NCBI RefSeq assembly: GCF_003121985.1
Contig: NZ_QEWP01000006.1
Span: forward strand, 220,320 to 284,319
DNA length: 64,000 nt
Direction: 5' to 3'
Source: Marinilabilia rubra
GTDB taxonomy: Bacteria > Bacteroidota > Bacteroidia > Bacteroidales > Marinilabiliaceae
Shown here: positions 1 to 64,000 of the stretch, piece by piece
How positions within the stretch are numbered: the stretch's first letter is position 1
Layout: each line of letters starts with the position of its first letter
Notes under the pieces: model-generated
The model's database searches: none
What the model was told of the DNA's origin: nothing
Seen by the model: only the letters and a program-made list of their open reading frames with translations
Translations under genes and position numbers: made by a program

Positions 1-657
1 AATGGTCCCATCCACATTGACATCCCACTGAGTACGACCCGTATTGAGTTCAAAGCTATTGATATCCGTCACCCCGCCGGCGATGCCAAACAGAGGCTTA
101 AACTTCATCCCAAAAGTCCATTTGTCGTTCCATTCACGGCTGTAACCAAAGGCCAGTTCATGATAGGCAGCCTGCTTCATGCGCATGGTCGAGAAATCGA
201 AACTCTGTCCGTCGGGAAATCCGGCATCGGAAATCTTGAAAAGATCGGCAGGCATACCCATCTGAGTGACGTTTCGTATGCCCAGCGTAAAAGTGAGGTA
301 GTCTTTACCCGAGCGGAAGCCAAATCCTAAAATATCGGCATTGACATTCTGGTTTATGTTGGCCGATTTTCCGATGACGTTGTACAGATCGTCGTAGTTG
401 AAACGGGCGCTCAGTGGCGTCACCCATTCCGAGCCCTGCTCCTGAAAAACATCGTTGAAAGCCATGTCACTTTGCATGGCAGCCCCCACCTGTGGCAGGG
501 CAAAAAAGCCATTGGCCCGGGGTTGCATAGCCGGATTAATCTGGGAAGACTGCGGAATGGTTTCCATGAAATAAAGCCCCATGGGCATTTGCGCCCCTCC
601 AGGCAACAGAAATACAAAAGCTATGAAAAGGGTCAGTATATATTTTTTAATCTGCAT
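1..657 (-). CDS. DUF5723-like outer-membrane protein, 3' part missing
   Basis: An open frame runs from an ATG at 655-657 leftwards to the window edge without a stop (219 codons), so only the N-terminal part is visible. The first ~22 residues form a signal peptide (basic start, hydrophobic stretch, cut near GGA-Q). The mature start resembles the Bacteroidota DUF5723 family: a region around QINPAMQP, then glycine/aromatic-rich alternating segments typical of an outer-membrane beta barrel. It begins 42 nt after the stop of the lipoprotein gene to its right, so the two are probably co-transcribed. The family has no established function that I know of. The family assignment is by recollection of its N-terminal pattern, so it is moderately secure. 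Confidence 0.7.
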   Translation of the reverse strand, partial: MQIKKYILTLFIAFVFLLPGGAQMPMGLYFMETIPQSSQINPAMQPRANGFFALPQVGAAMQSDMAFNDVFQEQGSEWVTPLSARFNYDDLYNVIGKSANINQNVNADILGFGFRSGKDYLTFTLGIRNVTQMGMPADLFKISDAGFPDGQSFDFSTMRMKQAAYHELAFGYSREWNDKWTFGMKFKPLFGIAGGVTDINSFELNTGRTQWDVNVDGTI

Positions 658-699
658 TTTGCTCAATTTTTTCTGATGAAACATTAAAGATTCAAGTCC

Positions 700-2334
700 T
701 TAAAATGATGGGATTTTACCTGTTCCTTCGAATGATACCACAGCCCGGAAGTCCATATCTTCATAAATCCGGATGTAATCGTCACCGCCGGTATTAAAAT
801 CGGTTTCAATCACAATGTTCATAGCATTTTGATCGAGGAACTGATCAATCTGATCACCGGAAACAGTTATGGTAAAAGTAGTTTGTTTGGCTTCTGTCAC
901 TTTTCCTGTCTCACCATCAGGCACACCTGCAGCAATAACACTGGTTGAAGCCTCCAACAGGTCATCGATTTTGTTGCCGTTGCCATCAATTACATAAGCA
1001 CCGGCCGATATATCCACAGGTATCTTACTGAAAAAATCAAAATAAACAGTGAATTCTTGCAGCTCTCTTACATCCTCATCGTCTTCCCCCACCATGTCAT
1101 TAAAATCAAAATCTACCGTATCTGTGCGATTATATGCACTGGTCTTGAAGTAGGCGGGCAACACTACATTCATGGTTCCGTTCAAAACATTATCGGGCCC
1201 CATAAAATTAAAGGTTTGAGGATCCTGCGTGGGATTGGACTCTGAGAATACATCAAACTCCATTCGCCGGGGATAAGAATTAACAATATCAACTATATTG
1301 GAAGGCGTTTCTTTATTAATGCGCAGAGAGGTTGTTGTCGGTTCAACGGGATTGGCATAAGTGGCCGCTTCCAAAGTCATATCAATAAAGGGATTACCAT
1401 CCACTGTCAAAGGCTCCGAATAAGGCGTGCCATCCTCCATGTAGAAGTTCATATTTTCCACACGCACATTGAATGGTACTCCGATACCACTGTTTACTTC
1501 CAGATTGAGAAATACATTTCCAAACTCAATGGACTGCTCTTCGAGTAATTCAAGATCATCAAAAACATCAAAGACCAGTTCTTCGCTTCGAACCGGGGAC
1601 GTCTGATTACCAAAATAACCGAAAGTCATGCCCGGCTGCATATTGGTCAACTGAAAATCCAACGCCACATCTCCTACAGCTACATTTGTGAGATCCATTG
1701 CGGTGATTACCGAGAGGTAACTCGAATCGGGGGCCTGTGAAGGCTCCACCTGCATGCCGGACAAATCTTCGTTTATGTCGAAAACATAAGTGGTTTCAGT
1801 AACATCAAAAGTATATGTCAACGGGGTTCCGTTGTCTGTCACCTCGGGAATGGTTACCGATGCTGTTCCGGTAGTTCCGGGAGGAAATCGCAACTGAGCA
1901 ACAAGAAGTCCGTTATCCATATTCAAACTGTCGTAACGCACATCGTCACGATTATTGAGTCGAACCTTCTCTGTGAAGGATACATTTGCAGCAGCCTTGA
2001 GCTGGGACGAAGGAAAAGGGATGCCTTCGGTTGGGGAAAAAGACCAGGATTCCGAGACATCAGGAATAGATACCAGGGTTTCCCATTCAATGTCCACGGT
2101 TTGATCGTATGAAACATTGACCAGCCCCTGCTCATCAACAAACACATATTCATTATCCAGATCGGCCAGCAAATCGGCAATCTCATAGGTTATCTCTCCA
2201 GCCGGGGCAGCAATTTCTATTTCGCGGTTGTCATCTGTGTTATCGGTATTCACCACAATATCGTCATCCTGACAGCCGGCAAACAAAATGACTGCTGCTG
2301 GTAACACGGTTTTTAAAACATCTGCAATCTTCAT
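700..2334 (-). CDS. Large secreted lipoprotein of unknown function
   Basis: 544 residues. The N-terminus carries a lipoprotein signal with lipobox LFAGC (Cys about residue 21) followed by an acidic QDDD stretch, which in Bacteroidota often goes with surface export. The rest is acidic, beta-rich and without membrane segments or recognisable catalytic motifs; alternating hydrophobic stretches suggest several beta-sandwich modules. It lies just upstream of the DUF5723-like gene and downstream of the OmpA-type gene, all on the same strand, so an outer-membrane or cell-surface role is likely. I do not recognise a specific family. The start is the ATG that directly precedes the signal sequence. Confidence 0.75.
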   Translation of the reverse strand: MKIADVLKTVLPAAVILFAGCQDDDIVVNTDNTDDNREIEIAAPAGEITYEIADLLADLDNEYVFVDEQGLVNVSYDQTVDIEWETLVSIPDVSESWSFSPTEGIPFPSSQLKAAANVSFTEKVRLNNRDDVRYDSLNMDNGLLVAQLRFPPGTTGTASVTIPEVTDNGTPLTYTFDVTETTYVFDINEDLSGMQVEPSQAPDSSYLSVITAMDLTNVAVGDVALDFQLTNMQPGMTFGYFGNQTSPVRSEELVFDVFDDLELLEEQSIEFGNVFLNLEVNSGIGVPFNVRVENMNFYMEDGTPYSEPLTVDGNPFIDMTLEAATYANPVEPTTTSLRINKETPSNIVDIVNSYPRRMEFDVFSESNPTQDPQTFNFMGPDNVLNGTMNVVLPAYFKTSAYNRTDTVDFDFNDMVGEDDEDVRELQEFTVYFDFFSKIPVDISAGAYVIDGNGNKIDDLLEASTSVIAAGVPDGETGKVTEAKQTTFTITVSGDQIDQFLDQNAMNIVIETDFNTGGDDYIRIYEDMDFRAVVSFEGTGKIPSF

Positions 2335-2404
2335 ATTTCAACAATTTTCAACTTTTCTTTCTTCAAATGGTCTCATTTCCTAAACCAACTCTTAGTCATT
2401 GGTT

Positions 2405-2435
2405 TCTTATAGACGCAAGATGTTGCGTCCCTACT
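2405..2435. repeat. Short palindromic repeat (GACGCAA stem), copy 1
   Basis: GACGCAA at 2412-2418 and TTGCGTC at 2423-2429 form a perfect 7-bp stem with a GATG loop. It lies 3' of the OmpA-type gene and is followed by a 'ctatccactatt' string. A sister hairpin (GGCGCAA/TTGCGCC) with the same trailing string lies at 6995-7016, 3' of the YfhO gene. It has no T-run, so it looks more like a REP-type intergenic palindrome than a factor-independent terminator. Confidence 0.5.
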
Positions 2436-2460
2436 GATCACTATTCTCTATAACTATCCA

Positions 2461-4938
2461 CTATTCAATCACCTTAATTTCCACGCGCCGGTTTTTGGCA
2501 CGGCCTTCAGGCGTGGTATTGGGGGCTATGGGTTGATCAAATCCGTACCCCTCATATTCGATGCGATCGGGATCGATGCCCTGCGACTCGAGGTAACGTT
2601 TTACGCTGAGGGCACGCGATTTTGACAATTTCTTATTGAGGGAGGCCGAACCGGTATTGTCGGAATGTCCCGACACCTCAATGCGAATCGAAGGATTCTC
2701 ATTCAGCAGACGCACCAAACGGTTAAGCTCAGGGTATGATTCGGCCATCAGCGTAGCTTTACCCGATGTAAACAGAATGTCTTCGGCCACGATACGGGCT
2801 CCTGTCAGCATGGGCTGCAATGTAATATTCTGAACCTTGAGAGTAGAATCGGGATTAAACTGCACCGAAAGGTTGTTAAAGAAATATCCGTCAGCATTGA
2901 CCTCCACCAAAAAAGGCCCGGTTTGATATACAGTAAATGAATAATTCCCGGTGGTGGAATCTGCATAAGCCACCAGAAGGGCTTCCTCTGCACCCGGCTC
3001 ATAAACAGCCAGCTCAGCCGGTACCTCATCATTGGTCTTCTCTTCAATCACTTTTCCGCTGAGCGTGTATTCTTTCAGACTCTTCTCCATTTCAATGTCT
3101 TTCACCTCTGAAGAAGCCAGGGTGTTTTTCAACATCAGGTCAAACGTTTGACGATAAAAATGATGAGCGGTTACTTCCATTTCCATATTGGATTTATCCT
3201 CAAAAGTAATGCTGTAAGAACCGGTTTCAGCATCGGAGAAAATTCGATGGGTGATCGAATCCTTGCTCGTCGGTCGGAATACAATCTCTGCCTGCACAGG
3301 CTTCTGAGTGTCCACATCGGTAATAACTCCTTTGATGGTATATGGATGCTTCAGTTTTTCCAGCACAAAATCCTCAGTCAGTGCGGCGTCTCTCCGTGTG
3401 GGGTTGATGATGGATGCAAGCGTCATTTTAAAACCTTCGGCGCTTATCTGCAACTGGTAACTTCCGGTATCTTCCAAAGCGATCAGGTATTCACCCGTCA
3501 CAGAATCGGTCCAGGCCGCCTTTACAGGTTCATGCTTTACGGTATCCACCACCGAAACTTTGGCAAAAAGTGGAGATTCAGATGATTTTTCCGTGATTTC
3601 TCCCGCAATGGTAAATGGAATGCGGGTGTCCTTTTTTATTTTATAGAGATCGAGTCCACCAAACCCACCAGCCCGCGAAGAGGCCACAAAAACGGTGAGC
3701 GAATCGGAGGTTGGGAAATAAAAGAGGTCGTCGTAACCACTGTTGTATGGCTGGCCGATATTTACCGGCATCATCCAGTCGCCATCGCGGTTTTTCTCCG
3801 ATTTGTAAATGTCGAAACCACCAAATCCCGGATGACCTTCAGAGGCAAAATAAAGGGTGCTGCCATCGGGCGTTACATAAACGGCTTCTTCATCCAAATC
3901 GGTATTCAGAGCGGTTAAATTCTTTGGTCTGGAGAAACGCGACTTTCCACGCCTTTTGGCAGTCCAGATGTCTTTGCCACCTTTTCCTTTACGGTGATCG
4001 GTAACGAAAAAGACAACGCGGTCTTCAGTCTCAGTAAAAGTGGTTTCCTTATAGATTTTATGATCGATGCGACCGCCCAGATTCCTGGGTCTTTTGGCTT
4101 TCTTTCCGCCGATATCAGATACACTGATGTGGCCTCCACTCTTTTTTCCTTCGTAAATATAGAGGGATTCCTTATCGGGAGAAATTCCGGAAACGGCTGT
4201 ATTAAAGCGGGAATTGAGACGACCAACCTCGACCCCCTCAGATGCTTCCCCATTAACGAAAGCAGCTTCTAAAACGCGTTCCTCGAAGTTTTCACGGCCG
4301 ACGGGAATGTCAGGCAATCTATCGGGACGGCGGGTGGTAAAAAAGATGCGCTCATGCTGCGGGTCTTCTACGGGAGCATACTCGTCGTAGTAACTGTTTA
4401 CAGCCGGCCCCATATTAAACACAAAAGCCGGAACAGAATCAGTGGCATTGCGCTCACCAAATTCACATTCGTTAAGTAGCTGATTGAATTGTGACCGGAA
4501 TTGTTTTTTCTTCCAGCCAGGAAGGGTATTGTTATAATTTTCGAAGGCCTCACGAGCACGGCTGAATTTCAATTCGGCACGATAGGCATACCCCAGCAGC
4601 AGATAGTAGTCATCAGCTACCGAGGGTAAGCTCTCTTCTAAATACCTTGAGGCCTGATCTGGCTGTCCGCCTAACAAGGCACTTACTCCCAATTTGTAGT
4701 TGAGAGGGGCCGATTCGGTGGTAACTTCATACAAATCGTAATAAGCCCGATAGCTGCCTTCATAGTAGCCATCACGGTAAAATTTATCTCCTTCGGATAA
4801 CTTCTCCTCAATAAAGGCTTCTCCAACTTCACCCGAGTTCGATATTAGTTTTTCCTCGTCAATTTTAGGATTCTCCTGCGAATACGCCGGAATTACAGAA
4901 AGCGCTATCAGCAATAGCGAAACATACAAAATTTTCAT
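2461..4938 (-). CDS. PorE-like OmpA family protein (TPR, beta-propeller, carboxypeptidase-regulatory, OmpA)
   Basis: 825 residues from the ATG at 4938, which directly precedes a clear signal peptide ending AYSQ; an upstream in-frame start at 4980 would put 14 extra residues before the signal and is less likely. In order: a TPR-like helical region (about 45-145), a PD40/WD40-like propeller (about 175-435, with repeats such as GGFDIYK and GGLDLYK), three carboxypeptidase-regulatory-like beta domains (about 440-530, 533-620, 625-710), and a C-terminal OmpA domain (about 715-825) with the peptidoglycan-binding signature GHSDNTG and NRRVEI. This is the domain order described for PorE of the type IX secretion system, but with three regulatory domains. 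It probably tethers an envelope complex to peptidoglycan. No other type IX gene is nearby, so that link is inference. Confidence 0.85.
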   Translation of the reverse strand: MKILYVSLLLIALSVIPAYSQENPKIDEEKLISNSGEVGEAFIEEKLSEGDKFYRDGYYEGSYRAYYDLYEVTTESAPLNYKLGVSALLGGQPDQASRYLEESLPSVADDYYLLLGYAYRAELKFSRAREAFENYNNTLPGWKKKQFRSQFNQLLNECEFGERNATDSVPAFVFNMGPAVNSYYDEYAPVEDPQHERIFFTTRRPDRLPDIPVGRENFEERVLEAAFVNGEASEGVEVGRLNSRFNTAVSGISPDKESLYIYEGKKSGGHISVSDIGGKKAKRPRNLGGRIDHKIYKETTFTETEDRVVFFVTDHRKGKGGKDIWTAKRRGKSRFSRPKNLTALNTDLDEEAVYVTPDGSTLYFASEGHPGFGGFDIYKSEKNRDGDWMMPVNIGQPYNSGYDDLFYFPTSDSLTVFVASSRAGGFGGLDLYKIKKDTRIPFTIAGEITEKSSESPLFAKVSVVDTVKHEPVKAAWTDSVTGEYLIALEDTGSYQLQISAEGFKMTLASIINPTRRDAALTEDFVLEKLKHPYTIKGVITDVDTQKPVQAEIVFRPTSKDSITHRIFSDAETGSYSITFEDKSNMEMEVTAHHFYRQTFDLMLKNTLASSEVKDIEMEKSLKEYTLSGKVIEEKTNDEVPAELAVYEPGAEEALLVAYADSTTGNYSFTVYQTGPFLVEVNADGYFFNNLSVQFNPDSTLKVQNITLQPMLTGARIVAEDILFTSGKATLMAESYPELNRLVRLLNENPSIRIEVSGHSDNTGSASLNKKLSKSRALSVKRYLESQGIDPDRIEYEGYGFDQPIAPNTTPEGRAKNRRVEIKVIE

Positions 4939-5085
4939 AATAGTTTTCGTTTGAAATATTCCCGGAAAGGGCAAAATCAATCAATCTCACAAAAAAACAA
5001 CATTCCCGGTACACCGAAAAAAATTGTCCACTAACTTTACGTTAATCTTGACAAAAGGTTTATTCGAACTTTCTGATGTTAAGGT

Positions 5086-5130
5086 CAATAAAAAAACCGG
5101 AAAGAACTTGTCTTGCTCTTTCCGGTTTAG
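5086..5130 (-). terminator. Strong terminator after the S41 protease gene
   Basis: AAACCGGAAAGA at 5094-5105 pairs perfectly with TCTTTCCGGTTT at 5117-5128 (12-bp stem, 11-nt loop). On the minus strand it is followed by a run of T, as expected for a factor-independent terminator of the S41 gene, whose stop is at 5154. Confidence 0.8.
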
Positions 5131-5153
5131 ATAAATTATTGTAATTCTAACAT

Positions 5154-6872
5154 TTACCTCTTGCGACGATCGCCGGCATGACTTAGAACTGTTCCTTTTA
5201 AAATGCCTTCATATTCCCCAATGTCATTCATTATTTCCAATGCCTGATCCAGCACCTTATCATCCTGAAGGGCATGCTTTACAGCTCCTTTCTGATAATA
5301 GTATCGGGTGAGCAATTCATTGGCCAACAAATCATCTACTTCATCCCTGAAGTTTTTCAAGTCATAAGAAACGCTCACATTCAGCTTCTCTTCGAGGTCT
5401 TCAAACGTCTCATTGTTGATTTCGTAATAGCCTTCTTCTTTGGCTGCTTCAACCAGCTTCTTAAAGCGCTCCCGACTCTCGGATGTATATTTAAAATCTT
5501 CCAGGGAAGTAATGTATTCACTGAAATCGGTGTAAATAGCATCAGAGATCTCAAACTCTTCCGGAGAAGGGATCGCTTCATGCTCAGCGGTGAAGATATT
5601 AGCATAATCGAAGATGGCTTGCTGAGCAATCAATGCAAAGGTTATATTACTCATTTTATCGTGCTCAACTAATAAATCGGGAGAGATCCCTCCACCATCG
5701 TAGACTGTACGACCATTCTCCGTTTGGAATTCGCTTATCAGCGAATCGGGCACATAGCCAACACTTCCGTCTTCGTTGCGATGCGAATAATCCATTGCCT
5801 GAATACATCTGCCGCTGGGAATGTAATATTTGGCAGTAGTAACTTTCAGCTTGGCACTGTAAGGCAGGTTGCGGGTTGTTTGTACCAGACCTTTACCAAA
5901 GGAACGATTGCCTACAATTACCCCTCTGTCATGATCCTGAATAGCACCGGCTACAATCTCAGAAGCAGAAGCTGAGCCACGATTAATAAGAACAGCCAAT
6001 GGAATAACGGTATCCACAGGTGCTTTGGAAGCGCGGTAGACTTTATCCCATTGCTCAATTTTACCTTTGGTGCTCACCACTTCAGAGCCACGGGGCAAAA
6101 AGAGGTTGGCCAGTTTCACGGCTTCGTCCATCAAGCCACCGGGGTTGCCACGTAAGTCAAGAATGATTTTCTCTGCACCCCGGTTCTTTTTAAGATCCGT
6201 CAGTGCTTTTTCCACCTCCCGGGCACAATTGCGGGTGAAATTATTCAGAATGATGATTCCGGTTTCATTGTCAACCATTCCGTAATAAGGCACCGGATTG
6301 ATTTGTATATTCTTCCGGGTGATAGTGATTTCAAGAGGCTCCTCAACACCATATCTTTTTACAGTTACATTTACCTCTGTATTGGCAGGTCCCTTGAGTT
6401 TGTTGCTGACATCTTCAGTCTTTTTACCCTCCATGTCATCTCCGTCAATGGCCAGAATTTTGTCACCGGCTTTCAGTCCTGCTTTATCTGCGGGAAAGCC
6501 CTCATATGGCTGCGATACATACACAAAATCATCGCGTCGGGTAATTAAGGCGCCAATTCCGGCATACTCCCCGGTAGTCATGAAATTAAAATCATCCATC
6601 TCCGACTCAGGAATATAAGTGGTATACGGATCCAATGATTCCAACATGGCATTAATGCCCTCTTCCACCAATTCATCGGGATGAGTCTCTTCCACGTAGT
6701 AAGTGTTGAGTTCCCGGAAAAGTGAGTAAAAAATATCAAGGTTCTTTACAATTGAAAAGTTTTTCTCCTCGTTGCCGGCCGTCACAAAACCCAGCGAAAT
6801 GATGAGACCGATGGCTACTGCACCTGTCCATCCTATCCATTTTTTTCCTCTGAACTTCTTCATTATTTTCAT
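5154..6872 (-). CDS. C-terminal processing peptidase, S41 family
   Basis: 572 residues. An N-terminal hydrophobic segment (about 14-32) anchors or exports the protein to the periplasm. A PDZ domain spans about 85-175 and the S41 peptidase core about 195-370. The catalytic pair can be placed: Ser302 in GSASASE and Lys327 in FGKG, spaced 25 residues as in E. coli Prc. A ~200-residue C-terminal extension follows, usual in Bacteroidota CtpA-type proteases. It should trim or degrade periplasmic and envelope proteins. ATGs at codons 1 and 4 are both possible starts. It appears monocistronic, bounded by a strong terminator downstream and a 183-bp gap upstream. Confidence 0.93.
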   Translation of the reverse strand: MKIMKKFRGKKWIGWTGAVAIGLIISLGFVTAGNEEKNFSIVKNLDIFYSLFRELNTYYVEETHPDELVEEGINAMLESLDPYTTYIPESEMDDFNFMTTGEYAGIGALITRRDDFVYVSQPYEGFPADKAGLKAGDKILAIDGDDMEGKKTEDVSNKLKGPANTEVNVTVKRYGVEEPLEITITRKNIQINPVPYYGMVDNETGIIILNNFTRNCAREVEKALTDLKKNRGAEKIILDLRGNPGGLMDEAVKLANLFLPRGSEVVSTKGKIEQWDKVYRASKAPVDTVIPLAVLINRGSASASEIVAGAIQDHDRGVIVGNRSFGKGLVQTTRNLPYSAKLKVTTAKYYIPSGRCIQAMDYSHRNEDGSVGYVPDSLISEFQTENGRTVYDGGGISPDLLVEHDKMSNITFALIAQQAIFDYANIFTAEHEAIPSPEEFEISDAIYTDFSEYITSLEDFKYTSESRERFKKLVEAAKEEGYYEINNETFEDLEEKLNVSVSYDLKNFRDEVDDLLANELLTRYYYQKGAVKHALQDDKVLDQALEIMNDIGEYEGILKGTVLSHAGDRRKR

Positions 6873-6989
6873 TTATTGTTTATGCGTTTCTTTAAAATCC
6901 ATCCCTGCAATTCAACAGAAATCATGCCAGGGGCTATTTGGGGTTATAAGGCTGCACTGTTTGCACAGGTTGCTGTTCCTGTAATTTCT

Positions 6990-7020
6990 GTATAGGCGCA
7001 ATATATATTTTGCGCCATCT
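6990..7020. repeat. Short palindromic repeat (GGCGCAA stem), copy 2
   Basis: GGCGCAA at 6995-7001 pairs with TTGCGCC at 7010-7016 around an 8-nt AT loop, followed by 'ctatccactatt'. It matches in plan and flank the hairpin at 2412-2429. It lies 3' of the YfhO gene and 5' of the protease gene. Confidence 0.45.
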
Positions 7021-7055
7021 GCTATCCACTATTGCTATTCTCTAATTTCTATCGT

Positions 7056-9560
7056 CTATTCCTTACCAAACAATTTTGTGCGGTATATCCAGATCAGATA
7101 CAGGCCAAATATTACAACCAGGATGCCACCGGCATATGCCATGGTGTTGGCGGTACTGACGGATTGTGGTTCGAAGCGAAACTCCACTTTGTGTTCTCCG
7201 ACGGGCACCATAATGGCCCTCAGAGTGTAATTAACCCGCTTGATCTCCACCTGTTCGCCATCGATATAAGCATTCCATCCTTTGGGGTAATAGATATCGC
7301 TGAAAACAGTGAGTTTCTCACCAGGGGCATTGATCTCATATTTTAAATGATCGGGTGCATAACTTGTCAGTGAAATGCTTCCTCCTTTCTGAGCATTTTG
7401 ATACGACCCCCACTCTCCTACTCTGTCCTGACGCAGGATGGCCGTCTTCTGCAAATCAACATTCCCTAATCCAGCCAGTTCTTCCTGAGCCGATGAAACA
7501 GTCTTAACATCATTAACAAACCAGGCATCCCCATAGTTGTGTGGATTCATCAGAGGCGATTGTCCGGGATGATAAATGATGTACTTCGTGTTCAACATAT
7601 TCAAAACCGGCATATCAGCCAGCATCTCTTCTGCTTCACCGGGACCCCCTCCGTTACGAAAATGCCCCATTAAAGTTTGCCAGTTTTTTTGCAGATAGAA
7701 GTCAATTACATCCTGATAAATCCTCAATTTGGCACCATGGTATCCACCAATAGATTTGTGATAGTAGGATGTTCCTACTTCGGTAAACGGATTCCGGTAA
7801 ATGGAAAACACCCGGTAGTAAGCATCCCGGTCCTGCAGAATTTCCTTATCCGCTTTACTCTTCTGAAATTGTTGGTTCATTTGTCGGGGAGCCACAAAAT
7901 CATCACCGCTCAGGTAACGCTTGTCTACAGCCCAAAGATCTATGATTACCAGTAATGCCAGACCCGGAAGCAGGTATTTTTTCGAAAGGCGGTTGGTAGC
8001 ATACAACCACATAGATCCGCTCCCCAGAAGGATAAAGAAGAATGAACGAATGGCATCTGCCTTCAATAGCCCAATTCGGGCAGACTTCATATTGCGGATA
8101 ATCTCATCTATGGCTGCTGCCTGGTTGGGCATACTTTGTTTTTGCCGGGCCAGGGCTGCCACTTCCTGATCACTCATAAAGTTAAAAAAGAAATCAGGAA
8201 TCAGATACAGCAACAAAGCTAATCCACCGGTCAAACCAAAGGCTGCAAGATATTTTCCACTCTGCTCACGGATCAGAGCCGGGTTGTCCAGAACTTTTTT
8301 AAGCCCCAGCATGCTCAGCAGCGGGATGGTAAACGTAGCAATAACCAGTGTCATCTCAACCGTTCGAAATTTGTTGTAAAGCGGAAATACATCGAACATA
8401 AAATAGTTGAACCACTCAAGGTTTTTACCCCATGCCAACAGAATCGAAAGAACAGTGGCTGCCACCAGCCACCATTTTTCGCGACCTTTATAAAAAAATA
8501 ACGACAGCACAAAGAAGAAACATATCAACGCGCCGACATATACCGGTCCCGAGGTAAAAGGCTTACTTCCCCAATATTGCGATTGTCCCCCCACAACCTC
8601 GCGGAAACGTGGAGCCACGTCTTTCATAGCACGCGGACTCTGGGAGATGGCCTGAGATGCTCCACCCATCACATTGGGTACCAGAAGGGTCAGTGTTTCC
8701 GCTTTGCCATAACTCCAGGAAAAGGCATAATCGCGATCCAGTCCGGCATCCGTTTCTCCCTCTTTGGAGGAGGATTCCAACTCTGAAGGTCCTCGAATAC
8801 TAAACTTTCCGTATTCATATGTAGGCAGAAGGTGTGGTAAATTGGGCAGAATAGCCAGAACCGCTGCGGCTACTAATACAGCCGCTTTCTTCATGAAATC
8901 TGAGAGATGTCCGTCAATCCAGGCATAAATAAACCGGCTGATCATCAAAACAAGTACCAATAAAAACAGGTAGTAGGTAATTTGAACGTGATTGTAGGCC
9001 AGATGAGCGCCAAGAGCAACAGCTGTAAAAAAAGCCCCCACCCATCTGTTGCGGTTCAGGGTATAAAGTATTCCTGCAATAACGGGCCCCATGAGGGCTA
9101 TTGCATAGGCTTTGGTGATATGCCCGGCAATGATAATGATGATATTGTATGAGCCGAAAGCAAAGGCAACAGCTCCCAGAATAGCAAGCCAGCGGCCTGT
9201 TTTCATACTTCGGAGTAAAACATAGAAACCAAGCAGGTAAAGAAACAAAATGGCTGCAGTGTGATAGGGCAGTCCCACCCTGAAAAAACGGTTTAGTTTA
9301 CTGAAAATATTGGCCGAAGAATCCCCTTTGATTTGATAGGCAGGCATACCTCCAAACATGGAATTGGTCCAATGGGCACTTTCACCGGTGGCCGCTTCAT
9401 GTTCATTCAACTCCTGAGCCATCCCAATGGCGTGGGTGTTATCCATTTGCGGAAGTTCAAATCCTTTAAGAACGGGGCTGAAATAGGCAAGACTTAAAGC
9501 CGCAAAAAGGGCTGTTATGCCCAGAAAAAAAAGTACGGGTTTTAGCTTCTGAAAACTCAT
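7056..9560 (-). CDS. YfhO family polytopic membrane protein
   Basis: 834 residues with an N-terminal membrane segment (about 8-30), then a dense series of about ten further hydrophobic helices to about residue 540, then a soluble C-terminal domain and a last membrane helix near 805-825. The layout and the C-terminal YYPKGWNAYIDG motif are those of the YfhO family, which resembles GT-C type membrane glycosyltransferases; in Firmicutes YfhO adds sugars to lipoteichoic acid. The substrate in Bacteroidota is not established. It appears to be a single-gene unit, divergent from the YciI-like gene. Confidence 0.85.
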   Translation of the reverse strand: MSFQKLKPVLFFLGITALFAALSLAYFSPVLKGFELPQMDNTHAIGMAQELNEHEAATGESAHWTNSMFGGMPAYQIKGDSSANIFSKLNRFFRVGLPYHTAAILFLYLLGFYVLLRSMKTGRWLAILGAVAFAFGSYNIIIIIAGHITKAYAIALMGPVIAGILYTLNRNRWVGAFFTAVALGAHLAYNHVQITYYLFLLVLVLMISRFIYAWIDGHLSDFMKKAAVLVAAAVLAILPNLPHLLPTYEYGKFSIRGPSELESSSKEGETDAGLDRDYAFSWSYGKAETLTLLVPNVMGGASQAISQSPRAMKDVAPRFREVVGGQSQYWGSKPFTSGPVYVGALICFFFVLSLFFYKGREKWWLVAATVLSILLAWGKNLEWFNYFMFDVFPLYNKFRTVEMTLVIATFTIPLLSMLGLKKVLDNPALIREQSGKYLAAFGLTGGLALLLYLIPDFFFNFMSDQEVAALARQKQSMPNQAAAIDEIIRNMKSARIGLLKADAIRSFFFILLGSGSMWLYATNRLSKKYLLPGLALLVIIDLWAVDKRYLSGDDFVAPRQMNQQFQKSKADKEILQDRDAYYRVFSIYRNPFTEVGTSYYHKSIGGYHGAKLRIYQDVIDFYLQKNWQTLMGHFRNGGGPGEAEEMLADMPVLNMLNTKYIIYHPGQSPLMNPHNYGDAWFVNDVKTVSSAQEELAGLGNVDLQKTAILRQDRVGEWGSYQNAQKGGSISLTSYAPDHLKYEINAPGEKLTVFSDIYYPKGWNAYIDGEQVEIKRVNYTLRAIMVPVGEHKVEFRFEPQSVSTANTMAYAGGILVVIFGLYLIWIYRTKLFGKE

Positions 9561-9800
9561 AAATTCAAAATTTGCTTTTTAGATCTTTCCGGAGACGTTG
9601 TTTTTACCGGATTCTGTCAATTACCTGATTGAGATAATCCAGCATCACTTACCTCCATTACGGGAAAATAATTCAACAGTTAATGATTTTAAGCCTGAAA
9701 GATACACAAAGTTTGTGAGGCGGCATTTTTTCATGCTGAAACTTTAAATTTTCGGGTCCGTATATGATGCTTTAAAAACAAGATAATTTTCACCGGCCCT

Positions 9801-10106
9801 ATGTTTATTATATTAATCCATTTCCGAAAATCAGATTCACAGATTGATTACTACAACGAAGATCACAAGCAATTTCTTAAGGAAAACATCGCAGAAGGAA
9901 ACTTTATAACCGCAGGAATGCGGTCTCCAAAAACCGGGGAAGCCATTCTTTCGTGCATTGATGATTTGGAATCCCTTCAAATAATTCTATCCGAAGATCC
10001 CTTCTATAAACAAAGGATTGGACAGTATGAAATCATTGAATTCACCCCAGATATGACCTGCAACCAGATGCAGGAGTATATGGACACCCATGATGAGAAT
10101 TGTTAG
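9801..10106 (+). CDS. YciI-like protein
   Basis: 101 residues, matching the small ferredoxin-like YCII fold: an initial beta strand, then DHKQFLKENIAEGNFITAG with the family's conserved His and Asp region, then a helix and a C-terminal strand. The family is related to muconolactone isomerase-like enzymes, but its physiological substrate is unknown. It stands alone on the plus strand between two minus-strand genes, so it must have its own promoter in the 240-bp gap from the YfhO gene. Confidence 0.8.
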   Translation: MFIILIHFRKSDSQIDYYNEDHKQFLKENIAEGNFITAGMRSPKTGEAILSCIDDLESLQIILSEDPFYKQRIGQYEIIEFTPDMTCNQMQEYMDTHDENC

Positions 10107-10150
10107 ACAGAGAAGCGTATACATTCTTACCATAAAGGTATTTTTCCAAA

Positions 10151-10432
10151 TCAATAATCGTCACAGTGCCTGATTCGAAAGCGGGTATACCCATATGCCG
10201 TCACATCCTGAATATGAAAACTATCCACTCTTGATTGCGGGGGCCCCTGACGACATACCTCAAGAAATTTATCAAGTCTTTCTGACTCTGCTTCGGCATC
10301 CACCTCAACATTCCCACCCGGGATATTTTTCACATACCCCTTAATCCCAAATCGATGGGCATTTTCCTGAACAAAATAACGAAATCCAACTCCCTGAACC
10401 CTGCCTCCTATGATTACTCTGACACGTTTCAT
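10151..10432 (-). CDS. acyP: Acylphosphatase
   Basis: 93 residues from the ATG at 10432; the frame opens two codons earlier with TTG, which is less likely. It has the acylphosphatase signature GRVQGVGFRYFV with the catalytic Arg, and GYVKN with the catalytic Asn about 18 residues later. The enzyme hydrolyses carboxyl-phosphate bonds such as acetyl phosphate and 1,3-bisphosphoglycerate in the cytoplasm. Length and spacing are normal. It is convergent with the YciI-like gene and divergent from the glycosyltransferase gene. Confidence 0.93.
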   Translation of the reverse strand: MKRVRVIIGGRVQGVGFRYFVQENAHRFGIKGYVKNIPGGNVEVDAEAESERLDKFLEVCRQGPPQSRVDSFHIQDVTAYGYTRFRIRHCDDY

Positions 10433-10530
10433 AACCAAAATAATTCAAAAAATACAGACAATTAAAAAATGACAAATACGTTTACAAAATACTATTTTAG
10501 CAAAGACAAATTAGGGAAGATTCAAGATTT

Positions 10531-11643
10531 ATGCAAAACAAAACCCTGCACATTGTTAGCCTGACAATCCCATATCCGGCAAATTACGGAGGTGTTATTG
10601 ATATCTGGCATAAATTGAAAGCCCTGCACAACCAGGGCATTAATATTATTCTTCACTGTTTTGTCTATAATCGTGAACCCGATAATGAATTAGAGCGATT
10701 TTGTTCCAAAGTTTTTTATTACCCCAGAAAAAGGGCCATTTCCGATCTGTTTTCAACCACCCCTTTCATAATAAAATCAAGAGAAAATAAGGCGTTAGTC
10801 AGAAACCTGCAAGCGGACAATTATCCTATACTGCTGGAAGGCGTTCATTGCATGGGAGTTTTAAAAAACACGGAAATTCGTAAACGCGAGGTATGGCTGA
10901 GGACCCACAATGTTGAAACGCATTATTATTCAGCACTCCACCAAACAGAAAAAAACTTTTTAAAAAAGCAATATTTCAGACTTGAGGCCATCAAATCCAA
11001 AAGATATGAATCCGGAAAATTGCCGGTAAAAGGCATCTTTTCAATTTCTGAAAAAGATCGTGATTTTTTCAAAAGCTTTAATCCCAACACATTGCTTATT
11101 ACCCCTTTTCATGGTCATGAAAAAGTTTCCGGCATTTCTGAAAAGGGGAATTTCCTGCTTTACCACGCCGATCTTTCGGTTAGTGAAAACCATCAGAATG
11201 CTACTTTTCTGGCCGGTATCAGTAACGCATTTCCACTGCCTCTTGTTATTGCAGGCAGAAATCCCTCCCCTGCACTTATTTCTCTTATTGACCAAAACAA
11301 AAATGTCTCATTACGAAAAAACGTTGCAGGAGAAAAAATGCGGTCTTTAATTGCCGGGGCAGCCATAATACTATTGCCGGCAAAACAGACCACGGGATTT
11401 CGTCTTAAATTACTGGATTCTTTGTTTTTGGGACGACATATTATTGCATCTCCCCAGATGGTGGAAGGAACAGGTCTGAAAAAGGCCTGCCATATTGCAA
11501 CCACGCAGGAAGAATGGCTGACATTGATCAAGAAGCTCAGCCATACTGACTACTCCGCTGAAGAGCAAGAAAAAAGGATGCAGTATCTACATCCTTTCTC
11601 TGACAACATAAATGCCCAAAAAATAATTTCGGAAATATTTTAG
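10531..11643 (+). CDS. Glycosyltransferase, GT-B fold (GT4-like)
   Basis: 370 residues. The N-terminal half starts with a strand followed by PYPANYGG, typical of the acceptor domain of GT-B glycosyltransferases. The C-terminal half has a Rossmann-like donor domain with RLKLLDSLFLGRHIIAS, which corresponds to the conserved E/K-x(n)-E helix region in GT4 but lacks the usual glutamates in clear form. It has no membrane segment or signal peptide. It is an orphan flanked by unrelated metabolic genes, so substrate and product cannot be inferred; envelope polysaccharide or glycolipid decoration is plausible. It is more AT-rich than its neighbours. Confidence 0.75.
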   Translation: MQNKTLHIVSLTIPYPANYGGVIDIWHKLKALHNQGINIILHCFVYNREPDNELERFCSKVFYYPRKRAISDLFSTTPFIIKSRENKALVRNLQADNYPILLEGVHCMGVLKNTEIRKREVWLRTHNVETHYYSALHQTEKNFLKKQYFRLEAIKSKRYESGKLPVKGIFSISEKDRDFFKSFNPNTLLITPFHGHEKVSGISEKGNFLLYHADLSVSENHQNATFLAGISNAFPLPLVIAGRNPSPALISLIDQNKNVSLRKNVAGEKMRSLIAGAAIILLPAKQTTGFRLKLLDSLFLGRHIIASPQMVEGTGLKKACHIATTQEEWLTLIKKLSHTDYSAEEQEKRMQYLHPFSDNINAQKIISEIF

Positions 11644-11657
11644 AATAAGTGTCTGGC

Positions 11658-12362
11658 TCAACGTTTATGCAAGCCACATTCTTTACTTTCGGGATTTTCC
11701 CACCACCATCGTCCGGCTCTTACATCTTCCCATGATTGGATGGCCCGGGTACATGGCAGGCAACCTATACTTGGAAATCCCTTGTCATGTAATGGATTGT
11801 AGGGAACCTTGTGTTCTTTGATATAGTCCCATACATCACTTTCCGACCATTTAGCCAGCGGATTAACTTTAACAAGTCCGTTATTTTCATCCCATTCAAC
11901 CACCTGAATGCTTTGGCGGGTAATGGACTGCCCGGACCTCAATCCGCAAATCCATGCATCAAGGGTTTTAAACACTCTCTTTAAAGGCTCAATTTTGCGA
12001 ATTCCACAGCAAAGCTTACGGTTTTCAACACTGTCGTAAAAGAGATTAATTCCTTTGCTATTCACCATTTCCTCCACCTGGTTGTGATCCGGAAACTGAA
12101 CTTCAATTTTGGTGTTGTATTTTTTGTTGGTACGATCAATCAGATCATAAGTCTCAGGAAACAATCGCCCGGTATCAAGGGTAAAAATACGTGCATCGGG
12201 CTTAATCTTCAGCACCATATCAGTAAGCACCTGATCTTCGGCTCCCATACTGGATGAAAGAGCAACCTTATCACCATATTCATTCAAAAACCAGGTTAAA
12301 ACCTCAGTAGGATCTTTGTCCGGAAATTTCTTATTTAATTCGTCTATCTGAACTTGATTCAT
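11658..12362 (-). CDS. cysH: Phosphoadenylyl/adenylyl-sulfate reductase, 4Fe-4S type
   Basis: 234 residues. It reduces activated sulfate to sulfite in assimilation. Motifs: LSSSMGAEDQVL (nucleotide-binding loop), FTLDTGRLFPETY, CCGIRKIEPL, IGCLPCTR and the C-terminal ECGLH with the catalytic cysteine. The paired cysteines CC and CxxC are the ligands of the [4Fe-4S] cluster found in APS-using reductases and absent from E. coli CysH, so APS rather than PAPS is the likelier substrate. No other sulfate-assimilation gene is adjacent. A perfect 16-bp palindrome lies about 112 bp upstream. Confidence 0.93.
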   Translation of the reverse strand: MNQVQIDELNKKFPDKDPTEVLTWFLNEYGDKVALSSSMGAEDQVLTDMVLKIKPDARIFTLDTGRLFPETYDLIDRTNKKYNTKIEVQFPDHNQVEEMVNSKGINLFYDSVENRKLCCGIRKIEPLKRVFKTLDAWICGLRSGQSITRQSIQVVEWDENNGLVKVNPLAKWSESDVWDYIKEHKVPYNPLHDKGFPSIGCLPCTRAIQSWEDVRAGRWWWENPESKECGLHKR

Positions 12363-12718
12363 CAGTCAAGAATTTAATATTTAAGGCCGAATGCCTGCCA
12401 GCAAACAGGGAACATTTGATAATTTAAAACATCTGCTTTAGACAATACTCCTTTAAACTTTTACAATAGATTCGTAATCAATTGATTACAAGATACCTCT
12501 TTTGCATTAATGTGCAGGTTTTCAGAATCATACGAATTATCTTACATCTAACGATCTATTGTTAAAGGCAGGTGAAATAAATAAAAGTTCCATGCCCGTT
12601 TCAATGAAAACAAACTTTTGTGCAAATGTAATGAATCTCTCAATATTTCAGAGCAAATCATTTCATTTTCGAGCGAGCGAAACCGCCCATTGGCTGAATA
12701 AAAACAAAATAAGACAAA
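12363..12718. other. Gene-free interval between pfkA and cysH
   Basis: 356 bp, AT-rich, with no coding frame I can support. Apart from the 16-bp palindrome at 12474-12489 I see no terminator, repeat or RNA fold. It should contain the cysH promoter. Confidence 0.6.
12474..12489. promoter_or_regulatory. Perfect 16-bp palindrome upstream of cysH, possible operator
   Basis: GTAATCAATTGATTAC is an exact inverted repeat located about 112 bp upstream of the cysH start. Its size and symmetry fit binding by a dimeric regulator. Being AT-rich it could also occur by chance. I cannot assign the regulator. Confidence 0.35.
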
Positions 12719-13750
12719 CTATTTACCTCCCAGACAAACGCCCATTCGAAGAGCTTTGTTAACCAGTCCGCTGGTAGGTTCAACCAGCCGCAACTTTCCT
12801 GCAACCTCCTCCAGCGGAACACTTCCGATCTTGTTGCCGTTAATAGCCACCATAACGCCATAAACGTCCTGATGAATCATTTGAGCGGCATAGGATCCGT
12901 AACGTGTAGCCAAAATCCGGTCGCCAGGAGTGGGACTACCTCCCCTCTGAATGTAACCCAGTACCGTTTCACGAGTTTCGAGACCGGTCATTTTACGTAT
13001 CTTTTTGGCAATATAAGCCCCTGCATTCTTCTTTTTGCCGGTTTTAATCCCTTCGGCCACCACTACAATGGAGTAGGGCTTTTTCTTGCGGCTACGCTCC
13101 AAAAGGCAATTGGCAACCGCGTCCAAATCATAGTCCAGCTCAGGAATCAAAATAACATCCCCTCCTGCTGCAATTCCTGAGTAAAGGGCAAGCCATCCGG
13201 CATTGTGCCCCATCACTTCAATGACCATCACCCGCTTGTGCGAATTGGCGGTGGTATGCAAACGGTCGATGGCTTCAGTGGCGATATTAAGGGCCGTGTC
13301 AAATCCGAAAGTAACATCGGTGCCCCACACATCATTGTCAATGGTTTTAGGAATACCCACAATATTAAGCCCTTCACGATGAAGCAGGTTTGCTGTTTTC
13401 TGGGTACCGTTTCCCCCAATACAAACGAGGGCATCTAGCCCAAGCTCTTTATAGTTTTGCTTTATTAACTGGGGTTTATCTGATACAATGTCACCTTCCT
13501 GTTGTTTGAAAGGTTTCATCCGGGAAGTTCCTAATATTGTTCCTCCCAGCGTCAGTATCCCTGACAGAAGACTTTCGTTGAGTGGGATAACATCTTTTTC
13601 CAGAAGTCCGGTAAAGCCGTTTGCAATACCAACCACTTCCATACCATATTCAACAATAGCTGTTTTGCCAATTCCCCGAATGGTAGCATTGATACCGGGG
13701 CAATCGCCTCCGGCAGATAAAATTCCTATTTTCTTTTTCTTTTCTCCCAT
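12719..13750 (-). CDS. pfkA: 6-phosphofructokinase, probably group III ATP-dependent type
   Basis: 343 residues. It phosphorylates fructose 6-phosphate in glycolysis. Motifs: GGDCPGINATIR at 14-25, GGNGT at 112-116, PKTIDND at 134-140 (catalytic Asp138), EVMGHNAGW and GYIQRGGSP. The residue after GGN is Gly115 (position 104 in E. coli numbering), which allows ATP, while Lys135 (E. coli position 124) is the residue seen in pyrophosphate-using enzymes. That Gly/Lys combination is typical of actinobacterial group III ATP enzymes, so ATP use is the better guess, but donor specificity deserves an assay. The start ATG directly precedes the first strand. Confidence 0.92.
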   Translation of the reverse strand: MGEKKKKIGILSAGGDCPGINATIRGIGKTAIVEYGMEVVGIANGFTGLLEKDVIPLNESLLSGILTLGGTILGTSRMKPFKQQEGDIVSDKPQLIKQNYKELGLDALVCIGGNGTQKTANLLHREGLNIVGIPKTIDNDVWGTDVTFGFDTALNIATEAIDRLHTTANSHKRVMVIEVMGHNAGWLALYSGIAAGGDVILIPELDYDLDAVANCLLERSRKKKPYSIVVVAEGIKTGKKKNAGAYIAKKIRKMTGLETRETVLGYIQRGGSPTPGDRILATRYGSYAAQMIHQDVYGVMVAINGNKIGSVPLEEVAGKLRLVEPTSGLVNKALRMGVCLGGK

Positions 13751-13864
13751 GATACTTGTTTTTTCTTTTCCATTTAAAGAAATAATTCACTCTGGAAAAA
13801 CATCTCCGGGTCCGGGGTTATGTAGTGTTTCTCAAATGAAACATGTATTGATCGCCAATCCGTC

Positions 13865-14725
13865 TTAAGGATGAAATACCAACAAAGGAACATCTGTATG
13901 AAACAGTATTCTCCTGGTGATTTCCGGGCTGAAAAGCTGGGCAATCATGTTCCGCTTTCGTCGGGTCATGGCTAAAAGATCAATTTTATTTTCATTTACA
14001 TAGTTTTCGAGAGAAGGAATAAGTTGCTCACTTTGTTCATAAGTGTACTTAAGCTGATGATTCCGATAGGTGGCATCACAATAATCCCTGAATTTTTCCA
14101 TTTTTCGCTGTTCGTTCTGGTCAGGCTTATGCGAAATGAACCGAACGGCATGAATCTCGGTCTGAAACGGGGTTATCAAACGAATTAACTTATGAATAGA
14201 AATGTAATCATTATCTCCAAAATCAGTAATGAATAACACTTTGCTCAAAGCTTCCAGATCAACGGAAGAATCGGCAGGCACAGCAAGAACAGGAACATCG
14301 GCCCGCTTCATTACATCGCTGGTAATGCTGCCCAGCAATTCTTTAATGGTCTCTCCTTTGCTTTTGGTACCCATTATGATGACATCGGGATCTACGTCCT
14401 TGCTAACCTCTGCAATCACATCCTCGGGATAACCAAACTCGAAACGATTCTCCAATTCGATATTTTTGTCCTGCAGAGAAGTCATTTTGTTGATGGTTTT
14501 CTGGCAAAGATCGGCTAACCGGTCTCTGGCATCCTGTTCACGCTTGCGAACATTCTCTTCACTATTGGGCATATCCGGCGGAGATCCTTCTTCAATATCC
14601 TCATAATCAGAAAAGGAATGCAAAAGCGTAACCGTGGAAGGAAATTTACCTGCCAATGTAAGCGCATAGGTCAGGGCATTGACCGAATAATCGGTAAAGG
14701 TCACTGGAACAAGGATTTTGATCAT
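13865..14725 (-). CDS. Universal stress protein, tandem two-domain
   Basis: 286 residues made of two UspA-like domains. The first (about 1-145) starts IKILVPVTFTDYS and ends with GTKSKGETIKELLGS, a form of the nucleotide-binding G-x(n)-G-(S/T) motif, then VPVLAVP. The second (about 155-286) is more divergent and ends ILFHTDVPLLVFHP. Such tandem proteins bind ATP or act in stress signalling in the cytoplasm; the precise role is unknown. It lies 114 bp upstream of pfkA on the same strand and could be co-transcribed with it. Confidence 0.88.
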   Translation of the reverse strand: MIKILVPVTFTDYSVNALTYALTLAGKFPSTVTLLHSFSDYEDIEEGSPPDMPNSEENVRKREQDARDRLADLCQKTINKMTSLQDKNIELENRFEFGYPEDVIAEVSKDVDPDVIIMGTKSKGETIKELLGSITSDVMKRADVPVLAVPADSSVDLEALSKVLFITDFGDNDYISIHKLIRLITPFQTEIHAVRFISHKPDQNEQRKMEKFRDYCDATYRNHQLKYTYEQSEQLIPSLENYVNENKIDLLAMTRRKRNMIAQLFSPEITRRILFHTDVPLLVFHP

Positions 14726-14770
14726 AGCAAAACGGTTATAGCAACAGCTGGTTTAGGATCAAAAGTTACG

Positions 14771-14812
14771 AAAAAATATAAAAAAACCCGCATTCCTTTT
14801 TTTGAACGCGGG
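14771..14812 (-). terminator. Terminator after queA
   Basis: On the minus strand GAACGCGGG/CCCGCATTC arms (14787-14795 and 14804-14812, one mismatch) close an 8-nt loop and are followed by a run of at least six T. It lies 30 bp past the queA stop and before the universal stress gene. Confidence 0.75.
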
Positions 14813-14841
14813 CCATATATTCTATAGTGGTTTCATTCCGT

Positions 14842-15891
14842 TTAGATGATCAGCATTGCATCTCCGTAAGTTCCAAAACGATACTTTTCCTTTACAGCCG
14901 TTTTGTAGGCCTTCATAATCAAATCATAACCCCCAAACGCAGCCACCATCATCAGCAAAGTACTGTAGGGTAAATGAAAGTTGGAAACCATAGAGTCGGC
15001 CACACTAAATTCATAAGGCGGGAAAATAAATTTATTGGTCCAGCCTTCGAACGGGTTTACATGGCCATTGGTTGAAACAGAACTTTCAATGGTACGCATT
15101 ACTGTAGTTCCTACAGCGCAAACACGTTTGCGTTCATCTTTGGCATGATTAATTACCTTTGAAGAATCCTCGGGGATAATAATCTGCTCCGAATCCATCT
15201 TATGCTTGGTGAGGTCTTCCACATCTACAGATCGAAAACTTCCCAATCCAACATGCAACGTGACGTATGAAAAATCGACACCCTTGATTTCGAAACGTTT
15301 GAGCAATTCACGACTGAAGTGCATTCCTGCAGTAGGTGCTGCAACGGCTCCCTCGTGCTTGGCAAAGATGGTCTGATAACGTTCCCGGTCTTCGGGCTCA
15401 ACTTTACGGTTGATAAACTTGGGAAGCGGGGTTTCACCAAGACTGTAAAGTGTTTCTTTAAACTCTTCATGAGAACCGTCGAAAAGGAAACGAAGCGTAC
15501 GTCCGCGTGAAGTAGTGTTATCAATCACCTCTGCAACGAGAGAATCATTTTCTCCGAAATAAAGCTTGTTTCCGATACGGATTTTCCGTGCAGGATCAAC
15601 CAGCACATCCCATAATCTCTGTTCTTTATTTAATTCACGAAGCAGAAAAACTTCAATTTCAGCTCCTGTTTTTTCTTTATTACCATACAGGCGTGCCGGA
15701 AAAACTTTGGTATTATTGAACACCATGACGTCTTTTTCATCGAAATAATCGATAATGTCTTTAAAAACTTTGTGTTCAATTTTACCTGTTTCCTTGTGCA
15801 CTACCATTAATCGCGACTCATCACGGTTTTGGGAAGGATGCAAGGCAATCAACTCCTCTGGTAATTTGTATTTAAACTTTGACAACTTCAT
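14842..15891 (-). CDS. queA: S-adenosylmethionine:tRNA ribosyltransferase-isomerase
   Basis: 349 residues, the usual QueA length. It transfers and isomerises the ribose of S-adenosylmethionine to 7-aminomethyl-7-deazaguanine in tRNA, giving epoxyqueuosine. Recognisable segments: the start [37 protein letters not shown] and [14 protein letters not shown]. It is the last gene of a same-strand series ftsX-DUF3098-uppP-truB-queA that is common in Bacteroidota, with gaps of 78-156 bp. A terminator follows. A second queuosine-pathway gene, queD, lies about 13 kb away. Confidence 0.95.
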
Positions 15892-16047
15892 AATGTCGCT
15901 TTGTGATTTTGTATGGTTAATTAATCTGTTTTTTCAACACAAAAATAAGCGTAACTTATACGCACAAAATAGCTGTTTGTTTCATTGGAATTAAAATTAA
16001 TTTTATAGCTCTGTTGTAACCTGGCTTACAGCCATTTTTTATTTTGA

Positions 16048-16842
16048 TCAGTGCTTTTGATTTTGGGCCTGACTATACTCTTCTATCAATCCTTCATTCC
16101 ACCATTTTTCCTGAAGATGGTCAAACTGTTCATCGAAAGCCGAAATCCCCATGGCATCATTGGCGTCAATACTACCAATCCCGGTTCTTTTTAAACCGGT
16201 AAGATGGGCCCCTGAATTCAGAGCAACTCCCAAATCGCGAGCGAATGACCTGATATAGGTTCCTTTGCTGCATTTCACATGAATGGTGGCTTCCCTTTCT
16301 TCAAAACTTAACACTTTTAGCTCATGAAAAACCACTTTTCTTGATTTTACTTCAAACTCCTCTCCCCTCCGGGCCATGCTGTAAGCCCGTTTACCATTAA
16401 TCTTCACCGCTGAAAACTGCGGGGGAATTTGATCCTGCTCGCCCAGAAAACAGGTGAGCGCGGATTTAATTTTAGAAGCCGTAATATGATCTGCAGGATA
16501 TTCCTGGTCAATGGGTTTCTCCAAATCAAAGGATGCCGTGGTTGCCCCAAATTTGACTCTTGCTTCATAGCTTTTTTCATGCCCCATCAACTCGTCAATC
16601 TTCTTCGTGGCTTTTCCGGTACACACCATCACCAATCCTGTTGCAAGAGGGTCCAATGTTCCGGCATGGCCAACTTTCATCTTTTTTATCTTCAACCCAT
16701 GTTGCAATCGCGACCTGATTTTCTTCACCACATCAAAGGAAGTCCATTCCAGCGGTTTATCAATCAACAACATTAAGCCCTCTGAAAATTGTTTTGGATG
16801 ATCCAGGGTGCTTAAATCGGTACAAAAATCCTGTAACTGCAT
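16048..16842 (-). CDS. truB: tRNA pseudouridine(55) synthase
   Basis: 264 residues. It converts U55 of tRNAs to pseudouridine. The family motif VGHAGTLDPLATG is at 57-69 with catalytic Asp64; KIRSRLQ precedes it, and CSKGTYIRSFARDLG, the second signature, lies near residue 190. The N-terminus carries about 20 residues before the core (LLIDKPLEWTSFDVV), slightly longer than E. coli TruB's. It lies between queA and uppP in the conserved gene series. Confidence 0.95.
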   Translation of the reverse strand: MQLQDFCTDLSTLDHPKQFSEGLMLLIDKPLEWTSFDVVKKIRSRLQHGLKIKKMKVGHAGTLDPLATGLVMVCTGKATKKIDELMGHEKSYEARVKFGATTASFDLEKPIDQEYPADHITASKIKSALTCFLGEQDQIPPQFSAVKINGKRAYSMARRGEEFEVKSRKVVFHELKVLSFEEREATIHVKCSKGTYIRSFARDLGVALNSGAHLTGLKRTGIGSIDANDAMGISAFDEQFDHLQEKWWNEGLIEEYSQAQNQKH

Positions 16843-16920
16843 CTTTACTCAAATAAAGGAAACAAATGAAAAGCGTCCTATCTCGTTTGCTTTATTGAAA
16901 CTCTTTACACCTGCTCCAAT

Positions 16921-17724
16921 TTACCACATATAACCGCCGACGGCAAGTGCACCCACCAATGCACAATAAAGTGCAAAATAGATGAGCTTACCTCGTTTCA
17001 CAATTTCTATCATCCACTTGCAAGCAAGCAATCCGCTAATGAATGCCGCAAGAAAACCAGCAAAGAGAGCAAGAGCTCCGATTCCTCCTTCTGCAGATAC
17101 CCGTGAAAAATCCTCTTTCAACAAACTCAATATGTTCTCACCCATGATGGGCACCAGAACCATGAGAAAAGAAAACCGGGCCACTTCGGTACGTTTATTT
17201 CCGATAATCAATCCGGTAGCAATGGTTGCCCCGGAGCGGGACACCCCCGGTAACACGGCAAAAGTTTGGGCAATTCCAATAATCAAAGCATCTTTAAATG
17301 TGATGTCGCGGTCGCCCGATTTTTTAAAATAGGAAAAGGCCAGCAGTGAAGCCGTAACAAACAGCATCAAACCCACTAAAAGAAGCATACTTTGGGTACT
17401 AAATATATCTTCCACATAATCTTTAAAAAAAACACCAACAATGCCGATTGGAATCATTGAAAAGGCGATTTTAGCCACGTACCTGGTTTCTTCATTCCAG
17501 CGAAACTTAGATAACCCCAATATTAAGTCAATAATATCTTTGCGAAAAACCACCATGGTACTTAATACAGTGGCTCCGTGAACCACAACCGTAAACCGCA
17601 AACTGTCGGGTGTATCAATTCCCAGAAGGTGCTTCCCAATCTCGAGGTGCCCACTGCTGCTTACCGGAAGAAATTCAGTAAGGCCCTGCACCAAACCTAA
17701 AATAAGTGCTTCAATCCAATCCAT
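16921..17724 (-). CDS. uppP: Undecaprenyl-diphosphatase
   Basis: 267 residues, about eight membrane helices. It recycles undecaprenyl pyrophosphate for peptidoglycan and O-antigen synthesis at the inner membrane. Both BacA/UppP signatures are intact: [17 protein letters not shown] near residue 12 and [10 protein letters not shown] near residue 160. It sits between truB and DUF3098 in the conserved Bacteroidota order. Confidence 0.95.
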
Positions 17725-17833
17725 CTATAATGCTGTAAAATAGTTTTATATGAGTCATTACACCAAAAATGTCCGCTGGTCAATCAGCAGACATTCGAAG
17801 GGAATTTTTTTTTCGTAATTCTTTCCGGAAAGT

Positions 17834-18103
17834 TTACTTTTCGTTTTCCTCTTTTTGGGCTGCAGTGGGCTTTTTCATGATGGCATATATGCCAAACAAA
17901 AAGCCAAACAACACCACAATGGGGGCCAATGTAATGCGTCGAAAACTGTATACTTCCTCGTTAAAAACTTCAGGGTTGTCACTTGCTCCGCCCATCATCA
18001 GCAAAAACCCTGTTACTACAATAACAAATGCAATGGCCAGCAAACGGTAATTCTGCCTTTCAAGGGCCATTTCAAACTTCTTTTCTGTCTCTTTCTTTGA
18101 CAT
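17834..18103 (-). CDS. DUF3098 small membrane protein
   Basis: 89 residues from the ATG at 18103 (MSKKETEKK); the frame extends upstream to 18148 but those residues are out of keeping with the family. It has two membrane helices (about 20-37 and 54-73) with a short extracytoplasmic loop containing a SDNPEVFNEEVYSFRR segment, the DUF3098 pattern. It consistently follows ftsX and precedes uppP in Bacteroidota, which suggests an envelope or division role, though none is established. Confidence 0.85.
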   Translation of the reverse strand: MSKKETEKKFEMALERQNYRLLAIAFVIVVTGFLLMMGGASDNPEVFNEEVYSFRRITLAPIVVLFGFLFGIYAIMKKPTAAQKEENEK

Positions 18104-18235
18104 AAAAATTGTGTTTTTTTCTACAAACCAGGCTTCCATAACCTTCATTCTTTTTTGAGGTAACGCAAGTCTGAGGTCTTATCATGAAACAGTTACAAAT
18201 TCAACAATTCAGATATATTTTCCGGTTCAAAGGGG

Positions 18236-19105
18236 TTAATAATACAAATCATCAGCTTTAAGACGAAGGTATTTATTAACAGCAAAGAACGTCGAAATCA
18301 ATGTAATCAATATTCCAAGGACAATAACAATCGCAAACAGAATACCCACCAAAACAATATTTCCAAATCCTATCATGCCTTGTAATTCGTTGCTCAGGCC
18401 ATAAATTAGCAGTGAAAGCAAGATGATGGCTATAGTGGCTCCTGCCAGTCCGTTAAGAATGCCTGTAATCAGAAAGGGTTTTCGAATAAAGCCCCGGGCT
18501 GCACCCACCAATTGCATAGTTTTTATTAAAAACCTTCTGGAATAAACCGACAATCGAATGGTATTATTGATAAGAGCAATGGCTATAACCATCAGTAAAA
18601 TGGTAAATCCGCCGAGCACAAGACTAATTTTTTCGATATTGTCATTAACCGCATGCAGCAGGTTCTTTTGATAATAAACTTCCTTAACCTGAGGGAAATT
18701 TAAAACCTGATTCTCGATTACAGCCATACTGTCGGGATTGGCATATTCGGCAAAAACCTTAACCTCTATGCTTGAGAGAAGCGGATTATAACCCAAAAAA
18801 TCAACAAAGTCCTCTCCCAACTCTTCCTGCATGATTTCTGCGGCCTCGTCCTGACTGACATAGTTGGCTTCACGCACAAAATCTGAAGCATTAAGAATTT
18901 TCTGAAGACGCTGTACCTCAGCTTCACGACTGTTATCATTTACCAAAATGGTAAAGCCAAGATTCTCCTTCACATAGGTAGACAGACGATGAGCATTGAG
19001 GAATAACAATCCAATGATTCCAAGCAAAAATAACACCAGTGAGATGCTGATCACTGTTGTAACATAGGAACTTCTTAGTTTTCGTTTTGCAGCTGTGTTA
19101 CTCAT
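18236..19105 (-). CDS. ftsX: Cell division protein FtsX
   Basis: 289 residues. The topology is that of FtsX: a short cytoplasmic start, one membrane helix (about 17-40), a periplasmic domain of about 120 residues, and three C-terminal membrane helices. The periplasmic segment includes QKILNASDFVREANYVSQDE, as in FtsX families. With the ATPase FtsE it forms an ABC-like complex that activates peptidoglycan hydrolases at the septum; ftsE is not in this window. An EnvC-like M23 protein, the usual FtsX partner, is encoded at about 41 kb. It is the first gene of the ftsX-queA series. Confidence 0.92.
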   Translation of the reverse strand: MSNTAAKRKLRSSYVTTVISISLVLFLLGIIGLLFLNAHRLSTYVKENLGFTILVNDNSREAEVQRLQKILNASDFVREANYVSQDEAAEIMQEELGEDFVDFLGYNPLLSSIEVKVFAEYANPDSMAVIENQVLNFPQVKEVYYQKNLLHAVNDNIEKISLVLGGFTILLMVIAIALINNTIRLSVYSRRFLIKTMQLVGAARGFIRKPFLITGILNGLAGATIAIILLSLLIYGLSNELQGMIGFGNIVLVGILFAIVIVLGILITLISTFFAVNKYLRLKADDLYY

Positions 19106-19294
19106 TGGCTATACACAATTTTCCTAACAAACTGCAAATATAACAGAATTTAATCCCAACGCACTAAATTAGAGGGTAGTTTTTAATTAAGTGAGAGGAG
19201 AAACAGGCAGAAGGCAGAAGGGATAGCGAGTTGGCGGTTTGTTATAGTCAATAGTAAATCAGACATATTAGTTTGGCAGGCAGATAAGAAAAAA

Positions 19295-19425
19295 GAGGGT
19301 GTCTCAAAAGTATAGAACCACAAAATAAGGTCATGTTGAGCGTTATCGAAACATCTGTTTATCAAACAACCAGACTCTTCGACAAGCTCAGAATGACATC
19401 TAATTTGGACCTTTGAGACACCCTC
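19295..19425. mobile_element. MITE-like element with terminal inverted repeats
   Basis: 131 bp bounded by GAGGGTGTCTCAAAAG (19295-19310) and its near-exact reverse complement CTTTGAGACACCCTC (19411-19425). Inside is a second, imperfect inverted repeat: tcatgttgagcgttatcgaa against ttcgacaagctcagaatga. It has no coding capacity. It lies between ftsX and the 3' end of the GH3 gene. The structure suggests a non-autonomous transposon derivative or REP-type element; as RNA it would fold into a long hairpin and could also end transcripts of the GH3 gene. Confidence 0.6.
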
Positions 19426-19452
19426 TATGAAAACTTATTATTATTTCCCGGT

Positions 19453-21765
19453 TTACCTGGTATATGTAAATTTAGCTTTAAGATCGGCAATGCTTACTTC
19501 AAACTCGCCAGGTTCGGTAACGCGATTCAATTCAGCATTTACAAATTCCACATCTTCAGCGGTCAATATAAATGTCATTGTCTTACTTTCTCCGGGCTCC
19601 AGTTCAATTTTCTCGAAACGACGCAAACGCTTCACATCAGGAGTGATGGATGCATACAGATCGGAAGTAAAGAGTTGAATCACTTCTTTTCCGGTACGAT
19701 CTCCGGTGTTGGTTACCGTTACGCTAATGGTCAGCTCATCATCTCCGGAAATGCTTTCACTGTTTAGAGAAAGGTCGCTGTATTCGAAACTGGTATAACT
19801 CAACCCAAAACCAAACGGAAACTGAATGGCAAAATCAGATTCATAGTCATACATCCCCGCCATTTTGGCCTGATTCTCGGAGGGTTTATGATCGTATGTC
19901 ACCAAAGTATTAACATACATGGGATAGGTATATGGCAGTTTTCCACTTGGGTTAACATCTCCGAAAAGAATGTCGGCAACGGCCACACCACCAAAATTAC
20001 CGGGAATATAAGCATGAAGAATACCTTCCATCTCAGGAACAATTTCACGGATAATCCGCGGTCTTCCTTCATTCAGAACGGCAATAACAGGCTTACCGGA
20101 CTCAATAGCTGTTTGTGCAAGGGCCATTTGGTTGTCCGAAAGCGAAAGGTCATGCAGATCACCGGGTTTCTCGGTGTATGAGTTTTCTCCGATGGCCAAA
20201 ATAATATAATCTACATCTTTGGCAGCCACGGCAACAGCATCCAGGTCACCTGGAATTTCTTCCCAGTATTTACCTTCCATATTATATTCCACTCCAGGAA
20301 CAAAAGTCACGTTTTCTTCGCCAATCTTATTCTGAATGGCTTCCAGGATGGTTGAATATTTTCCGGCAAACTCATCTACCAGGTTCCCCTGCCATGAGTA
20401 ACTCCATCCTCCATTCAACGGACGCATGGTGTTGGCATTTGGACCGGTAACCAAAACCCTGGCATCCTTACTTAAAGGAAGAATGTTATCTGCATTTTTC
20501 AACAGAGTTACTGATTCCGCTGCAGTTTGGTAAGCAGCATCTTCAAATTCTTTACTTCCAAATTTGGGATAATCTTCGTAATGAGTCACCGGAGTCTCAA
20601 ACAATCCCAGTTTGTGCTTCATATTCAAAATACGACGAACAGCGTCATCGATACGAGACATGGCAACTTCCTCCTCATTCACCAATTCTACCAGATAATC
20701 GCAGAAATCAAAATTGTATGGAATCATAGACATATCAACACCGGCATTGATGGCCATCTTAACAGCTTCTTTCTGTGTTTTTGCCACGCGATCGCGATCG
20801 TGAAGATTTTCAATGTCTTTCCAGTCAGTTACAACCAATCCCTGGAAACCAAGTTCCTCTTTTAGAATCTCAGTAAGCATTTTGTAACTCGCATGAACAG
20901 GAACTCCGTTTATCAGACCTGAATTGACCATCACAGAATGAGCGCCGGCCTCAACAGCAGCACGGAATGGAGGCAGGTGACGCTCTCTCAGTTCAATATC
21001 CGGAATCAAAGCCGGAGTACGGTCTTTACCTGAAACAGGTGTTCCATAGCCCAGATAGTGCTTCAGACAAGAGGCCACATTTACAGGTTCTCCCACTTCA
21101 TTTTCAGCACCTTCATATCCTTTTACCAATTCTATTCCCATTTGAGAATTCAGGTAAACATCCTCCCCAAATGTTTCCCAAATACGTGGCCATCGTGGAT
21201 CGCGGCCCATATCCAATACAGGCGAGAATGTCCATGGAATTGAAGATGCTCTGGTTTCGTAAGCAGTTATTTCTCCACCCTTGCGCACAAGGTCACGGTT
21301 CCAGGTGGCTGCCATTCCAATTTGCTGCGGAAAAAAGGTGGCATCAGCAGTATAAGTAGTTCCATGTATGGCATCTACTCCATAGAGAACCGGGATTCCA
21401 AGGCGTGTTTCTTCCTGTGCCATTTTTTGGATGGTACTGACAATATTATGCCACTTCTCACGGGTTCTTGCTCTGTTGTTGGCAGTATTTAAAACCGACC
21501 CGATTTTGTAATCAACAATTCCTTTGCGGAGAGTTTCTTCATCTAATCTGAGAGGCTCAGATGTATCAAAAGGAGTATCGCCTATTGTGAGCACATCAAT
21601 GGTTACCTGAGCCATTTGTCCCACCTTTTCTTCCAAAGTCATTTTCTTCAGAAGCTTTTCCACTTCCGGAATTTTCTCTACTTCTGCGTTGGACTGACCA
21701 TTTACCAAATTCCCGGTTAAAAATAAACCGGCCATCAGTCCTGCTAACATCAATCTTTTTTTCAT
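19453..21765 (-). CDS. bglX: Secreted beta-glucosidase, GH3 family
   Basis: 770 residues from the ATG at 21765; a TTG two codons earlier is also open. A signal peptide ends NLVNGQ, so the enzyme is periplasmic or exported. Domains in order: GH3 N-terminal barrel (about 30-370) with the nucleophile Asp314 in VVTDW, GH3 C-terminal domain (about 400-630), and a fibronectin III-like domain (about 665-750). Length and domain order fit BglX-type periplasmic beta-glucosidases that cut beta-linked oligosaccharides. No SusCD pair or other glycan gene lies beside it, so substrate is open. Its promoter should lie in the 464-bp divergent gap. Confidence 0.92.
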   Translation of the reverse strand: MKKRLMLAGLMAGLFLTGNLVNGQSNAEVEKIPEVEKLLKKMTLEEKVGQMAQVTIDVLTIGDTPFDTSEPLRLDEETLRKGIVDYKIGSVLNTANNRARTREKWHNIVSTIQKMAQEETRLGIPVLYGVDAIHGTTYTADATFFPQQIGMAATWNRDLVRKGGEITAYETRASSIPWTFSPVLDMGRDPRWPRIWETFGEDVYLNSQMGIELVKGYEGAENEVGEPVNVASCLKHYLGYGTPVSGKDRTPALIPDIELRERHLPPFRAAVEAGAHSVMVNSGLINGVPVHASYKMLTEILKEELGFQGLVVTDWKDIENLHDRDRVAKTQKEAVKMAINAGVDMSMIPYNFDFCDYLVELVNEEEVAMSRIDDAVRRILNMKHKLGLFETPVTHYEDYPKFGSKEFEDAAYQTAAESVTLLKNADNILPLSKDARVLVTGPNANTMRPLNGGWSYSWQGNLVDEFAGKYSTILEAIQNKIGEENVTFVPGVEYNMEGKYWEEIPGDLDAVAVAAKDVDYIILAIGENSYTEKPGDLHDLSLSDNQMALAQTAIESGKPVIAVLNEGRPRIIREIVPEMEGILHAYIPGNFGGVAVADILFGDVNPSGKLPYTYPMYVNTLVTYDHKPSENQAKMAGMYDYESDFAIQFPFGFGLSYTSFEYSDLSLNSESISGDDELTISVTVTNTGDRTGKEVIQLFTSDLYASITPDVKRLRRFEKIELEPGESKTMTFILTAEDVEFVNAELNRVTEPGEFEVSIADLKAKFTYTR

Positions 21766-22055
21766 TTTCAATTGTTTTTACTAGTTATTGTGTTTCTATA
21801 GTTGTGTGTTCTGAAAAAATCATATTGATACTTAAACCTGACAAAACAGAATAAAAAAACCCTTACTCAACGTGCATTTTTTAGTGTCCATTAAACACAA
21901 ACTGTGCTGAGCAAAAATAATCTTTTTTGAGGATATTCAAATTCTCATTTCCTATTCCCGAAAATTTATGTCTGCAGGCTTATCGATACAGAGAATCACA
22001 AAACCCCGTATCCCTTATTTTAAAAAGACCGTCAAATCACTGCCTGTTTATTAAC

Positions 22056-22089
22056 AAAAAAAGTCCCCCAAAATCCGGGAGACTTTTTA
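22056..22089. terminator. Terminator-like hairpin between divergent genes
   Basis: AAAAAGTCCCCC and GGGAGACTTTTT arms pair with one mismatch around an AAAATCC loop, with A-runs on one side and T-runs on the other, so it could act in both directions. No gene converges on it: the flanking genes point away. It may end an unannotated small RNA or act as a leader attenuator. Confidence 0.5.
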
Positions 22090-22205
22090 ACAACAAAAAA
22101 TAAGCACTTCTATCTATTCGAGAACAAATGTCACAATTTTTGAAAAAAGCATGCTAAAAACAGGCTAATACCAAAATTTCAAAAGACATTTTAATCATTA
22201 TGCCT

Positions 22206-22213
22206 TAACTTTG
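22206..22213 (+). promoter_or_regulatory. Possible -7 box of the radical SAM gene
   Basis: TAACTTTG matches the Bacteroidota -7 consensus TAnnTTTG, 16 nt before the start codon. A clear -33 box was not seen, and it would leave a very short leader, so this is tentative. Confidence 0.3.
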
Positions 22214-22229
22214 GAGAAAAGATTATAAC

Positions 22230-23162
22230 ATGTCGCATTGTATTTTTGGTCCTGTACCCAGCCGTCGTCTTGGTATGTCTCTAGGTGTTGACCTGGTGCC
22301 AAGAAAAGTTTGTTCGTTGGATTGTGTTTACTGTGAAGTAGGAATTACCACCAAGCTCACAACCGAACGAATGGAGTATGTCCCTTACGAAAAGGTCATC
22401 AATGAATTATCAGACTATCTGGAGAGCAATCCTGTCCCGGATTATGTAACGCTTTCGGGTTATGGAGAACCGATGCTGAATTCGCGTGCGGGCGATGTCA
22501 TCAACTTCATCAAGCAACATTACCCCGGGTTGAAAGTGGCTGTGCTTACCAATGGTACCCTGCTTAAGGATAAAAAGGTGCGAGACGAACTAATGAATGC
22601 CGATTTGGTATTGCCTTCAATGGATGCAGCTACCGATAAAGCTTTTAAGAAATTAAACCGTCCTGAAAAGCACCTCAAAGTTCAGGCACATCTTGAAGGG
22701 TTAAAAAGTTTCCGTTCGGAGTTTAAAGGAGAAATGTGGCTGGAAATATTTATTCTTCCAGGGTTTAATGATAACAGTAAGGATATCTGCGAGATAAAAA
22801 GAGCAATTGAAGAAATAAATCCTGACAAGATTCAATTAAACACACTCGATCGCCCCGGAGCCATTGAAGGACTCATTCCTGCAACCCATGGAGAACTGGA
22901 GGAAATAAAATCCAAACTTGAATTTGAAAACATTGAAATTGTAGCTGCAGCAGCCAAAAGAAAAGAAACCAAGGCCTACCGTAATGATACCGAAGCAGCC
23001 ATCATGGATACCATTGCCCGCAGACCCTGCACCGTGCATGACCTCAGAGATATTCTGGATATCCATATAAATGAAATCAATAAATACCTTGATGTGCTTG
23101 AAGCAGATGGGAAAATAACTACAGAATTTGGTGAAAGGGGAATGTTCTACAGAGCTAAGTAG
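22230..23162 (+). CDS. Radical SAM protein, COG0731-like
   Basis: 310 residues. The start FGPVPSRRLGMSLGVDL followed by CSLDCVYC (C-x3-C-x2-C) marks a radical SAM enzyme of the group annotated near the wyosine-base/COG0731 family; GYGEPML corresponds to the SAM-binding GGE motif. The C-terminal ~70 residues (from about 235) look like a winged-helix domain (TVHDLRDILDIHINEINKYLDVLEADGKI), which would suit nucleic-acid binding. Substrate unknown. It is the only plus-strand gene in this stretch and has no operon partner. Confidence 0.85.
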   Translation: MSHCIFGPVPSRRLGMSLGVDLVPRKVCSLDCVYCEVGITTKLTTERMEYVPYEKVINELSDYLESNPVPDYVTLSGYGEPMLNSRAGDVINFIKQHYPGLKVAVLTNGTLLKDKKVRDELMNADLVLPSMDAATDKAFKKLNRPEKHLKVQAHLEGLKSFRSEFKGEMWLEIFILPGFNDNSKDICEIKRAIEEINPDKIQLNTLDRPGAIEGLIPATHGELEEIKSKLEFENIEIVAAAAKRKETKAYRNDTEAAIMDTIARRPCTVHDLRDILDIHINEINKYLDVLEADGKITTEFGERGMFYRAK

Positions 23163-23250
23163 GATGACCTGAAAAATGCAAGTATTATTTTTCGCCATTT
23201 CATAACGAAAAAATGCATTAACAGGTTAACTAAAAATATGTTGAAGATAT

Positions 23251-24288
23251 TTAGTTTTTCACCTTCTGTTTCATTTTTATGTTTCCGGCCTCAAGGTTAT
23301 AGGCCACATAATTGCCATCTTCATCGTACAGTTGCTCAAAGTTAACCAGGTCACCGCTGACTTTGTCAACGAATTTCAGTCCTTTTACAAAGAGACTGTT
23401 ATCATTTTGTGGGGAGCGCTTTTGATTCTGATTGGCCAACAAAGCTTGTTGCCGGTTGTGAATATCCAGATATTGGGGCATCATATGACGAAGTCCTGCT
23501 TCATAAGCACTTGGCATATCCACCGGAAGAGTAATTGTTAATGATGCTCGCGAAGCCAAAAGTGTCATTTCAGGACCGGTACCCAATGCTCCGGTTTCAG
23601 CTTTTACATTGTCGCTTTCAGGAAAAGACATTTGATTTTCAGAAAATTCCTTCATTGTTTTTGAACTCATATCTTCAGTCATTGCCAAAGACTCTGCAAC
23701 CTTTAGAGCATCTCCAATATTTGGTTCCGGTGACGGAATAGATTTGCCTTTCAATGGTTTTAAATCAGCCAGAGAATCGTCCGGAGTTTGAAGCATAAAA
23801 TTATTATAGCCCCAAACAGCCACCAGTACCACAGCCGCTGCTGATGCCACTCGAATGCCAAGGGCATAAACTTTACCAATTTTCCGGTGTATCAAAGAAG
23901 CTTTTGCAGGGAAAGAAACCGTCTCAGAATAAAGCCGTGTCAATTGAAATTGTTTTCCTCTTTTTATCAGCGATTCATCCTCTTTTATTTTCGTGGCCAA
24001 TTCTTGTTCTTCACCATCGTTCAAACCTTCCTCCATTTGTTTAACCAGCAGATAATCTGAAGAACTCATTTCCATAAAATCGGCTTCACTTTTTTCAAGT
24101 TGGCTCTTCGTGGAGAATGAAACCTCTTCAGCTTCCAGCTCTAAAGATTCAAAACTTTTCAATTCATCGGCCAAGTCAGGGTTGGTTTCCAGAAAAACAA
24201 AAAATTCCATTTTGGAGGACTCATCCAGTTTTCCATCGAGATAATCGACGAACCAAATCTCGTAATTTTCTCTGCTAATATTCTTCAT
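23251..24288 (-). CDS. Probable anti-sigma factor, single-pass membrane protein
   Basis: 345 residues from the ATG at 24288, whose A is also the last base of the upstream sigma-factor stop (TGATG). The N-terminal ~140 residues are acidic and helical and probably bind the sigma factor; a membrane helix lies near 148-165 (AAAVVLVAVWGY); the remaining ~180 residues face the periplasm and end in a short beta-rich segment. It has no FecR domain and no classic zinc-binding anti-sigma motif. Its role is inferred from overlap with the ECF gene and from topology. Confidence 0.75.
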   Translation of the reverse strand: MKNISRENYEIWFVDYLDGKLDESSKMEFFVFLETNPDLADELKSFESLELEAEEVSFSTKSQLEKSEADFMEMSSSDYLLVKQMEEGLNDGEEQELATKIKEDESLIKRGKQFQLTRLYSETVSFPAKASLIHRKIGKVYALGIRVASAAAVVLVAVWGYNNFMLQTPDDSLADLKPLKGKSIPSPEPNIGDALKVAESLAMTEDMSSKTMKEFSENQMSFPESDNVKAETGALGTGPEMTLLASRASLTITLPVDMPSAYEAGLRHMMPQYLDIHNRQQALLANQNQKRSPQNDNSLFVKGLKFVDKVSGDLVNFEQLYDEDGNYVAYNLEAGNIKMKQKVKN

Positions 24289-24773
24289 CACACTACCACC
24301 TCCATTTTCCCAATATATTTTCTCAAAAATACCCTTGCCCTGTAAATGTAGACTTTCACCTGACTTTCGGAAAGACCTGTTATTTCGCCTATTTCCTGAT
24401 AATTGTATCCTTCATAATCACGCATCATAACTACCATTTTTTGATCTTCCGGTAATTTTTCCAATGCCTGGTGCAACACTTCCTGCAAATCGGTGTACTG
24501 CTGATTATGAACATGTTCTTTCAGGTCGGCTTCTTCCATCCTTACAGAATGTTTCTCCCTCCTTGTATGGTCTATCAACACATGATAAGCTGTAGAGAAG
24601 AGATAACTTTTCCCTTTGGCAGGATCCACATTTTTGTGGTGCCGCCACATCTTTTCATAGGCGTCTTGCACAATATCGGCCGCTTTGTCTTCGTCACGAA
24701 TATTCTTCAGAACAAAGCGGTAAACATTGTCTGCATATTGCCTCACACATTGGTTGTATTCTTCTACAGTCAT
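24288..24773 (-). CDS. ECF-type RNA polymerase sigma factor
   Basis: 161 residues with sigma region 2 (DKAADIVQDAYEKMWRH, about 28-44) and region 4 (GYNYQEIGEITGLSESQVKVYIYRAR, about 122-147, the -35 recognition helix-turn-helix). It overlaps by one base with the membrane protein gene downstream, the standard ECF sigma/anti-sigma layout. Target promoters and the inducing signal are unknown; no SusCD system is attached, so a stress role is as likely as glycan sensing. Confidence 0.92.
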   Translation of the reverse strand: MTVEEYNQCVRQYADNVYRFVLKNIRDEDKAADIVQDAYEKMWRHHKNVDPAKGKSYLFSTAYHVLIDHTRREKHSVRMEEADLKEHVHNQQYTDLQEVLHQALEKLPEDQKMVVMMRDYEGYNYQEIGEITGLSESQVKVYIYRARVFLRKYIGKMEVVV

Positions 24774-25464
24774 CAGGTATGGGTAAATTGACGCTGGTGC
24801 GACGCTTGAATTAATGGAAAAGTTACAGCTAAACTTCCTTTTTCTGCAATTTTTTCTTCCAGCTTCTTTTGAAGGGTATTTTTAGGAGTATATGCAGCAA
24901 AGTTTCCAATAAATCAAAAATACTGAAAACGCTTAAATTACTCCTTTTCAAATTCCCTTTTTCAGGAATAAAAAAACCAACGCTGCAGGGTTTAATTTTT
25001 TACCACATAGAATACGGAGATACGCGGTGGATATTCTCTTAAAAACTTCCTTCGCTCTGTGCTCCTCTTTGCTCTCTGTGGTAATATCTACAATTCCGGC
25101 AATGCCGGATTCAATATTTTAGCGAAAACAACACGGAGATGGGTTATTGAAGCTCCTTTATACCTTGTGCCAGGAGGTATTTTTACATTCGAAACCTTAG
25201 GCATCGTTTTATTATTCCTACGATATTCTATAAATATGGGAGACCTCCGGCCTCCGGATGAAACGGAGAGACGAAATTACTCTTTGACCCAAGTTCTATG
25301 CCGCACCAACTAATGAGCTGATGAACTAATGAGCTAATGAACATCTCAATACCCTTTTACCATCTCACATTTCCACTATTCTACCCTCTCTGATTACTGA
25401 AAAACCTTCTGCCACTTTGCTCCATTCTCTTGGCTCCATGCCTCTCCACGCTCTTTGGTTAAAA
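24774..25464. other. Repeat-rich, gene-free interval
   Basis: About 690 bp with no credible gene. It holds an inverted repeat TTACCACA (25000-25007)/TGTGGTAA (25077-25084), a perfect short hairpin TCCGGC-AAT-GCCGGA (25095-25109), a CCTCCGG doublet near 25247-25259, and a 16-bp tandem repeat at 25309-25340. It reads like accumulated small repeat debris. The sigma-factor promoter should lie at its left edge. Confidence 0.6.
25309..25340. repeat. 16-bp tandem repeat, two copies
   Basis: actaatgagctgatga (25309-25324) is followed directly by actaatgagctaatga (25325-25340), one base different. Confidence 0.7.
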
Positions 25465-25494
25465 ACAAAAAAACCGGCAGAGCCGGTTTCTTTT
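25465..25494 (-). terminator. Terminator after polA
   Basis: AAACCGGC (25471-25478) and GCCGGTTT (25482-25489) form a perfect 8-bp stem around AGA. The minus strand then runs into T-rich sequence. It lies 18 bp past the polA stop. Confidence 0.8.
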
Positions 25495-25511
25495 AATCCT
25501 AAAATTAAAAA

Positions 25512-28283
25512 TCAATGTGCCTCAAGCCAGTTGCTTCCGACACCCATATCCACTTCAAGTGGCACTTTCAATGATACCGCCGATTCCATCTCTTTTTTAA
25601 CGATTTCCTTCACTACTTCCACTTCATCTTTGTTCACCTCAAAGTTCAATTCATCATGTACCTGAAGCACCATCTTGCTTTTCAGCTCTTTTTCCTCAAA
25701 AGCACGGGCTACCCCCACCATTGCCATTTTAATAATGTCGGCCGCAGCCCCCTGGATTGGAGCATTAATGGCATTTCTCTCGGCAACTCCCCGCACCACA
25801 CCATTACGACTATTGATATCAGGCAGATAGCGACGACGTCCAAACATGGTCTCCACATAACCTTCATCTCTTGCCTGAGCAATCACCTTGTCCATGTACT
25901 TTTTCACACCCGGAAAACTTTCAAAATAACCGTCAATTATGCTCTTTGCCTCCCCTCTTGGTATATTGAGTCGTTCGGATAAACCAAAGGCTGATATACC
26001 GTAAATAATACCAAAATTGGCAGTCTTGGCTTTTCTACGCATATCATCGGTTACATCATCCTGTGATACATTAAAAATTTTGGCTGCAGTGGCTGCGTGA
26101 ATATCTTCACCCCGGTTAAAAGCATCCAGCAAGTGCTTATCTTCACTCAAATGCGCCATAAGCCTCAATTCAACCTGGGAATAGTCTGCACTCAGAAAGG
26201 CGTGCTTGTCATCCGTCACCACAAAAGCTTTTCGCATTTCCCTGCCTTCCTCCTCACGAATTGGGATATTCTGAAGATTGGGATTGGAACTGCTTAGTCT
26301 TCCGGTGACCACTACCGCCTGGTTAAAGGAAGTATGGAGACGGCCTGTTTCTTTATTTACAAGTTTAGGTAAAGCCTCCACATAGGTATTTAGCAACTTC
26401 TTAAAACCCCGAAAATCGAGAATTTTTTCAACGATAGGATGCTTATCTTTTAGCTTCTGTAAGGTTTCCTCGTTGGTACTGTATTGCCCTGACTTGGTTT
26501 TTTTTGCTTTGTCATCGATTTTCAACTTTTCAAAAAGCACCTCTCCTACCTGTCGGGGACTGGCTACATTAAACTCCATTCCTGCATCATCAATGATTTC
26601 CTTTTCAAGAGATTCTATCCGATTCTGTAGTTTCTTTGCATAATCGCCCAGGGCTTTTGAATCCAGGACCACCCCCGTAAACTCCATATCTGCCAACACT
26701 TTTAAAAGCGGCATTTCCGTTTTTTCAAAGAGTGAAGTCATTTTAAGCTCCTTCATCTCCTTCAGAAGCGGTTCTTTTAACTGCAAAGTAATATCGGCAT
26801 CCTCCCCTGCATATTCCTTCACCTTTTCTTTTTCGATATCGCGCATGTTGCCCTGCTTCTTCCCTTTTGGCCCAATTAACTCTGTAATGGACACCGGCGT
26901 ATAATTCAAATAGGTTTCCGCCAGAAAATCCATATTATGCTTTAAACCGGGCTGAACCAGATGATGGGCCACCATGGTATCGAAGAACGGCCCCTCCATT
27001 TCCACCCCGTACCGCTTAAGCATCAGGTAGTCGTACTTCAGGTTCTGGCCGACTTTCAAAATTTTAGAATCGGTAAGCACCGCTTCAAAACGCTTGACAA
27101 TTTTTTCCGACTCTTTTTTATCCTCAGGAACAGGTACATAAAAAGCTTCACCTTCTTTAAAACTGAAAGACAATCCAACCAACTCATTGTTCCATACATC
27201 CAAGCCGGAAGTTTCGGTATCGATGCAGAATTCTTTTTGTACGCTCAGATCGGCAGCCAGACTGTCGAGAGCCTGCTGAGAATCCACAAGAAAATACTGG
27301 TGTTCAGTATCTTCAAGTTTTTTATTACCGGTATTAAACTGAGTGTTTGTTTGTTCTTTTGAATCATCCCCAAACAAAGAACCCTGAGTAGGCCCGCTGT
27401 CCGGTTTTCCTGCTATCTTTTCCCATAAGGTTTTAAACTCCAATTCTTCAAAAACAGGCTTCAGCTTTTCAAGATCAGGAGGTTCATGCAAAAACATCCT
27501 TTCTTCAAAATCGACGGGAACTTCAGTTTCTATTGTAACAAGTTTTCTGGATAATTCCACCTGGTCTTTATAGTTAATCAGGTTTTCTTTCTGCTTTCCC
27601 GAAAATTCATCTATATGTTTGTAAACATTGTCAATGGATCCGTACTTTCCAATAATATCTTTGGCACGCTTTTCACCAATCCCCGGACAACCCGGAATGT
27701 TATCGGCGCTGTCGCCCCAAAGTGCAAGGAGATCTATAACCTGTTCGGGTTTTTCTACAGAAAATTTCTTCTGAATTTCAGGAATACCCCATCGCTCAAT
27801 ATCATTCCCGGCAGATTTGGGTTTATACATAACTGTATTATCCGTAACCAGCTGGGCATAATCCTTATCGGGAGTTACCATAAAAGTTTTAAACCCTGCA
27901 TCCCCAGCCTTCCGTGATAAAGTTCCAACGACATCATCAGCTTCAAAACCATCTTTCTGAATGACATTTATATTAAATGCTTCAAGAATTTGTTTAATAT
28001 ATGGAACAGCCTTTTTGATGTCCTCTGGTGTTGCTTCACGATTGGCTTTGTATTCCTTGTACATTTCATTCCGAAAGGTAGGACCGGAAGGATCAAAAGC
28101 CACGGCAATGTGCGTGGGGTTTTCCTTGTTCAGGACTTCAAGGAGAGAATTGGTGAATCCAAAAATCGCTGAAGTATTCAGCCCTTTAGAATTGACTCTC
28201 GGATTTCGGATAAAAGCATAATACGCCCTGAAAATCAAGGCGTATGCATCTAATAAAAATAGTTTCTTTGAATTATCTGACAT
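25512..28283 (-). CDS. polA: DNA polymerase I
   Basis: 923 residues from the ATG at 28283 (MSDNSKKLFLLDAYALIFRA); the frame stays open upstream to 28352, but that part overlaps queD and is not conserved. Domains: 5'-3' exonuclease/flap domain (1-290), 3'-5' exonuclease (about 330-510) with its acidic motifs intact (CIDTETSGLD at about 353-362, GQNLKYDYL, YAGEDADITL), and the polymerase domain with DYSQVELRLMAHLS, KTANFGIIYG and QVHDELNFEV. So proofreading is probably active, as in E. coli and unlike Taq. It fills gaps in repair and Okazaki processing. It follows queD by 44 bp, probably in one transcript, and is closed by a strong terminator. Confidence 0.96.
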   Translation of the reverse strand: MSDNSKKLFLLDAYALIFRAYYAFIRNPRVNSKGLNTSAIFGFTNSLLEVLNKENPTHIAVAFDPSGPTFRNEMYKEYKANREATPEDIKKAVPYIKQILEAFNINVIQKDGFEADDVVGTLSRKAGDAGFKTFMVTPDKDYAQLVTDNTVMYKPKSAGNDIERWGIPEIQKKFSVEKPEQVIDLLALWGDSADNIPGCPGIGEKRAKDIIGKYGSIDNVYKHIDEFSGKQKENLINYKDQVELSRKLVTIETEVPVDFEERMFLHEPPDLEKLKPVFEELEFKTLWEKIAGKPDSGPTQGSLFGDDSKEQTNTQFNTGNKKLEDTEHQYFLVDSQQALDSLAADLSVQKEFCIDTETSGLDVWNNELVGLSFSFKEGEAFYVPVPEDKKESEKIVKRFEAVLTDSKILKVGQNLKYDYLMLKRYGVEMEGPFFDTMVAHHLVQPGLKHNMDFLAETYLNYTPVSITELIGPKGKKQGNMRDIEKEKVKEYAGEDADITLQLKEPLLKEMKELKMTSLFEKTEMPLLKVLADMEFTGVVLDSKALGDYAKKLQNRIESLEKEIIDDAGMEFNVASPRQVGEVLFEKLKIDDKAKKTKSGQYSTNEETLQKLKDKHPIVEKILDFRGFKKLLNTYVEALPKLVNKETGRLHTSFNQAVVVTGRLSSSNPNLQNIPIREEEGREMRKAFVVTDDKHAFLSADYSQVELRLMAHLSEDKHLLDAFNRGEDIHAATAAKIFNVSQDDVTDDMRRKAKTANFGIIYGISAFGLSERLNIPRGEAKSIIDGYFESFPGVKKYMDKVIAQARDEGYVETMFGRRRYLPDINSRNGVVRGVAERNAINAPIQGAAADIIKMAMVGVARAFEEKELKSKMVLQVHDELNFEVNKDEVEVVKEIVKKEMESAVSLKVPLEVDMGVGSNWLEAH

Positions 28284-28327
28284 AACTTCCCGGGTTTTAT
28301 TCCCGAAAAGTAAGAAAAAAAGAGTGA

Positions 28328-28777
28328 TTATGCATTGTCTGATGCATACCATTCGGCAAAAGAGTTGCCTGTCTCATGCAGTTTCAAGCTGAATAGCGAG
28401 ATGCCTTCAGGCAATTTGGATGAAATGCGTTCAGAAAAATCTACCAAAAGATTTTCACATGTTGGTTGATACGGTGTAATATGGTACCTTTCAGTCATTT
28501 GAGGTACTCCCAAGAGCTTTTCCGCATCTGCTTTTTCACTCACCACAATGGAATGATCCATTGGCTCAACAACTTCCTCTTTTACAATCTTTTTTAAATC
28601 CCCAAAATCCATCACCATGCCATACTTGGGATTGTTTTCATCGCTGCAGGGCTCACCAATCACCGTAACCTGCAAAATGTATGAATGGCCGTGAATATTT
28701 TTACAGAGTCCGTCGTAATTCCACAAAGCGTGCGCCATTTCAAAACGAAACTCCTTAGTTAATCTGATCTTTGCCAT
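28328..28777 (-). CDS. queD: 6-carboxy-5,6,7,8-tetrahydropterin synthase
   Basis: 149 residues of the QueD/PTPS family. It makes 6-carboxytetrahydropterin from dihydroneopterin triphosphate, the first committed step toward queuosine. Zinc ligands are visible as FEMAHAL and HGHSY, and the catalytic Cys is in GLCKNIHGHSY; the C-terminal LHETGNSFAEW matches the family glutamate region. It is upstream of polA on the same strand. I looked for a preQ1 riboswitch ahead of it and saw none. Confidence 0.93.
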   Translation of the reverse strand: MAKIRLTKEFRFEMAHALWNYDGLCKNIHGHSYILQVTVIGEPCSDENNPKYGMVMDFGDLKKIVKEEVVEPMDHSIVVSEKADAEKLLGVPQMTERYHITPYQPTCENLLVDFSERISSKLPEGISLFSLKLHETGNSFAEWYASDNA

Positions 28778-29020
28778 AAATTCCCCTGTTCAAAATCTTT
28801 CCCTTCACGAACGGTTGTTCGGATTAAAATGTTTAACCCGGAAAAACAGTCCTGTTATTTCTGTCACTTTTCTACCTACAAAACACACACTGGTAGTGCG
28901 ATCACAAAATACTATTTCATATTTCTCATCCCTTTTTCCATCCTGAATGGTTAAAATTTTGCCTTGCAGAAAGAAAAAATGAAAGCAAAATATTTGAAAC
29001 ACTACTTAGCAAACGCGCTA

Positions 29021-29335
29021 CTAGTCCACAGAACAACGACTGACACAATCTACAATATTGCGCAAACTATCGTGCTTCAAAAAATAGAAAGTGTTTTTTC
29101 CTTCGCGTTGAGAAGCCAATACACCTTTATCCTTTAAAATGCCTAAATGATGTGAAGTCGTTGATTGCTCAATATTCAGCAAATTATGAATCTGTGTCAC
29201 AGTCAGTTTTCTTCCATCTTCGAGATGGCTCAATATAGCAATTCGCATAGGATGAGCTATTGCTTTGAGCATACTTGCTGCCCTATCCAGTTGATTGGCA
29301 TCAAGATCTTTGATTTTCATAGCTTTAACTTCCAT
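29021..29335 (-). CDS. ArsR-family transcriptional regulator
   Basis: 104 residues. A winged helix-turn-helix spans about 20-95: LTVTQIHNLLNIEQSTTSHHLGILKDKG is the recognition region, followed by the wing REGKNTFYFL. It has no classic ArsR metal-binding ELCVCDL site; two cysteines in the last ten residues (CVSRC) might sense redox or metal, but this is conjecture. No regulated partner is adjacent: it is divergent from the polyprenyl synthase gene, with a 289-bp gap. Starts at codons 1 or 6 are both possible. Confidence 0.85.
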   Translation of the reverse strand: MEVKAMKIKDLDANQLDRAASMLKAIAHPMRIAILSHLEDGRKLTVTQIHNLLNIEQSTTSHHLGILKDKGVLASQREGKNTFYFLKHDSLRNIVDCVSRCSVD

Positions 29336-29576
29336 TTTATGTTAATTAAATTCTATTTTTTAAATCCGTATAAAACCTGATATCTCTGAATTTTTACCGG
29401 CAGATAAATTACAACTTAGAACCCAATTTTCTGTATATCTGCCTGTAATGAAATCAATAAGTGCAAAGATAATGAAGATATTTTGATTATTAGATATTTA
29501 AAACTGTAAAATATGCAAATATTTAGATAGGATTGATATTTATCATTGCTTACAACACTATTACGCTGCATTTTGT

Positions 29577-29584
29577 TATTTTTG
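29577..29584 (+). promoter_or_regulatory. Possible -7 box of the polyprenyl synthase gene
   Basis: TATTTTTG fits TAnnTTTG and lies 40 nt before the start codon at 29625, a reasonable distance. A matching -33 box was not seen clearly. Confidence 0.35.
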
Positions 29585-29624
29585 AAAATTCATAGAACGA
29601 AAAGCCAACAGACAAATTTATTAA

Positions 29625-30599
29625 ATGAAGTTATCATCCAAAATAACATCTCCCATAGAGGTGGAAATGAAGCGTTTCGAACCCTATTACAGAAAAAATT
29701 TCGATACCAAAATTCCCCTTCTGAACATCATCACTAATTACCTTGTACGCAGAAAAGGAAAACAAATGCGCCCAATGCTGGTATTTTTATCGGCTAAATT
29801 GTGTGGTGAAGTTGGTGAAGGCACCTACACCGCTGCCGGTTTGATTGAGTTGCTTCACAATGCCACACTGATTCACGATGATGTGGTTGATGAAACCTAT
29901 CAGCGTCGCGGATTTTTTTCCATAAATGCTTTGTGGCGATCAAAAATTGCTGTTTTGGTAGGCGATTATTACCTGGCCATGGGATTGATCCGTTCACTGG
30001 AAGAAGACCAGACCGAGGTTTTGAGGATTGTCTCAAAAGCGGTAAAAGCTATGAGTGAAGGTGAATTGCTTCAAATTGAAAAATCGAGAAAACTGAACAT
30101 CACTGAAGATGTTTATTACGAAATCATCCGCAAAAAGACCGCCACGCTTATTGCTGCTTGTACCGGAGCCGGTGCCTTATCCTCAGGAGCTTCAAAAGAA
30201 ACCATATCAAAAATGCACGATTTTGGTGAAAACCTGGGAATTGCTTTTCAGATTCGCGATGATTTACTTGATTATGAGCGAACCAACATCTCAGGAAAAC
30301 CAACTGGCAACGATCTGAAGGAAAAAAAGATGACACTTCCTTTGATCCATGTTTTGGAACAACAGCCTTCAGTAAAAAAGCGGAAAATATTGAGTACCAT
30401 TCGACGACATCACAAAAATGAGAAAAAAATTGCCCCCATTGTCGAATTTGTTAAAGACAACGGAGGCATTGAGTATGCTCGTACAAAAATGTCTGAATAC
30501 CGTGATAAAGCCCTTGAAATCCTCAATTCATTTCCCGAAAGTGAAGCAAGGGAAGGACTCATTGAGTTGGTCCATTTTACGACTACCAGAAAAGTTTAA
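29625..30599 (+). CDS. Polyprenyl diphosphate synthase
   Basis: 324 residues of the trans-isoprenyl diphosphate synthase family. Both aspartate-rich motifs are intact: LIHDDVVDE (DDxxD, about 86-94) and FQIRDDLLDY (about 208-217); the substrate Lys/Arg segment KGKQMRP is near the start. Residues before the first motif are small (LLHNATL), which suits a long-chain product such as the octaprenyl tail of menaquinone. Chain length cannot be fixed from sequence alone. Its stop overlaps the deoC stop by 3 bp, tail to tail. Confidence 0.93.
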   Translation: MKLSSKITSPIEVEMKRFEPYYRKNFDTKIPLLNIITNYLVRRKGKQMRPMLVFLSAKLCGEVGEGTYTAAGLIELLHNATLIHDDVVDETYQRRGFFSINALWRSKIAVLVGDYYLAMGLIRSLEEDQTEVLRIVSKAVKAMSEGELLQIEKSRKLNITEDVYYEIIRKKTATLIAACTGAGALSSGASKETISKMHDFGENLGIAFQIRDDLLDYERTNISGKPTGNDLKEKKMTLPLIHVLEQQPSVKKRKILSTIRRHHKNEKKIAPIVEFVKDNGGIEYARTKMSEYRDKALEILNSFPESEAREGLIELVHFTTTRKV

Positions 30600-31474
30600 A
30601 AATAAGGCGAAAAAGGTTTTCCCTGTAATTCGGATATATCACTTAACAAATTGTTGACCAACCGGCTGGCACCAATTCTAAAACGTTCAGAAGTCAGCCA
30701 CTCCTCTCCCAATATATCTTTTACTAGTTTAAAATAAATCAGTGCATCTTCGGAAGTACTAATCCCTCCTGCGGGTTTAAATCCAATTACTTTTCCGGTG
30801 GTTTCATGATATGCTTTTATTGCGTGAACCATAACCCATGCGGCTTCGGGTGTAGCCGCAGGACTAATTTTTCCGGTCGATGTTTTGATAAAATCAGCTC
30901 CGGCTTCCATGGCAATAATGGATGCCTCCCAAATATTCTCAATTGAGGTCAAAGCGCCTGTTTCAAGTATTACCTTCAAGTGTGCATCCCCCATTTCTGA
31001 TTTTATGCGCTTTATCTCTTCCATAACAAATTCATGATTGCCTTCCAGAAATTCTCCAACAGAGATAACAATATCAATTTCGTTAGCACCAAAATCCAAT
31101 GCTTTTTTAGTTTCCAATACCTTTAAATCCAGGTAAGTTTGAGACGATGGAAATCCGGCTGAAACCACAGCCCTGTTAACATCTATATTTTTAAGTCTGG
31201 CTTTCAATACACTGGCAAAAACAGGATAGACACATACGGCCCCTACCATGGGCATATCGGGAAAATCCTTTTCAAACGATACCAGCTTATCGCAAAAATC
31301 CTGAACAGAATTAGCACTATCTGTGGAATTTAAGGTGGTAAGGTCGATAAAAGAAAAAATCTTTTTAAGGTTTTCTTCTGTCTTTAATGCTGATAAATCC
31401 CAATTTACAGGACATTCAGGCACCTTTTCAAAGGCCGGTTCATATTTTTCGAGCAATTGTTCCGTCTCTTCCAT
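30596..31474 (-). CDS. deoC: Deoxyribose-phosphate aldolase
   Basis: 292 residues. It splits 2-deoxyribose 5-phosphate into glyceraldehyde 3-phosphate and acetaldehyde. The Schiff-base lysine is in FIKTSTGK, the second active-site lysine in GFKPAGGI, and the substrate Asp in IDLTTLN. It is about 30-70 residues longer than short bacterial DeoC, mostly at the N-terminus, as in many Bacteroidota and eukaryotic homologues. It is last in a tight operon dtd-mazG-like-deoC (gaps of 6 and 1 nt). Together these suit nucleotide salvage and housecleaning. Confidence 0.95.
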   Translation of the reverse strand: MEETEQLLEKYEPAFEKVPECPVNWDLSALKTEENLKKIFSFIDLTTLNSTDSANSVQDFCDKLVSFEKDFPDMPMVGAVCVYPVFASVLKARLKNIDVNRAVVSAGFPSSQTYLDLKVLETKKALDFGANEIDIVISVGEFLEGNHEFVMEEIKRIKSEMGDAHLKVILETGALTSIENIWEASIIAMEAGADFIKTSTGKISPAATPEAAWVMVHAIKAYHETTGKVIGFKPAGGISTSEDALIYFKLVKDILGEEWLTSERFRIGASRLVNNLLSDISELQGKPFSPYF

Positions 31475-31475
31475 T

Positions 31476-31799
31476 TTATTTCAATTTAGGATTGTTTTTA
31501 TGTCTTATGTTATCTCTACGGGTCTTTTTGTCTATGGACTTTTGAAAGGCTTCGGTAAGATCAACCCCTGTCTGGTTGGCCAGACATATCAAAACCCAAA
31601 GAACATCTGCCATCTCCTCTTCTAGATTGGCTACCTCTCCTTCTTTAAAAGACTGATCACCAAACTCCCTGGCCATAACTCGGGCAAGTTCACCAACTTC
31701 CTCCGATAAAACAGCCATATTGGTCAATTCACTAAAATACCGGACGCCATGTTCTTTGATCCAGTTATCAACCATTTGTTGTGCCTTTTTGAGCTCCAT
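31476..31799 (-). CDS. MazG-like nucleotide pyrophosphohydrolase
   Basis: 107 residues of the all-alpha NTP pyrophosphatase group. The metal-binding signature is EEVGELARVMAREFG with EEEMADVLW (E-x2-E ... E-x2-D). These enzymes hydrolyse non-canonical or excess dNTPs to monophosphates. It is the middle gene of the dtd-deoC operon, with a 1-nt gap to deoC and a 6-nt gap from dtd, so translation is probably coupled. Confidence 0.92.
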   Translation of the reverse strand: MELKKAQQMVDNWIKEHGVRYFSELTNMAVLSEEVGELARVMAREFGDQSFKEGEVANLEEEMADVLWVLICLANQTGVDLTEAFQKSIDKKTRRDNIRHKNNPKLK

Positions 31800-31805
31800 G
31801 TTTCG

Positions 31806-32258
31806 TTATTGTTTATTTTTAGAATCAATAATAATGGTTACAGGTCCGTCATTTATCAATTCTACGGCCATTGAAGCACCGAATTCACCTGTAACAACGG
31901 TTTTCCCCAGTGCTGACGTCAATGTATCCGTAAACTGCTTATACAACGGAATTGAAACATCAGGTTTGGCAGCATCAATATAAGAAGGCCGATTGCCTTT
32001 TTTGGTTCTGGCATGTAAGGTAAATTGGCTGACAACCATTATTTCACCATCCACATCAATAACAGAGCGATCCATAACACCATTCTCATCATCAAAAATT
32101 CTGAGATTAACAATTTTTTTAACCAGCCAGGATATATCCTCCTCTCCGTCGGCATTTTCAATGCCCAGTAAAATCATTAACCCATTTCCTATTGAACGTG
32201 TCACTTTTCCATTTATCGTTACAGCTGCCCGGGCAGCTCTTTGTATAACGACTCTCAT
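31806..32258 (-). CDS. dtd: D-aminoacyl-tRNA deacylase
   Basis: 150 residues, full length. It frees tRNAs charged with D-amino acids (and glycine on tRNA-Ala). Both active-site signatures are present: SQFTLHA near residue 78 and NDGPVTI near residue 138, where the Gly-cisPro pair enforces chirality. It is the first gene of the dtd-mazG-like-deoC operon. In many Bacteroidota this operon directly follows uvrC; here lplA, in the opposite orientation, lies between. Confidence 0.95.
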   Translation of the reverse strand: MRVVIQRAARAAVTINGKVTRSIGNGLMILLGIENADGEEDISWLVKKIVNLRIFDDENGVMDRSVIDVDGEIMVVSQFTLHARTKKGNRPSYIDAAKPDVSIPLYKQFTDTLTSALGKTVVTGEFGASMAVELINDGPVTIIIDSKNKQ

Positions 32259-32500
32259 ATAAACATTTTTTGGTTTTTATTCTTTACATTTATCATCAAA
32301 CCGATAAAAATGGCAATTCTTTTACCATTTTAAAAGAACATAGACCATATTACTCTAGTTTAGTAAAAGAAGTAAGCAGTTTTAAAATACTATTTTACTA
32401 TTTTTATTATTTTGTTTTTTAATTCTTTATGACTTTTATTTAAACCTTTGTTTTAACATTTAAACCGCTTAGATTTTCATATTTTTTTCAACATTGTACT

Positions 32501-33472
32501 ATGGACAGGAATACTTTATTTATAACAAGTCAAAATGACAATCCGGCATTCAATCTTGCTGCCGAAGAAGTTTTACTTCGTAATCACACGAAAAACATAA
32601 TTTTTTTTTATATAAATAGTCCATCAGTGATAGTCGGCAAACATCAGAACACACTTTCTGAAATAAATCTTGAATATTTAGAAAAAAATGATATTCCGGT
32701 TTACAGAAGATTATCAGGAGGTGGAACTGTCTATCATGACAAGGGAAATATTAATTACTGTATAATTGAAAATGGAAAACCCGGGCAGCTGGTAGATTTT
32801 GTAAGAGCTACAACACCCGTGGTTGAGGCATTGAAAGATTACGGTGTGGATGCGCGCCATGGGAAAAGAAACGACTTACTTGCCGGTTTCAAGAAAATTT
32901 CCGGAAATGCCTGCCATGTATACAAATCAAGAGCCATGCACCATGGTACATTGCTTTTCAATAGTAACCTGGAGGTATTAACCGAAAGTCTAAAAGCGGA
33001 TGCGATTAAATTCAAAGATAAATCTGTAAAATCAGTCAGAAGTGAGGTAATTAATATTTCGCAGTTAATAAATACAGATCATTCAATTGCCGAGTTTTTG
33101 CAATACATAGGTTCATTTCTCGAAAAAAAATTCAACACTGTTCCTTATGCCTTTTCGAAAGAAGATCTTGAGAAAATAGAAAAACTTAAATCTGAAAAGT
33201 ATAATACCTGGAAATGGAATTATGGGTATAGTCCCGTTTATGAATTCTCTAAACGAATTAAATCAAACAATTACATATTTGCATCCAAACTAAAAGTTCA
33301 AAAGGGAATTATTTCCGAAATCGAAATAAATACCAATCACCCCGAAAAAGATAAGATCAGAAAAATTGCACATTCAATAAGAACAAATCTTCACAACAAA
33401 AAAGTAATTCAGGAAGTATTAAATGAATTTGATGAAGAAATCAAAAAGGGGATTTTGCTGAGTATGTTTTAA
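32501..33472 (+). CDS. lplA: Lipoate-protein ligase A
   Basis: 323 residues. It activates scavenged lipoate with ATP and attaches it to lipoyl domains of 2-oxo-acid dehydrogenases and GcvH. Motifs: RRLSGGGTVYHDKGNINY (lipoate-binding loop), the catalytic-lysine segment KKISGNACHVYKS, and HHGTLLFNSNL; the C-terminal ~80 residues form the accessory domain of bacterial LplA. The gene is AT-rich and plus-strand, set between the minus-strand uvrC and dtd genes, and is followed by dispersed repeat copy A. This placement suggests insertion into an older gene order. Confidence 0.94.
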   Translation: MDRNTLFITSQNDNPAFNLAAEEVLLRNHTKNIIFFYINSPSVIVGKHQNTLSEINLEYLEKNDIPVYRRLSGGGTVYHDKGNINYCIIENGKPGQLVDFVRATTPVVEALKDYGVDARHGKRNDLLAGFKKISGNACHVYKSRAMHHGTLLFNSNLEVLTESLKADAIKFKDKSVKSVRSEVINISQLINTDHSIAEFLQYIGSFLEKKFNTVPYAFSKEDLEKIEKLKSEKYNTWKWNYGYSPVYEFSKRIKSNNYIFASKLKVQKGIISEIEINTNHPEKDKIRKIAHSIRTNLHNKKVIQEVLNEFDEEIKKGILLSMF

Positions 33473-33777
33473 AAAAATAAAATATTAAGAAGGCAGTAGA
33501 AAAAAAAGTCAAAAGTTCAAAATTTAACAAGTCGCCCAATTGAAGTAGTGTTGGAATCCTCATAGAATCGGGCGGTGAAGCATATTTTGTATTTTTTATT
33601 AGCAATTTTTAGAAAATCAAGTGCAAAGAAATCCGATTGTGATGTAAATTAACCTCACACTTAAGTGTTTTTCGATGTGATTTTTAATTTTTTATAGTTG
33701 TTGGAATGTGCATTGTCAGCGCTCCCCAGATACCTAAAAGGGCGTAATGCCCTATTGATATTCACTTTTTTTGAATC
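33473..33777. other. Intergenic region between convergent lplA and uvrC
   Basis: 305 bp without a gene. Most of its right half is dispersed repeat copy A (33592-33726). A weak hairpin AGGGC-GTAAT-GCCCT at 33739-33753, followed on the minus strand by TTTT, may help end uvrC transcripts. Confidence 0.55.
33592..33726. repeat. Dispersed intergenic repeat, copy A
   Basis: About 135 bp that aligns along its length with 54653-54788. Shared blocks in order: a T-rich start with attagc, aatcaagtgcaa-gaaat-cga, aacct, cttaagtgttt, a TA-rich stretch, and the right end agcgctccc. A CACTTAAGTG palindrome lies at its centre. Both copies lie between convergent genes. It has no coding capacity. Confidence 0.65.
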
Positions 33778-35589
33778 TTATTTTTTGAAGAAAGAAACAA
33801 TCTTATCAGCCCTGCTATTTCCTACAACTTGTGCAAGTTCTTCCTTCCCGGCTTTTTCAACGCCCCTGGCAGAACCAAATTTTTCGAGAAGCCTACGAAT
33901 ACTTTCAGGTCCAACTCCCGGAATCTCCTCAAGTTTAGATTTCAGGAATGCCCCACTTCGTTTATTTCGATGAAAGGTAATACCAAAACGGTGGGCTTCA
34001 TTTCTTAGATGCTGGATGAGTTTTAATGATTCAGAGTTTTTATCCAGATATAAAGGCACAGGATCTCCCGGATAAAAAATTTCTTCCAGCCGCTTAGCAA
34101 TACCAATAATGGCAATTTGTTCATCCAATTTTAAATCACGTAAAGCATTTACTGCTGCTCCTAACTGACCTTTTCCCCCATCAATTACGACCAGTTGAGG
34201 CAGCGACTCCCCTTCATTTTGTAAACGGTTGTAACGGCGGTAAACCACTTCTTCCATGGAAGCATAATCATTGGGTCCCTCTACCGTTTTAATATTAAAA
34301 TGACGATAATCTTTTTTAGATGGTTTACCATTCTTAAATACTACGCAAGCCGCCACCGGATGATGACCCTGTATATTGGAATTATCGAAGCACTCAATAT
34401 GTACAGGCAATTTATTCAATCTTAAATCTTTCTTTGTTGTTTCAAGCAAGCGAACCTCTTTAGGCGTTTTGGTCTGATTAGCCTGCTGCTTGAGTTTCTC
34501 AAGTCGGTAATACTTCACATTTCTCTCCGATAATTCAAGGAGTTTTTTCTTATCCCCGATTTTAGGAATCAAATATTTAGCACCCTCAAACTCAACATCA
34601 GGTTTAAAAGGAACAAGAATTTCAGATGCATTACTGTGTAATCTTTCACGAATATCCGCAATAGCCATGGGTAAAAGAGTAGCGACGTCCTCATCCATTT
34701 TCTTTTTATACTCGATGGTATGCGCCTGAATTATGGCACCATTAACCACTTTGAGGAAATTCACAAAGGCATTTTTCTCATCATCAATTATAGAAAACAC
34801 ATCTACATTATTGATTTTAGGATTTACAATTGTGGATTTGCTTTTATAGCCTTCAAGAATTTCAAGCTTCCTTTTTATGGTTTCAGCTTCTTCAAATTTA
34901 TACTCAGCAGCCAGTTTCATCATGCTTTCTTTCATATATTTCAAAACCGATGAAACATTACCTTTAAGAATGTTTTTGATTTCATAAATGTATTCTTGAT
35001 ACTCTTCCTCCGCTTGCAACCCTTCACAAGGTCCCTTACAGTTTCCTAAATGATATTCAAGACAGACTTTAAACTTTCCTCTCGAAATATTTTCTTCTGT
35101 GAGTGCATGGCGACAGGTACGTAAAGGATACAACTGACGAAACATATCGATAAGTGTCTTTACCATTAAAGCACTTGTATAAGGTCCAAAATAGTCGCTT
35201 CCGTCTTTAATAATTTGCCGTGTTGAAAAAACCCGGGGAAAGGGTTCGTTTTTCACCACAATCCACGGGAAACTTTTATCATCCTTAAGCAGTACATTGT
35301 ACCTGGGCTGATATTTTTTAATGAGATTATTTTCTAAAAGAAGCGCATCCTGTTCAGAATTAACAACGATATGTTTGATATCTCTTATTTTTCGAACCAG
35401 AATTCGGGTTTTTGCATTGTCTGGTTCTTTATAGAAATAGGATGAAACTCTTTTTTTCAGATTCTTGGCTTTGCCTACATAAATTATTTTTCCGGAATCA
35501 TCGAAGTATTGATAAACTCCGGGGCTATCGGGTAAAACCCTTATTAATTCTTTTAAGTAAGATTCCTGTTTGCGCTCTTGGTTGTCCAT
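33778..35589 (-). CDS. uvrC: Excinuclease ABC subunit C
   Basis: 603 residues. It makes both incisions in nucleotide excision repair. Domains: GIY-YIG nuclease (about 15-100; PGVYQYF ... IIYVGKAKNLKKRV), a cysteine-containing region, the UVR motif near 200-235, the RNase H-like C-terminal nuclease (from about 370; ECFDNSNIQG) and tandem helix-hairpin-helix (IPGVGPESIRRLLEKFG). Length is normal. It lies 5 nt downstream of ade and is likely co-transcribed with it. Confidence 0.96.
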   Translation of the reverse strand: MDNQERKQESYLKELIRVLPDSPGVYQYFDDSGKIIYVGKAKNLKKRVSSYFYKEPDNAKTRILVRKIRDIKHIVVNSEQDALLLENNLIKKYQPRYNVLLKDDKSFPWIVVKNEPFPRVFSTRQIIKDGSDYFGPYTSALMVKTLIDMFRQLYPLRTCRHALTEENISRGKFKVCLEYHLGNCKGPCEGLQAEEEYQEYIYEIKNILKGNVSSVLKYMKESMMKLAAEYKFEEAETIKRKLEILEGYKSKSTIVNPKINNVDVFSIIDDEKNAFVNFLKVVNGAIIQAHTIEYKKKMDEDVATLLPMAIADIRERLHSNASEILVPFKPDVEFEGAKYLIPKIGDKKKLLELSERNVKYYRLEKLKQQANQTKTPKEVRLLETTKKDLRLNKLPVHIECFDNSNIQGHHPVAACVVFKNGKPSKKDYRHFNIKTVEGPNDYASMEEVVYRRYNRLQNEGESLPQLVVIDGGKGQLGAAVNALRDLKLDEQIAIIGIAKRLEEIFYPGDPVPLYLDKNSESLKLIQHLRNEAHRFGITFHRNKRSGAFLKSKLEEIPGVGPESIRRLLEKFGSARGVEKAGKEELAQVVGNSRADKIVSFFKK

Positions 35590-35594
35590 TTACA

Positions 35595-37226
35595 CTATTC
35601 AAAAATTGAAATAAACTCAAATTTTTCACCATCAAAAAGCCCCTTATCTCCCAGTTTTAATTTTGGAATAACTAACAATGACATAAATGAAAGGGTCATA
35701 AAAGGAGCTTTCAGTTTTGCACCAAATCCTTTTGCTTTTTCTTCAAGATGGGAATATAGTTTTGCTACTTCCTCCCCTTCTTTATCGCTCATTAATCCGG
35801 CTACAGGCAAAGGTAATATTTCCTTATACTCCTGATTTGTTACAGCCAGCCCACCTTTGTTTTCCATGACGACATTAATGGCATTAACTAAATCCTCATC
35901 ATTGGTTCCTATAGCTACTACATTATGGCTATCGTGAGCAACAGAGGACGCAATGGCTCCTTTTTTCAATCCAAAGCCATTAATAAAACCAACAGATACA
36001 GGTTTATTTTGATAGCGATCTATCACCACTAATTTCAAAATATCATTTTCAGTATTGTACGTCAGATAATTTTGGTCAGAAACATCAATTTGAAAAGAAT
36101 CGGTTACCAGTTCTCCTTCGAAACATTTTATAATGGTTGCTTTTTGGGCACCTTCAGGAACCCGAACAAGAAGGTCATTTTTTACAATAAAGTGTGGCAG
36201 GAACTGATTAGCACTATATACAGAAACCCTTTCAAATAAAAGTCCCTGGTCTCTATGGTAAACTTTTTTACCGTTAATGTAAGATTCCAGCACATTAAAA
36301 TCAGCAGGATTATCAATCACTATAAAATCGGCAGGATCACTTTTTCGGAGCAAACCTACAGGTAAATTATAATGCCTTACAGGGATAAGAGAAGCAGCCT
36401 GAAGCAATTTGAAGAGATCAATTCCCTTTTTTAATCCCAACTTAATAAGCTTATCAATATGTCCTGAATGAATTAATTCATCAGGATGACTATCATCTGT
36501 ACAAAGCATCAATTGATCAGGATGCATGTCAAAAAGATCAGTTAATGCATTGAAGTTTTTTGCGGCACTTCCCTCTCTTATTTGAATTTTAATTCGATTG
36601 CTGATCTTTTCCAGAGCTTCATCCAGTTCAAAACATTCGTGATCGGTCGAAACACCTGCTGCTGCATATTTTTCCAATCCCTTACCTTTTAACCCTGGTG
36701 CATGTCCGTCAATGGGTAAATTCCTTTTTTTTGCAGCATCAAGTTTTGCCAAAACTTCTTTGTCTCCATTAATAACTCCTGGAAAATTCATCATTTCACT
36801 GAGAAAAAACACATCCTCTTTGTCCAATAAACTTTCAATTTTTCCGGAGTCTATTTCGGCTCCTGAAGATTCAAGAGGCGTAGCAGGTACACAAGAAGGA
36901 GCCCCAAAGAAGCACTTTAGGGGTGTGTTTTTAGATTCCTCAATCATATACTCAACACCTTTAACACCTAAAACATTTCCTATCTCATGAGGATCGGTTA
37001 CCACCCCTATTGTTCCACGTGGAACAACCAAACGTGAAAAATTAGACGGAACCAGCATACTACTCTCTATATGAACGTGCGAATCAATTAATCCTGGTAA
37101 AATGTAATGATTAAAGACTTTATTTATTTTTTCAATACGATCAATCCCATTTTGAGAGAAATAAATAATACCGGGAAAAATCTCTTCCTTGTGAATATCT
37201 ATGATATTCCCTTCTATCTTTTCCAT
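35595..37226 (-). CDS. ade: Adenine deaminase
   Basis: 543 residues of the amidohydrolase superfamily. It deaminates adenine to hypoxanthine for purine salvage. Metal-binding motif LIDSHVHIESSML near residue 48, the conserved VVPRGT and DPHEIGNV stretch at about 67-83, and GHAPGLKGKGLEKY. The C-terminal half (from about 370) carries the Ade-specific domain with HDSHNVVAIGTND. One 16-bp parS match (37011-37026) falls exactly on the VPRGT codons. It leads the ade-uvrC pair. Confidence 0.94.
   Translation of the reverse strand: MEKIEGNIIDIHKEEIFPGIIYFSQNGIDRIEKINKVFNHYILPGLIDSHVHIESSMLVPSNFSRLVVPRGTIGVVTDPHEIGNVLGVKGVEYMIEESKNTPLKCFFGAPSCVPATPLESSGAEIDSGKIESLLDKEDVFFLSEMMNFPGVINGDKEVLAKLDAAKKRNLPIDGHAPGLKGKGLEKYAAAGVSTDHECFELDEALEKISNRIKIQIREGSAAKNFNALTDLFDMHPDQLMLCTDDSHPDELIHSGHIDKLIKLGLKKGIDLFKLLQAASLIPVRHYNLPVGLLRKSDPADFIVIDNPADFNVLESYINGKKVYHRDQGLLFERVSVYSANQFLPHFIVKNDLLVRVPEGAQKATIIKCFEGELVTDSFQIDVSDQNYLTYNTENDILKLVVIDRYQNKPVSVGFINGFGLKKGAIASSVAHDSHNVVAIGTNDEDLVNAINVVMENKGGLAVTNQEYKEILPLPVAGLMSDKEGEEVAKLYSHLEEKAKGFGAKLKAPFMTLSFMSLLVIPKLKLGDKGLFDGEKFEFISIFE
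37011..37026. other. parS: parS-like ParB-binding site 1, inside ade
   Basis: TGTTCCACGTGGAACA is a perfect palindrome and an exact match to the consensus TGTTnCACGTGnAACA. It lies within the ade coding sequence, over the codons for V-P-R-G-T. B. subtilis parS sites also occur inside genes. The match is seen; ParB binding is inferred. Confidence 0.75.
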
Positions 37227-37575
37227 AGGATATAAAATGAATTAATGGTTCAATTCTTATTACTGCTATTCATACGAACTGTTATTAGAGGCATCATCTC
37301 TAATAATCATTAGACATATATTGCGGGAGAAAGTTAATTACGATGGCGCATCCATAAAATATAACGTCACTTTAACGGTTAGGTTGAAACTGCTTTTAAA
37401 GATGACTTATTAAATAATGAACCGGATGCTTAAATTTGACAAGTGCATAATATATTAAAAAAGGGCTTAAAAAGCATTTTAACTAAAAAAACTCAAAATC
37501 TCCACAGGATTCCAAATAGGTTATAAATGCTTTATAAAACCCCTCAAATTTATCGTATATGTTCCACGTGGAACA
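37227..37575. other. Intergenic region between mnmG and ade
   Basis: 349 bp, AT-rich. It holds a perfect 9-bp hairpin TTATTAGAG-GCATCAT-CTCTAATAA (37282-37306) without a T-run, and a parS-like site at the mnmG end. No coding frame is credible. The hairpin could be part of the ade leader or a weak terminator of mnmG. Confidence 0.5.
37560..37575. other. parS: parS-like ParB-binding site 2, abutting the mnmG stop
   Basis: TGTTCCACGTGGAACA, identical to site 1, directly at the 3' end of mnmG and 534 bp from the copy in ade. Exact match to the ParB-binding consensus. Confidence 0.8.
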
Positions 37576-39453
37576 TTACCTTCCCATAAGCACTAAAAGT
37601 ACATTAATATCACTTGGAGAAACACCGCTAATCCTACTGGCTTGCCCAATGGTTTCAGGATCTATCTTAGATAGTTTTTGTCTGGCTTCAGTACTAATAG
37701 ATTTAATACTATTATAATCAAACTTCCCTTTGATCTTAAGATTCTCCAGCCTCTTTAACTTTTTGGCCATGTTTTTTTCCCTATTAATATACCCTTCATA
37801 CTTAATAGAAATTTCCACACCATCTAAAATTTCAAGTCTCCTATCGTTAGGTAATTCTTCACACAATTCTTTAAAAGCAGAAACACTCTCAACTAATTCC
37901 GGAAGATTAATTTGAGGACGTACAACCAAATCTCTAATTTTTCCTTTTTGCTTGAGTCCGGAGGTACCTTTCATTTTTAACCAATCATTAATTTCATCCG
38001 GAGAAATTCGATAATCTTCCAAAAACCTAAAGATCTTATCTCTCCATTCCTTCTTTTCATTATAAAGTTGAAAACGGTAATCATCTACCAATCCAATTTC
38101 CCTTCCCATTGAAGTCAAACGAATATCGGCATCATCCTGCCTTAATAAAATACGATATTCAGCTCTTGACGTAAACATTCGATAAGGTTCATCGACACCC
38201 TTTGTTACCAAATCATCAATTAACACTCCAATGTAAGCTTCATCCCTGGAAAGAATAAACTCATCCGCACCTTTTAAATGTAGAGCTGCATTGATACCTG
38301 CTACCAATCCTTGGGCCGCTGCTTCTTCATATCCTGTAGTACCATTAATTTGACCGGCAAAATACAAACCTTTTACTTTTTTGGTTTCAAGAGTGTGATA
38401 TAATTGTGTAGGATCGAAAAAATCATATTCAATAGCATAACCGGGCCTAAATATGGAAGCTTTTTCTAATCCAGGTATGGACTTCAAGGCAGCCAATTGT
38501 GTTTCTAAAGGCAGAGAACTACTAAATCCATTCAAGTAAAATTCAATGGTCTCCTCTCCTTCCGGTTCCAAATGTAATTGATGTTCATCTTTCCCTTGAA
38601 AGGTTACAATTTTTGTTTCAATACTGGGACAATATCTGGGCCCAATGCTTTGAATGGTTCCATCGTACATAGGGCTTTGATTAAGCCCTTCCTTAATGCT
38701 TTCATGCACATTAGGATTGGTATAGGTAAGATAACAACTCCTTTGTTTGAGTTTCTTATTACTAACAGGTAAAAAGGAAAATTTATAAAAATCAGTTTCA
38801 CCAGGCTGTTCTTTTACTTTACTAAAATCAACGGTTCTTCCATCAATTCGAACAGGGGTTCCGGTTTTCATTCTCCCGGTTCTAAATCCCCTTTCAAGAA
38901 ATTTATTGGATAAACCTTTGGATGACGGTTCTGAAATCCTCCCTCCCTCCATTTGAACTTTTCCAATATGCATTAATCCATTCAGAAAAGTACCATTGGT
39001 AAGAATCACTTTTTTACAGGTAAAATCAACATTTTGCGCCGTGGAAACAATAAAGGAATCCTCTTTTGAAAAATCAACATCCACTACCGTATCCTGCCAA
39101 AAAAACAAATTATCAGTTTTTTCCAATTGCTTTCTCCATTCAGAGCTAAAAACCATCCTATCGCATTGCGATCTGGGACTCCACATAGCAGGACCTTTAG
39201 ATCGGTTTAGCATACGAAACTGAATGGAAGAGGCATCAGTAACCAATCCCATATATCCTCCAAGTGCATCAATTTCCCGAACAATTTGTCCTTTAGCAAT
39301 ACCTCCAACTGCGGGATTACAGCTCATTTGGGCAACTTTGTTCAAATCCATTGTGATCAACAAAGTTTTTGCTCCAAGTTTTGCTGCTGCAGAGCTTGCT
39401 TCACAACCAGCGTGACCACCTCCTACTACAATAATATCGTAATTGAAATCCAT
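37576..39453 (-). CDS. mnmG: tRNA uridine-5-carboxymethylaminomethyl modification enzyme
   Basis: 625 residues (GidA). With MnmE it installs the carboxymethylaminomethyl group at U34 of certain tRNAs, using FAD and folate. The FAD-binding [10 protein letters not shown] is at 12-21, the MnmG signature [22 protein letters not shown] near 46-67 and GYEEAAAQG near 370. Length is normal. In many bacteria mnmG lies near the replication origin, which agrees with the adjacent parS site. Two candidate -7 boxes lie upstream. Confidence 0.96.
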
Positions 39454-39478
39454 AAGAACTCAAAAATAAAATAAACCG

Positions 39479-39486
39479 CAAAGTTA
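39479..39486 (-). promoter_or_regulatory. Possible -7 box of mnmG
   Basis: On the minus strand TAACTTTG fits TAnnTTTG, 25 nt before the mnmG start codon. A second fit, TATTTTTG, lies closer to the gene. Tentative. Confidence 0.3.
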
Positions 39487-39495
39487 ACAGTTTTG

Positions 39496-39921
39496 CTAAA
39501 AATTTGTTTCGAAAAACAATAAGGAAAGATTTTCTGCCTTCCGCATTTGTTCCTTTTCTTCTTCGGTTGCGTCCTTGTATCCTATTAAATGAAGAATACC
39601 ATGAATAATGACACGCAATAATTCCTGATGAAAGGAAACATTGTATCGCTCGGCATTAAGACTAACGGTAGGAATACTTATAATAACGTCACCCGAAATT
39701 TTACGGCGGGTAGAATAATCAAAAGTAATAATGTCTGTAGTGTAATCGTGATTAAGATATTCGCGGTTAGTTTTTAAAATATACTCGTCAGAACAAAAAA
39801 CATAGTGAATATCACCACACCTATATCCCTCATTTTCAATAACTTCACAAATCCAACTATCTATCTTATCCTTATCTGGTACATTATAGGAAACATCGTA
39901 TGTAGAAAAGGAAATAGCCAC
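39496..39921 (-). CDS. ybeY: Endoribonuclease YbeY (rRNA maturation)
   Basis: 141 residues. It processes the 16S rRNA 3' end and helps ribosome quality control. The zinc motif reads HGILHLIGYKD: the first two histidines are present, but the third ligand, His in E. coli (GYDH), is Asp here; as I recall this is usual in Bacteroidota. No ATG fits; the frame starts with GTG at 39921, 5 nt after the RsbW-like stop, so translational coupling is likely. It is followed 42 bp later by mnmG. Confidence 0.9.
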   Translation of the reverse strand: MAISFSTYDVSYNVPDKDKIDSWICEVIENEGYRCGDIHYVFCSDEYILKTNREYLNHDYTTDIITFDYSTRRKISGDVIISIPTVSLNAERYNVSFHQELLRVIIHGILHLIGYKDATEEEKEQMRKAENLSLLFFETNF

Positions 39922-39926
39922 GTTAA

Positions 39927-40313
39927 TTAAGTTAAATTGAAAACAATTTTAACTTCATTTCCTTTATCATTGAATTCAACATCATCGGCTAAATGTTTCA
40001 TAAGAAAAATTCCTCGTCCATGAGTCTTTTCAATATTTTCCGGAGTGGTAGGATCAGGTAAACTTTTATAATCAAAGCCAGGACCATTATCAGAGATGAC
40101 AAACTGGATTTCTTTGTCGGAAATTTCATATTCTACCACCACATCCTTATCGCTCTCCAATTTATTACCATGTACAATGGCATTATTTACACCTTCCACA
40201 ACAGCAAGTAATAACTTGCCATATACATCACTATGAATCTCGTACTTGGCGGAAATATCATCTATCAACCTTTCTACAAGGTTAATGTTCTTAATTTCAG
40301 ATTTGAAAACCAT
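39927..40313 (-). CDS. RsbW-like anti-sigma factor/serine kinase ATPase
   Basis: 128 residues from the ATG at 40313; the frame opens earlier with GTG codons. GHKL ATPase motifs are clear: N box EGVNNAIVHGN, G1 box SDNGPGFDY, and G2 box HGRGIFLMKHL. Proteins like this phosphorylate anti-sigma-factor antagonists in partner-switching modules. No antagonist (STAS) or SpoIIE-type phosphatase gene is adjacent, so the partner must be elsewhere. It is paired with ybeY, with a 5-nt gap. Confidence 0.88.
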   Translation of the reverse strand: MVFKSEIKNINLVERLIDDISAKYEIHSDVYGKLLLAVVEGVNNAIVHGNKLESDKDVVVEYEISDKEIQFVISDNGPGFDYKSLPDPTTPENIEKTHGRGIFLMKHLADDVEFNDKGNEVKIVFNLT

Positions 40314-40431
40314 TTTATTCACTACCACAAATTTTGAATCTGGCCCAATTAAAAATTATATCGCTAAATTACACTATTTTATACTTACATCCTTGAAAAG
40401 GGTTTCTAAATTAGTCATATTTTTTTCATAA

Positions 40432-41595
40432 TTAACGTAAAAGCCATTGTTCAGGATCAAGTTTGGTATTCTCTTCCCATATTTCGAAATGTAAAATCTC
40501 TTGCATTTCACTCTCATCGTGATAAACTTTACCAATAACCTGCCCGGAAGCAACAATATCGCCTTTTGTGACGAAAACATCAACTAAATTACCATAAACA
40601 GTTAAATATTTACCATGTCTTACAATAACAGCCTTATTCAAACCAGGTATGGCAGCAACAGTGGAAACTTTTCCGGGATGCACACAAAATACATTTGATT
40701 TCCCGGAAACCTGTATATCAATACCATTATTTTTAATGGTTACATTTTTCAACACTGCATGCCGATGCTCTCCAAATGGGTTAATAATGACACCCTTTTC
40801 AACAGGCCAGGTTAATTTTCCCCTTTGATCAGAAAATTCTGAAGATTCTGCAGCATTAATGTTGACATCCTTTTCAGAAGCAATTAATTCCTTAATTCTG
40901 TTTTCAAGTTCAGCAGCAGCTGCTTGCTTTTCCTTCAAACTTTTTTGAAGCCATTGTTGTTCAGTTTTTAAACGCTGAACCAAGCGGTTCTTTCTGTTTT
41001 TATTGTTTTGCAGCCTGCTAATTTCATTTTCAATGTCTCCCAATACACTTTCCTTTTCAGATTTTTGCTGTTGGATTTCCTTAACAAGCGCTTGCACTTT
41101 GGATTGGGATTCAATTAAAATTTCACCTTGACGCTGTCGATACCGACTATATTCCTTAAACAACCTGTATTTTAAATAGGCCTTGCTAAAATCACCGGAA
41201 CTAAATAAAAACATAAGTTGATTCAGTTCACCTTTCCTTTTGTAAGAATCACGAACGAGGCTGGCATATTCTTTTTTAATCCTATAAATATCGCTCTCCA
41301 GGTCATTGACCAACATTTGATTTACTTCTATTTGATTATCAAGTTGATCAATTTCTTTTTTAAAGTTATTGATAAGTTTTACCCTGGATTGAATTTCCCG
41401 GTCAATCAAATTCAACTCTCTAAGATTATCTGACCTGTTTTCTTTCTTCTCTTCTATTAACCGGGATGTCTCGGATATCTCATTAAGAAGGCTTTCCCGC
41501 TCATCCCGAAGCTTTTCAATACTTTGCCCCGAAACATTAAGGCAAAGAAAAATACCATACCCTAAAACAATAAATTTAGCGATATATTTTCTCAT
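40432..41595 (-). CDS. EnvC-like M23/LytM protein, probably non-catalytic
   Basis: 387 residues from the ATG at 41595. A signal peptide (to about CLNVSGQ) is followed by a long coiled coil (about 25-245) and a C-terminal LytM domain (about 270-387). In the LytM domain the usual zinc ligands are changed: the first HxGxD is KNNGIDI, with Asn for His, and the usual YxHL is YGNL, without His. So it is likely an EnvC-type amidase activator regulated by FtsEX rather than a peptidase; ftsX is in this window. The start overlaps the DUF4292 gene by 20 bp. Confidence 0.88.
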   Translation of the reverse strand: MRKYIAKFIVLGYGIFLCLNVSGQSIEKLRDERESLLNEISETSRLIEEKKENRSDNLRELNLIDREIQSRVKLINNFKKEIDQLDNQIEVNQMLVNDLESDIYRIKKEYASLVRDSYKRKGELNQLMFLFSSGDFSKAYLKYRLFKEYSRYRQRQGEILIESQSKVQALVKEIQQQKSEKESVLGDIENEISRLQNNKNRKNRLVQRLKTEQQWLQKSLKEKQAAAAELENRIKELIASEKDVNINAAESSEFSDQRGKLTWPVEKGVIINPFGEHRHAVLKNVTIKNNGIDIQVSGKSNVFCVHPGKVSTVAAIPGLNKAVIVRHGKYLTVYGNLVDVFVTKGDIVASGQVIGKVYHDESEMQEILHFEIWEENTKLDPEQWLLR

Positions 41596-42412
41596 ACTTA
41601 TTGGGTATTTTAAAAGAAATACCATTATCGTCATTAAATCTTATGTTGCTGTGCGAAATGGTGACGGTTACCTGATTTTGTTGCTCATCGTTTCCAACAA
41701 TTTTAATGGATTCAGGAAAGTATCCAACAATATCCTGCTTAATATATTCGCCATACTTAATGTCCAAATTAATGGATTTTTCCGACAAGGCTAGTTTTGT
41801 CCTGCGCATTAAAAAAAGTGAAGGATCAATCCATATACGCTGATAAACAACATCTTCAAATTGCCTCTTTGAAACTAATTTCTGATATTGCCTTTCCTTC
41901 ATTGAGGATAAAAAATACTGATTTTCATCAATAGAGAAATGGTAATCTTCAAGAGAAATACCTTTCGAAAGATGATAACTAAAAGCCCGGTCAAGCAAAA
42001 TATTCTGAAGCATATCGAAATTCAAATGTGCCCCAAATTTATTATACACCTCATTATAATTACTATAAATAACAACCCGGTTCATCCGGTCAAGTATTCT
42101 TATCCGGTTATCTTCAAATGAAATTCGGGCTAATTCTATCCCCATAGGTGCAAGAACACTAACTCTGATAAAACTATCAGGATAAATAAAAATATTTGAC
42201 CTGAAAGTCTGAATACCTTTTTCAGAATCCATTTTAATACTGGATCTCCGGAAAAAAACATTTTTAATGTTGCTGTTATTTGCCGAAATATTTTCTAATA
42301 CCTCAGCTTGTTTTAACCGTTCAAATTCATTGTCTTGAAAAACAAATTTCCCGGTTTTGCAACCAGAAAAAATCATCAGCAAAAGGACAACAAAAACACT
42401 ATTCCTCCCCAT
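41576..42412 (-). CDS. DUF4292 lipoprotein
   Basis: 278 residues from the ATG at 42412 (MGRNSVFVV), which puts the lipobox MIFSGC at a normal distance; the longer frame to 42463 would bury it. The Cys is followed by KTGKFV. The body is beta-rich, with the DUF4292 pattern RVSVLAPMGIELARISF and LDRMNRVVIYSNYNEVYNKFG, related in fold to the LolA/LolB lipoprotein carriers. Function is not established. It overlaps the genes on both sides by 14-20 bp and belongs to the flippase-dut-TPR-DUF4292-EnvC operon. Confidence 0.85.
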   Translation of the reverse strand: MGRNSVFVVLLLMIFSGCKTGKFVFQDNEFERLKQAEVLENISANNSNIKNVFFRRSSIKMDSEKGIQTFRSNIFIYPDSFIRVSVLAPMGIELARISFEDNRIRILDRMNRVVIYSNYNEVYNKFGAHLNFDMLQNILLDRAFSYHLSKGISLEDYHFSIDENQYFLSSMKERQYQKLVSKRQFEDVVYQRIWIDPSLFLMRRTKLALSEKSINLDIKYGEYIKQDIVGYFPESIKIVGNDEQQNQVTVTISHSNIRFNDDNGISFKIPNKYEKIYR

Positions 42413-44162
42413 CAATAAATTCTTTCTTTTCAATTTTTTCTTTAATAAGTTCAGAATGATCACCTATTTCAATGGCTTTCTTCCATTTTTCAACTGCACC
42501 TTCAACATCTCCGTTTTTAAATAATATATCACCATAATGTTCAATAACAACACCCGATGGTTCTTCTAAATTGTCTACAGCTCGTTCAATAATAAATTTG
42601 GCCTCACTATATCGGCCTTTTTTAAATAAAACCCAGGCATAAGTATCAAGATAAGTAGCATTACCGGGTTCCAATTCAACAGTGCGTGCACTCATATTTT
42701 CGGCTTTATCAAGATTCTCTCCTCTCAAAGCCAGGTAATAACTATAATTATTAAGCACAATAACATCATTTTCGTCTATTTCAAGTGCTTTATCGTAATG
42801 GGAAAAACATTTTTCGATATTACCCAGTGAGTGATAAATATCTCCCAAATAGGCATGAAAACGTCCCTTTAAACCTGGGTTATCTTCAACGTTTTCTAGA
42901 CCTTTCTCCATTGTAGTGGCAGCCCCTTCTAATTTATCCATTTGGAACATAGAAACACCTTGAAAAAGTCTAAAAAGCGGTATTTCTGGAAAAAATTTAA
43001 CAGCTTCGGAGGATTTCTCATAAAGCAAATCATTCTCCTGAATGGAGGAAATCAAAAAGAGATATTCCTGCCAGATTTCAGATTGAGAAGCATCAATATT
43101 TAAAGCCTCTTCAAAAAGATCTTTGGCTTCTTCTTTTTTATTTATTGAGGTAAGAAAATTACCGTAAGCCCCGTAAGTTTTAGCTTCATAAGCATGTGTA
43201 TCAATCAAAATCTCAAAAATTTTTTCAATATCTTTTTGTTTTAGGGGGTTATTTTCCTTCTTCCTTTGAGCTACAAAAGGCATAAATCGTCTAAACTTAC
43301 TATCAAATTCAATATTTTTAGACCCAAAACCTTCAAATAATTCACTTTTAAACCGGGCAGTATCCCCCATCTGCATATAATAATTGGCCATGGAAAAATG
43401 GACTTTTCCATTGTCCTTATCTTTATCCAGCGCCTTTGTATATTGTTCTTTAGCTTTTCTATTATCTCCTTGTTCGAGATAAAAATCACCTAAATAAATG
43501 TGGTAATCACTGTTACCTGGAAATTTTTCTATTAATTTTAAAAGCTCATTTTCAGCTTTTTTAATCTCATCATTTTTTAAATAAATCTGATATTTTTCAA
43601 AAGATAATCCTTCATTAATTCCAACGAGGTTTTCAATTATATTAAGGTTGACCATGGCTTTTTCATACAAACCATTTTGAACCTGAACCTGGGCTACAAA
43701 ATAATAATCATCAACCTCGGGATCATTTAATTCAATTAATCTTTCGGCAATTTTTACAGCTTCCTCTCCTTTGTCATTGTTTTGATAGATCCTTGAAAGT
43801 AAAGTTACGTAATATCTATTTCCGGGACTGTATTTTACAGCCCTATTCATTAGCTTTTCAGCTTCTTCTATATTCTCATTACCGAGTAATAACCTTGATA
43901 GCTCATATGCACAGGAAGAACAAGTTGAATCAATCTTAAGAGCTTCAGCAAAATACATAAAACTCTTATTGGGTTCATTAATTGCTTTATACCTTATCCC
44001 CTCGTAGAAATAATAATTAAATTTTCGTTCTTGTTCATCATTAAGCTGAACATCAACATTGGAAAAATCTAAATTATCGACTTTACCCTCCACCCTACTT
44101 TTTTTAATAACACTACAAGAACTTAAAACAACTATTACCAGTATGTAAAAAACGTTTTTCAT
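42399..44162 (-). CDS. TPR-repeat lipoprotein
   Basis: 587 residues with a lipobox VVLSSC (Cys about residue 16) and about a dozen tetratricopeptide repeats through nearly the whole length (e.g. NYYMQMGD, DIYHSLGNIEKCFSHYDKAL, YLALRGENLDKAENM). It is probably a periplasm-facing scaffold at the outer membrane. Its place between dut and DUF4292/EnvC is a conserved Bacteroidota arrangement, which points to envelope assembly, but the partner is unknown. Confidence 0.88.
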   Translation of the reverse strand: MKNVFYILVIVVLSSCSVIKKSRVEGKVDNLDFSNVDVQLNDEQERKFNYYFYEGIRYKAINEPNKSFMYFAEALKIDSTCSSCAYELSRLLLGNENIEEAEKLMNRAVKYSPGNRYYVTLLSRIYQNNDKGEEAVKIAERLIELNDPEVDDYYFVAQVQVQNGLYEKAMVNLNIIENLVGINEGLSFEKYQIYLKNDEIKKAENELLKLIEKFPGNSDYHIYLGDFYLEQGDNRKAKEQYTKALDKDKDNGKVHFSMANYYMQMGDTARFKSELFEGFGSKNIEFDSKFRRFMPFVAQRKKENNPLKQKDIEKIFEILIDTHAYEAKTYGAYGNFLTSINKKEEAKDLFEEALNIDASQSEIWQEYLFLISSIQENDLLYEKSSEAVKFFPEIPLFRLFQGVSMFQMDKLEGAATTMEKGLENVEDNPGLKGRFHAYLGDIYHSLGNIEKCFSHYDKALEIDENDVIVLNNYSYYLALRGENLDKAENMSARTVELEPGNATYLDTYAWVLFKKGRYSEAKFIIERAVDNLEEPSGVVIEHYGDILFKNGDVEGAVEKWKKAIEIGDHSELIKEKIEKKEFIDGEE

Positions 44163-44197
44163 TAAATTCAGCTTATTTTCTCTACGTATTTAAAAAG

Positions 44198-44632
44198 TTA
44201 GACGCCGGTATGTCCAAAACCGCCTTCACCCCTGATGGTTTCAGTCAATTCTTCTACTGTATCCCATTCAAAAGTTTCATAACGATGAATAACCATCTGA
44301 CAAATCCTGTCTCCATTATTGATTTCAAATTCATCATTAGACAAATTGACCAAAATAACTTTTATCTCTCCCCGGTAGTCACTATCGATGGTGCCAGGGG
44401 AATTAAGAACTGTAATTCCACTTTTGGCAGCCAAACCGCTTCTGGGGCGTATTTGTGCCTCAGTACCCTTAGGTAATTCAATAAATAAACCTGTTGGAAC
44501 CATAGCTCTTTCAAGTGGTTTGAGACGAACAGATTGTTTTAAAAAAGCTCTTAAATCCACACCGGCAGACCCTTCTGTTGCAAATTCAGGGACTTCGTTG
44601 TTACTCCGGTTGACTAATTTTATCTTTATCAT
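44198..44632 (-). CDS. dut: dUTP diphosphatase
   Basis: 144 residues of the trimeric dUTPase family. It hydrolyses dUTP to dUMP and keeps uracil out of DNA. The five motifs are recognisable: [42 protein letters not shown] and the C-terminal [10 protein letters not shown]. Its start lies inside the end of the flippase gene (32-bp overlap), so the two are likely translationally coupled. Confidence 0.96.
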
Positions 44633-46070
44633 ACCTCTTAATTACAAAAAATGAACCAATAAATAAAGCAAATATAACTGCTTTAAAAAGATAGGAAAAA
44701 AATTGTTCTTCTATGTTGATCTCTTTTGCTGCAAAAAAAACAATTGCAGCCAAAACAAAATATATTAAATACTTCCTGGGCTGATAAGGAACCGGATAAT
44801 GCTTATGACCGATAATCCATGAAACAACCATCATAACAAAATATCCAACTAAAAGTGCAATAGCTGAACCCAAAACTCCTATTTCAGGAACAAGAAGGAT
44901 ATTTAAAATGACAGTAAGTCCTGCACCAATGGTTCCGAAAATAGCTCCGATCCAGGTTTTATCAGTTAACTTATACCAAAGAGACAAATTGAAATAAATA
45001 CCATAAAACAGCAAAGCTAAAAGAATAACAGGAATAATGTTATTACCAGCTATATATTCCTGGGTTAGAACGATATTAATAACGTCAAGAAAGAGCGTAA
45101 CGCCCAAAAAAATTATTAAACCAAAAAAGATAAAATAATCCATCACCAAAGCATAACTCTTCATACCCTTTTCCTTGTTTTTAAAGAAAAAAGGTTCGAA
45201 AGCAAATCGAAACGATTGGGTAAATAAACTCATCAATACACCAATCTTAAAATTAGCACCATAAACAGCTAATTCACTAAAACCACTGTTTTTTAATAAA
45301 GCAGGAAGTAGAATTTTATCGATATTTTGAGTAATCATTCCTGTAATCCCAACAAACAACACAGGCAATGAATACACCATAATGGGTTTTAAAATAGAAA
45401 AATCTACGTGTGAACCTATGTGAAAGATCTGAGGTATTAATAGCAAAAAGGTGATAACACTGCTTAAGGCATTACTAAGAAATACATAAAAAACACCATT
45501 AAACTTTTGGTAAATAAGCACAAAATCTCCTTCAAGAATGTTTTGTTTTATCAGATAAGGAATTAGTAACAGAAACAGTAAATTAAAAAAGATGTTGCTC
45601 CCTATGTTCACAAGTTTAATAATACCAAATTTAACGGGACGGTTTTTAAGCCTGAGCCTTGCAAAAGGAAGAGCAATAAAAGAATCAATACCAAGGATTA
45701 AAAAAACCAATAAAATAGCCAGAGCATGATCACCTCCATAAAATAAATCACTTACGGTACCATTTAGGAAAAATCCAAGTAAAACGAATGTGCCACTGGT
45801 AATTGCAAGTAACGAAATCAGGGTTTTAAAAATTGAATTCTCCTGATAACCTTTTCCTGAAAACCTAAAGAAACCGGTTTCAAGACCATAGGTCAATACA
45901 ACAAGTAAAACAGAAATAACAGCATAAAAGTTAACAACAACACCGTACTCATAAGTAGTTAAAGTCCTGATATAAAATGGCATCAAAAACCAGTTCAGCA
46001 ATCTCCCGAGCATGGTAGATGCGCCATAGATCATGGTTTCTCCGGCAAGTTTTTTAAGACTTAGAGACAT
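44601..46070 (-). CDS. Polysaccharide flippase/lipid transporter, Wzx/MATE-like
   Basis: 489 residues with 13-14 predicted membrane helices. The N-terminal [21 protein letters not shown] and the alternating helices match the oligosaccharide flippase (Wzx/MVF) superfamily. It should move undecaprenyl-linked sugars or a related lipid across the inner membrane. No glycosyltransferase cluster surrounds it; it heads the dut-TPR-DUF4292-EnvC group, as often in Bacteroidota, so a general envelope role is possible. Confidence 0.87.
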
Positions 46071-46091
46071 TATATTTAGTTAAAAGGATAA

Positions 46092-47111
46092 TTAAAAAAG
46101 CGAAGCCTGACTTGAACCGGGTTCTCTTCCAAAATGCCGGTAAGCCATTGGGGTAATCATTCTGCCACGAGGGGTCCTTTTCATAAAGCCCTCTTTTATT
46201 AAAAAAGGTTCATAAACTTCTTCAATGGTACCTGAATCTTCCCCAATAGCAGTAGCAATGGTGGTAAGTCCTACAGGGCCTCCATCAAATTTATCCATTA
46301 CTGTAAACAATATCTTATGGTCCATTTGATCGAGACCGTATTGATCAATATTAAGCGCTTCAAGACTCATTTTGGTAATGGGCATATCAATTGTGCCATC
46401 ACCTTTTACCAAAGCAAAATCCCTTACTCTCCGTAGCAATGCATTGGCGATACGCGGTGTCCCCCTGCTCCTTCTTGAAATCTCAGCAGCAGCATCTGAT
46501 AAAATGGGCACATCCAAAATATCGGAGGACCGTTTAACAATCCCTTTTAATACATCCACATCATAGTATTCAAGGTGACAATTAATTCCAAAACGTGCGC
46601 GCAGAGGACTGGTGAGTAATCCACTACGTGTGGTAGCACCAATTAAAGTAAATGGATTAAGCTCAATTTGAATACTTTTAGCTCCGGGACCTTTGTCAAT
46701 AACGATATCGATACGGAAATCCTCCATAGCTGAGTATAAATATTCCTCAACAATTGGACTAAGCCGGTGGATCTCATCGATAAAAAGGACATCATTTGGT
46801 TCAAGGGAGGTAAGAATTCCGGCTAAATCTCCGGGTTTATCAAGAACAGGTCCGCTGGTTAATTTAAACCCAACTCCTAATTCATGAGAAATAATATTTG
46901 AAAGAGTAGTTTTCCCTAACCCCGGTGGGCCGTGAAGCAAAACATGATCAAGCGCATCTCCTCTCATAAGGGCAGCCTGAACAAATATTTCAAGGTTTTC
47001 AACAACTTTAAACTGCCCACGGAAATCATTAAACGAAAGCGGTCGTAATTTTTGTTCTACATCAGGTTCACGAGCCGGTTCATCCCCGGCATTCCGAATA
47101 TCAAAATCCAT
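46092..47111 (-). CDS. ruvB: Holliday junction helicase subunit RuvB
   Basis: 339 residues. The AAA+ motor drives branch migration with RuvA. Walker [10 protein letters not shown], Walker B FIDEIHRL, sensor GATTRSGLL and the C-terminal winged helix TPRGRMIT are all present. It lies 21 bp upstream of the flippase gene and 9 bp downstream of the receiver gene, so it probably belongs to the same long transcript. ruvA and ruvC are not nearby. Confidence 0.97.
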
Positions 47112-47120
47112 CTCACTTTT

Positions 47121-47510
47121 TTAAACCGAAGTCATTTCAAAACCAAAACTGCTGATAATTTCCTGAAACTTCTCAATGTCAAAAGGTTTGGCCATATATT
47201 CATCCATCCCCTCACTCAAACACTTATCCCTGTCGGCATCATAGGTATTGGCAGTAAGTCCGATAATAATGTTTTTATCTGCTCTGTCCCTTTCCCGATC
47301 CCTGATACTTCGGGTGGCTTCAAGACCATCCATTACTGGCATCATAAGATCCATAAGAATAATATCGTAACTTCTGGAATCTAATTTATCTAAGGCTTCC
47401 TTTCCGTTATTGGCAACATCGATGTTGAATCCATACTTCGATAAAGTAAGAAATATGAGTTTCTGATTCAAAACATTATCCTCTACAAGTAAAAGCGTTA
47501 TCCCATCCAT
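47121..47510 (-). CDS. Stand-alone response regulator receiver
   Basis: 129 residues, only a CheY-type receiver domain. Acidic pocket LLVEDN, phosphorylation Asp about residue 55 in IILMDLMMPVMDG, Thr in IGLTANTYD and Lys in MAKPFD are intact. It has no output domain and no adjacent kinase. It is probably a phosphate shuttle for a hybrid histidine kinase encoded elsewhere. It is 9 bp upstream of ruvB. Confidence 0.93.
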   Translation of the reverse strand: MDGITLLLVEDNVLNQKLIFLTLSKYGFNIDVANNGKEALDKLDSRSYDIILMDLMMPVMDGLEATRSIRDRERDRADKNIIIGLTANTYDADRDKCLSEGMDEYMAKPFDIEKFQEIISSFGFEMTSV

Positions 47511-47750
47511 TTAAAAGCATTTTATACCCGGTAAATCCGGTAAAGCGGATTGAAATAAATGATTAAATCCGAATACATAACACAGAAATAAAAACAACTC
47601 CTGCAAATATTCTTAAACGCTAAAGTTAAAAAAATATAGCCGAAAAAAGGGTGTGATTACAAAAAACAAGGCTCAGGTATAAAAAGTTTTTTGCATCAAA
47701 AAAATTCAAGTGCCAATTTAACAGTAAGATAAAAACATTTCTAAAAAAAT

Positions 47751-48749
47751 TTATCTATTCAATAACCCTTCCGACAGTTCAAACATCTTTTCAATAGGTT
47801 TAATGGCCTCTTTTCTAATATTTTCAGCAACCTGAACTTCTGGGTATTCATACTTTAGAGTCAAATAAATTTTTCTAAGGGTGTTGAGTCGCATAAATTC
47901 ACAATCATTGCAGCCACAGGTAGAGTCGGAGGGAGGTGCCGGAATAAAAGCCTTATCCGGAGAAGCCTTTTTCATTTGATGGATTACCCCTGATTCCGTA
48001 GCTACAATAAACTGATCGGCATCAGCCGTTTGAGTATGTTTCAATAAACTAGCTGTACTTCCTATAAAGTCAGCAATAGTAAGTACAGGTTTTTTACATT
48101 CGGGATGGGCAATAATTTCGGCATCCGGATAATCCTTTTTCAGATCTATGATTTTCTCAACTGAAAATTTTTCATGAACATGACAGGCACCATCCCATAT
48201 CACCATTTCACGTCCGGAAATACTTTGAAGATAATTACCAAGATTCCTGTCAGGGCCAAAAATAATTTTTTTGTCTTTTGGAATACTGTTGATAATTTTC
48301 ACTGCATTGGTTGAGGTAACAACAATATCAGATAACGCTTTTACATCGGCAGTAGTATTAACATAGGTCACCACTATATGGTCCGGATACCGCCTTATAA
48401 AAGCCTTAAAATCTTCAGCGGGGCAACTATCCGCCAGGGAGCATCCGGCGTTAAAATCGGGCACTAAAACCTTTTTTTGAGGGGATAAAATCTTTGCGGT
48501 TTCTCCCATAAATAAAACACCGGCCAGCAAAATAATATCCGCATCAGTTTTGGAAGCTTCCCAAGCCAGGGCTAAACTATCTCCTACAAAGTCTGCAATG
48601 TCCTGAATTTCATTATCCTGATAATAATGTGCCATCAAAAGAGCATTCTTCTCTTTTTTCAGTTCATTAATAGCTTCAATCAAATCCACATCTACAGGAA
48701 TCGTTTCATCAACGAATCCTTTTTTCTTCCATTCACTACTAATATTCAT
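47751..48749 (-). CDS. nadA: Quinolinate synthase
   Basis: 332 residues. It condenses iminoaspartate and dihydroxyacetone phosphate to quinolinate for NAD synthesis, using a [4Fe-4S] cluster. Cluster cysteines fit the family: NAGCSLADSC, then Cys in PECKKP, and STCGCNDCEFM near residue 290. AHYYQDNEIQDIADFVGDSL is the substrate-binding start. nadB and nadC are not in the window. It is the last minus-strand gene before the strand switch at about 49 kb. Confidence 0.96.
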   Translation of the reverse strand: MNISSEWKKKGFVDETIPVDVDLIEAINELKKEKNALLMAHYYQDNEIQDIADFVGDSLALAWEASKTDADIILLAGVLFMGETAKILSPQKKVLVPDFNAGCSLADSCPAEDFKAFIRRYPDHIVVTYVNTTADVKALSDIVVTSTNAVKIINSIPKDKKIIFGPDRNLGNYLQSISGREMVIWDGACHVHEKFSVEKIIDLKKDYPDAEIIAHPECKKPVLTIADFIGSTASLLKHTQTADADQFIVATESGVIHQMKKASPDKAFIPAPPSDSTCGCNDCEFMRLNTLRKIYLTLKYEYPEVQVAENIRKEAIKPIEKMFELSEGLLNR

Positions 48750-49178
48750 ATTATAAAAGATTTATAAAAAGTATGATGGTGTTATAAGCCTGTTGAAACT
48801 GTTGGTAAATTTTCTGAACTTTTGTTGTTTCATATTGCTATGAACATTTGGCAGTACAGTTATCAACCGGTTATAAGACCCATTAAAAAAATAAAAATCA
48901 AAGTATTATCTGATGTTTTCAACAGTTGTTAACCCGGTACAAATTTAAAAATTAATCAGATCTAACAGTTCATTACTGATTTGAAAACTGTGAAAAAGTT
49001 AATCAGAAAAAAGATGATTAATTTTTGGTATGGACTTTTTCATTCAGGGTATGTGATATATTTTATAAAATCCAAGAGAAATTTTTTAAAAGTAATTACC
49101 AAAAACGAACCAGTTATTAACATGTTATCAAACGCAAATATAAGCTCCAGAATTTATTATATTTGAACCAAAAAATAT
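48750..49178. other. AT-rich divergent gap at the strand switch; candidate oriC region
   Basis: 429 bp between divergent nadA and rpiB. It is AT-rich and holds repeated near-DnaA-box strings such as TTATCAACC (near 48860), TTTTCAACA (near 48915) and TTATCAAAC (near 49122), plus two ggttataag/gttaatcag type repeats. None is the full TTATCCACA box. Gene orientation switches here and parS sites lie 11-12 kb left and 3 kb right. An ordinary divergent promoter region is the alternative. Confidence 0.3.
49158..49165 (+). promoter_or_regulatory. Possible -7 box of rpiB
   Basis: TATATTTG fits TAnnTTTG and lies 13 nt before the rpiB start, implying a very short leader. No clear -33 box was seen. Confidence 0.35.
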
Positions 49179-49619
49179 ATGCTTTTCAATAAAATAGGTA
49201 TAAGTAGCGACCATGCCGGTTTCAACATTAAAACGTTTTTGAAAGGTGAATTGTTGAAAAAAGGCATTGAAGTGATTGATTTTGGAACAGATTCGGATGA
49301 TAGTACCGATTATCCTGATTATGCCCATCCGCTTGCCAAGGCAGTTGAAGAGGGTGAGTGCGAGGTTGGTATAGCTATTTGTGGCAGTGGCAATGGCATT
49401 AGTATGACTGTTAACAAGCACCAGGGAATCCGCTCAGCTGTATGCTGGAATACGGAAATTGCTTATTTGGCAAGGCTTCATAATAATGCAAATATATGTG
49501 CATTACCCGGACGTTTTATGAAACAGCAGGAAGCTATGAAAATTGTCACTGCTTTTTTTACCACAGGTTTTGAAGGTGGCCGACACAAAAGGAGGATAGA
49601 TAAAATTCCAGTTAAATAA
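49179..49619 (+). CDS. rpiB: Ribose 5-phosphate isomerase B
   Basis: 146 residues of the RpiB/LacAB family. It interconverts ribose 5-phosphate and ribulose 5-phosphate in the pentose phosphate pathway. SSDHAGFNIK near residue 8, DFGTDSDDSTDYPDYA near 38, the active-site Cys in AICGSGNGIS near residue 70, and NTEIAYLARLHNNANICALPG match the family. It is the first plus-strand gene to the right of the strand switch. Confidence 0.95.
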   Translation: MLFNKIGISSDHAGFNIKTFLKGELLKKGIEVIDFGTDSDDSTDYPDYAHPLAKAVEEGECEVGIAICGSGNGISMTVNKHQGIRSAVCWNTEIAYLARLHNNANICALPGRFMKQQEAMKIVTAFFTTGFEGGRHKRRIDKIPVK

Positions 49620-49696
49620 CATTTAACCCTCTTTAAACATGTCCCTTACGGAATTTTGTAAAATAAACAGGAAGCTCTTATTCCAAAACCAATTGA

Positions 49697-51085
49697 ATGT
49701 CTGATAGAACAGAGAATAGATTTTTGAAAGATGCTGAAAGAGTAAGCTTTGATTATAAACACAGAGCTACCATCAGCTTTAATATTTCAAAATATGATTT
49801 GGCTGTAGAGAAGGGACATAAACGTTATCAAAATATTAAATTGGCCAAAGATAAGGCTGCTGTATTAAAAAGAAATGTTCTTAAGCATTTGTCTGAATTC
49901 CTATTGGAATTTGAAAATAATGCAATCGCCAATGGAGCTGAAGTTGAGTGGGCCGAAAATGGGGAAGAAGCCCTTAATATTATTTCCCGAATAATTAGAG
50001 AAACCGGAGCAGATACGCTGGTTAAAAGCAAATCAATGACAACCGAAGAGATTGATGTTAACCTACGTATGAAAGAAACCGGGGTAAAGTCAATTGAAAC
50101 CGATTTGGGTGAATTTATTGTTCAGGAGGCTGGTGAAAAACCTTACCACATTGTTACGCCTGCCATGCACAAATCCCGAAAGGATATTGCCGATCTTTTT
50201 AATAAAAAATTTGGTACCCCCATCGATGCTACTCCTGAATATCTTACCAAATACGTTCGAAATAAATTAAGAGAATCTTTCAAAAGCGCTAAGGTAGGAT
50301 TGACAGGAGCGAATTTTTTGTTGGCCAGGGAAGGTGCTATTGCCTTGACAGAGAATGAAGGAAATGGTATGCTATCCTTTTCTTTACCAAAGGTTCACAT
50401 TGTTTTGGCCGGTATTGAAAAGATCTTACCCTCCTACCATGATTTGGATTTAATGTGGCCTTTATTGGCTGCACACGGAACAGGACAGAGAGTTACTGTG
50501 TATAATTCTGTTATTTTTGGACCGCGAAAATCAGATGAAAAAGATGGACCTGAAAGGATGGTTGTTATTTTACTTGACAATGGAAGATCAACTCTTTACA
50601 ATGAAGGCGATCATTCTGAAGCATTGGCATGCATCAGATGTGGAGCTTGTTTAAATGCTTGTCCGATCTATAAAAATATCGGCGGGTATACCTACAATTC
50701 TGTCTACAGTGGTCCCATAGGATCTGTGATCACTCCGCATTTGAGAGGATTGAAGGAGTATCAGCATTTGAGCTTTGCCAGCTCTTTGTGCGGTAAATGT
50801 GCTGAAGTATGTCCTGTGAAAATTCCCTTGCCTGATTTATTGTTGAAAAACCGTAAAAAAGCTGTTGATAAAGGGTTGAGACCTGTTGCGGAAAAATTGG
50901 TAATGAGGGGGATAGGCAATGGTCTAAAATCACGTCATTTAATGGATATCGGAGGAGGAAATTTTAAAAATATAATGAGTAACTTAGCAGGAATTCATAA
51001 TTTGTTAGGGGACAAGAGGTTGTTTCCCAAATTTCCATCGACCTCTTTTAGTAAACAATGGAAAAATAAACGATCCAATTCATAA
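49697..51085 (+). CDS. LutB-like LUD domain iron-sulfur protein
   Basis: 462 residues: an LUD domain (about 70-300) followed by two [4Fe-4S] ferredoxin-type motifs, CIRCGACLNACP at about 313-324 and CGKCAEVCP at about 363-371, as in LutB of the lactate utilisation complex LutABC. LutB carries electrons from L-lactate oxidation toward the quinone pool. No lutA or lutC gene is adjacent; instead an Rrf2 regulator follows after 5 nt, so it could be part of a split operon or have another role. Confidence 0.88.
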   Translation: MSDRTENRFLKDAERVSFDYKHRATISFNISKYDLAVEKGHKRYQNIKLAKDKAAVLKRNVLKHLSEFLLEFENNAIANGAEVEWAENGEEALNIISRIIRETGADTLVKSKSMTTEEIDVNLRMKETGVKSIETDLGEFIVQEAGEKPYHIVTPAMHKSRKDIADLFNKKFGTPIDATPEYLTKYVRNKLRESFKSAKVGLTGANFLLAREGAIALTENEGNGMLSFSLPKVHIVLAGIEKILPSYHDLDLMWPLLAAHGTGQRVTVYNSVIFGPRKSDEKDGPERMVVILLDNGRSTLYNEGDHSEALACIRCGACLNACPIYKNIGGYTYNSVYSGPIGSVITPHLRGLKEYQHLSFASSLCGKCAEVCPVKIPLPDLLLKNRKKAVDKGLRPVAEKLVMRGIGNGLKSRHLMDIGGGNFKNIMSNLAGIHNLLGDKRLFPKFPSTSFSKQWKNKRSNS

Positions 51086-51090
51086 ATATT

Positions 51091-51537
51091 ATGCTATCAA
51101 CAACTTGTAAATATGCTGTTCGTGCTATCATTTTTATTGGTCTTAAGGGCAGTGAAGAAAGTCGGGTAAATGCCCGTATTATCGCCAGGGAATTAGGAAT
51201 CCCTATGCAGTTTCTCAGCAAAATACTTCAAATATTTGTAAGGAAAGACCTTTTGAGAAGTTTTAAAGGACCTACCGGCGGGTTTTATCTGGCCCGCAAT
51301 GCGGCAGATATTACTTTGTTAGATATTGTGGAAATAATAGATGGTCCAGGTGTTTTTGAAACCTGTCTTATTGGTAACGGAAGTTGCAAGGGATCAGCCG
51401 ACAAAAAAGAAAGATGCCCGGTTCATGACCGTTACAGCAAGGTGAGGAAGGAAGTTATGGACTACTTCAGCAGTGAAACAGTGGGAGATATCATTGAGCG
51501 AATGGGTCACGACGAAAATATTTTGTTGAAATTGTAA
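51091..51537 (+). CDS. Rrf2-family regulator with a three-cysteine cluster site
   Basis: 148 residues. A winged helix (about 1-75; CKYAVRAIIFIGL, IPMQFLSKILQIFVRKDLLRS) is followed by a C-x6-C-x9-C cysteine set (TCLIGNGSCKG ... RCPVHD), the position where IscR and NsrR bind an iron-sulfur cluster. It probably senses iron-sulfur, redox or NO status and may control the preceding lutB-like gene, with which it forms an operon (5-nt gap). Its end overlaps the convergent VanZ gene by 31 bp. Confidence 0.9.
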   Translation: MLSTTCKYAVRAIIFIGLKGSEESRVNARIIARELGIPMQFLSKILQIFVRKDLLRSFKGPTGGFYLARNAADITLLDIVEIIDGPGVFETCLIGNGSCKGSADKKERCPVHDRYSKVRKEVMDYFSSETVGDIIERMGHDENILLKL

Positions 51538-51920
51538 TATCTTTTCAACAAAGAAAAGGCAATATATGCGATGATAACTCCAAATGTATTGGCTCCAAAA
51601 TCTATTATGTCTTTTTCTCTGCCGGCAATTAAGGGTTGCACAATTTCAATTATAGCCCCGGTTATTACAATCCAGATTGTGTAAACCCATTTTAATTTCT
51701 TTGTTTCAGACTTTACCCTGAAGTACGCAGTTCTCTCTATTAAATAAATTAAAGTTAAGAATCCGTACATGCCAAAATGAACCAATTTATCAGAGTGAGG
51801 AAAATCTAAAAACCATGGTGTGTTAAAATCCTTACTGGTCTTAAGGCTTAAAAACAATATTGTTGCGAGTGTTATTATTGTAAATTTGTAGTTTATAGCT
51901 AGTTGTGTTAATTTTTTCAT
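51507..51920 (-). CDS. VanZ-like membrane protein
   Basis: 137 residues with four membrane helices. SDKLVHFGMYGFLTLIYLI and EIVQPLIAGREKDIIDFGANTFGVIIAY match the VanZ-like family, which has no firmly known function outside the glycopeptide-resistance context. It is a lone minus-strand gene among plus-strand neighbours and ends inside the Rrf2 gene. Confidence 0.85.
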   Translation of the reverse strand: MKKLTQLAINYKFTIITLATILFLSLKTSKDFNTPWFLDFPHSDKLVHFGMYGFLTLIYLIERTAYFRVKSETKKLKWVYTIWIVITGAIIEIVQPLIAGREKDIIDFGANTFGVIIAYIAFSLLKRYYNFNKIFSS

Positions 51921-51976
51921 GTTGACAAAGTTGTTAATAACCGGTTGATTACTGTTGATAACCTTTTGACTTTGAA

Positions 51977-51992
51977 TGTTTCACGTGGAACA
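51977..51992. other. parS: parS-like ParB-binding site 3, upstream of hemW
   Basis: TGTTTCACGTGGAACA fits the consensus TGTTnCACGTGnAACA, with one asymmetric n position. It lies in the gap between VanZ and hemW, about 14.4 kb from site 2, preceded by TGTTGATAACC, which contains the near-DnaA-box TTATCAACA on the other strand. Confidence 0.78.
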
Positions 51993-52092
51993 TTTTCTAG
52001 TAATGGCGGGGCTTCCAAGATTTTTTTGATCAAAATGCCAATTAAAATGTTTCCTCTTGATAACAGAATGCAAATATAATTCGGAAAACCAT

Positions 52093-53217
52093 ATGGCTGG
52101 CATTTATTTACATGTTCCGTTTTGCAAATCGCGATGTCATTATTGCGATTTTTTCAAAAGTACAAAGCTTGAATACAGAGTGCAATATTTGGAAAATCTT
52201 TCCAGTGAAATTGTTGATAGAAAGGATTTTTTTTTAGAAAAAAACACCAAAATTGAGACCATTTATTTTGGAGGCGGTACTCCAAGTTTGTTTTCTTTAG
52301 ATCAATTATTCCATCTAATAAAGCTTTTATATAGTCGTTATTCCGTTTCTGATAATGCCGAAATAACGATTGAAGTAAATCCGGATGATTTGAATCGTGA
52401 ATATTTGGAGGGATTAAAAACGATTGGTGTTAACCGGTTGAGTATAGGAATCCAAAGTTTCAGGGATGAAGATCTGAAAATGATGGGACGAAGACATAAT
52501 GCCCGGCAAAGCTTTCAGGTATTGGAACAGGTTTTTGATGAGGGATTCCAAAATGTGGGTATTGATCTGATTTATGGTTTACCCTGGAGTACTGCTGAGG
52601 ATTGGCTTGAAAATATTGAAATTGTAAAAGATTATCCTTTGAAACATATTTCGGCGTATCATCTGACTATTGAACCGGGAACTAAATTCGGGAAAGAAAA
52701 GCTTGCTAAAAAACTTCTGGAAATAGAGGAGAGTGAAAGCGAAAAACTGTTTTGGCAAATCCATGACAGGTTTAAGCAATTGGGGTTTGAACATTATGAG
52801 ATTTCAAACTTTTGCAAAGATGGGTTCTATTCCCGTCACAATACTTCTTACTGGAACGAAATTCCTTATTTAGGACTGGGGCCCGGAGCCCATTCTTTCG
52901 ATGGCGATAAACGGTATTGGAACAAACCGGACCTGCACCAATACATCAGCAAAGGATATCAGCCCGGATATTCTTATGAAATATTGAGTGCTCAGGATCG
53001 TTTTAATGAAAAGCTTATGCTTGGCTTAAGAACCGGCCGGGGAATTTGTAAGGAAGAGATGAAAGTCCGTTTTAATGAGTATTTCAAAGATGTAGAAAAA
53101 CAGGTGAATATGTGGATCAATAGAGAATTTCTCAAATTTGAAAACGGACACATTCGGGCTACACGTAAGGGATGGTTTGTCATTGACGGTATTATTGAAG
53201 ATTTGTTTATTGTTTAA
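52093..53217 (+). CDS. hemW: HemW-like radical SAM protein
   Basis: 374 residues from the ATG at 52093 (MAGIYLHVPFC); the frame opens 12 codons earlier with TTG, which does not fit the family start. The cluster motif is CKSRCHYCDFF (C-x3-C-x2-C) and GGGTPSLF follows; GIQSFRDEDLKMMGRRH is the HemN/HemW signature. HemW is a heme chaperone rather than a true coproporphyrinogen oxidase, so that is the better call. It is followed after 3 nt by the rhodanese gene. Confidence 0.92.
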   Translation: MAGIYLHVPFCKSRCHYCDFFKSTKLEYRVQYLENLSSEIVDRKDFFLEKNTKIETIYFGGGTPSLFSLDQLFHLIKLLYSRYSVSDNAEITIEVNPDDLNREYLEGLKTIGVNRLSIGIQSFRDEDLKMMGRRHNARQSFQVLEQVFDEGFQNVGIDLIYGLPWSTAEDWLENIEIVKDYPLKHISAYHLTIEPGTKFGKEKLAKKLLEIEESESEKLFWQIHDRFKQLGFEHYEISNFCKDGFYSRHNTSYWNEIPYLGLGPGAHSFDGDKRYWNKPDLHQYISKGYQPGYSYEILSAQDRFNEKLMLGLRTGRGICKEEMKVRFNEYFKDVEKQVNMWINREFLKFENGHIRATRKGWFVIDGIIEDLFIV

Positions 53218-53220
53218 GTT

Positions 53221-53613
53221 ATGCGGTATTTTCTGGTAATCACACTTATTTTTCTTTTTTTTCGGAGCGAAGCCAGCGGGCAGGGAGAATTGTTATGTTG
53301 CGATTTTTACCGAATATTAAACACCTCCGGGAATGTATTGTTATTGGATGTGCAAAGCAAAGAAGAATATCAGAAGCATAGGATACCGGATCATATTTAT
53401 GCCGGACAAAAATCTATATTATTGGACGTAGTGGCCAAGGTTAATAAAAAAACTAAAATCCTAGTTTATTGTACCGAAGGAAAACGGTCTGCTTCGGTTT
53501 TGGAAATTTTGAAAAAAAGAGGGTATACCAATGTTTTTCATTTAAAAGGTGGAATTATTAAATGGGAGAAAGAGAGTTTTCCTGTTGATAGTACTCTTAT
53601 TGAAATACCCTGA
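53221..53613 (+). CDS. Secreted rhodanese-like domain protein
   Basis: 130 residues. A signal peptide ends EASGQ, so the protein acts in the periplasm. A single rhodanese domain follows (about 30-120), with the active-site loop VYCTEGKRSASVLEIL containing the catalytic Cys. It may transfer sulfur or reduce/bind oxyanions; substrate unknown. It follows hemW with a 3-nt gap, so the two are translationally linked. Confidence 0.88.
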   Translation: MRYFLVITLIFLFFRSEASGQGELLCCDFYRILNTSGNVLLLDVQSKEEYQKHRIPDHIYAGQKSILLDVVAKVNKKTKILVYCTEGKRSASVLEILKKRGYTNVFHLKGGIIKWEKESFPVDSTLIEIP

Positions 53614-53714
53614 TTTCGAGAAGTAATTAAATGCCGGTAAATCATTATTTTGTCGAAATTCAATTTTTACATTATGAAGGATAGCATAATTTTTCTCCAA
53701 AAAAGAACTCATAA

Positions 53715-54608
53715 ATGAATACACAAAAAGGCGTCTTAGCTACCTGGGCATCTATTTTTTTAAATATAGCTTTGTTCGGTATTAAATACTGGGCAGGAAT
53801 TGTTTCCAATTCAGTGGCACTTCTGGCCGATGCATGGCATACTTTGTCTGATTCTGTTTCTTCCCTGGCAGTTCTTTTGGGTTTAAAAGTATCCAATATT
53901 CCTGCTGATAGCAAACATCCTTACGGTCATGGTCGGGCTGAGCTTATTGCTTCTTTGATTGTTGGTATTCTGCTGGCCATTGTTGGTTTTAATTTTCTGG
54001 CAGAATCTATTTTGAAATTCCAGGAAAGAGAAGTGTTTAATTATGGTCCGGTTGCTATTTGGGTGACTGTGGCTTCTGTGGTAGTGAAAGAAATAATGGC
54101 CCGGTATTCCATTGTAATCGGGAAAAAAATAAAATCCAATTCACTCAAAGCAGATGGGTGGCATCACAGGTCCGATGCTATTTCAAGTGTTGTAATATTG
54201 GTTGGTATTTTTGTCGGTGGCAGATTTTGGTGGGCCGACAGTGTATTGGGAATTTTTGTTTCCCTCATGATATTTTATACTACTTATAGTATAATGAAAG
54301 ATACCATCAGCATTTTACTGGGTGAAAATATTACTTCCGAAATGGAAAAGGAAATTGCGGATCTTGGGAATAGAATTAATGGAAACATGTTTCTGGATCC
54401 CCACAGCTTTAAGTTACATCACTATGGGCACCATTCCGAGTTGGTTTTTCATATTAGTTTGCCGGGAACTTATAGTCTTACCCGATCGCATGAGATAGCC
54501 AGTGAATATGAAAGAAGAGTGGAGGAAAGATACTCCTTTGAGGTCACCATCCATGTAGATGCCATTGATGGGGTAAAGACACTTAACACTGAGGATTCAT
54601 CAAAATAG
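53715..54608 (+). CDS. Cation diffusion facilitator (metal efflux) transporter
   Basis: 297 residues with six membrane helices and a C-terminal cytoplasmic domain. The transport-site motif pairs are LLADAWHTLSDS in helix 2 and DGWHHRSDAISS in helix 5 (H/D-x3-D), characteristic of CDF exporters of Zn, Fe or Mn by proton antiport. His at the first position favours Zn. It is followed by dispersed repeat copy B. Confidence 0.93.
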   Translation: MNTQKGVLATWASIFLNIALFGIKYWAGIVSNSVALLADAWHTLSDSVSSLAVLLGLKVSNIPADSKHPYGHGRAELIASLIVGILLAIVGFNFLAESILKFQEREVFNYGPVAIWVTVASVVVKEIMARYSIVIGKKIKSNSLKADGWHHRSDAISSVVILVGIFVGGRFWWADSVLGIFVSLMIFYTTYSIMKDTISILLGENITSEMEKEIADLGNRINGNMFLDPHSFKLHHYGHHSELVFHISLPGTYSLTRSHEIASEYERRVEERYSFEVTIHVDAIDGVKTLNTEDSSK

Positions 54609-54652
54609 GCCTTCTTGTAAATGTCTGCTCCAGTTATTTAAGACAATGTTTG

Positions 54653-54788
54653 TTTTTTTGATTAGCTAATTTCATATAATCAAGTGCAATGAAATTCGAG
54701 TTTATTGTGAAATAACCTTGCGCTTAAGTGTTTATTAATGTGTATTAAGGTTTTAATAGCTAAAAATATAAGCTTTTTTAGCGCTCCC
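54653..54788. repeat. Dispersed intergenic repeat, copy B
   Basis: About 136 bp aligning with 33592-33726. It has the same order of blocks (attagc, ataatcaagtgcaatgaaatt, aaccttgcgcttaagtgttt, TA-rich, agcgctccc). It also sits between convergent genes: the CDF gene and the GH43-like gene. Confidence 0.65.
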
Positions 54789-56011
54789 TATTTAACTTTG
54801 GAGTTTAATCGTATTTGAATATTAAAAGATTTTCCGTCCTGCCTGTTATTAATATTCACCAGGGAGCAGGCGCAATATAAAACAAGGGGATTTCCATTTT
54901 TTTTCAAAAGAAACTGAGGTCTTTCCAACCGGTTAACTTTTATTGTATCCCCATTTTTTAATAATACCTCCTTTTTCATGAAAAAAGGATTTGGTGGCGT
55001 TGTCCAACGCATACCATCCAATGATTCTAATATGGCTAATCCCGGTTCTTTACCCGTTATTTTACCCGAAAAATCTTTAAAGACAGCATAGAATTTACTG
55101 TTCTCCTTATGATACCAAACAAAGGGATCCTCCGCTGAAGCTATTTTTCCATTTTCAAGTTTAATGTCAAATATTATTTTATCCAATGGTTCAAAAGGAC
55201 CTGTTGGTGAGTTTGATATGGCCACTCCATGTACACCTTTCCAGTGGGGGTCATAAATGTTTCCTTTAAAATACAACAGGTATTTCCCATCCGATGGTCG
55301 TTGAACTACAGATGGATTTACCACAATGGGATTATCTGGTTTGGGCTGTGTACCTTCACGCGAAGGATTGACCACATTGTCTGGTTTAACCCTGGTTCTG
55401 GGTGAAAGCAATGGTTGATCAGGCCTTTTAAAATTTCCGGAAAGTAAATCTTCAAAACTTTCAAACTCAATGACCCCTATTTTTTGGGATTGCTGCACCC
55501 TGTTTCGTTTACTGACCTTTTCCCCCTTAGATCCTTTAGGTTGTGGTCCAGGATCGGCAGAACCTACATAATAGAGATAATATTTTCCGTTAAATTTTTT
55601 CAAATGGGGATTGTGGACAGTTTGTGCATCCCATGCTAATGAATCGCCTTCAAGAGCTTTTCCTTTCAGCACAATTTTTTGAAACTTAAAACCATGGTCC
55701 GGATAATCGGATATGGCGTAAGCTATTTTTGAGTGCAATAACCATGAATTTGTAAATGGAGGAATAGAATCTCCGCATTCCCAGGTGCTGTAGAGCATGT
55801 GGTATTTTCCATCTTTTCCTTTTAACACAGAACCACCCCAAACGAAGCGTGAGGAGTCATTGAGCACGCTTTTTCCGGTTAATATTTCATTGTTTACCTG
55901 TGCATCTAAAGGCAATGGATCTATTATTAATTCATGATTTTTGAGATTGCTGCAATTTGTGAAAATGTTTATAACCAGAAGTGTTATTCCGAATAAGAGG
56001 GTAGATTTCAT
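54788..56011 (-). CDS. GH43-like five-bladed propeller protein, exported
   Basis: 407 residues with an N-terminal signal; a Cys near residue 20 (IFTNC) may be a lipid site, although Asn at -1 is unusual. Five propeller-like repeats are visible, each with a KYxLYY-type strand (GKYHMLYSTW, NGKYYLYYVGS, DGKYLLYFKGN, SKFYAVFKDF, NPLVLYCA) and acidic/aromatic loops (EDPFVWYH). This is the plan of GH43/GH117/GH130-type enzymes. It probably acts on a plant or algal oligosaccharide, but substrate cannot be set. It stands alone, not in a polysaccharide utilisation locus. Confidence 0.75.
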   Translation of the reverse strand: MKSTLLFGITLLVINIFTNCSNLKNHELIIDPLPLDAQVNNEILTGKSVLNDSSRFVWGGSVLKGKDGKYHMLYSTWECGDSIPPFTNSWLLHSKIAYAISDYPDHGFKFQKIVLKGKALEGDSLAWDAQTVHNPHLKKFNGKYYLYYVGSADPGPQPKGSKGEKVSKRNRVQQSQKIGVIEFESFEDLLSGNFKRPDQPLLSPRTRVKPDNVVNPSREGTQPKPDNPIVVNPSVVQRPSDGKYLLYFKGNIYDPHWKGVHGVAISNSPTGPFEPLDKIIFDIKLENGKIASAEDPFVWYHKENSKFYAVFKDFSGKITGKEPGLAILESLDGMRWTTPPNPFFMKKEVLLKNGDTIKVNRLERPQFLLKKNGNPLVLYCACSLVNINNRQDGKSFNIQIRLNSKVK

Positions 56012-56519
56012 GATGAGTTGCTTTATTTATTGGACAACAATATAAGGGGAATATTTAAGAATTTGATTGAATGATTCTTTCGGGAAATATTTATGAACCA
56101 GTTTACTACCACATCCGAGGCTTCTAAAAATTAAAAAGGTAATAAATCTTTAAGTAAGGCATACTAAAGACGGATTAAATTTATCCTAAAGTCAATTATA
56201 ATGGAATTTAGTAAGAGTTTAATATGACTTTATATTATAGATGGCTAAAAGCAATTTAAAAGAAAATAAGGAGATAACACCATTTTTGTATTTGGCTTAA
56301 AAGAGATCATTTAGGAGTGATTTAATCTTATTTTTGTTGAAGAAAAAATATTATAGTTCAGTATTATTTGATTTTCATTTTTATTACTAGCTTTATTATT
56401 TGTTCTTTTTAAGTGATTTATAAGTTATTAAATCGAAAGCATGTTGTTAATTTCATATAAAATTTAACTCAATCATATTTAGATTCTAATTCCCTTCACA
56501 ACACCCTAAATTTTAGATT
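56012..56519. other. Long AT-rich gap before the macroglobulin gene
   Basis: 508 bp with no credible gene, repeat or clear hairpin. It separates two divergent genes and should contain both promoters. Confidence 0.55.
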
Positions 56520-59500
56520 ATGATTTCCTTAAACAGACACCTTAACCTTTTATTATTAACTCTCCTAATGTTTTGTTCCGGTTTTGTAAAAAGTCAAAAA
56601 TTACTCTCTGGCAGAAAAGGTAGCTATCAAACATATATTTATCGGATTTCTGATGCCCAGGCCCGGGAAGTTTATAAGAATGAATCCTGAGAAGTTGATT
56701 CTTCTTTTTTCTACAACCTCGTTGATTCCTTTCCCAAGGATAGCAGTTTGTCAGATAATCTACAGGTTGGTCATTATTTAAAAACTTATGCAGAAGGCAA
56801 TCAACAGAAGGTAGCCATTACAACTATTCAGAATTTTGAGGTTTTTATATTGAATAACAGTTCAGATTTATGCATTCAATTATACGATTTGGACGGAAGA
56901 ATTATTAATGATGCCGAAGTTAAGGTTAGATGGAAAAAACTGCTATTTGATGAGAATACAAAGTGTTATCTGGATAAAGGTTCTAACCAAAAAGGTTTGC
57001 TGGAGGTGACTTATAAAGGTTTTACGGCCTACTATAATTTAAATCGGCAGTATAACAATTCCTTCATCCGGCGCGCCAGTAGAAAGTTGGTCTATGGTAC
57101 TCCTGTAAAATACGTTTGGATCCCTGTTAATTTTGCTTTTCATGTACCGGTAGATGGCGTCAAATCAGCAATAGATGGATGGCCAAGAGGTACCATATAT
57201 CAAATCAAAGATTTTTTTGTGAAGATTTATCACCGGGTGGCATGTATTTTCGACGATTATCATTGTAACTATTTCGGACAGAATTATTTTGAGGATAAAT
57301 ATACTGGTTACATGGTTTTCAATAAGCCCCAATATCAACCGGGAGATACGGTTCGATTTAAGGCTTTTATTGTTAGCAAAAAGGGAAAGCCAATTAATGA
57401 AGCTGTTGATGTTGTTTTACGTGGACCTGATAAAGACATCAAATTGGGCGAACTTTCACCGTACCGACGTGGGGGGTATGAGTATACTTTTTTTCTTCAT
57501 GATAGCCTGCAACTGCGTTTGGATCGTCGATATCCTGTTGCATTACGCAAGAGAAATGATCAAACATATATGAGGTCCTGGTTTAGATATGAAGATTACG
57601 AGTTGGGAAAAACCAAATTATCCATTCGTTTGGATGAGAATAACCATTACCGAAATGGGCATATTACCTTATTCGCGAAGGGTACTGATGAAAACAATTT
57701 GAATTTACAGGATGCCCGTATTGAAGTTGCTGTCAGACCGAAGGAAGTAAGGAAATTTTATAACTCTTCTGTCTTTATTCCTGATACCTTAATCAGTTTT
57801 AAAAAGAACCTTTTGCCCGAAGGAGAAACTGAGATATTGATTGCCGATTCACTATTTCCAGCGATAGATTTTGATTACATCGTAGATGTAAAAATGCTGA
57901 CTTCTGATAATGAGGTGGTTAATGAAAGCCGTAAAGCATCTTATTGGTTCCGGAGTAAGAAGTTTAAAGCTACAATGGATAATGATTCACTGGGTTTTGA
58001 CTATATGGAAAACGGAAAATCTCTTCCAATAGAAGTAGAGATAAATGCCAGTGATAATTTTGGGAATATAACCTCTGTTTATTCTGGTATTACACCATGT
58101 AAAGTAATTGTTAACCCTTATTATGCTTCATATACCGTTGTAGGAGATTCCCTTAAGCGTTCTGTAGATATATCATCCCGGCCCTCTTTGATCAGTTGTT
58201 ATTCAGAGAGAACAAACGATTCGGTATTTATCATGGTAGATAATCCTCGAGGGATTCCCTTTAACTACAATATTTACAGGCGCAACAGGGCTGTGAGTGA
58301 CGGTCGGACAGATTCATTGAATTTTGAAAAAAGCACCTCTTCCAATCAAAATTATCTTGTTTCATTACGATATCTGTGGGGTGGAGAAGTAAAGGAAGAA
58401 AACTATAGTATTCCTCTAAAAGAAAAGGAATTGAATATTTCGGTTTCCCAACCCCGTTTGGTTTATCCCGGGCAAAGGACCAATGTTGAGGTAATGGTGA
58501 GCGATACCGACGGAAAACCTGTTGAAAATGTTGATATCACTGCCTACGGCCTTACCAATAAGTTTAATTATTCAGCACCTTCTCTTCCTTATTTGGGGAA
58601 AACGCGGAAAGATAAAAATGTTATAAATAGCTTTAAATTAAAAGATTTTCCTGAAGGTTACAGATTTCAGAAAACATTGAATTATTCGGTGTGGAATCAA
58701 CTTGCCGGATTGGACAGCCTTGAATACTACCGTTTTCTTTATCCCGAAGATGGAATTTACCAATTTGAATATCCTGCAAATGATAATCTCACCCAATTTT
58801 CTCCCTTCGTGGTTGAAAACGGGGAATTAAAACCTGTTCATGTGGTTTATGTTGATAATCGTCCGGTTTATTTCAGTTGGTCAACTAATCAGCGACCTTA
58901 TTCATTTAGAGTGGATAGCGGATCTCACCACATTAAATTGAGGACTGCGGAGGAGGTTATCACCATGGACAGCCTTTACTTAAACCATGGAACGAAAATG
59001 GTAGTCAGTTTTGATGTTGAAAACCCTCATTCACTGGTCAATATTACTGAAGCCGATAAGGAATTAAGCAATTTTGAACAACAGATTTTATACAAGTACA
59101 TTTTTCCTTATCGAAACAACTTTGGAGATAAGTATGCTTACATTCAAAATGATGGAAGATTACAATTGTTGCGTCCTGAAAAAGTGTATTCTTCATATAA
59201 CCTTGCAGGCCCTGTTTCCGGATTTGTTAAATTCAAAAAAATGGATGGATTTACCACCGGCTTTAATCATGAGCCTTGGTTTGAATACGAATTTAATCCC
59301 GGACTTTTAAAAATGCGCAATGTCAGTAAGAGTCGCTTTCCAAAGCATTTGAGTTCTGAAAGTCCTGTTGGTAAACTGGGTGATCAAGCTATTACAAAAT
59401 CTTTAATTGAAGAAAATTGGCAGAACCATTTGAACAGGAAGCGTTATATAAATGCCCGGTATTGGTATCCCCGTTCATCTCCGGAAGGTACAGGAAGATT

Positions 59501-62500
59501 GGTAATCAACTTAAATGGAAAAGAGGAAAAATCTGGAGAACAACCTTTAAATATATTGGTGTTTCGTTATGATAATCCTGAATTTATTCGCGTATACCCA
59601 GGTAATACCCGAAATATCCACAGCTTAAATGAGGGTCAGCATCAGCTTATTTTCTTTTATCCTGATGCCAGGTATTATATTGAAGATTCAATATCCATCG
59701 ATGTAAATGGTCTGAATTATCAGAAAATTCTAAAGCCCGATTCGCTGAGGAAGGACTCCTTTAGTGTATATGTAAGTGATATTCTTGAGAAGACCATATT
59801 TAAACCAGTCCCGCATTATGAAGAAGAAAATACCGAGTTAACAAAAATTTTTAGCAGCTATCAGCAGCAATTCCCTTATACCGGACATGGGGATAGGTCA
59901 GAAGGTTATGTGTATGATGAGGAAGGACAACCTTTGCCGGGTGTAACAGTGGTAGTTAAAGGCACCAATTATGGTACTGTTACGGATATGGATGGTCATT
60001 ATACCATTCGTGTTCCTGAGAATAGACATTTCCTAACTTTTTCCTTCATAGGATTTGAGCAACACGAAGAGATTATCACAAGCAATGGGAGGATAGATGT
60101 TACTCTCCAACCCCAAATGCTTAAGTTGGAGGAAGTAGTAGTCGTAGGTTACGGAGTGTCAAAAAAACAAACATTAACCAGTTCTGTTAGTGCCGTTAGC
60201 ACTTCATCTTTTAATGGCGGAATTCCCGGTGTGAGTGGTAATATTGTTCAGGCATTAAAAGGAAATATGGACGGATTGGCATTTGCCACCGGAAATTCAG
60301 GAAGCGGAATGGAAATAATAATCAAGGGAAAAGCTGCTTACACATTCGATCAAACTCCGTTGTATATTATAAATGGAAAAATTTACACAGGAGATATTTC
60401 TGAACTGGACCCCTCTGTTGTTCAAAATATGCAGGTATTGAAAGGAGCTAAGGCAACAGCTGTGTACGGTTCCCGAGCTGCGAACGGAGTAGTAATCATC
60501 GATACCAAACCAGGCGGCTTTAAAGAAACCCGTTCGGGAAAATACAAGAAAGGGATTGACTATGATGAAGCTTTTCTGGAAGCTGCCTCAGAGGCCAGCT
60601 CTGTCCGTAGTGATTTTTCTGATTATGCCTTTTGGCAACCACGTCTTTCTACTGATGAAGATGGAAAAGCATCTTTTGAAGTGACTTTTCCGGATGATGT
60701 TACCAGTTGGAAAACTTTTTATTTGGCCATGAATGGGGATCGACAAACAGGGCAGACCGAAAGCCTTATAAAATCATACAAACCAATAATGGCCCAACTC
60801 GCTGTTCCACGCTTTTTACTGACTTCTGACACTGCCTTTGTGATTGGAAAAACCCTCAATTATTCACTTGAAGACTCTGTAGAAGTATCCACACGTTTTG
60901 AGCAGAATGATAAAACTGTTTATTCCGAAACGAATTACGTAACCCATGCTTTAGTTGATACTTTACCTATTATAGGAGAGGGAGATTCTCTTCGGATAAA
61001 GTACGTGATGGAAAAGAAAGACGGGTACTTTGATGGTGAACAGCGGGATATTCCCGTTTATCCTCTTGGACTGGAAGCTACTGAAGGCAGTTTTTATTCC
61101 CTTGACGGGGATACTTCTCTTCAATTGTCTTTTAACCCCGGTTATGGAAAGGTAAAGCTTTATGCCAGGGCTGACTTACTTGAAGTTATGGAGGAGGAAA
61201 TTGAACATGTTCTAAATTACCGTTACCTCTGTAATGAGCAGATGGCTTCAAAATTAAAAGTACTGATTGCTCAGATGAATATAGCCCGTTTCAAAGGGGA
61301 AGATTTTCAAGAAGAAAGAAAAGTCAAGAGGCTGATTAGTAAGTTGGAAAACAGTCAGAAAGAAAACGGATTGTGGGGATGGTGGAAAAATTCTCCAGCC
61401 AGTCCATGGATTAGTTTGCATGTTTTGGAAGCGTTGTTGGAAGCTCAAAAATCCGGCTTTCCGATAAATTTTGATAAAGAAAAGACCACACAACGTCTGA
61501 TCTGGGATGTGGAAAATGCAACAGATTACTTCCGGAAAATTCGCTTGCTTCGTATTCTCGCTGCCTTGAAAGCCGAGGTTGATTTCGAGTATTACATAAA
61601 GAATCTTGAATATAACAAAACCGGAAATCTGAGTGCACAGCTTCAGAAAATGGAACTTAAACAACAGTGCGGATTAAAAATAGATTTGGATACGCTTAAC
61701 TCTTTCCGCAAAACTACGATGTTTGGAAATGTTTATTACTCTGATGATAGTTCTGTTGGACTCTTAGACAACGATGTGCAGAATACTCTTATGGTTTACC
61801 GCATTTTGGACAAATCATCAGGAAATCATTCTTATGTGCTCAAAAAAATACGCAACTATTTCCTGGAACAACGCTCTGGTGGTTATTGGAGAAATACTTA
61901 TGAATCTGCTCAGATTGTGGAAGCCATTTTACCGGGTTTAATGAAGGAGGAATCTCAACCAGGATTACCGGTCATTTCTATCCATGGTGATGTTGAAAAA
62001 GAAGTTTCTGAGTTTCCTTTTGAGATGACTTTGTCCCCGGAACAAGAGATAGATGTATCCAAAACAGGAGATTTTCCGGTATATTTTACACATTATCAAA
62101 AATATCTGGATGAATCTCCCAAAGAAAAGACTACTGATTTTGAAATAACCAGCTCCTTCGATAGCAAGGTGCCATCTGTTCTTAAAGCAGGAGAAAAGGT
62201 CACTCTAACGGTAAATTTGGAAGTAAAAAAAGATGCTGATTATGTAATGATCAATGTACCCATTCCCGCAGGGTGCTCATATGCTTCCAAGCCTAATCAT
62301 TTCTTTAATGAAACGCATCGCGAATACTTTAAAAATGAAGCTGCTATTTTTTGTGAGCATTTGTCTGAAGGAAATCATATTTTCAATATTGAATTAATTC
62401 CGCGTTATACCGGTAAATATCATCTTAATCCGACAAAAGCAGAATTGATGTACTTCCCTGTTTTCTCAGGTAATAATGAAATAAAAAAAATAGAGGTAAA

Positions 62501-62504
62501 ATAA
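56520..62504 (+). pseudogene. Alpha-2-macroglobulin family protein with embedded SusC-type plug; in-frame TGA at codon 57
   Basis: The frame runs from an ATG at 56520 through a signal peptide (MISLNRHLNLLLLTLLMFCS..., about 26 residues), meets TGA at 56688-56690, and then stays open in the same frame to 62504. The total is 1994 codons including the TGA, which I count as residue 57. Order: MG-type domains (about 80-1110, MG2 near YMVFNKPQYQPGDTVRFKA), a carboxypeptidase-regulatory-like domain (about 1125-1200; EGQPLPGVTVVVKGT), a TonB-receptor plug (about 1205-1340; VVVVGYG ... AVYGSRAANGVVIIDT), the A2M domain (DYAFWQPRLSTDEDGKASF), and a thioester domain with CNEQ intact (Cys1571). No beta barrel follows the plug. 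The TGA may be a real mutation, a sequencing error, or be read through. No ATG starts soon after it. Confidence 0.8.
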
Positions 62505-63028
62505 TTCCTTCATAGATTGGACTTTTAATATTCAGCTGTTTAAATTTATATTTAAATACGAATATGGCATTATATTCTGTACGAAAATGGTTTAAAAGGA
62601 GTTATGGGTTTGAAAACAGAACCAATTTTTTCCAATAATTGAAAACCATCTCGTTGTTAATTTGTTGGCTTAATATATATCAATAGACCGTTAGATTTTT
62701 AGATATAAGATTTAAGATAAATCCTATAACCTTGATAATCTGTTTATTGACGCAATCATTATGCGACTCCTTAGAGCCTGCATACCAGGCAATTACAAAA
62801 GCTTAGCGGACTATTGTATATAACAGAGATAAATTAATAGTTTCTAATAAAAATAAGACAAGAGCCAAAAATTGTCTTTTCCCTAATTTAATCTGCAGGA
62901 GGATTCATTTTTACATTTAGTGATCACTATTCTTTTAAATTAAGGATAAAACTTAAACAGTTTCTTATCAAAGCATATCATTCCTTTTAATGAAATATAT
63001 GGATTCAATTATCATTTAATAAAGACTT
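62505..63028. other. Gene-free AT-rich gap
   Basis: 524 bp without a credible coding frame. It has a short hairpin GCCTG-CATAC-CAGGC near 62778 and nothing else I recognise. Confidence 0.5.
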
Positions 63029-63232
63029 ATGAAAAAAGTAGGATTAGTTTTATTGATCCTGGGTATAATAGGATTGATCGTATTTGGAATTCAGGCCATG
63101 AATAACTCAGAGAGTTTTTCCGTTTTTGGGGCAGAAGTAGCCGTTAGTAAAGCCAACTGGACCCCTGTTATTGCCAGTGGTGCCGTTTTTATTATTGGGG
63201 TAGTAATGTCTATTACCGGAAAAAAGAAATAA
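63029..63232 (+). CDS. Small two-helix membrane protein
   Basis: 67 residues. Two hydrophobic helices (about 4-22 and 46-63) flank a short polar segment, and the C-terminus is basic (GKKK). Similar small proteins with a GLVLLILGIIGLI start are common near CsbD-type stress genes in Bacteroidota. Function unknown; it is probably a stress-induced membrane protein. It precedes csbD by 74 bp on the same strand. Confidence 0.75.
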   Translation: MKKVGLVLLILGIIGLIVFGIQAMNNSESFSVFGAEVAVSKANWTPVIASGAVFIIGVVMSITGKKK

Positions 63233-63306
63233 ATATCTGCTACTAATCATTACTTCATTTTTATTCTGGTTTGTAAAATAAGTTTAACTAATTAAAATTG
63301 AATGTT

Positions 63307-63492
63307 ATGGATAAACTTGAAATCAAAGGAAACTGGGAAATTATTAAAGGAAACCTGAAACAAAAGTATTCTGAATTAACCGATGACGATCTGACCTTTG
63401 CTGAAGGTAAGGAGGAGGAATTATTGGGAAAACTTCAGAAAAAAACCGGAAAAACTAAAGAACAGCTTATTGACGAGATCAATAAGATATAG
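63307..63492 (+). CDS. CsbD family stress-response protein
   Basis: 61 residues from the ATG at 63307; a TTG three codons earlier is also open but unneeded. It has the CsbD pattern GNWEIIKGNLKQKYSELTDDDL followed by EGKEEELLGKLQKKTGKTKE, a small helical, hydrophilic protein. In other bacteria CsbD is induced by general stress; its molecular role is unknown. It lies just downstream of the small membrane protein gene. Confidence 0.9.
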   Translation: MDKLEIKGNWEIIKGNLKQKYSELTDDDLTFAEGKEEELLGKLQKKTGKTKEQLIDEINKI

Positions 63493-64000
63493 TACCAAAG
63501 ATCCTGGATGTTTCTTTAGAGAATAATTTATCCGGGAGAACCTGGAAATTGTCGGGAGGAGTATTTATTCAATCTTGCGGTAAGCACTGTAAGAACAGAA
63601 TATAATTATCCCTCCCGGCAATTTTGTTTTTAATAATAGTGTTCAATGGAAATCAACAATGGATGTTTCCATATCATACAATAATGAAAGTATCCTTTTA
63701 TGTAACCTAAAAAACTTGATTACTTATTCCAGATATCGACTAACCCCCCTTCCTTACCCAGCCAAGGATCTGTATCGGGTACCGGTACTTTTGCTAGGTT
63801 TTTATCCACTTGCGGACGTTCTCCTTCTTCTCCTCTCATGAGCATAGCCGTCAGGCTAAGCAGATTGATGCAATGGAATATTCACAAAATCAAAGGTTTG
63901 GTTTATCATTTCTAATATGTGGATACTCGAAAATGTTTTATTTTTTGGTTCTACATTCTGTTCCTTCCGTGTGGCGGTATGAACAAGGCTGGAAATGAAT
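63493..64000. other. Right-edge interval, no gene supported
   Basis: 508 bp after csbD. It contains the long-range hairpin at 63547-63623. The remainder has only short open frames on both strands, without recognisable similarity. It could hold the edge of a gene that continues outside the window. Confidence 0.4.
63547..63630 (+). terminator. Structured 3' region after csbD, long-stem terminator or small RNA
   Basis: AATTGTCGGGAGG (63547-63559) pairs with CCTCCCGGCAATT (63611-63623) with one G-T wobble, followed by TTGTTTTT. Inside the 51-nt loop a second stem forms, cttgcgg with ctgtaag (with G-T pairs). This may end the csbD transcript or be a small structured RNA. Confidence 0.4.

Follow-up and report, generated by a model that had tools for sequence, protein, structure and literature searches.

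Two questions are raised by this locus, a 64-kb window (the whole stretch of DNA analysed) of the Marinilabilia rubra draft genome that holds three words of the parS type: (i) whether these words are sites at which the chromosome is partitioned, and (ii) whether the one copy that lies inside a gene, ade, is kept for the sake of the DNA or of the enzyme. We consider it very probable, judging from sequence comparisons, that the three are chromosomal parS centromeres arranged around a likely replication origin, and that the ade copy is held by selection at the DNA level.

Three parS-like sites and a likely replication origin

The preliminary description of this DNA had reported three parS-consensus matches, regarded them as too many for chance, placed two of them outside coding sequence, took them as marks of the origin domain, and proposed counting the motif over the whole genome; each of these points was borne out. 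The sites and the genes next to them are as follows.

37011..37026, no strand: parS-like copy inside ade, exact TGTTCCACGTGGAACA, covering codons 68-72 and the final base of codon 67
37560..37575, no strand: parS-like copy after mnmG, an exact match that abuts the mnmG stop codon (37576-37578)
51977..51992, no strand: parS-like copy upstream of hemW, in the vanZ/hemW gap, exact TGTTTCACGTGGAACA
35595..37226, minus strand: ade, adenine deaminase, 543 aa (ORF; NCBIfam TIGR01178, 609.4 bits, cut-off 472.5)
37576..39453, minus strand: mnmG (gidA) (ORF; NCBIfam TIGR00136, 811.6 bits)
52093..53217, plus strand: hemW (ORF, listed from 52057, start codon uncertain; NCBIfam TIGR00539, 285.9 bits)

All three sites match TGTTNCACGTGNAACA with zero mismatches, and those at 37560-37575 and 51977-51992 overlap no ORF of at least 80 aa. 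A scan of the 5.38 Mb draft genome (5,377,742 bases, 59 contigs) returned these three exact matches, all inside the window, no match with one mismatch and 17 with two. As a control pattern, TGTTNCACGTGNAACA reversed without complementing, gives 13 matches at up to two mismatches, and as all 17 lie on contigs other than that of the window, the two-mismatch matches look like background; no scattered copies at up to one mismatch were found, and the exact ones occur only in this region. Window composition alone leads one to expect 0.02 exact matches per genome, and in 100 dinucleotide shuffles of the window's sequence the number of matches at up to two mismatches never exceeded 2 (mean 0.17). Scanning the 64-kb window for Rfam families and tRNAs gave no hits.

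The three sites span 14,982 bp around the GC-skew minimum, in a region with these further features.

47751..48749, minus strand: nadA, bordering the likely origin on the left (ORF, named from its translation; same place in relatives)
48750..49178, no strand: likely oriC, the gap between the divergent nadA and rpiB (GC skew, box-like words)
49179..49619, plus strand: rpiB-like gene, bordering the likely origin on the right (ORF, named from its translation; same place in many relatives)
51921..51961, minus strand: three DnaA-box-like words (TTATCAACA, TTATTAACA, TTGTCAAC) beside the hemW parS

The cumulative skew, traced on one contig of the draft genome whose end lies 15 kb right of the minimum, is lowest at 48747, the left edge of the nadA/rpiB gap; the same position is the minimum whether the window or the entire 284-kb contig is considered. 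Two of the sites are 11.9 and 11.4 kb left of the middle of the gap, and the third is 3.0 kb right of it. The word TATTAACA is present in 24 of 28 nadA/rpiB gaps of the family (3.9 expected), and 46 DnaA-box-like words were counted, against 5.0 in shuffles, an enrichment that is partly circular because the word class was picked after the gaps had been inspected. The DnaA box TTATCCACA was not found in the gap at up to one mismatch. With the skew minimum and the DnaA-box-like words falling together between divergent genes, the gap is likely to be the replication origin. A further group of such words accompanies the hemW site: within 150 bp of it, TTAT[CT][ACT]ACA occurs at 28 of 31 family loci, with 53 words in total versus 1.9 in shuffles. 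As parS sites the three are ordinary, yet they place the likely origin in the Marinilabilia lineage, the chromosome biology of which has, to our knowledge, been little studied.

The ParB of the genome and the sites in relatives

Only one ParB_N profile match was detected in the genome, on contig C1 and not on the contig of the window. This protein has the domains ParB_N, HTH_ParB and ParB_C, and scores 178.4 bits against NCBIfam TIGR00180 (cut-off 58.45) and 252.5 bits against the Noc model TIGR04285, below the cut-off of 315. A ParA/MinD-like ATPase, all of whose NCBIfam ParA/MinD matches are below cut-off, is encoded next to it. At the positions of ParB Arg161 and Gly189, the aligned solved ParB chains likewise have Arg and Gly, whereas solved Noc chains have Gln and Arg; according to PMC7383237, these two positions decide between parS and NBS specificity. 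By these comparisons the genome's ParB is of the chromosomal type and carries predicted parS-type specificity residues, with a ParA-like ATPase alongside.

Of 28 family loci chosen by gene, 25 have a site with no more than one mismatch at most 24 bases from the mnmG stop, and in the other three (L111, L121 and L170) none was found there; elsewhere in the order, outside the family, such a site lies within 300 bases of the stop at 32 of 34 loci that were likewise chosen by gene. The hemW site, again at up to one mismatch, is present at all 11 gene-chosen and at 19 of 20 pattern-chosen family loci. The counts of 25/28 and 11/11 are without L159, L166 and L174, which had been placed with the known site in view. 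The mnmG count also leaves aside some ade sites, which fall 219-244 bases past the mnmG stop. Because the positions recur in the family (after mnmG, before hemW and inside ade), the sites are predicted to be ordinary parS sites. In the relative G032 eight sites form an array, some of them within repeated units, and in a genome without an ade match (G029) no ade remnant was found around the second site.

The copy inside ade

The ade site encodes V68-P-R-G-T72, which the preliminary description took for a conserved adenine deaminase peptide, so that the copy might partly reflect protein constraint. The peptide is not a conserved one: V-x-H-G-T is the usual form in ade genes outside the family, and the codons point to a DNA site that constrains the peptide rather than the reverse. 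Our sample comprised all 56 family matches, 68 of 81 non-family matches from one search and 88 of 163 from another, the last made up of the 26 loci with the best scores, 60 more picked from roughly every second position down the list, and two (G042 and G047) that came in originally through the parS pattern; the residue counts leave out the homologue listing, which covers the 120 closest proteins only. An exact 14-bp core is present in 44 of the 212 ade genes, each with the Arg that the core's CGT codon dictates, while the 168 genes without one have His in 133 cases and Arg in two, both with decayed cores. G022 retains Arg with a decayed core. Within the family the exact core is present in 43 of 56 ade genes; since 13 are without it, it is dispensable.

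It could be argued that the enzyme needs V-P-R-G-T, the ade copy being a by-product and only the two non-coding sites working. The site's codons do spell exactly this peptide, Gly71 is identical in all 56 family genes, and Arg stands at the aligned position of the Agrobacterium adenine deaminase (3NQB), so that Arg does not require parS. However, His is the usual residue, being found in 110 of 120 ade genes with neither mnmG nor uvrC in the stretch available around them, and 43 of the 44 family genes with Arg have the core, although the codon usage of these genes would yield its four codons jointly in 0.8% of cases given V-P-R-G. Moreover, codons 68-71 are near-invariant in a 48-row clade picked on a tree built without the motif columns: all four rank in the bottom five for variability among 114 conserved degenerate columns, with entropies of 0.15-0.16 bits versus a median of 1.76. 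An earlier codon count had been circular, its 43 genes having been picked for carrying the core, and was repeated on this clade. On these residue and codon counts we rejected the protein-constraint reading, which we regard as improbable.

Even less probable is that the palindrome serves another DNA-binding protein, whether a nucleoid-occlusion protein or a regulator of the CACGTG type. Many dimeric regulators do bind near-perfect palindromes like this one, and ParB binding here is a prediction; however, the genome's ParB falls below the Noc cut-off and has parS-type residues, exact sites occur at the origin only, and a consensus of this kind, with two mismatches allowed, served to find one to 10 parS sites in each of 12 gut bacterial genomes, including Bacteroides, according to PMC10197239. 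Finally, we see barely any likelihood that the sites were left behind by an integrated plasmid, or by some other mobile element carrying a partition system of its own. ParABS is used by plasmids too, and the eight-site array of G032 might suggest such a source, but the surrounding housekeeping genes keep their order across the family and the sole ParB_N match sits on another contig.

Selection on DNA, with ParB as the predicted binder, best explains the ade site, and the site has likely changed an enzyme amino acid, His to Arg, in most of the family. Residue 70 is predicted to be the last of a helix (60-70) that precedes a strand (72-77). As the active sites of such barrels are at the opposite ends of the strands, the exchange was likely tolerable. 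Conservation does not extend to the last parS base: among the 43 core carriers, codon 72 reads ACA in 21 and ACG in 18, so that in many relatives the ade copy is a putative site with one mismatch. Three genomes (G010, G018 and G422) have TGTTCCACATGGAACA, a one-step neighbour of the site, with His; these may be reversions rather than precursors.

Origin of the ade site and comparison with known systems

Changes at the ade site number 10 by FastTree placement and 12 on a 65-row tree. Several independent gains, which these trees suggested, were dropped as a claim, since AU tests rejected neither a single clade for the family plus the VSRGT group (p 0.918) nor one for all core carriers of the set together with relatives whose core has decayed (p 0.127). 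Trees in which groups were kept together reached higher likelihood, so the free 65-row search was a shallow one. For the FastTree placement, rows that were too short (L093, L224, L249 and L285) were dropped, the class rows were thinned to every fourth, and of the pattern matches only L265, L276 and those with VSRGT were used. Of 68 pattern matches in genome contigs, 67 are in ade and one (L261) is not.

We propose that the genome's ParB would bind each of the three sites, loading around the likely origin, close as a CTP-dependent clamp and slide off the site, and that ParA would then separate the newly copied origins. The ancestral ade codon run would have been V-P-H-G-T (GTT CCA CAT GGA ACA), one A-to-G change short of parS; this single change would have created the site and converted His to Arg. 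The core would since have been kept at the DNA level, while the outermost base and the free N position (Pro or Ser) drifted. A bolder version, which we put forward tentatively and rate a little below an even chance, is that the centromere rewrote the enzyme in origin-linked Bacteroidales ade (four codons fixed, His70 to Arg, recruitment by one mutation), and that the hemW parS and the conserved DnaA-box cluster form a shared 200-bp element for initiation and centromere loading within a two-part origin.

The arrangement resembles chromosomal ParABS/parS of Bacillus (Spo0J) and Caulobacter (ParB) in its 16-bp consensus, few copies near the origin, and chromosomal-type ParB adjoining a ParA-like ATPase; unlike in those systems, parAB is on another contig (C1), and the layout, with sites after mnmG, in ade and before hemW, is shared across the lineage. 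It shares with Noc/NBS a ParB-family protein and a 16-bp palindromic site, but the Arg and Gly of this ParB are of the parS type, in place of the Noc-type Gln and Arg. Intragenic parS sites exist in other bacteria, and the ade copy is likewise a partition site within a protein-coding gene; unlike those, it falls on a usually-His residue, goes with Arg, and was traced over 212 ade genes. Searches of titles and the beginnings of abstracts, covering few subscription journals, found no earlier report of parS in an adenine deaminase gene, and searches on parS in Bacteroidetes, near gidA or in coding sequence, with similarly few subscription journals, likewise found none.

The ade copy would be a naturally occurring example of an enzyme sequence constrained, and probably changed, by a chromosome function that acts at the DNA level; viewed as protein alone, Arg70 would pass for enzyme biology. 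The strict retention in ade of the inner 14 bp alone makes a testable statement on what ParB needs, and site-bearing, site-free and one-step-neighbour relatives are all available for comparison.

Predicted parS sites and the ParB protein

The three parS-consensus matches within 15 kb that had been reported from the sequence alone are all present and all exact. They lie on both sides of the likely oriC:

37011-37026: site within ade
37560-37575: site after the stop codon of mnmG
48750-49178: gap between the divergent genes nadA and rpiB, likely oriC
51977-51992: site upstream of hemW

Shuffled versions of the window contain a mean of 0.17 parS matches at up to two mismatches. Scanning of the whole draft genome (5,377,742 bases in 59 contigs, the window being the right end of contig C56) returned three exact copies, all in the window, while composition alone predicts 0.02. 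The same scan found no one-mismatch copies; the 17 two-mismatch matches lie on other contigs, and a control pattern, the reversed but non-complemented parS, gives 13.

The genome has one ParB_N match (C1:162886, 297 aa), and the gene adjoins that of a ParA/MinD-like ATPase, for which every NCBIfam match is under cut-off. The ParB protein matches ParB_N, HTH_ParB and ParB_C and, among NCBIfam models, scores above cut-off for TIGR00180 and below it for Noc. The two positions that decide between parS and NBS (Noc site) specificity, according to PMC7383237, are Arg161 and Gly189 (Caulobacter 173 and 201 by our own count, with a constant offset of 12); solved ParB chains likewise have Arg and Gly, whereas solved Noc chains have Gln and Arg. 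Judged by sequence, the three sites look like typical predicted parS sites of a chromosomal ParABS system.

The likely origin

The proposal that the trio marks the origin domain is supported: the cumulative GC skew minimum, both for the window and for the whole 284-kb contig, falls at 48747, between the only exact copies in the genome. This is the left edge of the nadA/rpiB gap. Measured from the middle of that gap, the midpoints of two parS sites are 11.9 and 11.4 kb to the left and that of the third is 3.0 kb to the right. G+C content is about 0.45 where the window begins and drops, for the most part to 0.33-0.39, in its origin half (1-33000 versus 33000-64000). The dnaA gene sits on another contig, C34, in line with the caution in PMC10197239 that origin and dnaA do not always go together.

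Across 28 family genomes, our own included, the gap measures 425-699 bp, and its most enriched 8-mer is TATTAACA, which occurs in 24 of the 28 gaps, compared with an expectation of 3.9 based on random stretches taken from the same loci. DnaA-box-like words of the class TTAT[CT][ACT]ACA number 46 in these gaps (5.0 in shuffles) and 53 in the 150 bp adjoining the parS at hemW in 31 family loci (1.9 in shuffles), although this test is partly circular because the class was chosen after inspecting these gaps. Past the mnmG site (25 loci, 200 bp each) there was no clear enrichment of the class, with 3 words against a shuffle mean of 1.0 and a highest value of 5. The origin is possibly in two parts, one of which, on the hemW side, contains a parS.

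These DnaA-box-like words, at 51921-51992 and in the 31 family loci, are denser beside the hemW parS than in the nadA/rpiB gap at the skew minimum. Separately, CAAAGATA / TATCTTTG occurs in 21 of the 28 gaps (1.1 expected) and resembles the Bacteroidota -7 promoter element, as expected in a divergent gap.

Site layout in relatives

At least one exact parS was found in 45 of the 61 genomes searched, our own included. Eight members of the genus or family have no exact site; four of these eight have one-mismatch matches, as many as with the control pattern. In two of them, G025 and G034, the one-mismatch sites are 13-14 kb apart. Among family genomes without exact sites, G034:C3, G025:C13 and G008:C7 have sites altered solely at an outermost base (e.g., CGTTTCACGTGAAACA), a hint that in this family parS is least constrained at its outer base pair.

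Genes run in the order uvrC-ade-mnmG-...-ruvB-nadA/rpiB-...-hemW, and the sites are found just past mnmG, inside ade and upstream of hemW. When family loci were selected solely by their genes, 25 of 28 had a site (one mismatch at most) no more than 24 bases from the mnmG stop codon, and 11 of 11 had one ahead of hemW; in other families of the order, a site lies within 300 bases of that stop codon in 32 of 34 gene-chosen loci, nine of them directly abutting it. No base separates parS from the mnmG stop in the window (37560-37578), as in 16 of the 28 family loci. Two loci are unusual. One relative (L088, G032:C67, a 17-kb contig) carries, besides the ade copy, eight exact parS just upstream of ade at 3764-4932, spaced about 100-130 bp in partly repeated units, a local parS amplification. 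Another, G029, has no ade match genome-wide, yet its mnmG and uvrC still have a second exact parS between them (L081, G029:C22, 17096-17111), around which no ade remnant is recognisable.

The parS core within ade

The inner 14 bp of parS, GTTNCACGTGNAAC, occupies codons 68-72 in 44 of 212 ade genes (43 of 56 from the family, one of 88 from other families of the order; the other 68 are from the rest of the class). The preliminary description had suggested that a conserved adenine deaminase peptide, V-P-R-G-T, might partly account for this site, which the comparison contradicts. The link between core and Arg70 is by itself circular, because the CGT codon of the core implies Arg70; however, among the 168 genes without the exact core, residue 70 is His in 133 and Arg in only two, both with decayed cores (two core mismatches in G022, one in L295). 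His is also found in 110 of the 120 ade genes without mnmG or uvrC in the stretch covered.

Codon conservation argues in the same direction. A tree was built with the motif columns removed, and a clade of 48 rows, 43 of them core carriers, was chosen from it. In this clade the entropy of codons 68-71 is 0.15-0.16 bits, while the median for the 114 conserved degenerate columns is 1.76; Ser220 alone equals them, and codon 67, the last base of which is parS position 1, is next lowest at 0.44. Position 16 of parS is not conserved, and codon 72 is ACA in 21, ACG in 18, ACC in two and ACT in two of the 43. The remaining eight family genes fall outside the clade and have no core. On this evidence the ade site appears to be a coding predicted parS preserved at the DNA level, which goes beyond the ordinary, and it most likely gave the enzyme Arg at a position that is usually His.

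In an AlphaFold2 model of Ade (30 sequences, mean pLDDT 92.5), helix 60-70 finishes with residue 70 and strand 72-77 follows immediately, while His50 and His52, presumably metal-binding residues, are at the end of strand 46-51; residue 70 should thus be at the barrel's far end. In Agrobacterium Ade (3NQB) the aligned residue is Arg; this position therefore accepts Arg, and a parS is not needed for it.

Scanning the genome_contigs collection for the core with the downstream DPHE codons gave 68 matches, of which 67 are ade; for 65 of the 67, the stretch also contains mnmG or uvrC. Their peptides, V-P-R-G-T (38) and V-S-R-G-T (29), differ solely at the free N of parS, all else being fixed by the scan pattern itself. 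Family carriers group in the 48-row clade and V-S-R-G-T carriers in another clade of 25 rows, 24 of which have the core, with three further placements in the tree. AU tests rejected neither a union of the family and V-S-R-G-T groups (p 0.918) nor one of every core carrier in the set (p 0.127); we claim maintenance of the site, not a number of origins. In three genomes (G010, G018, G422) residue 70 is His and the sequence reads TGTTCCACATGGAACA, a single transition from parS; these may be precursors or reversions.

Two scan matches stand apart: a Bacteroidales-like ade on a 3.2-kb contig of an Erysipelotrichaceae MAG record (L220) is probably mis-binned, and the match without ade in a Corallococcus record (L261) is probably due to chance.
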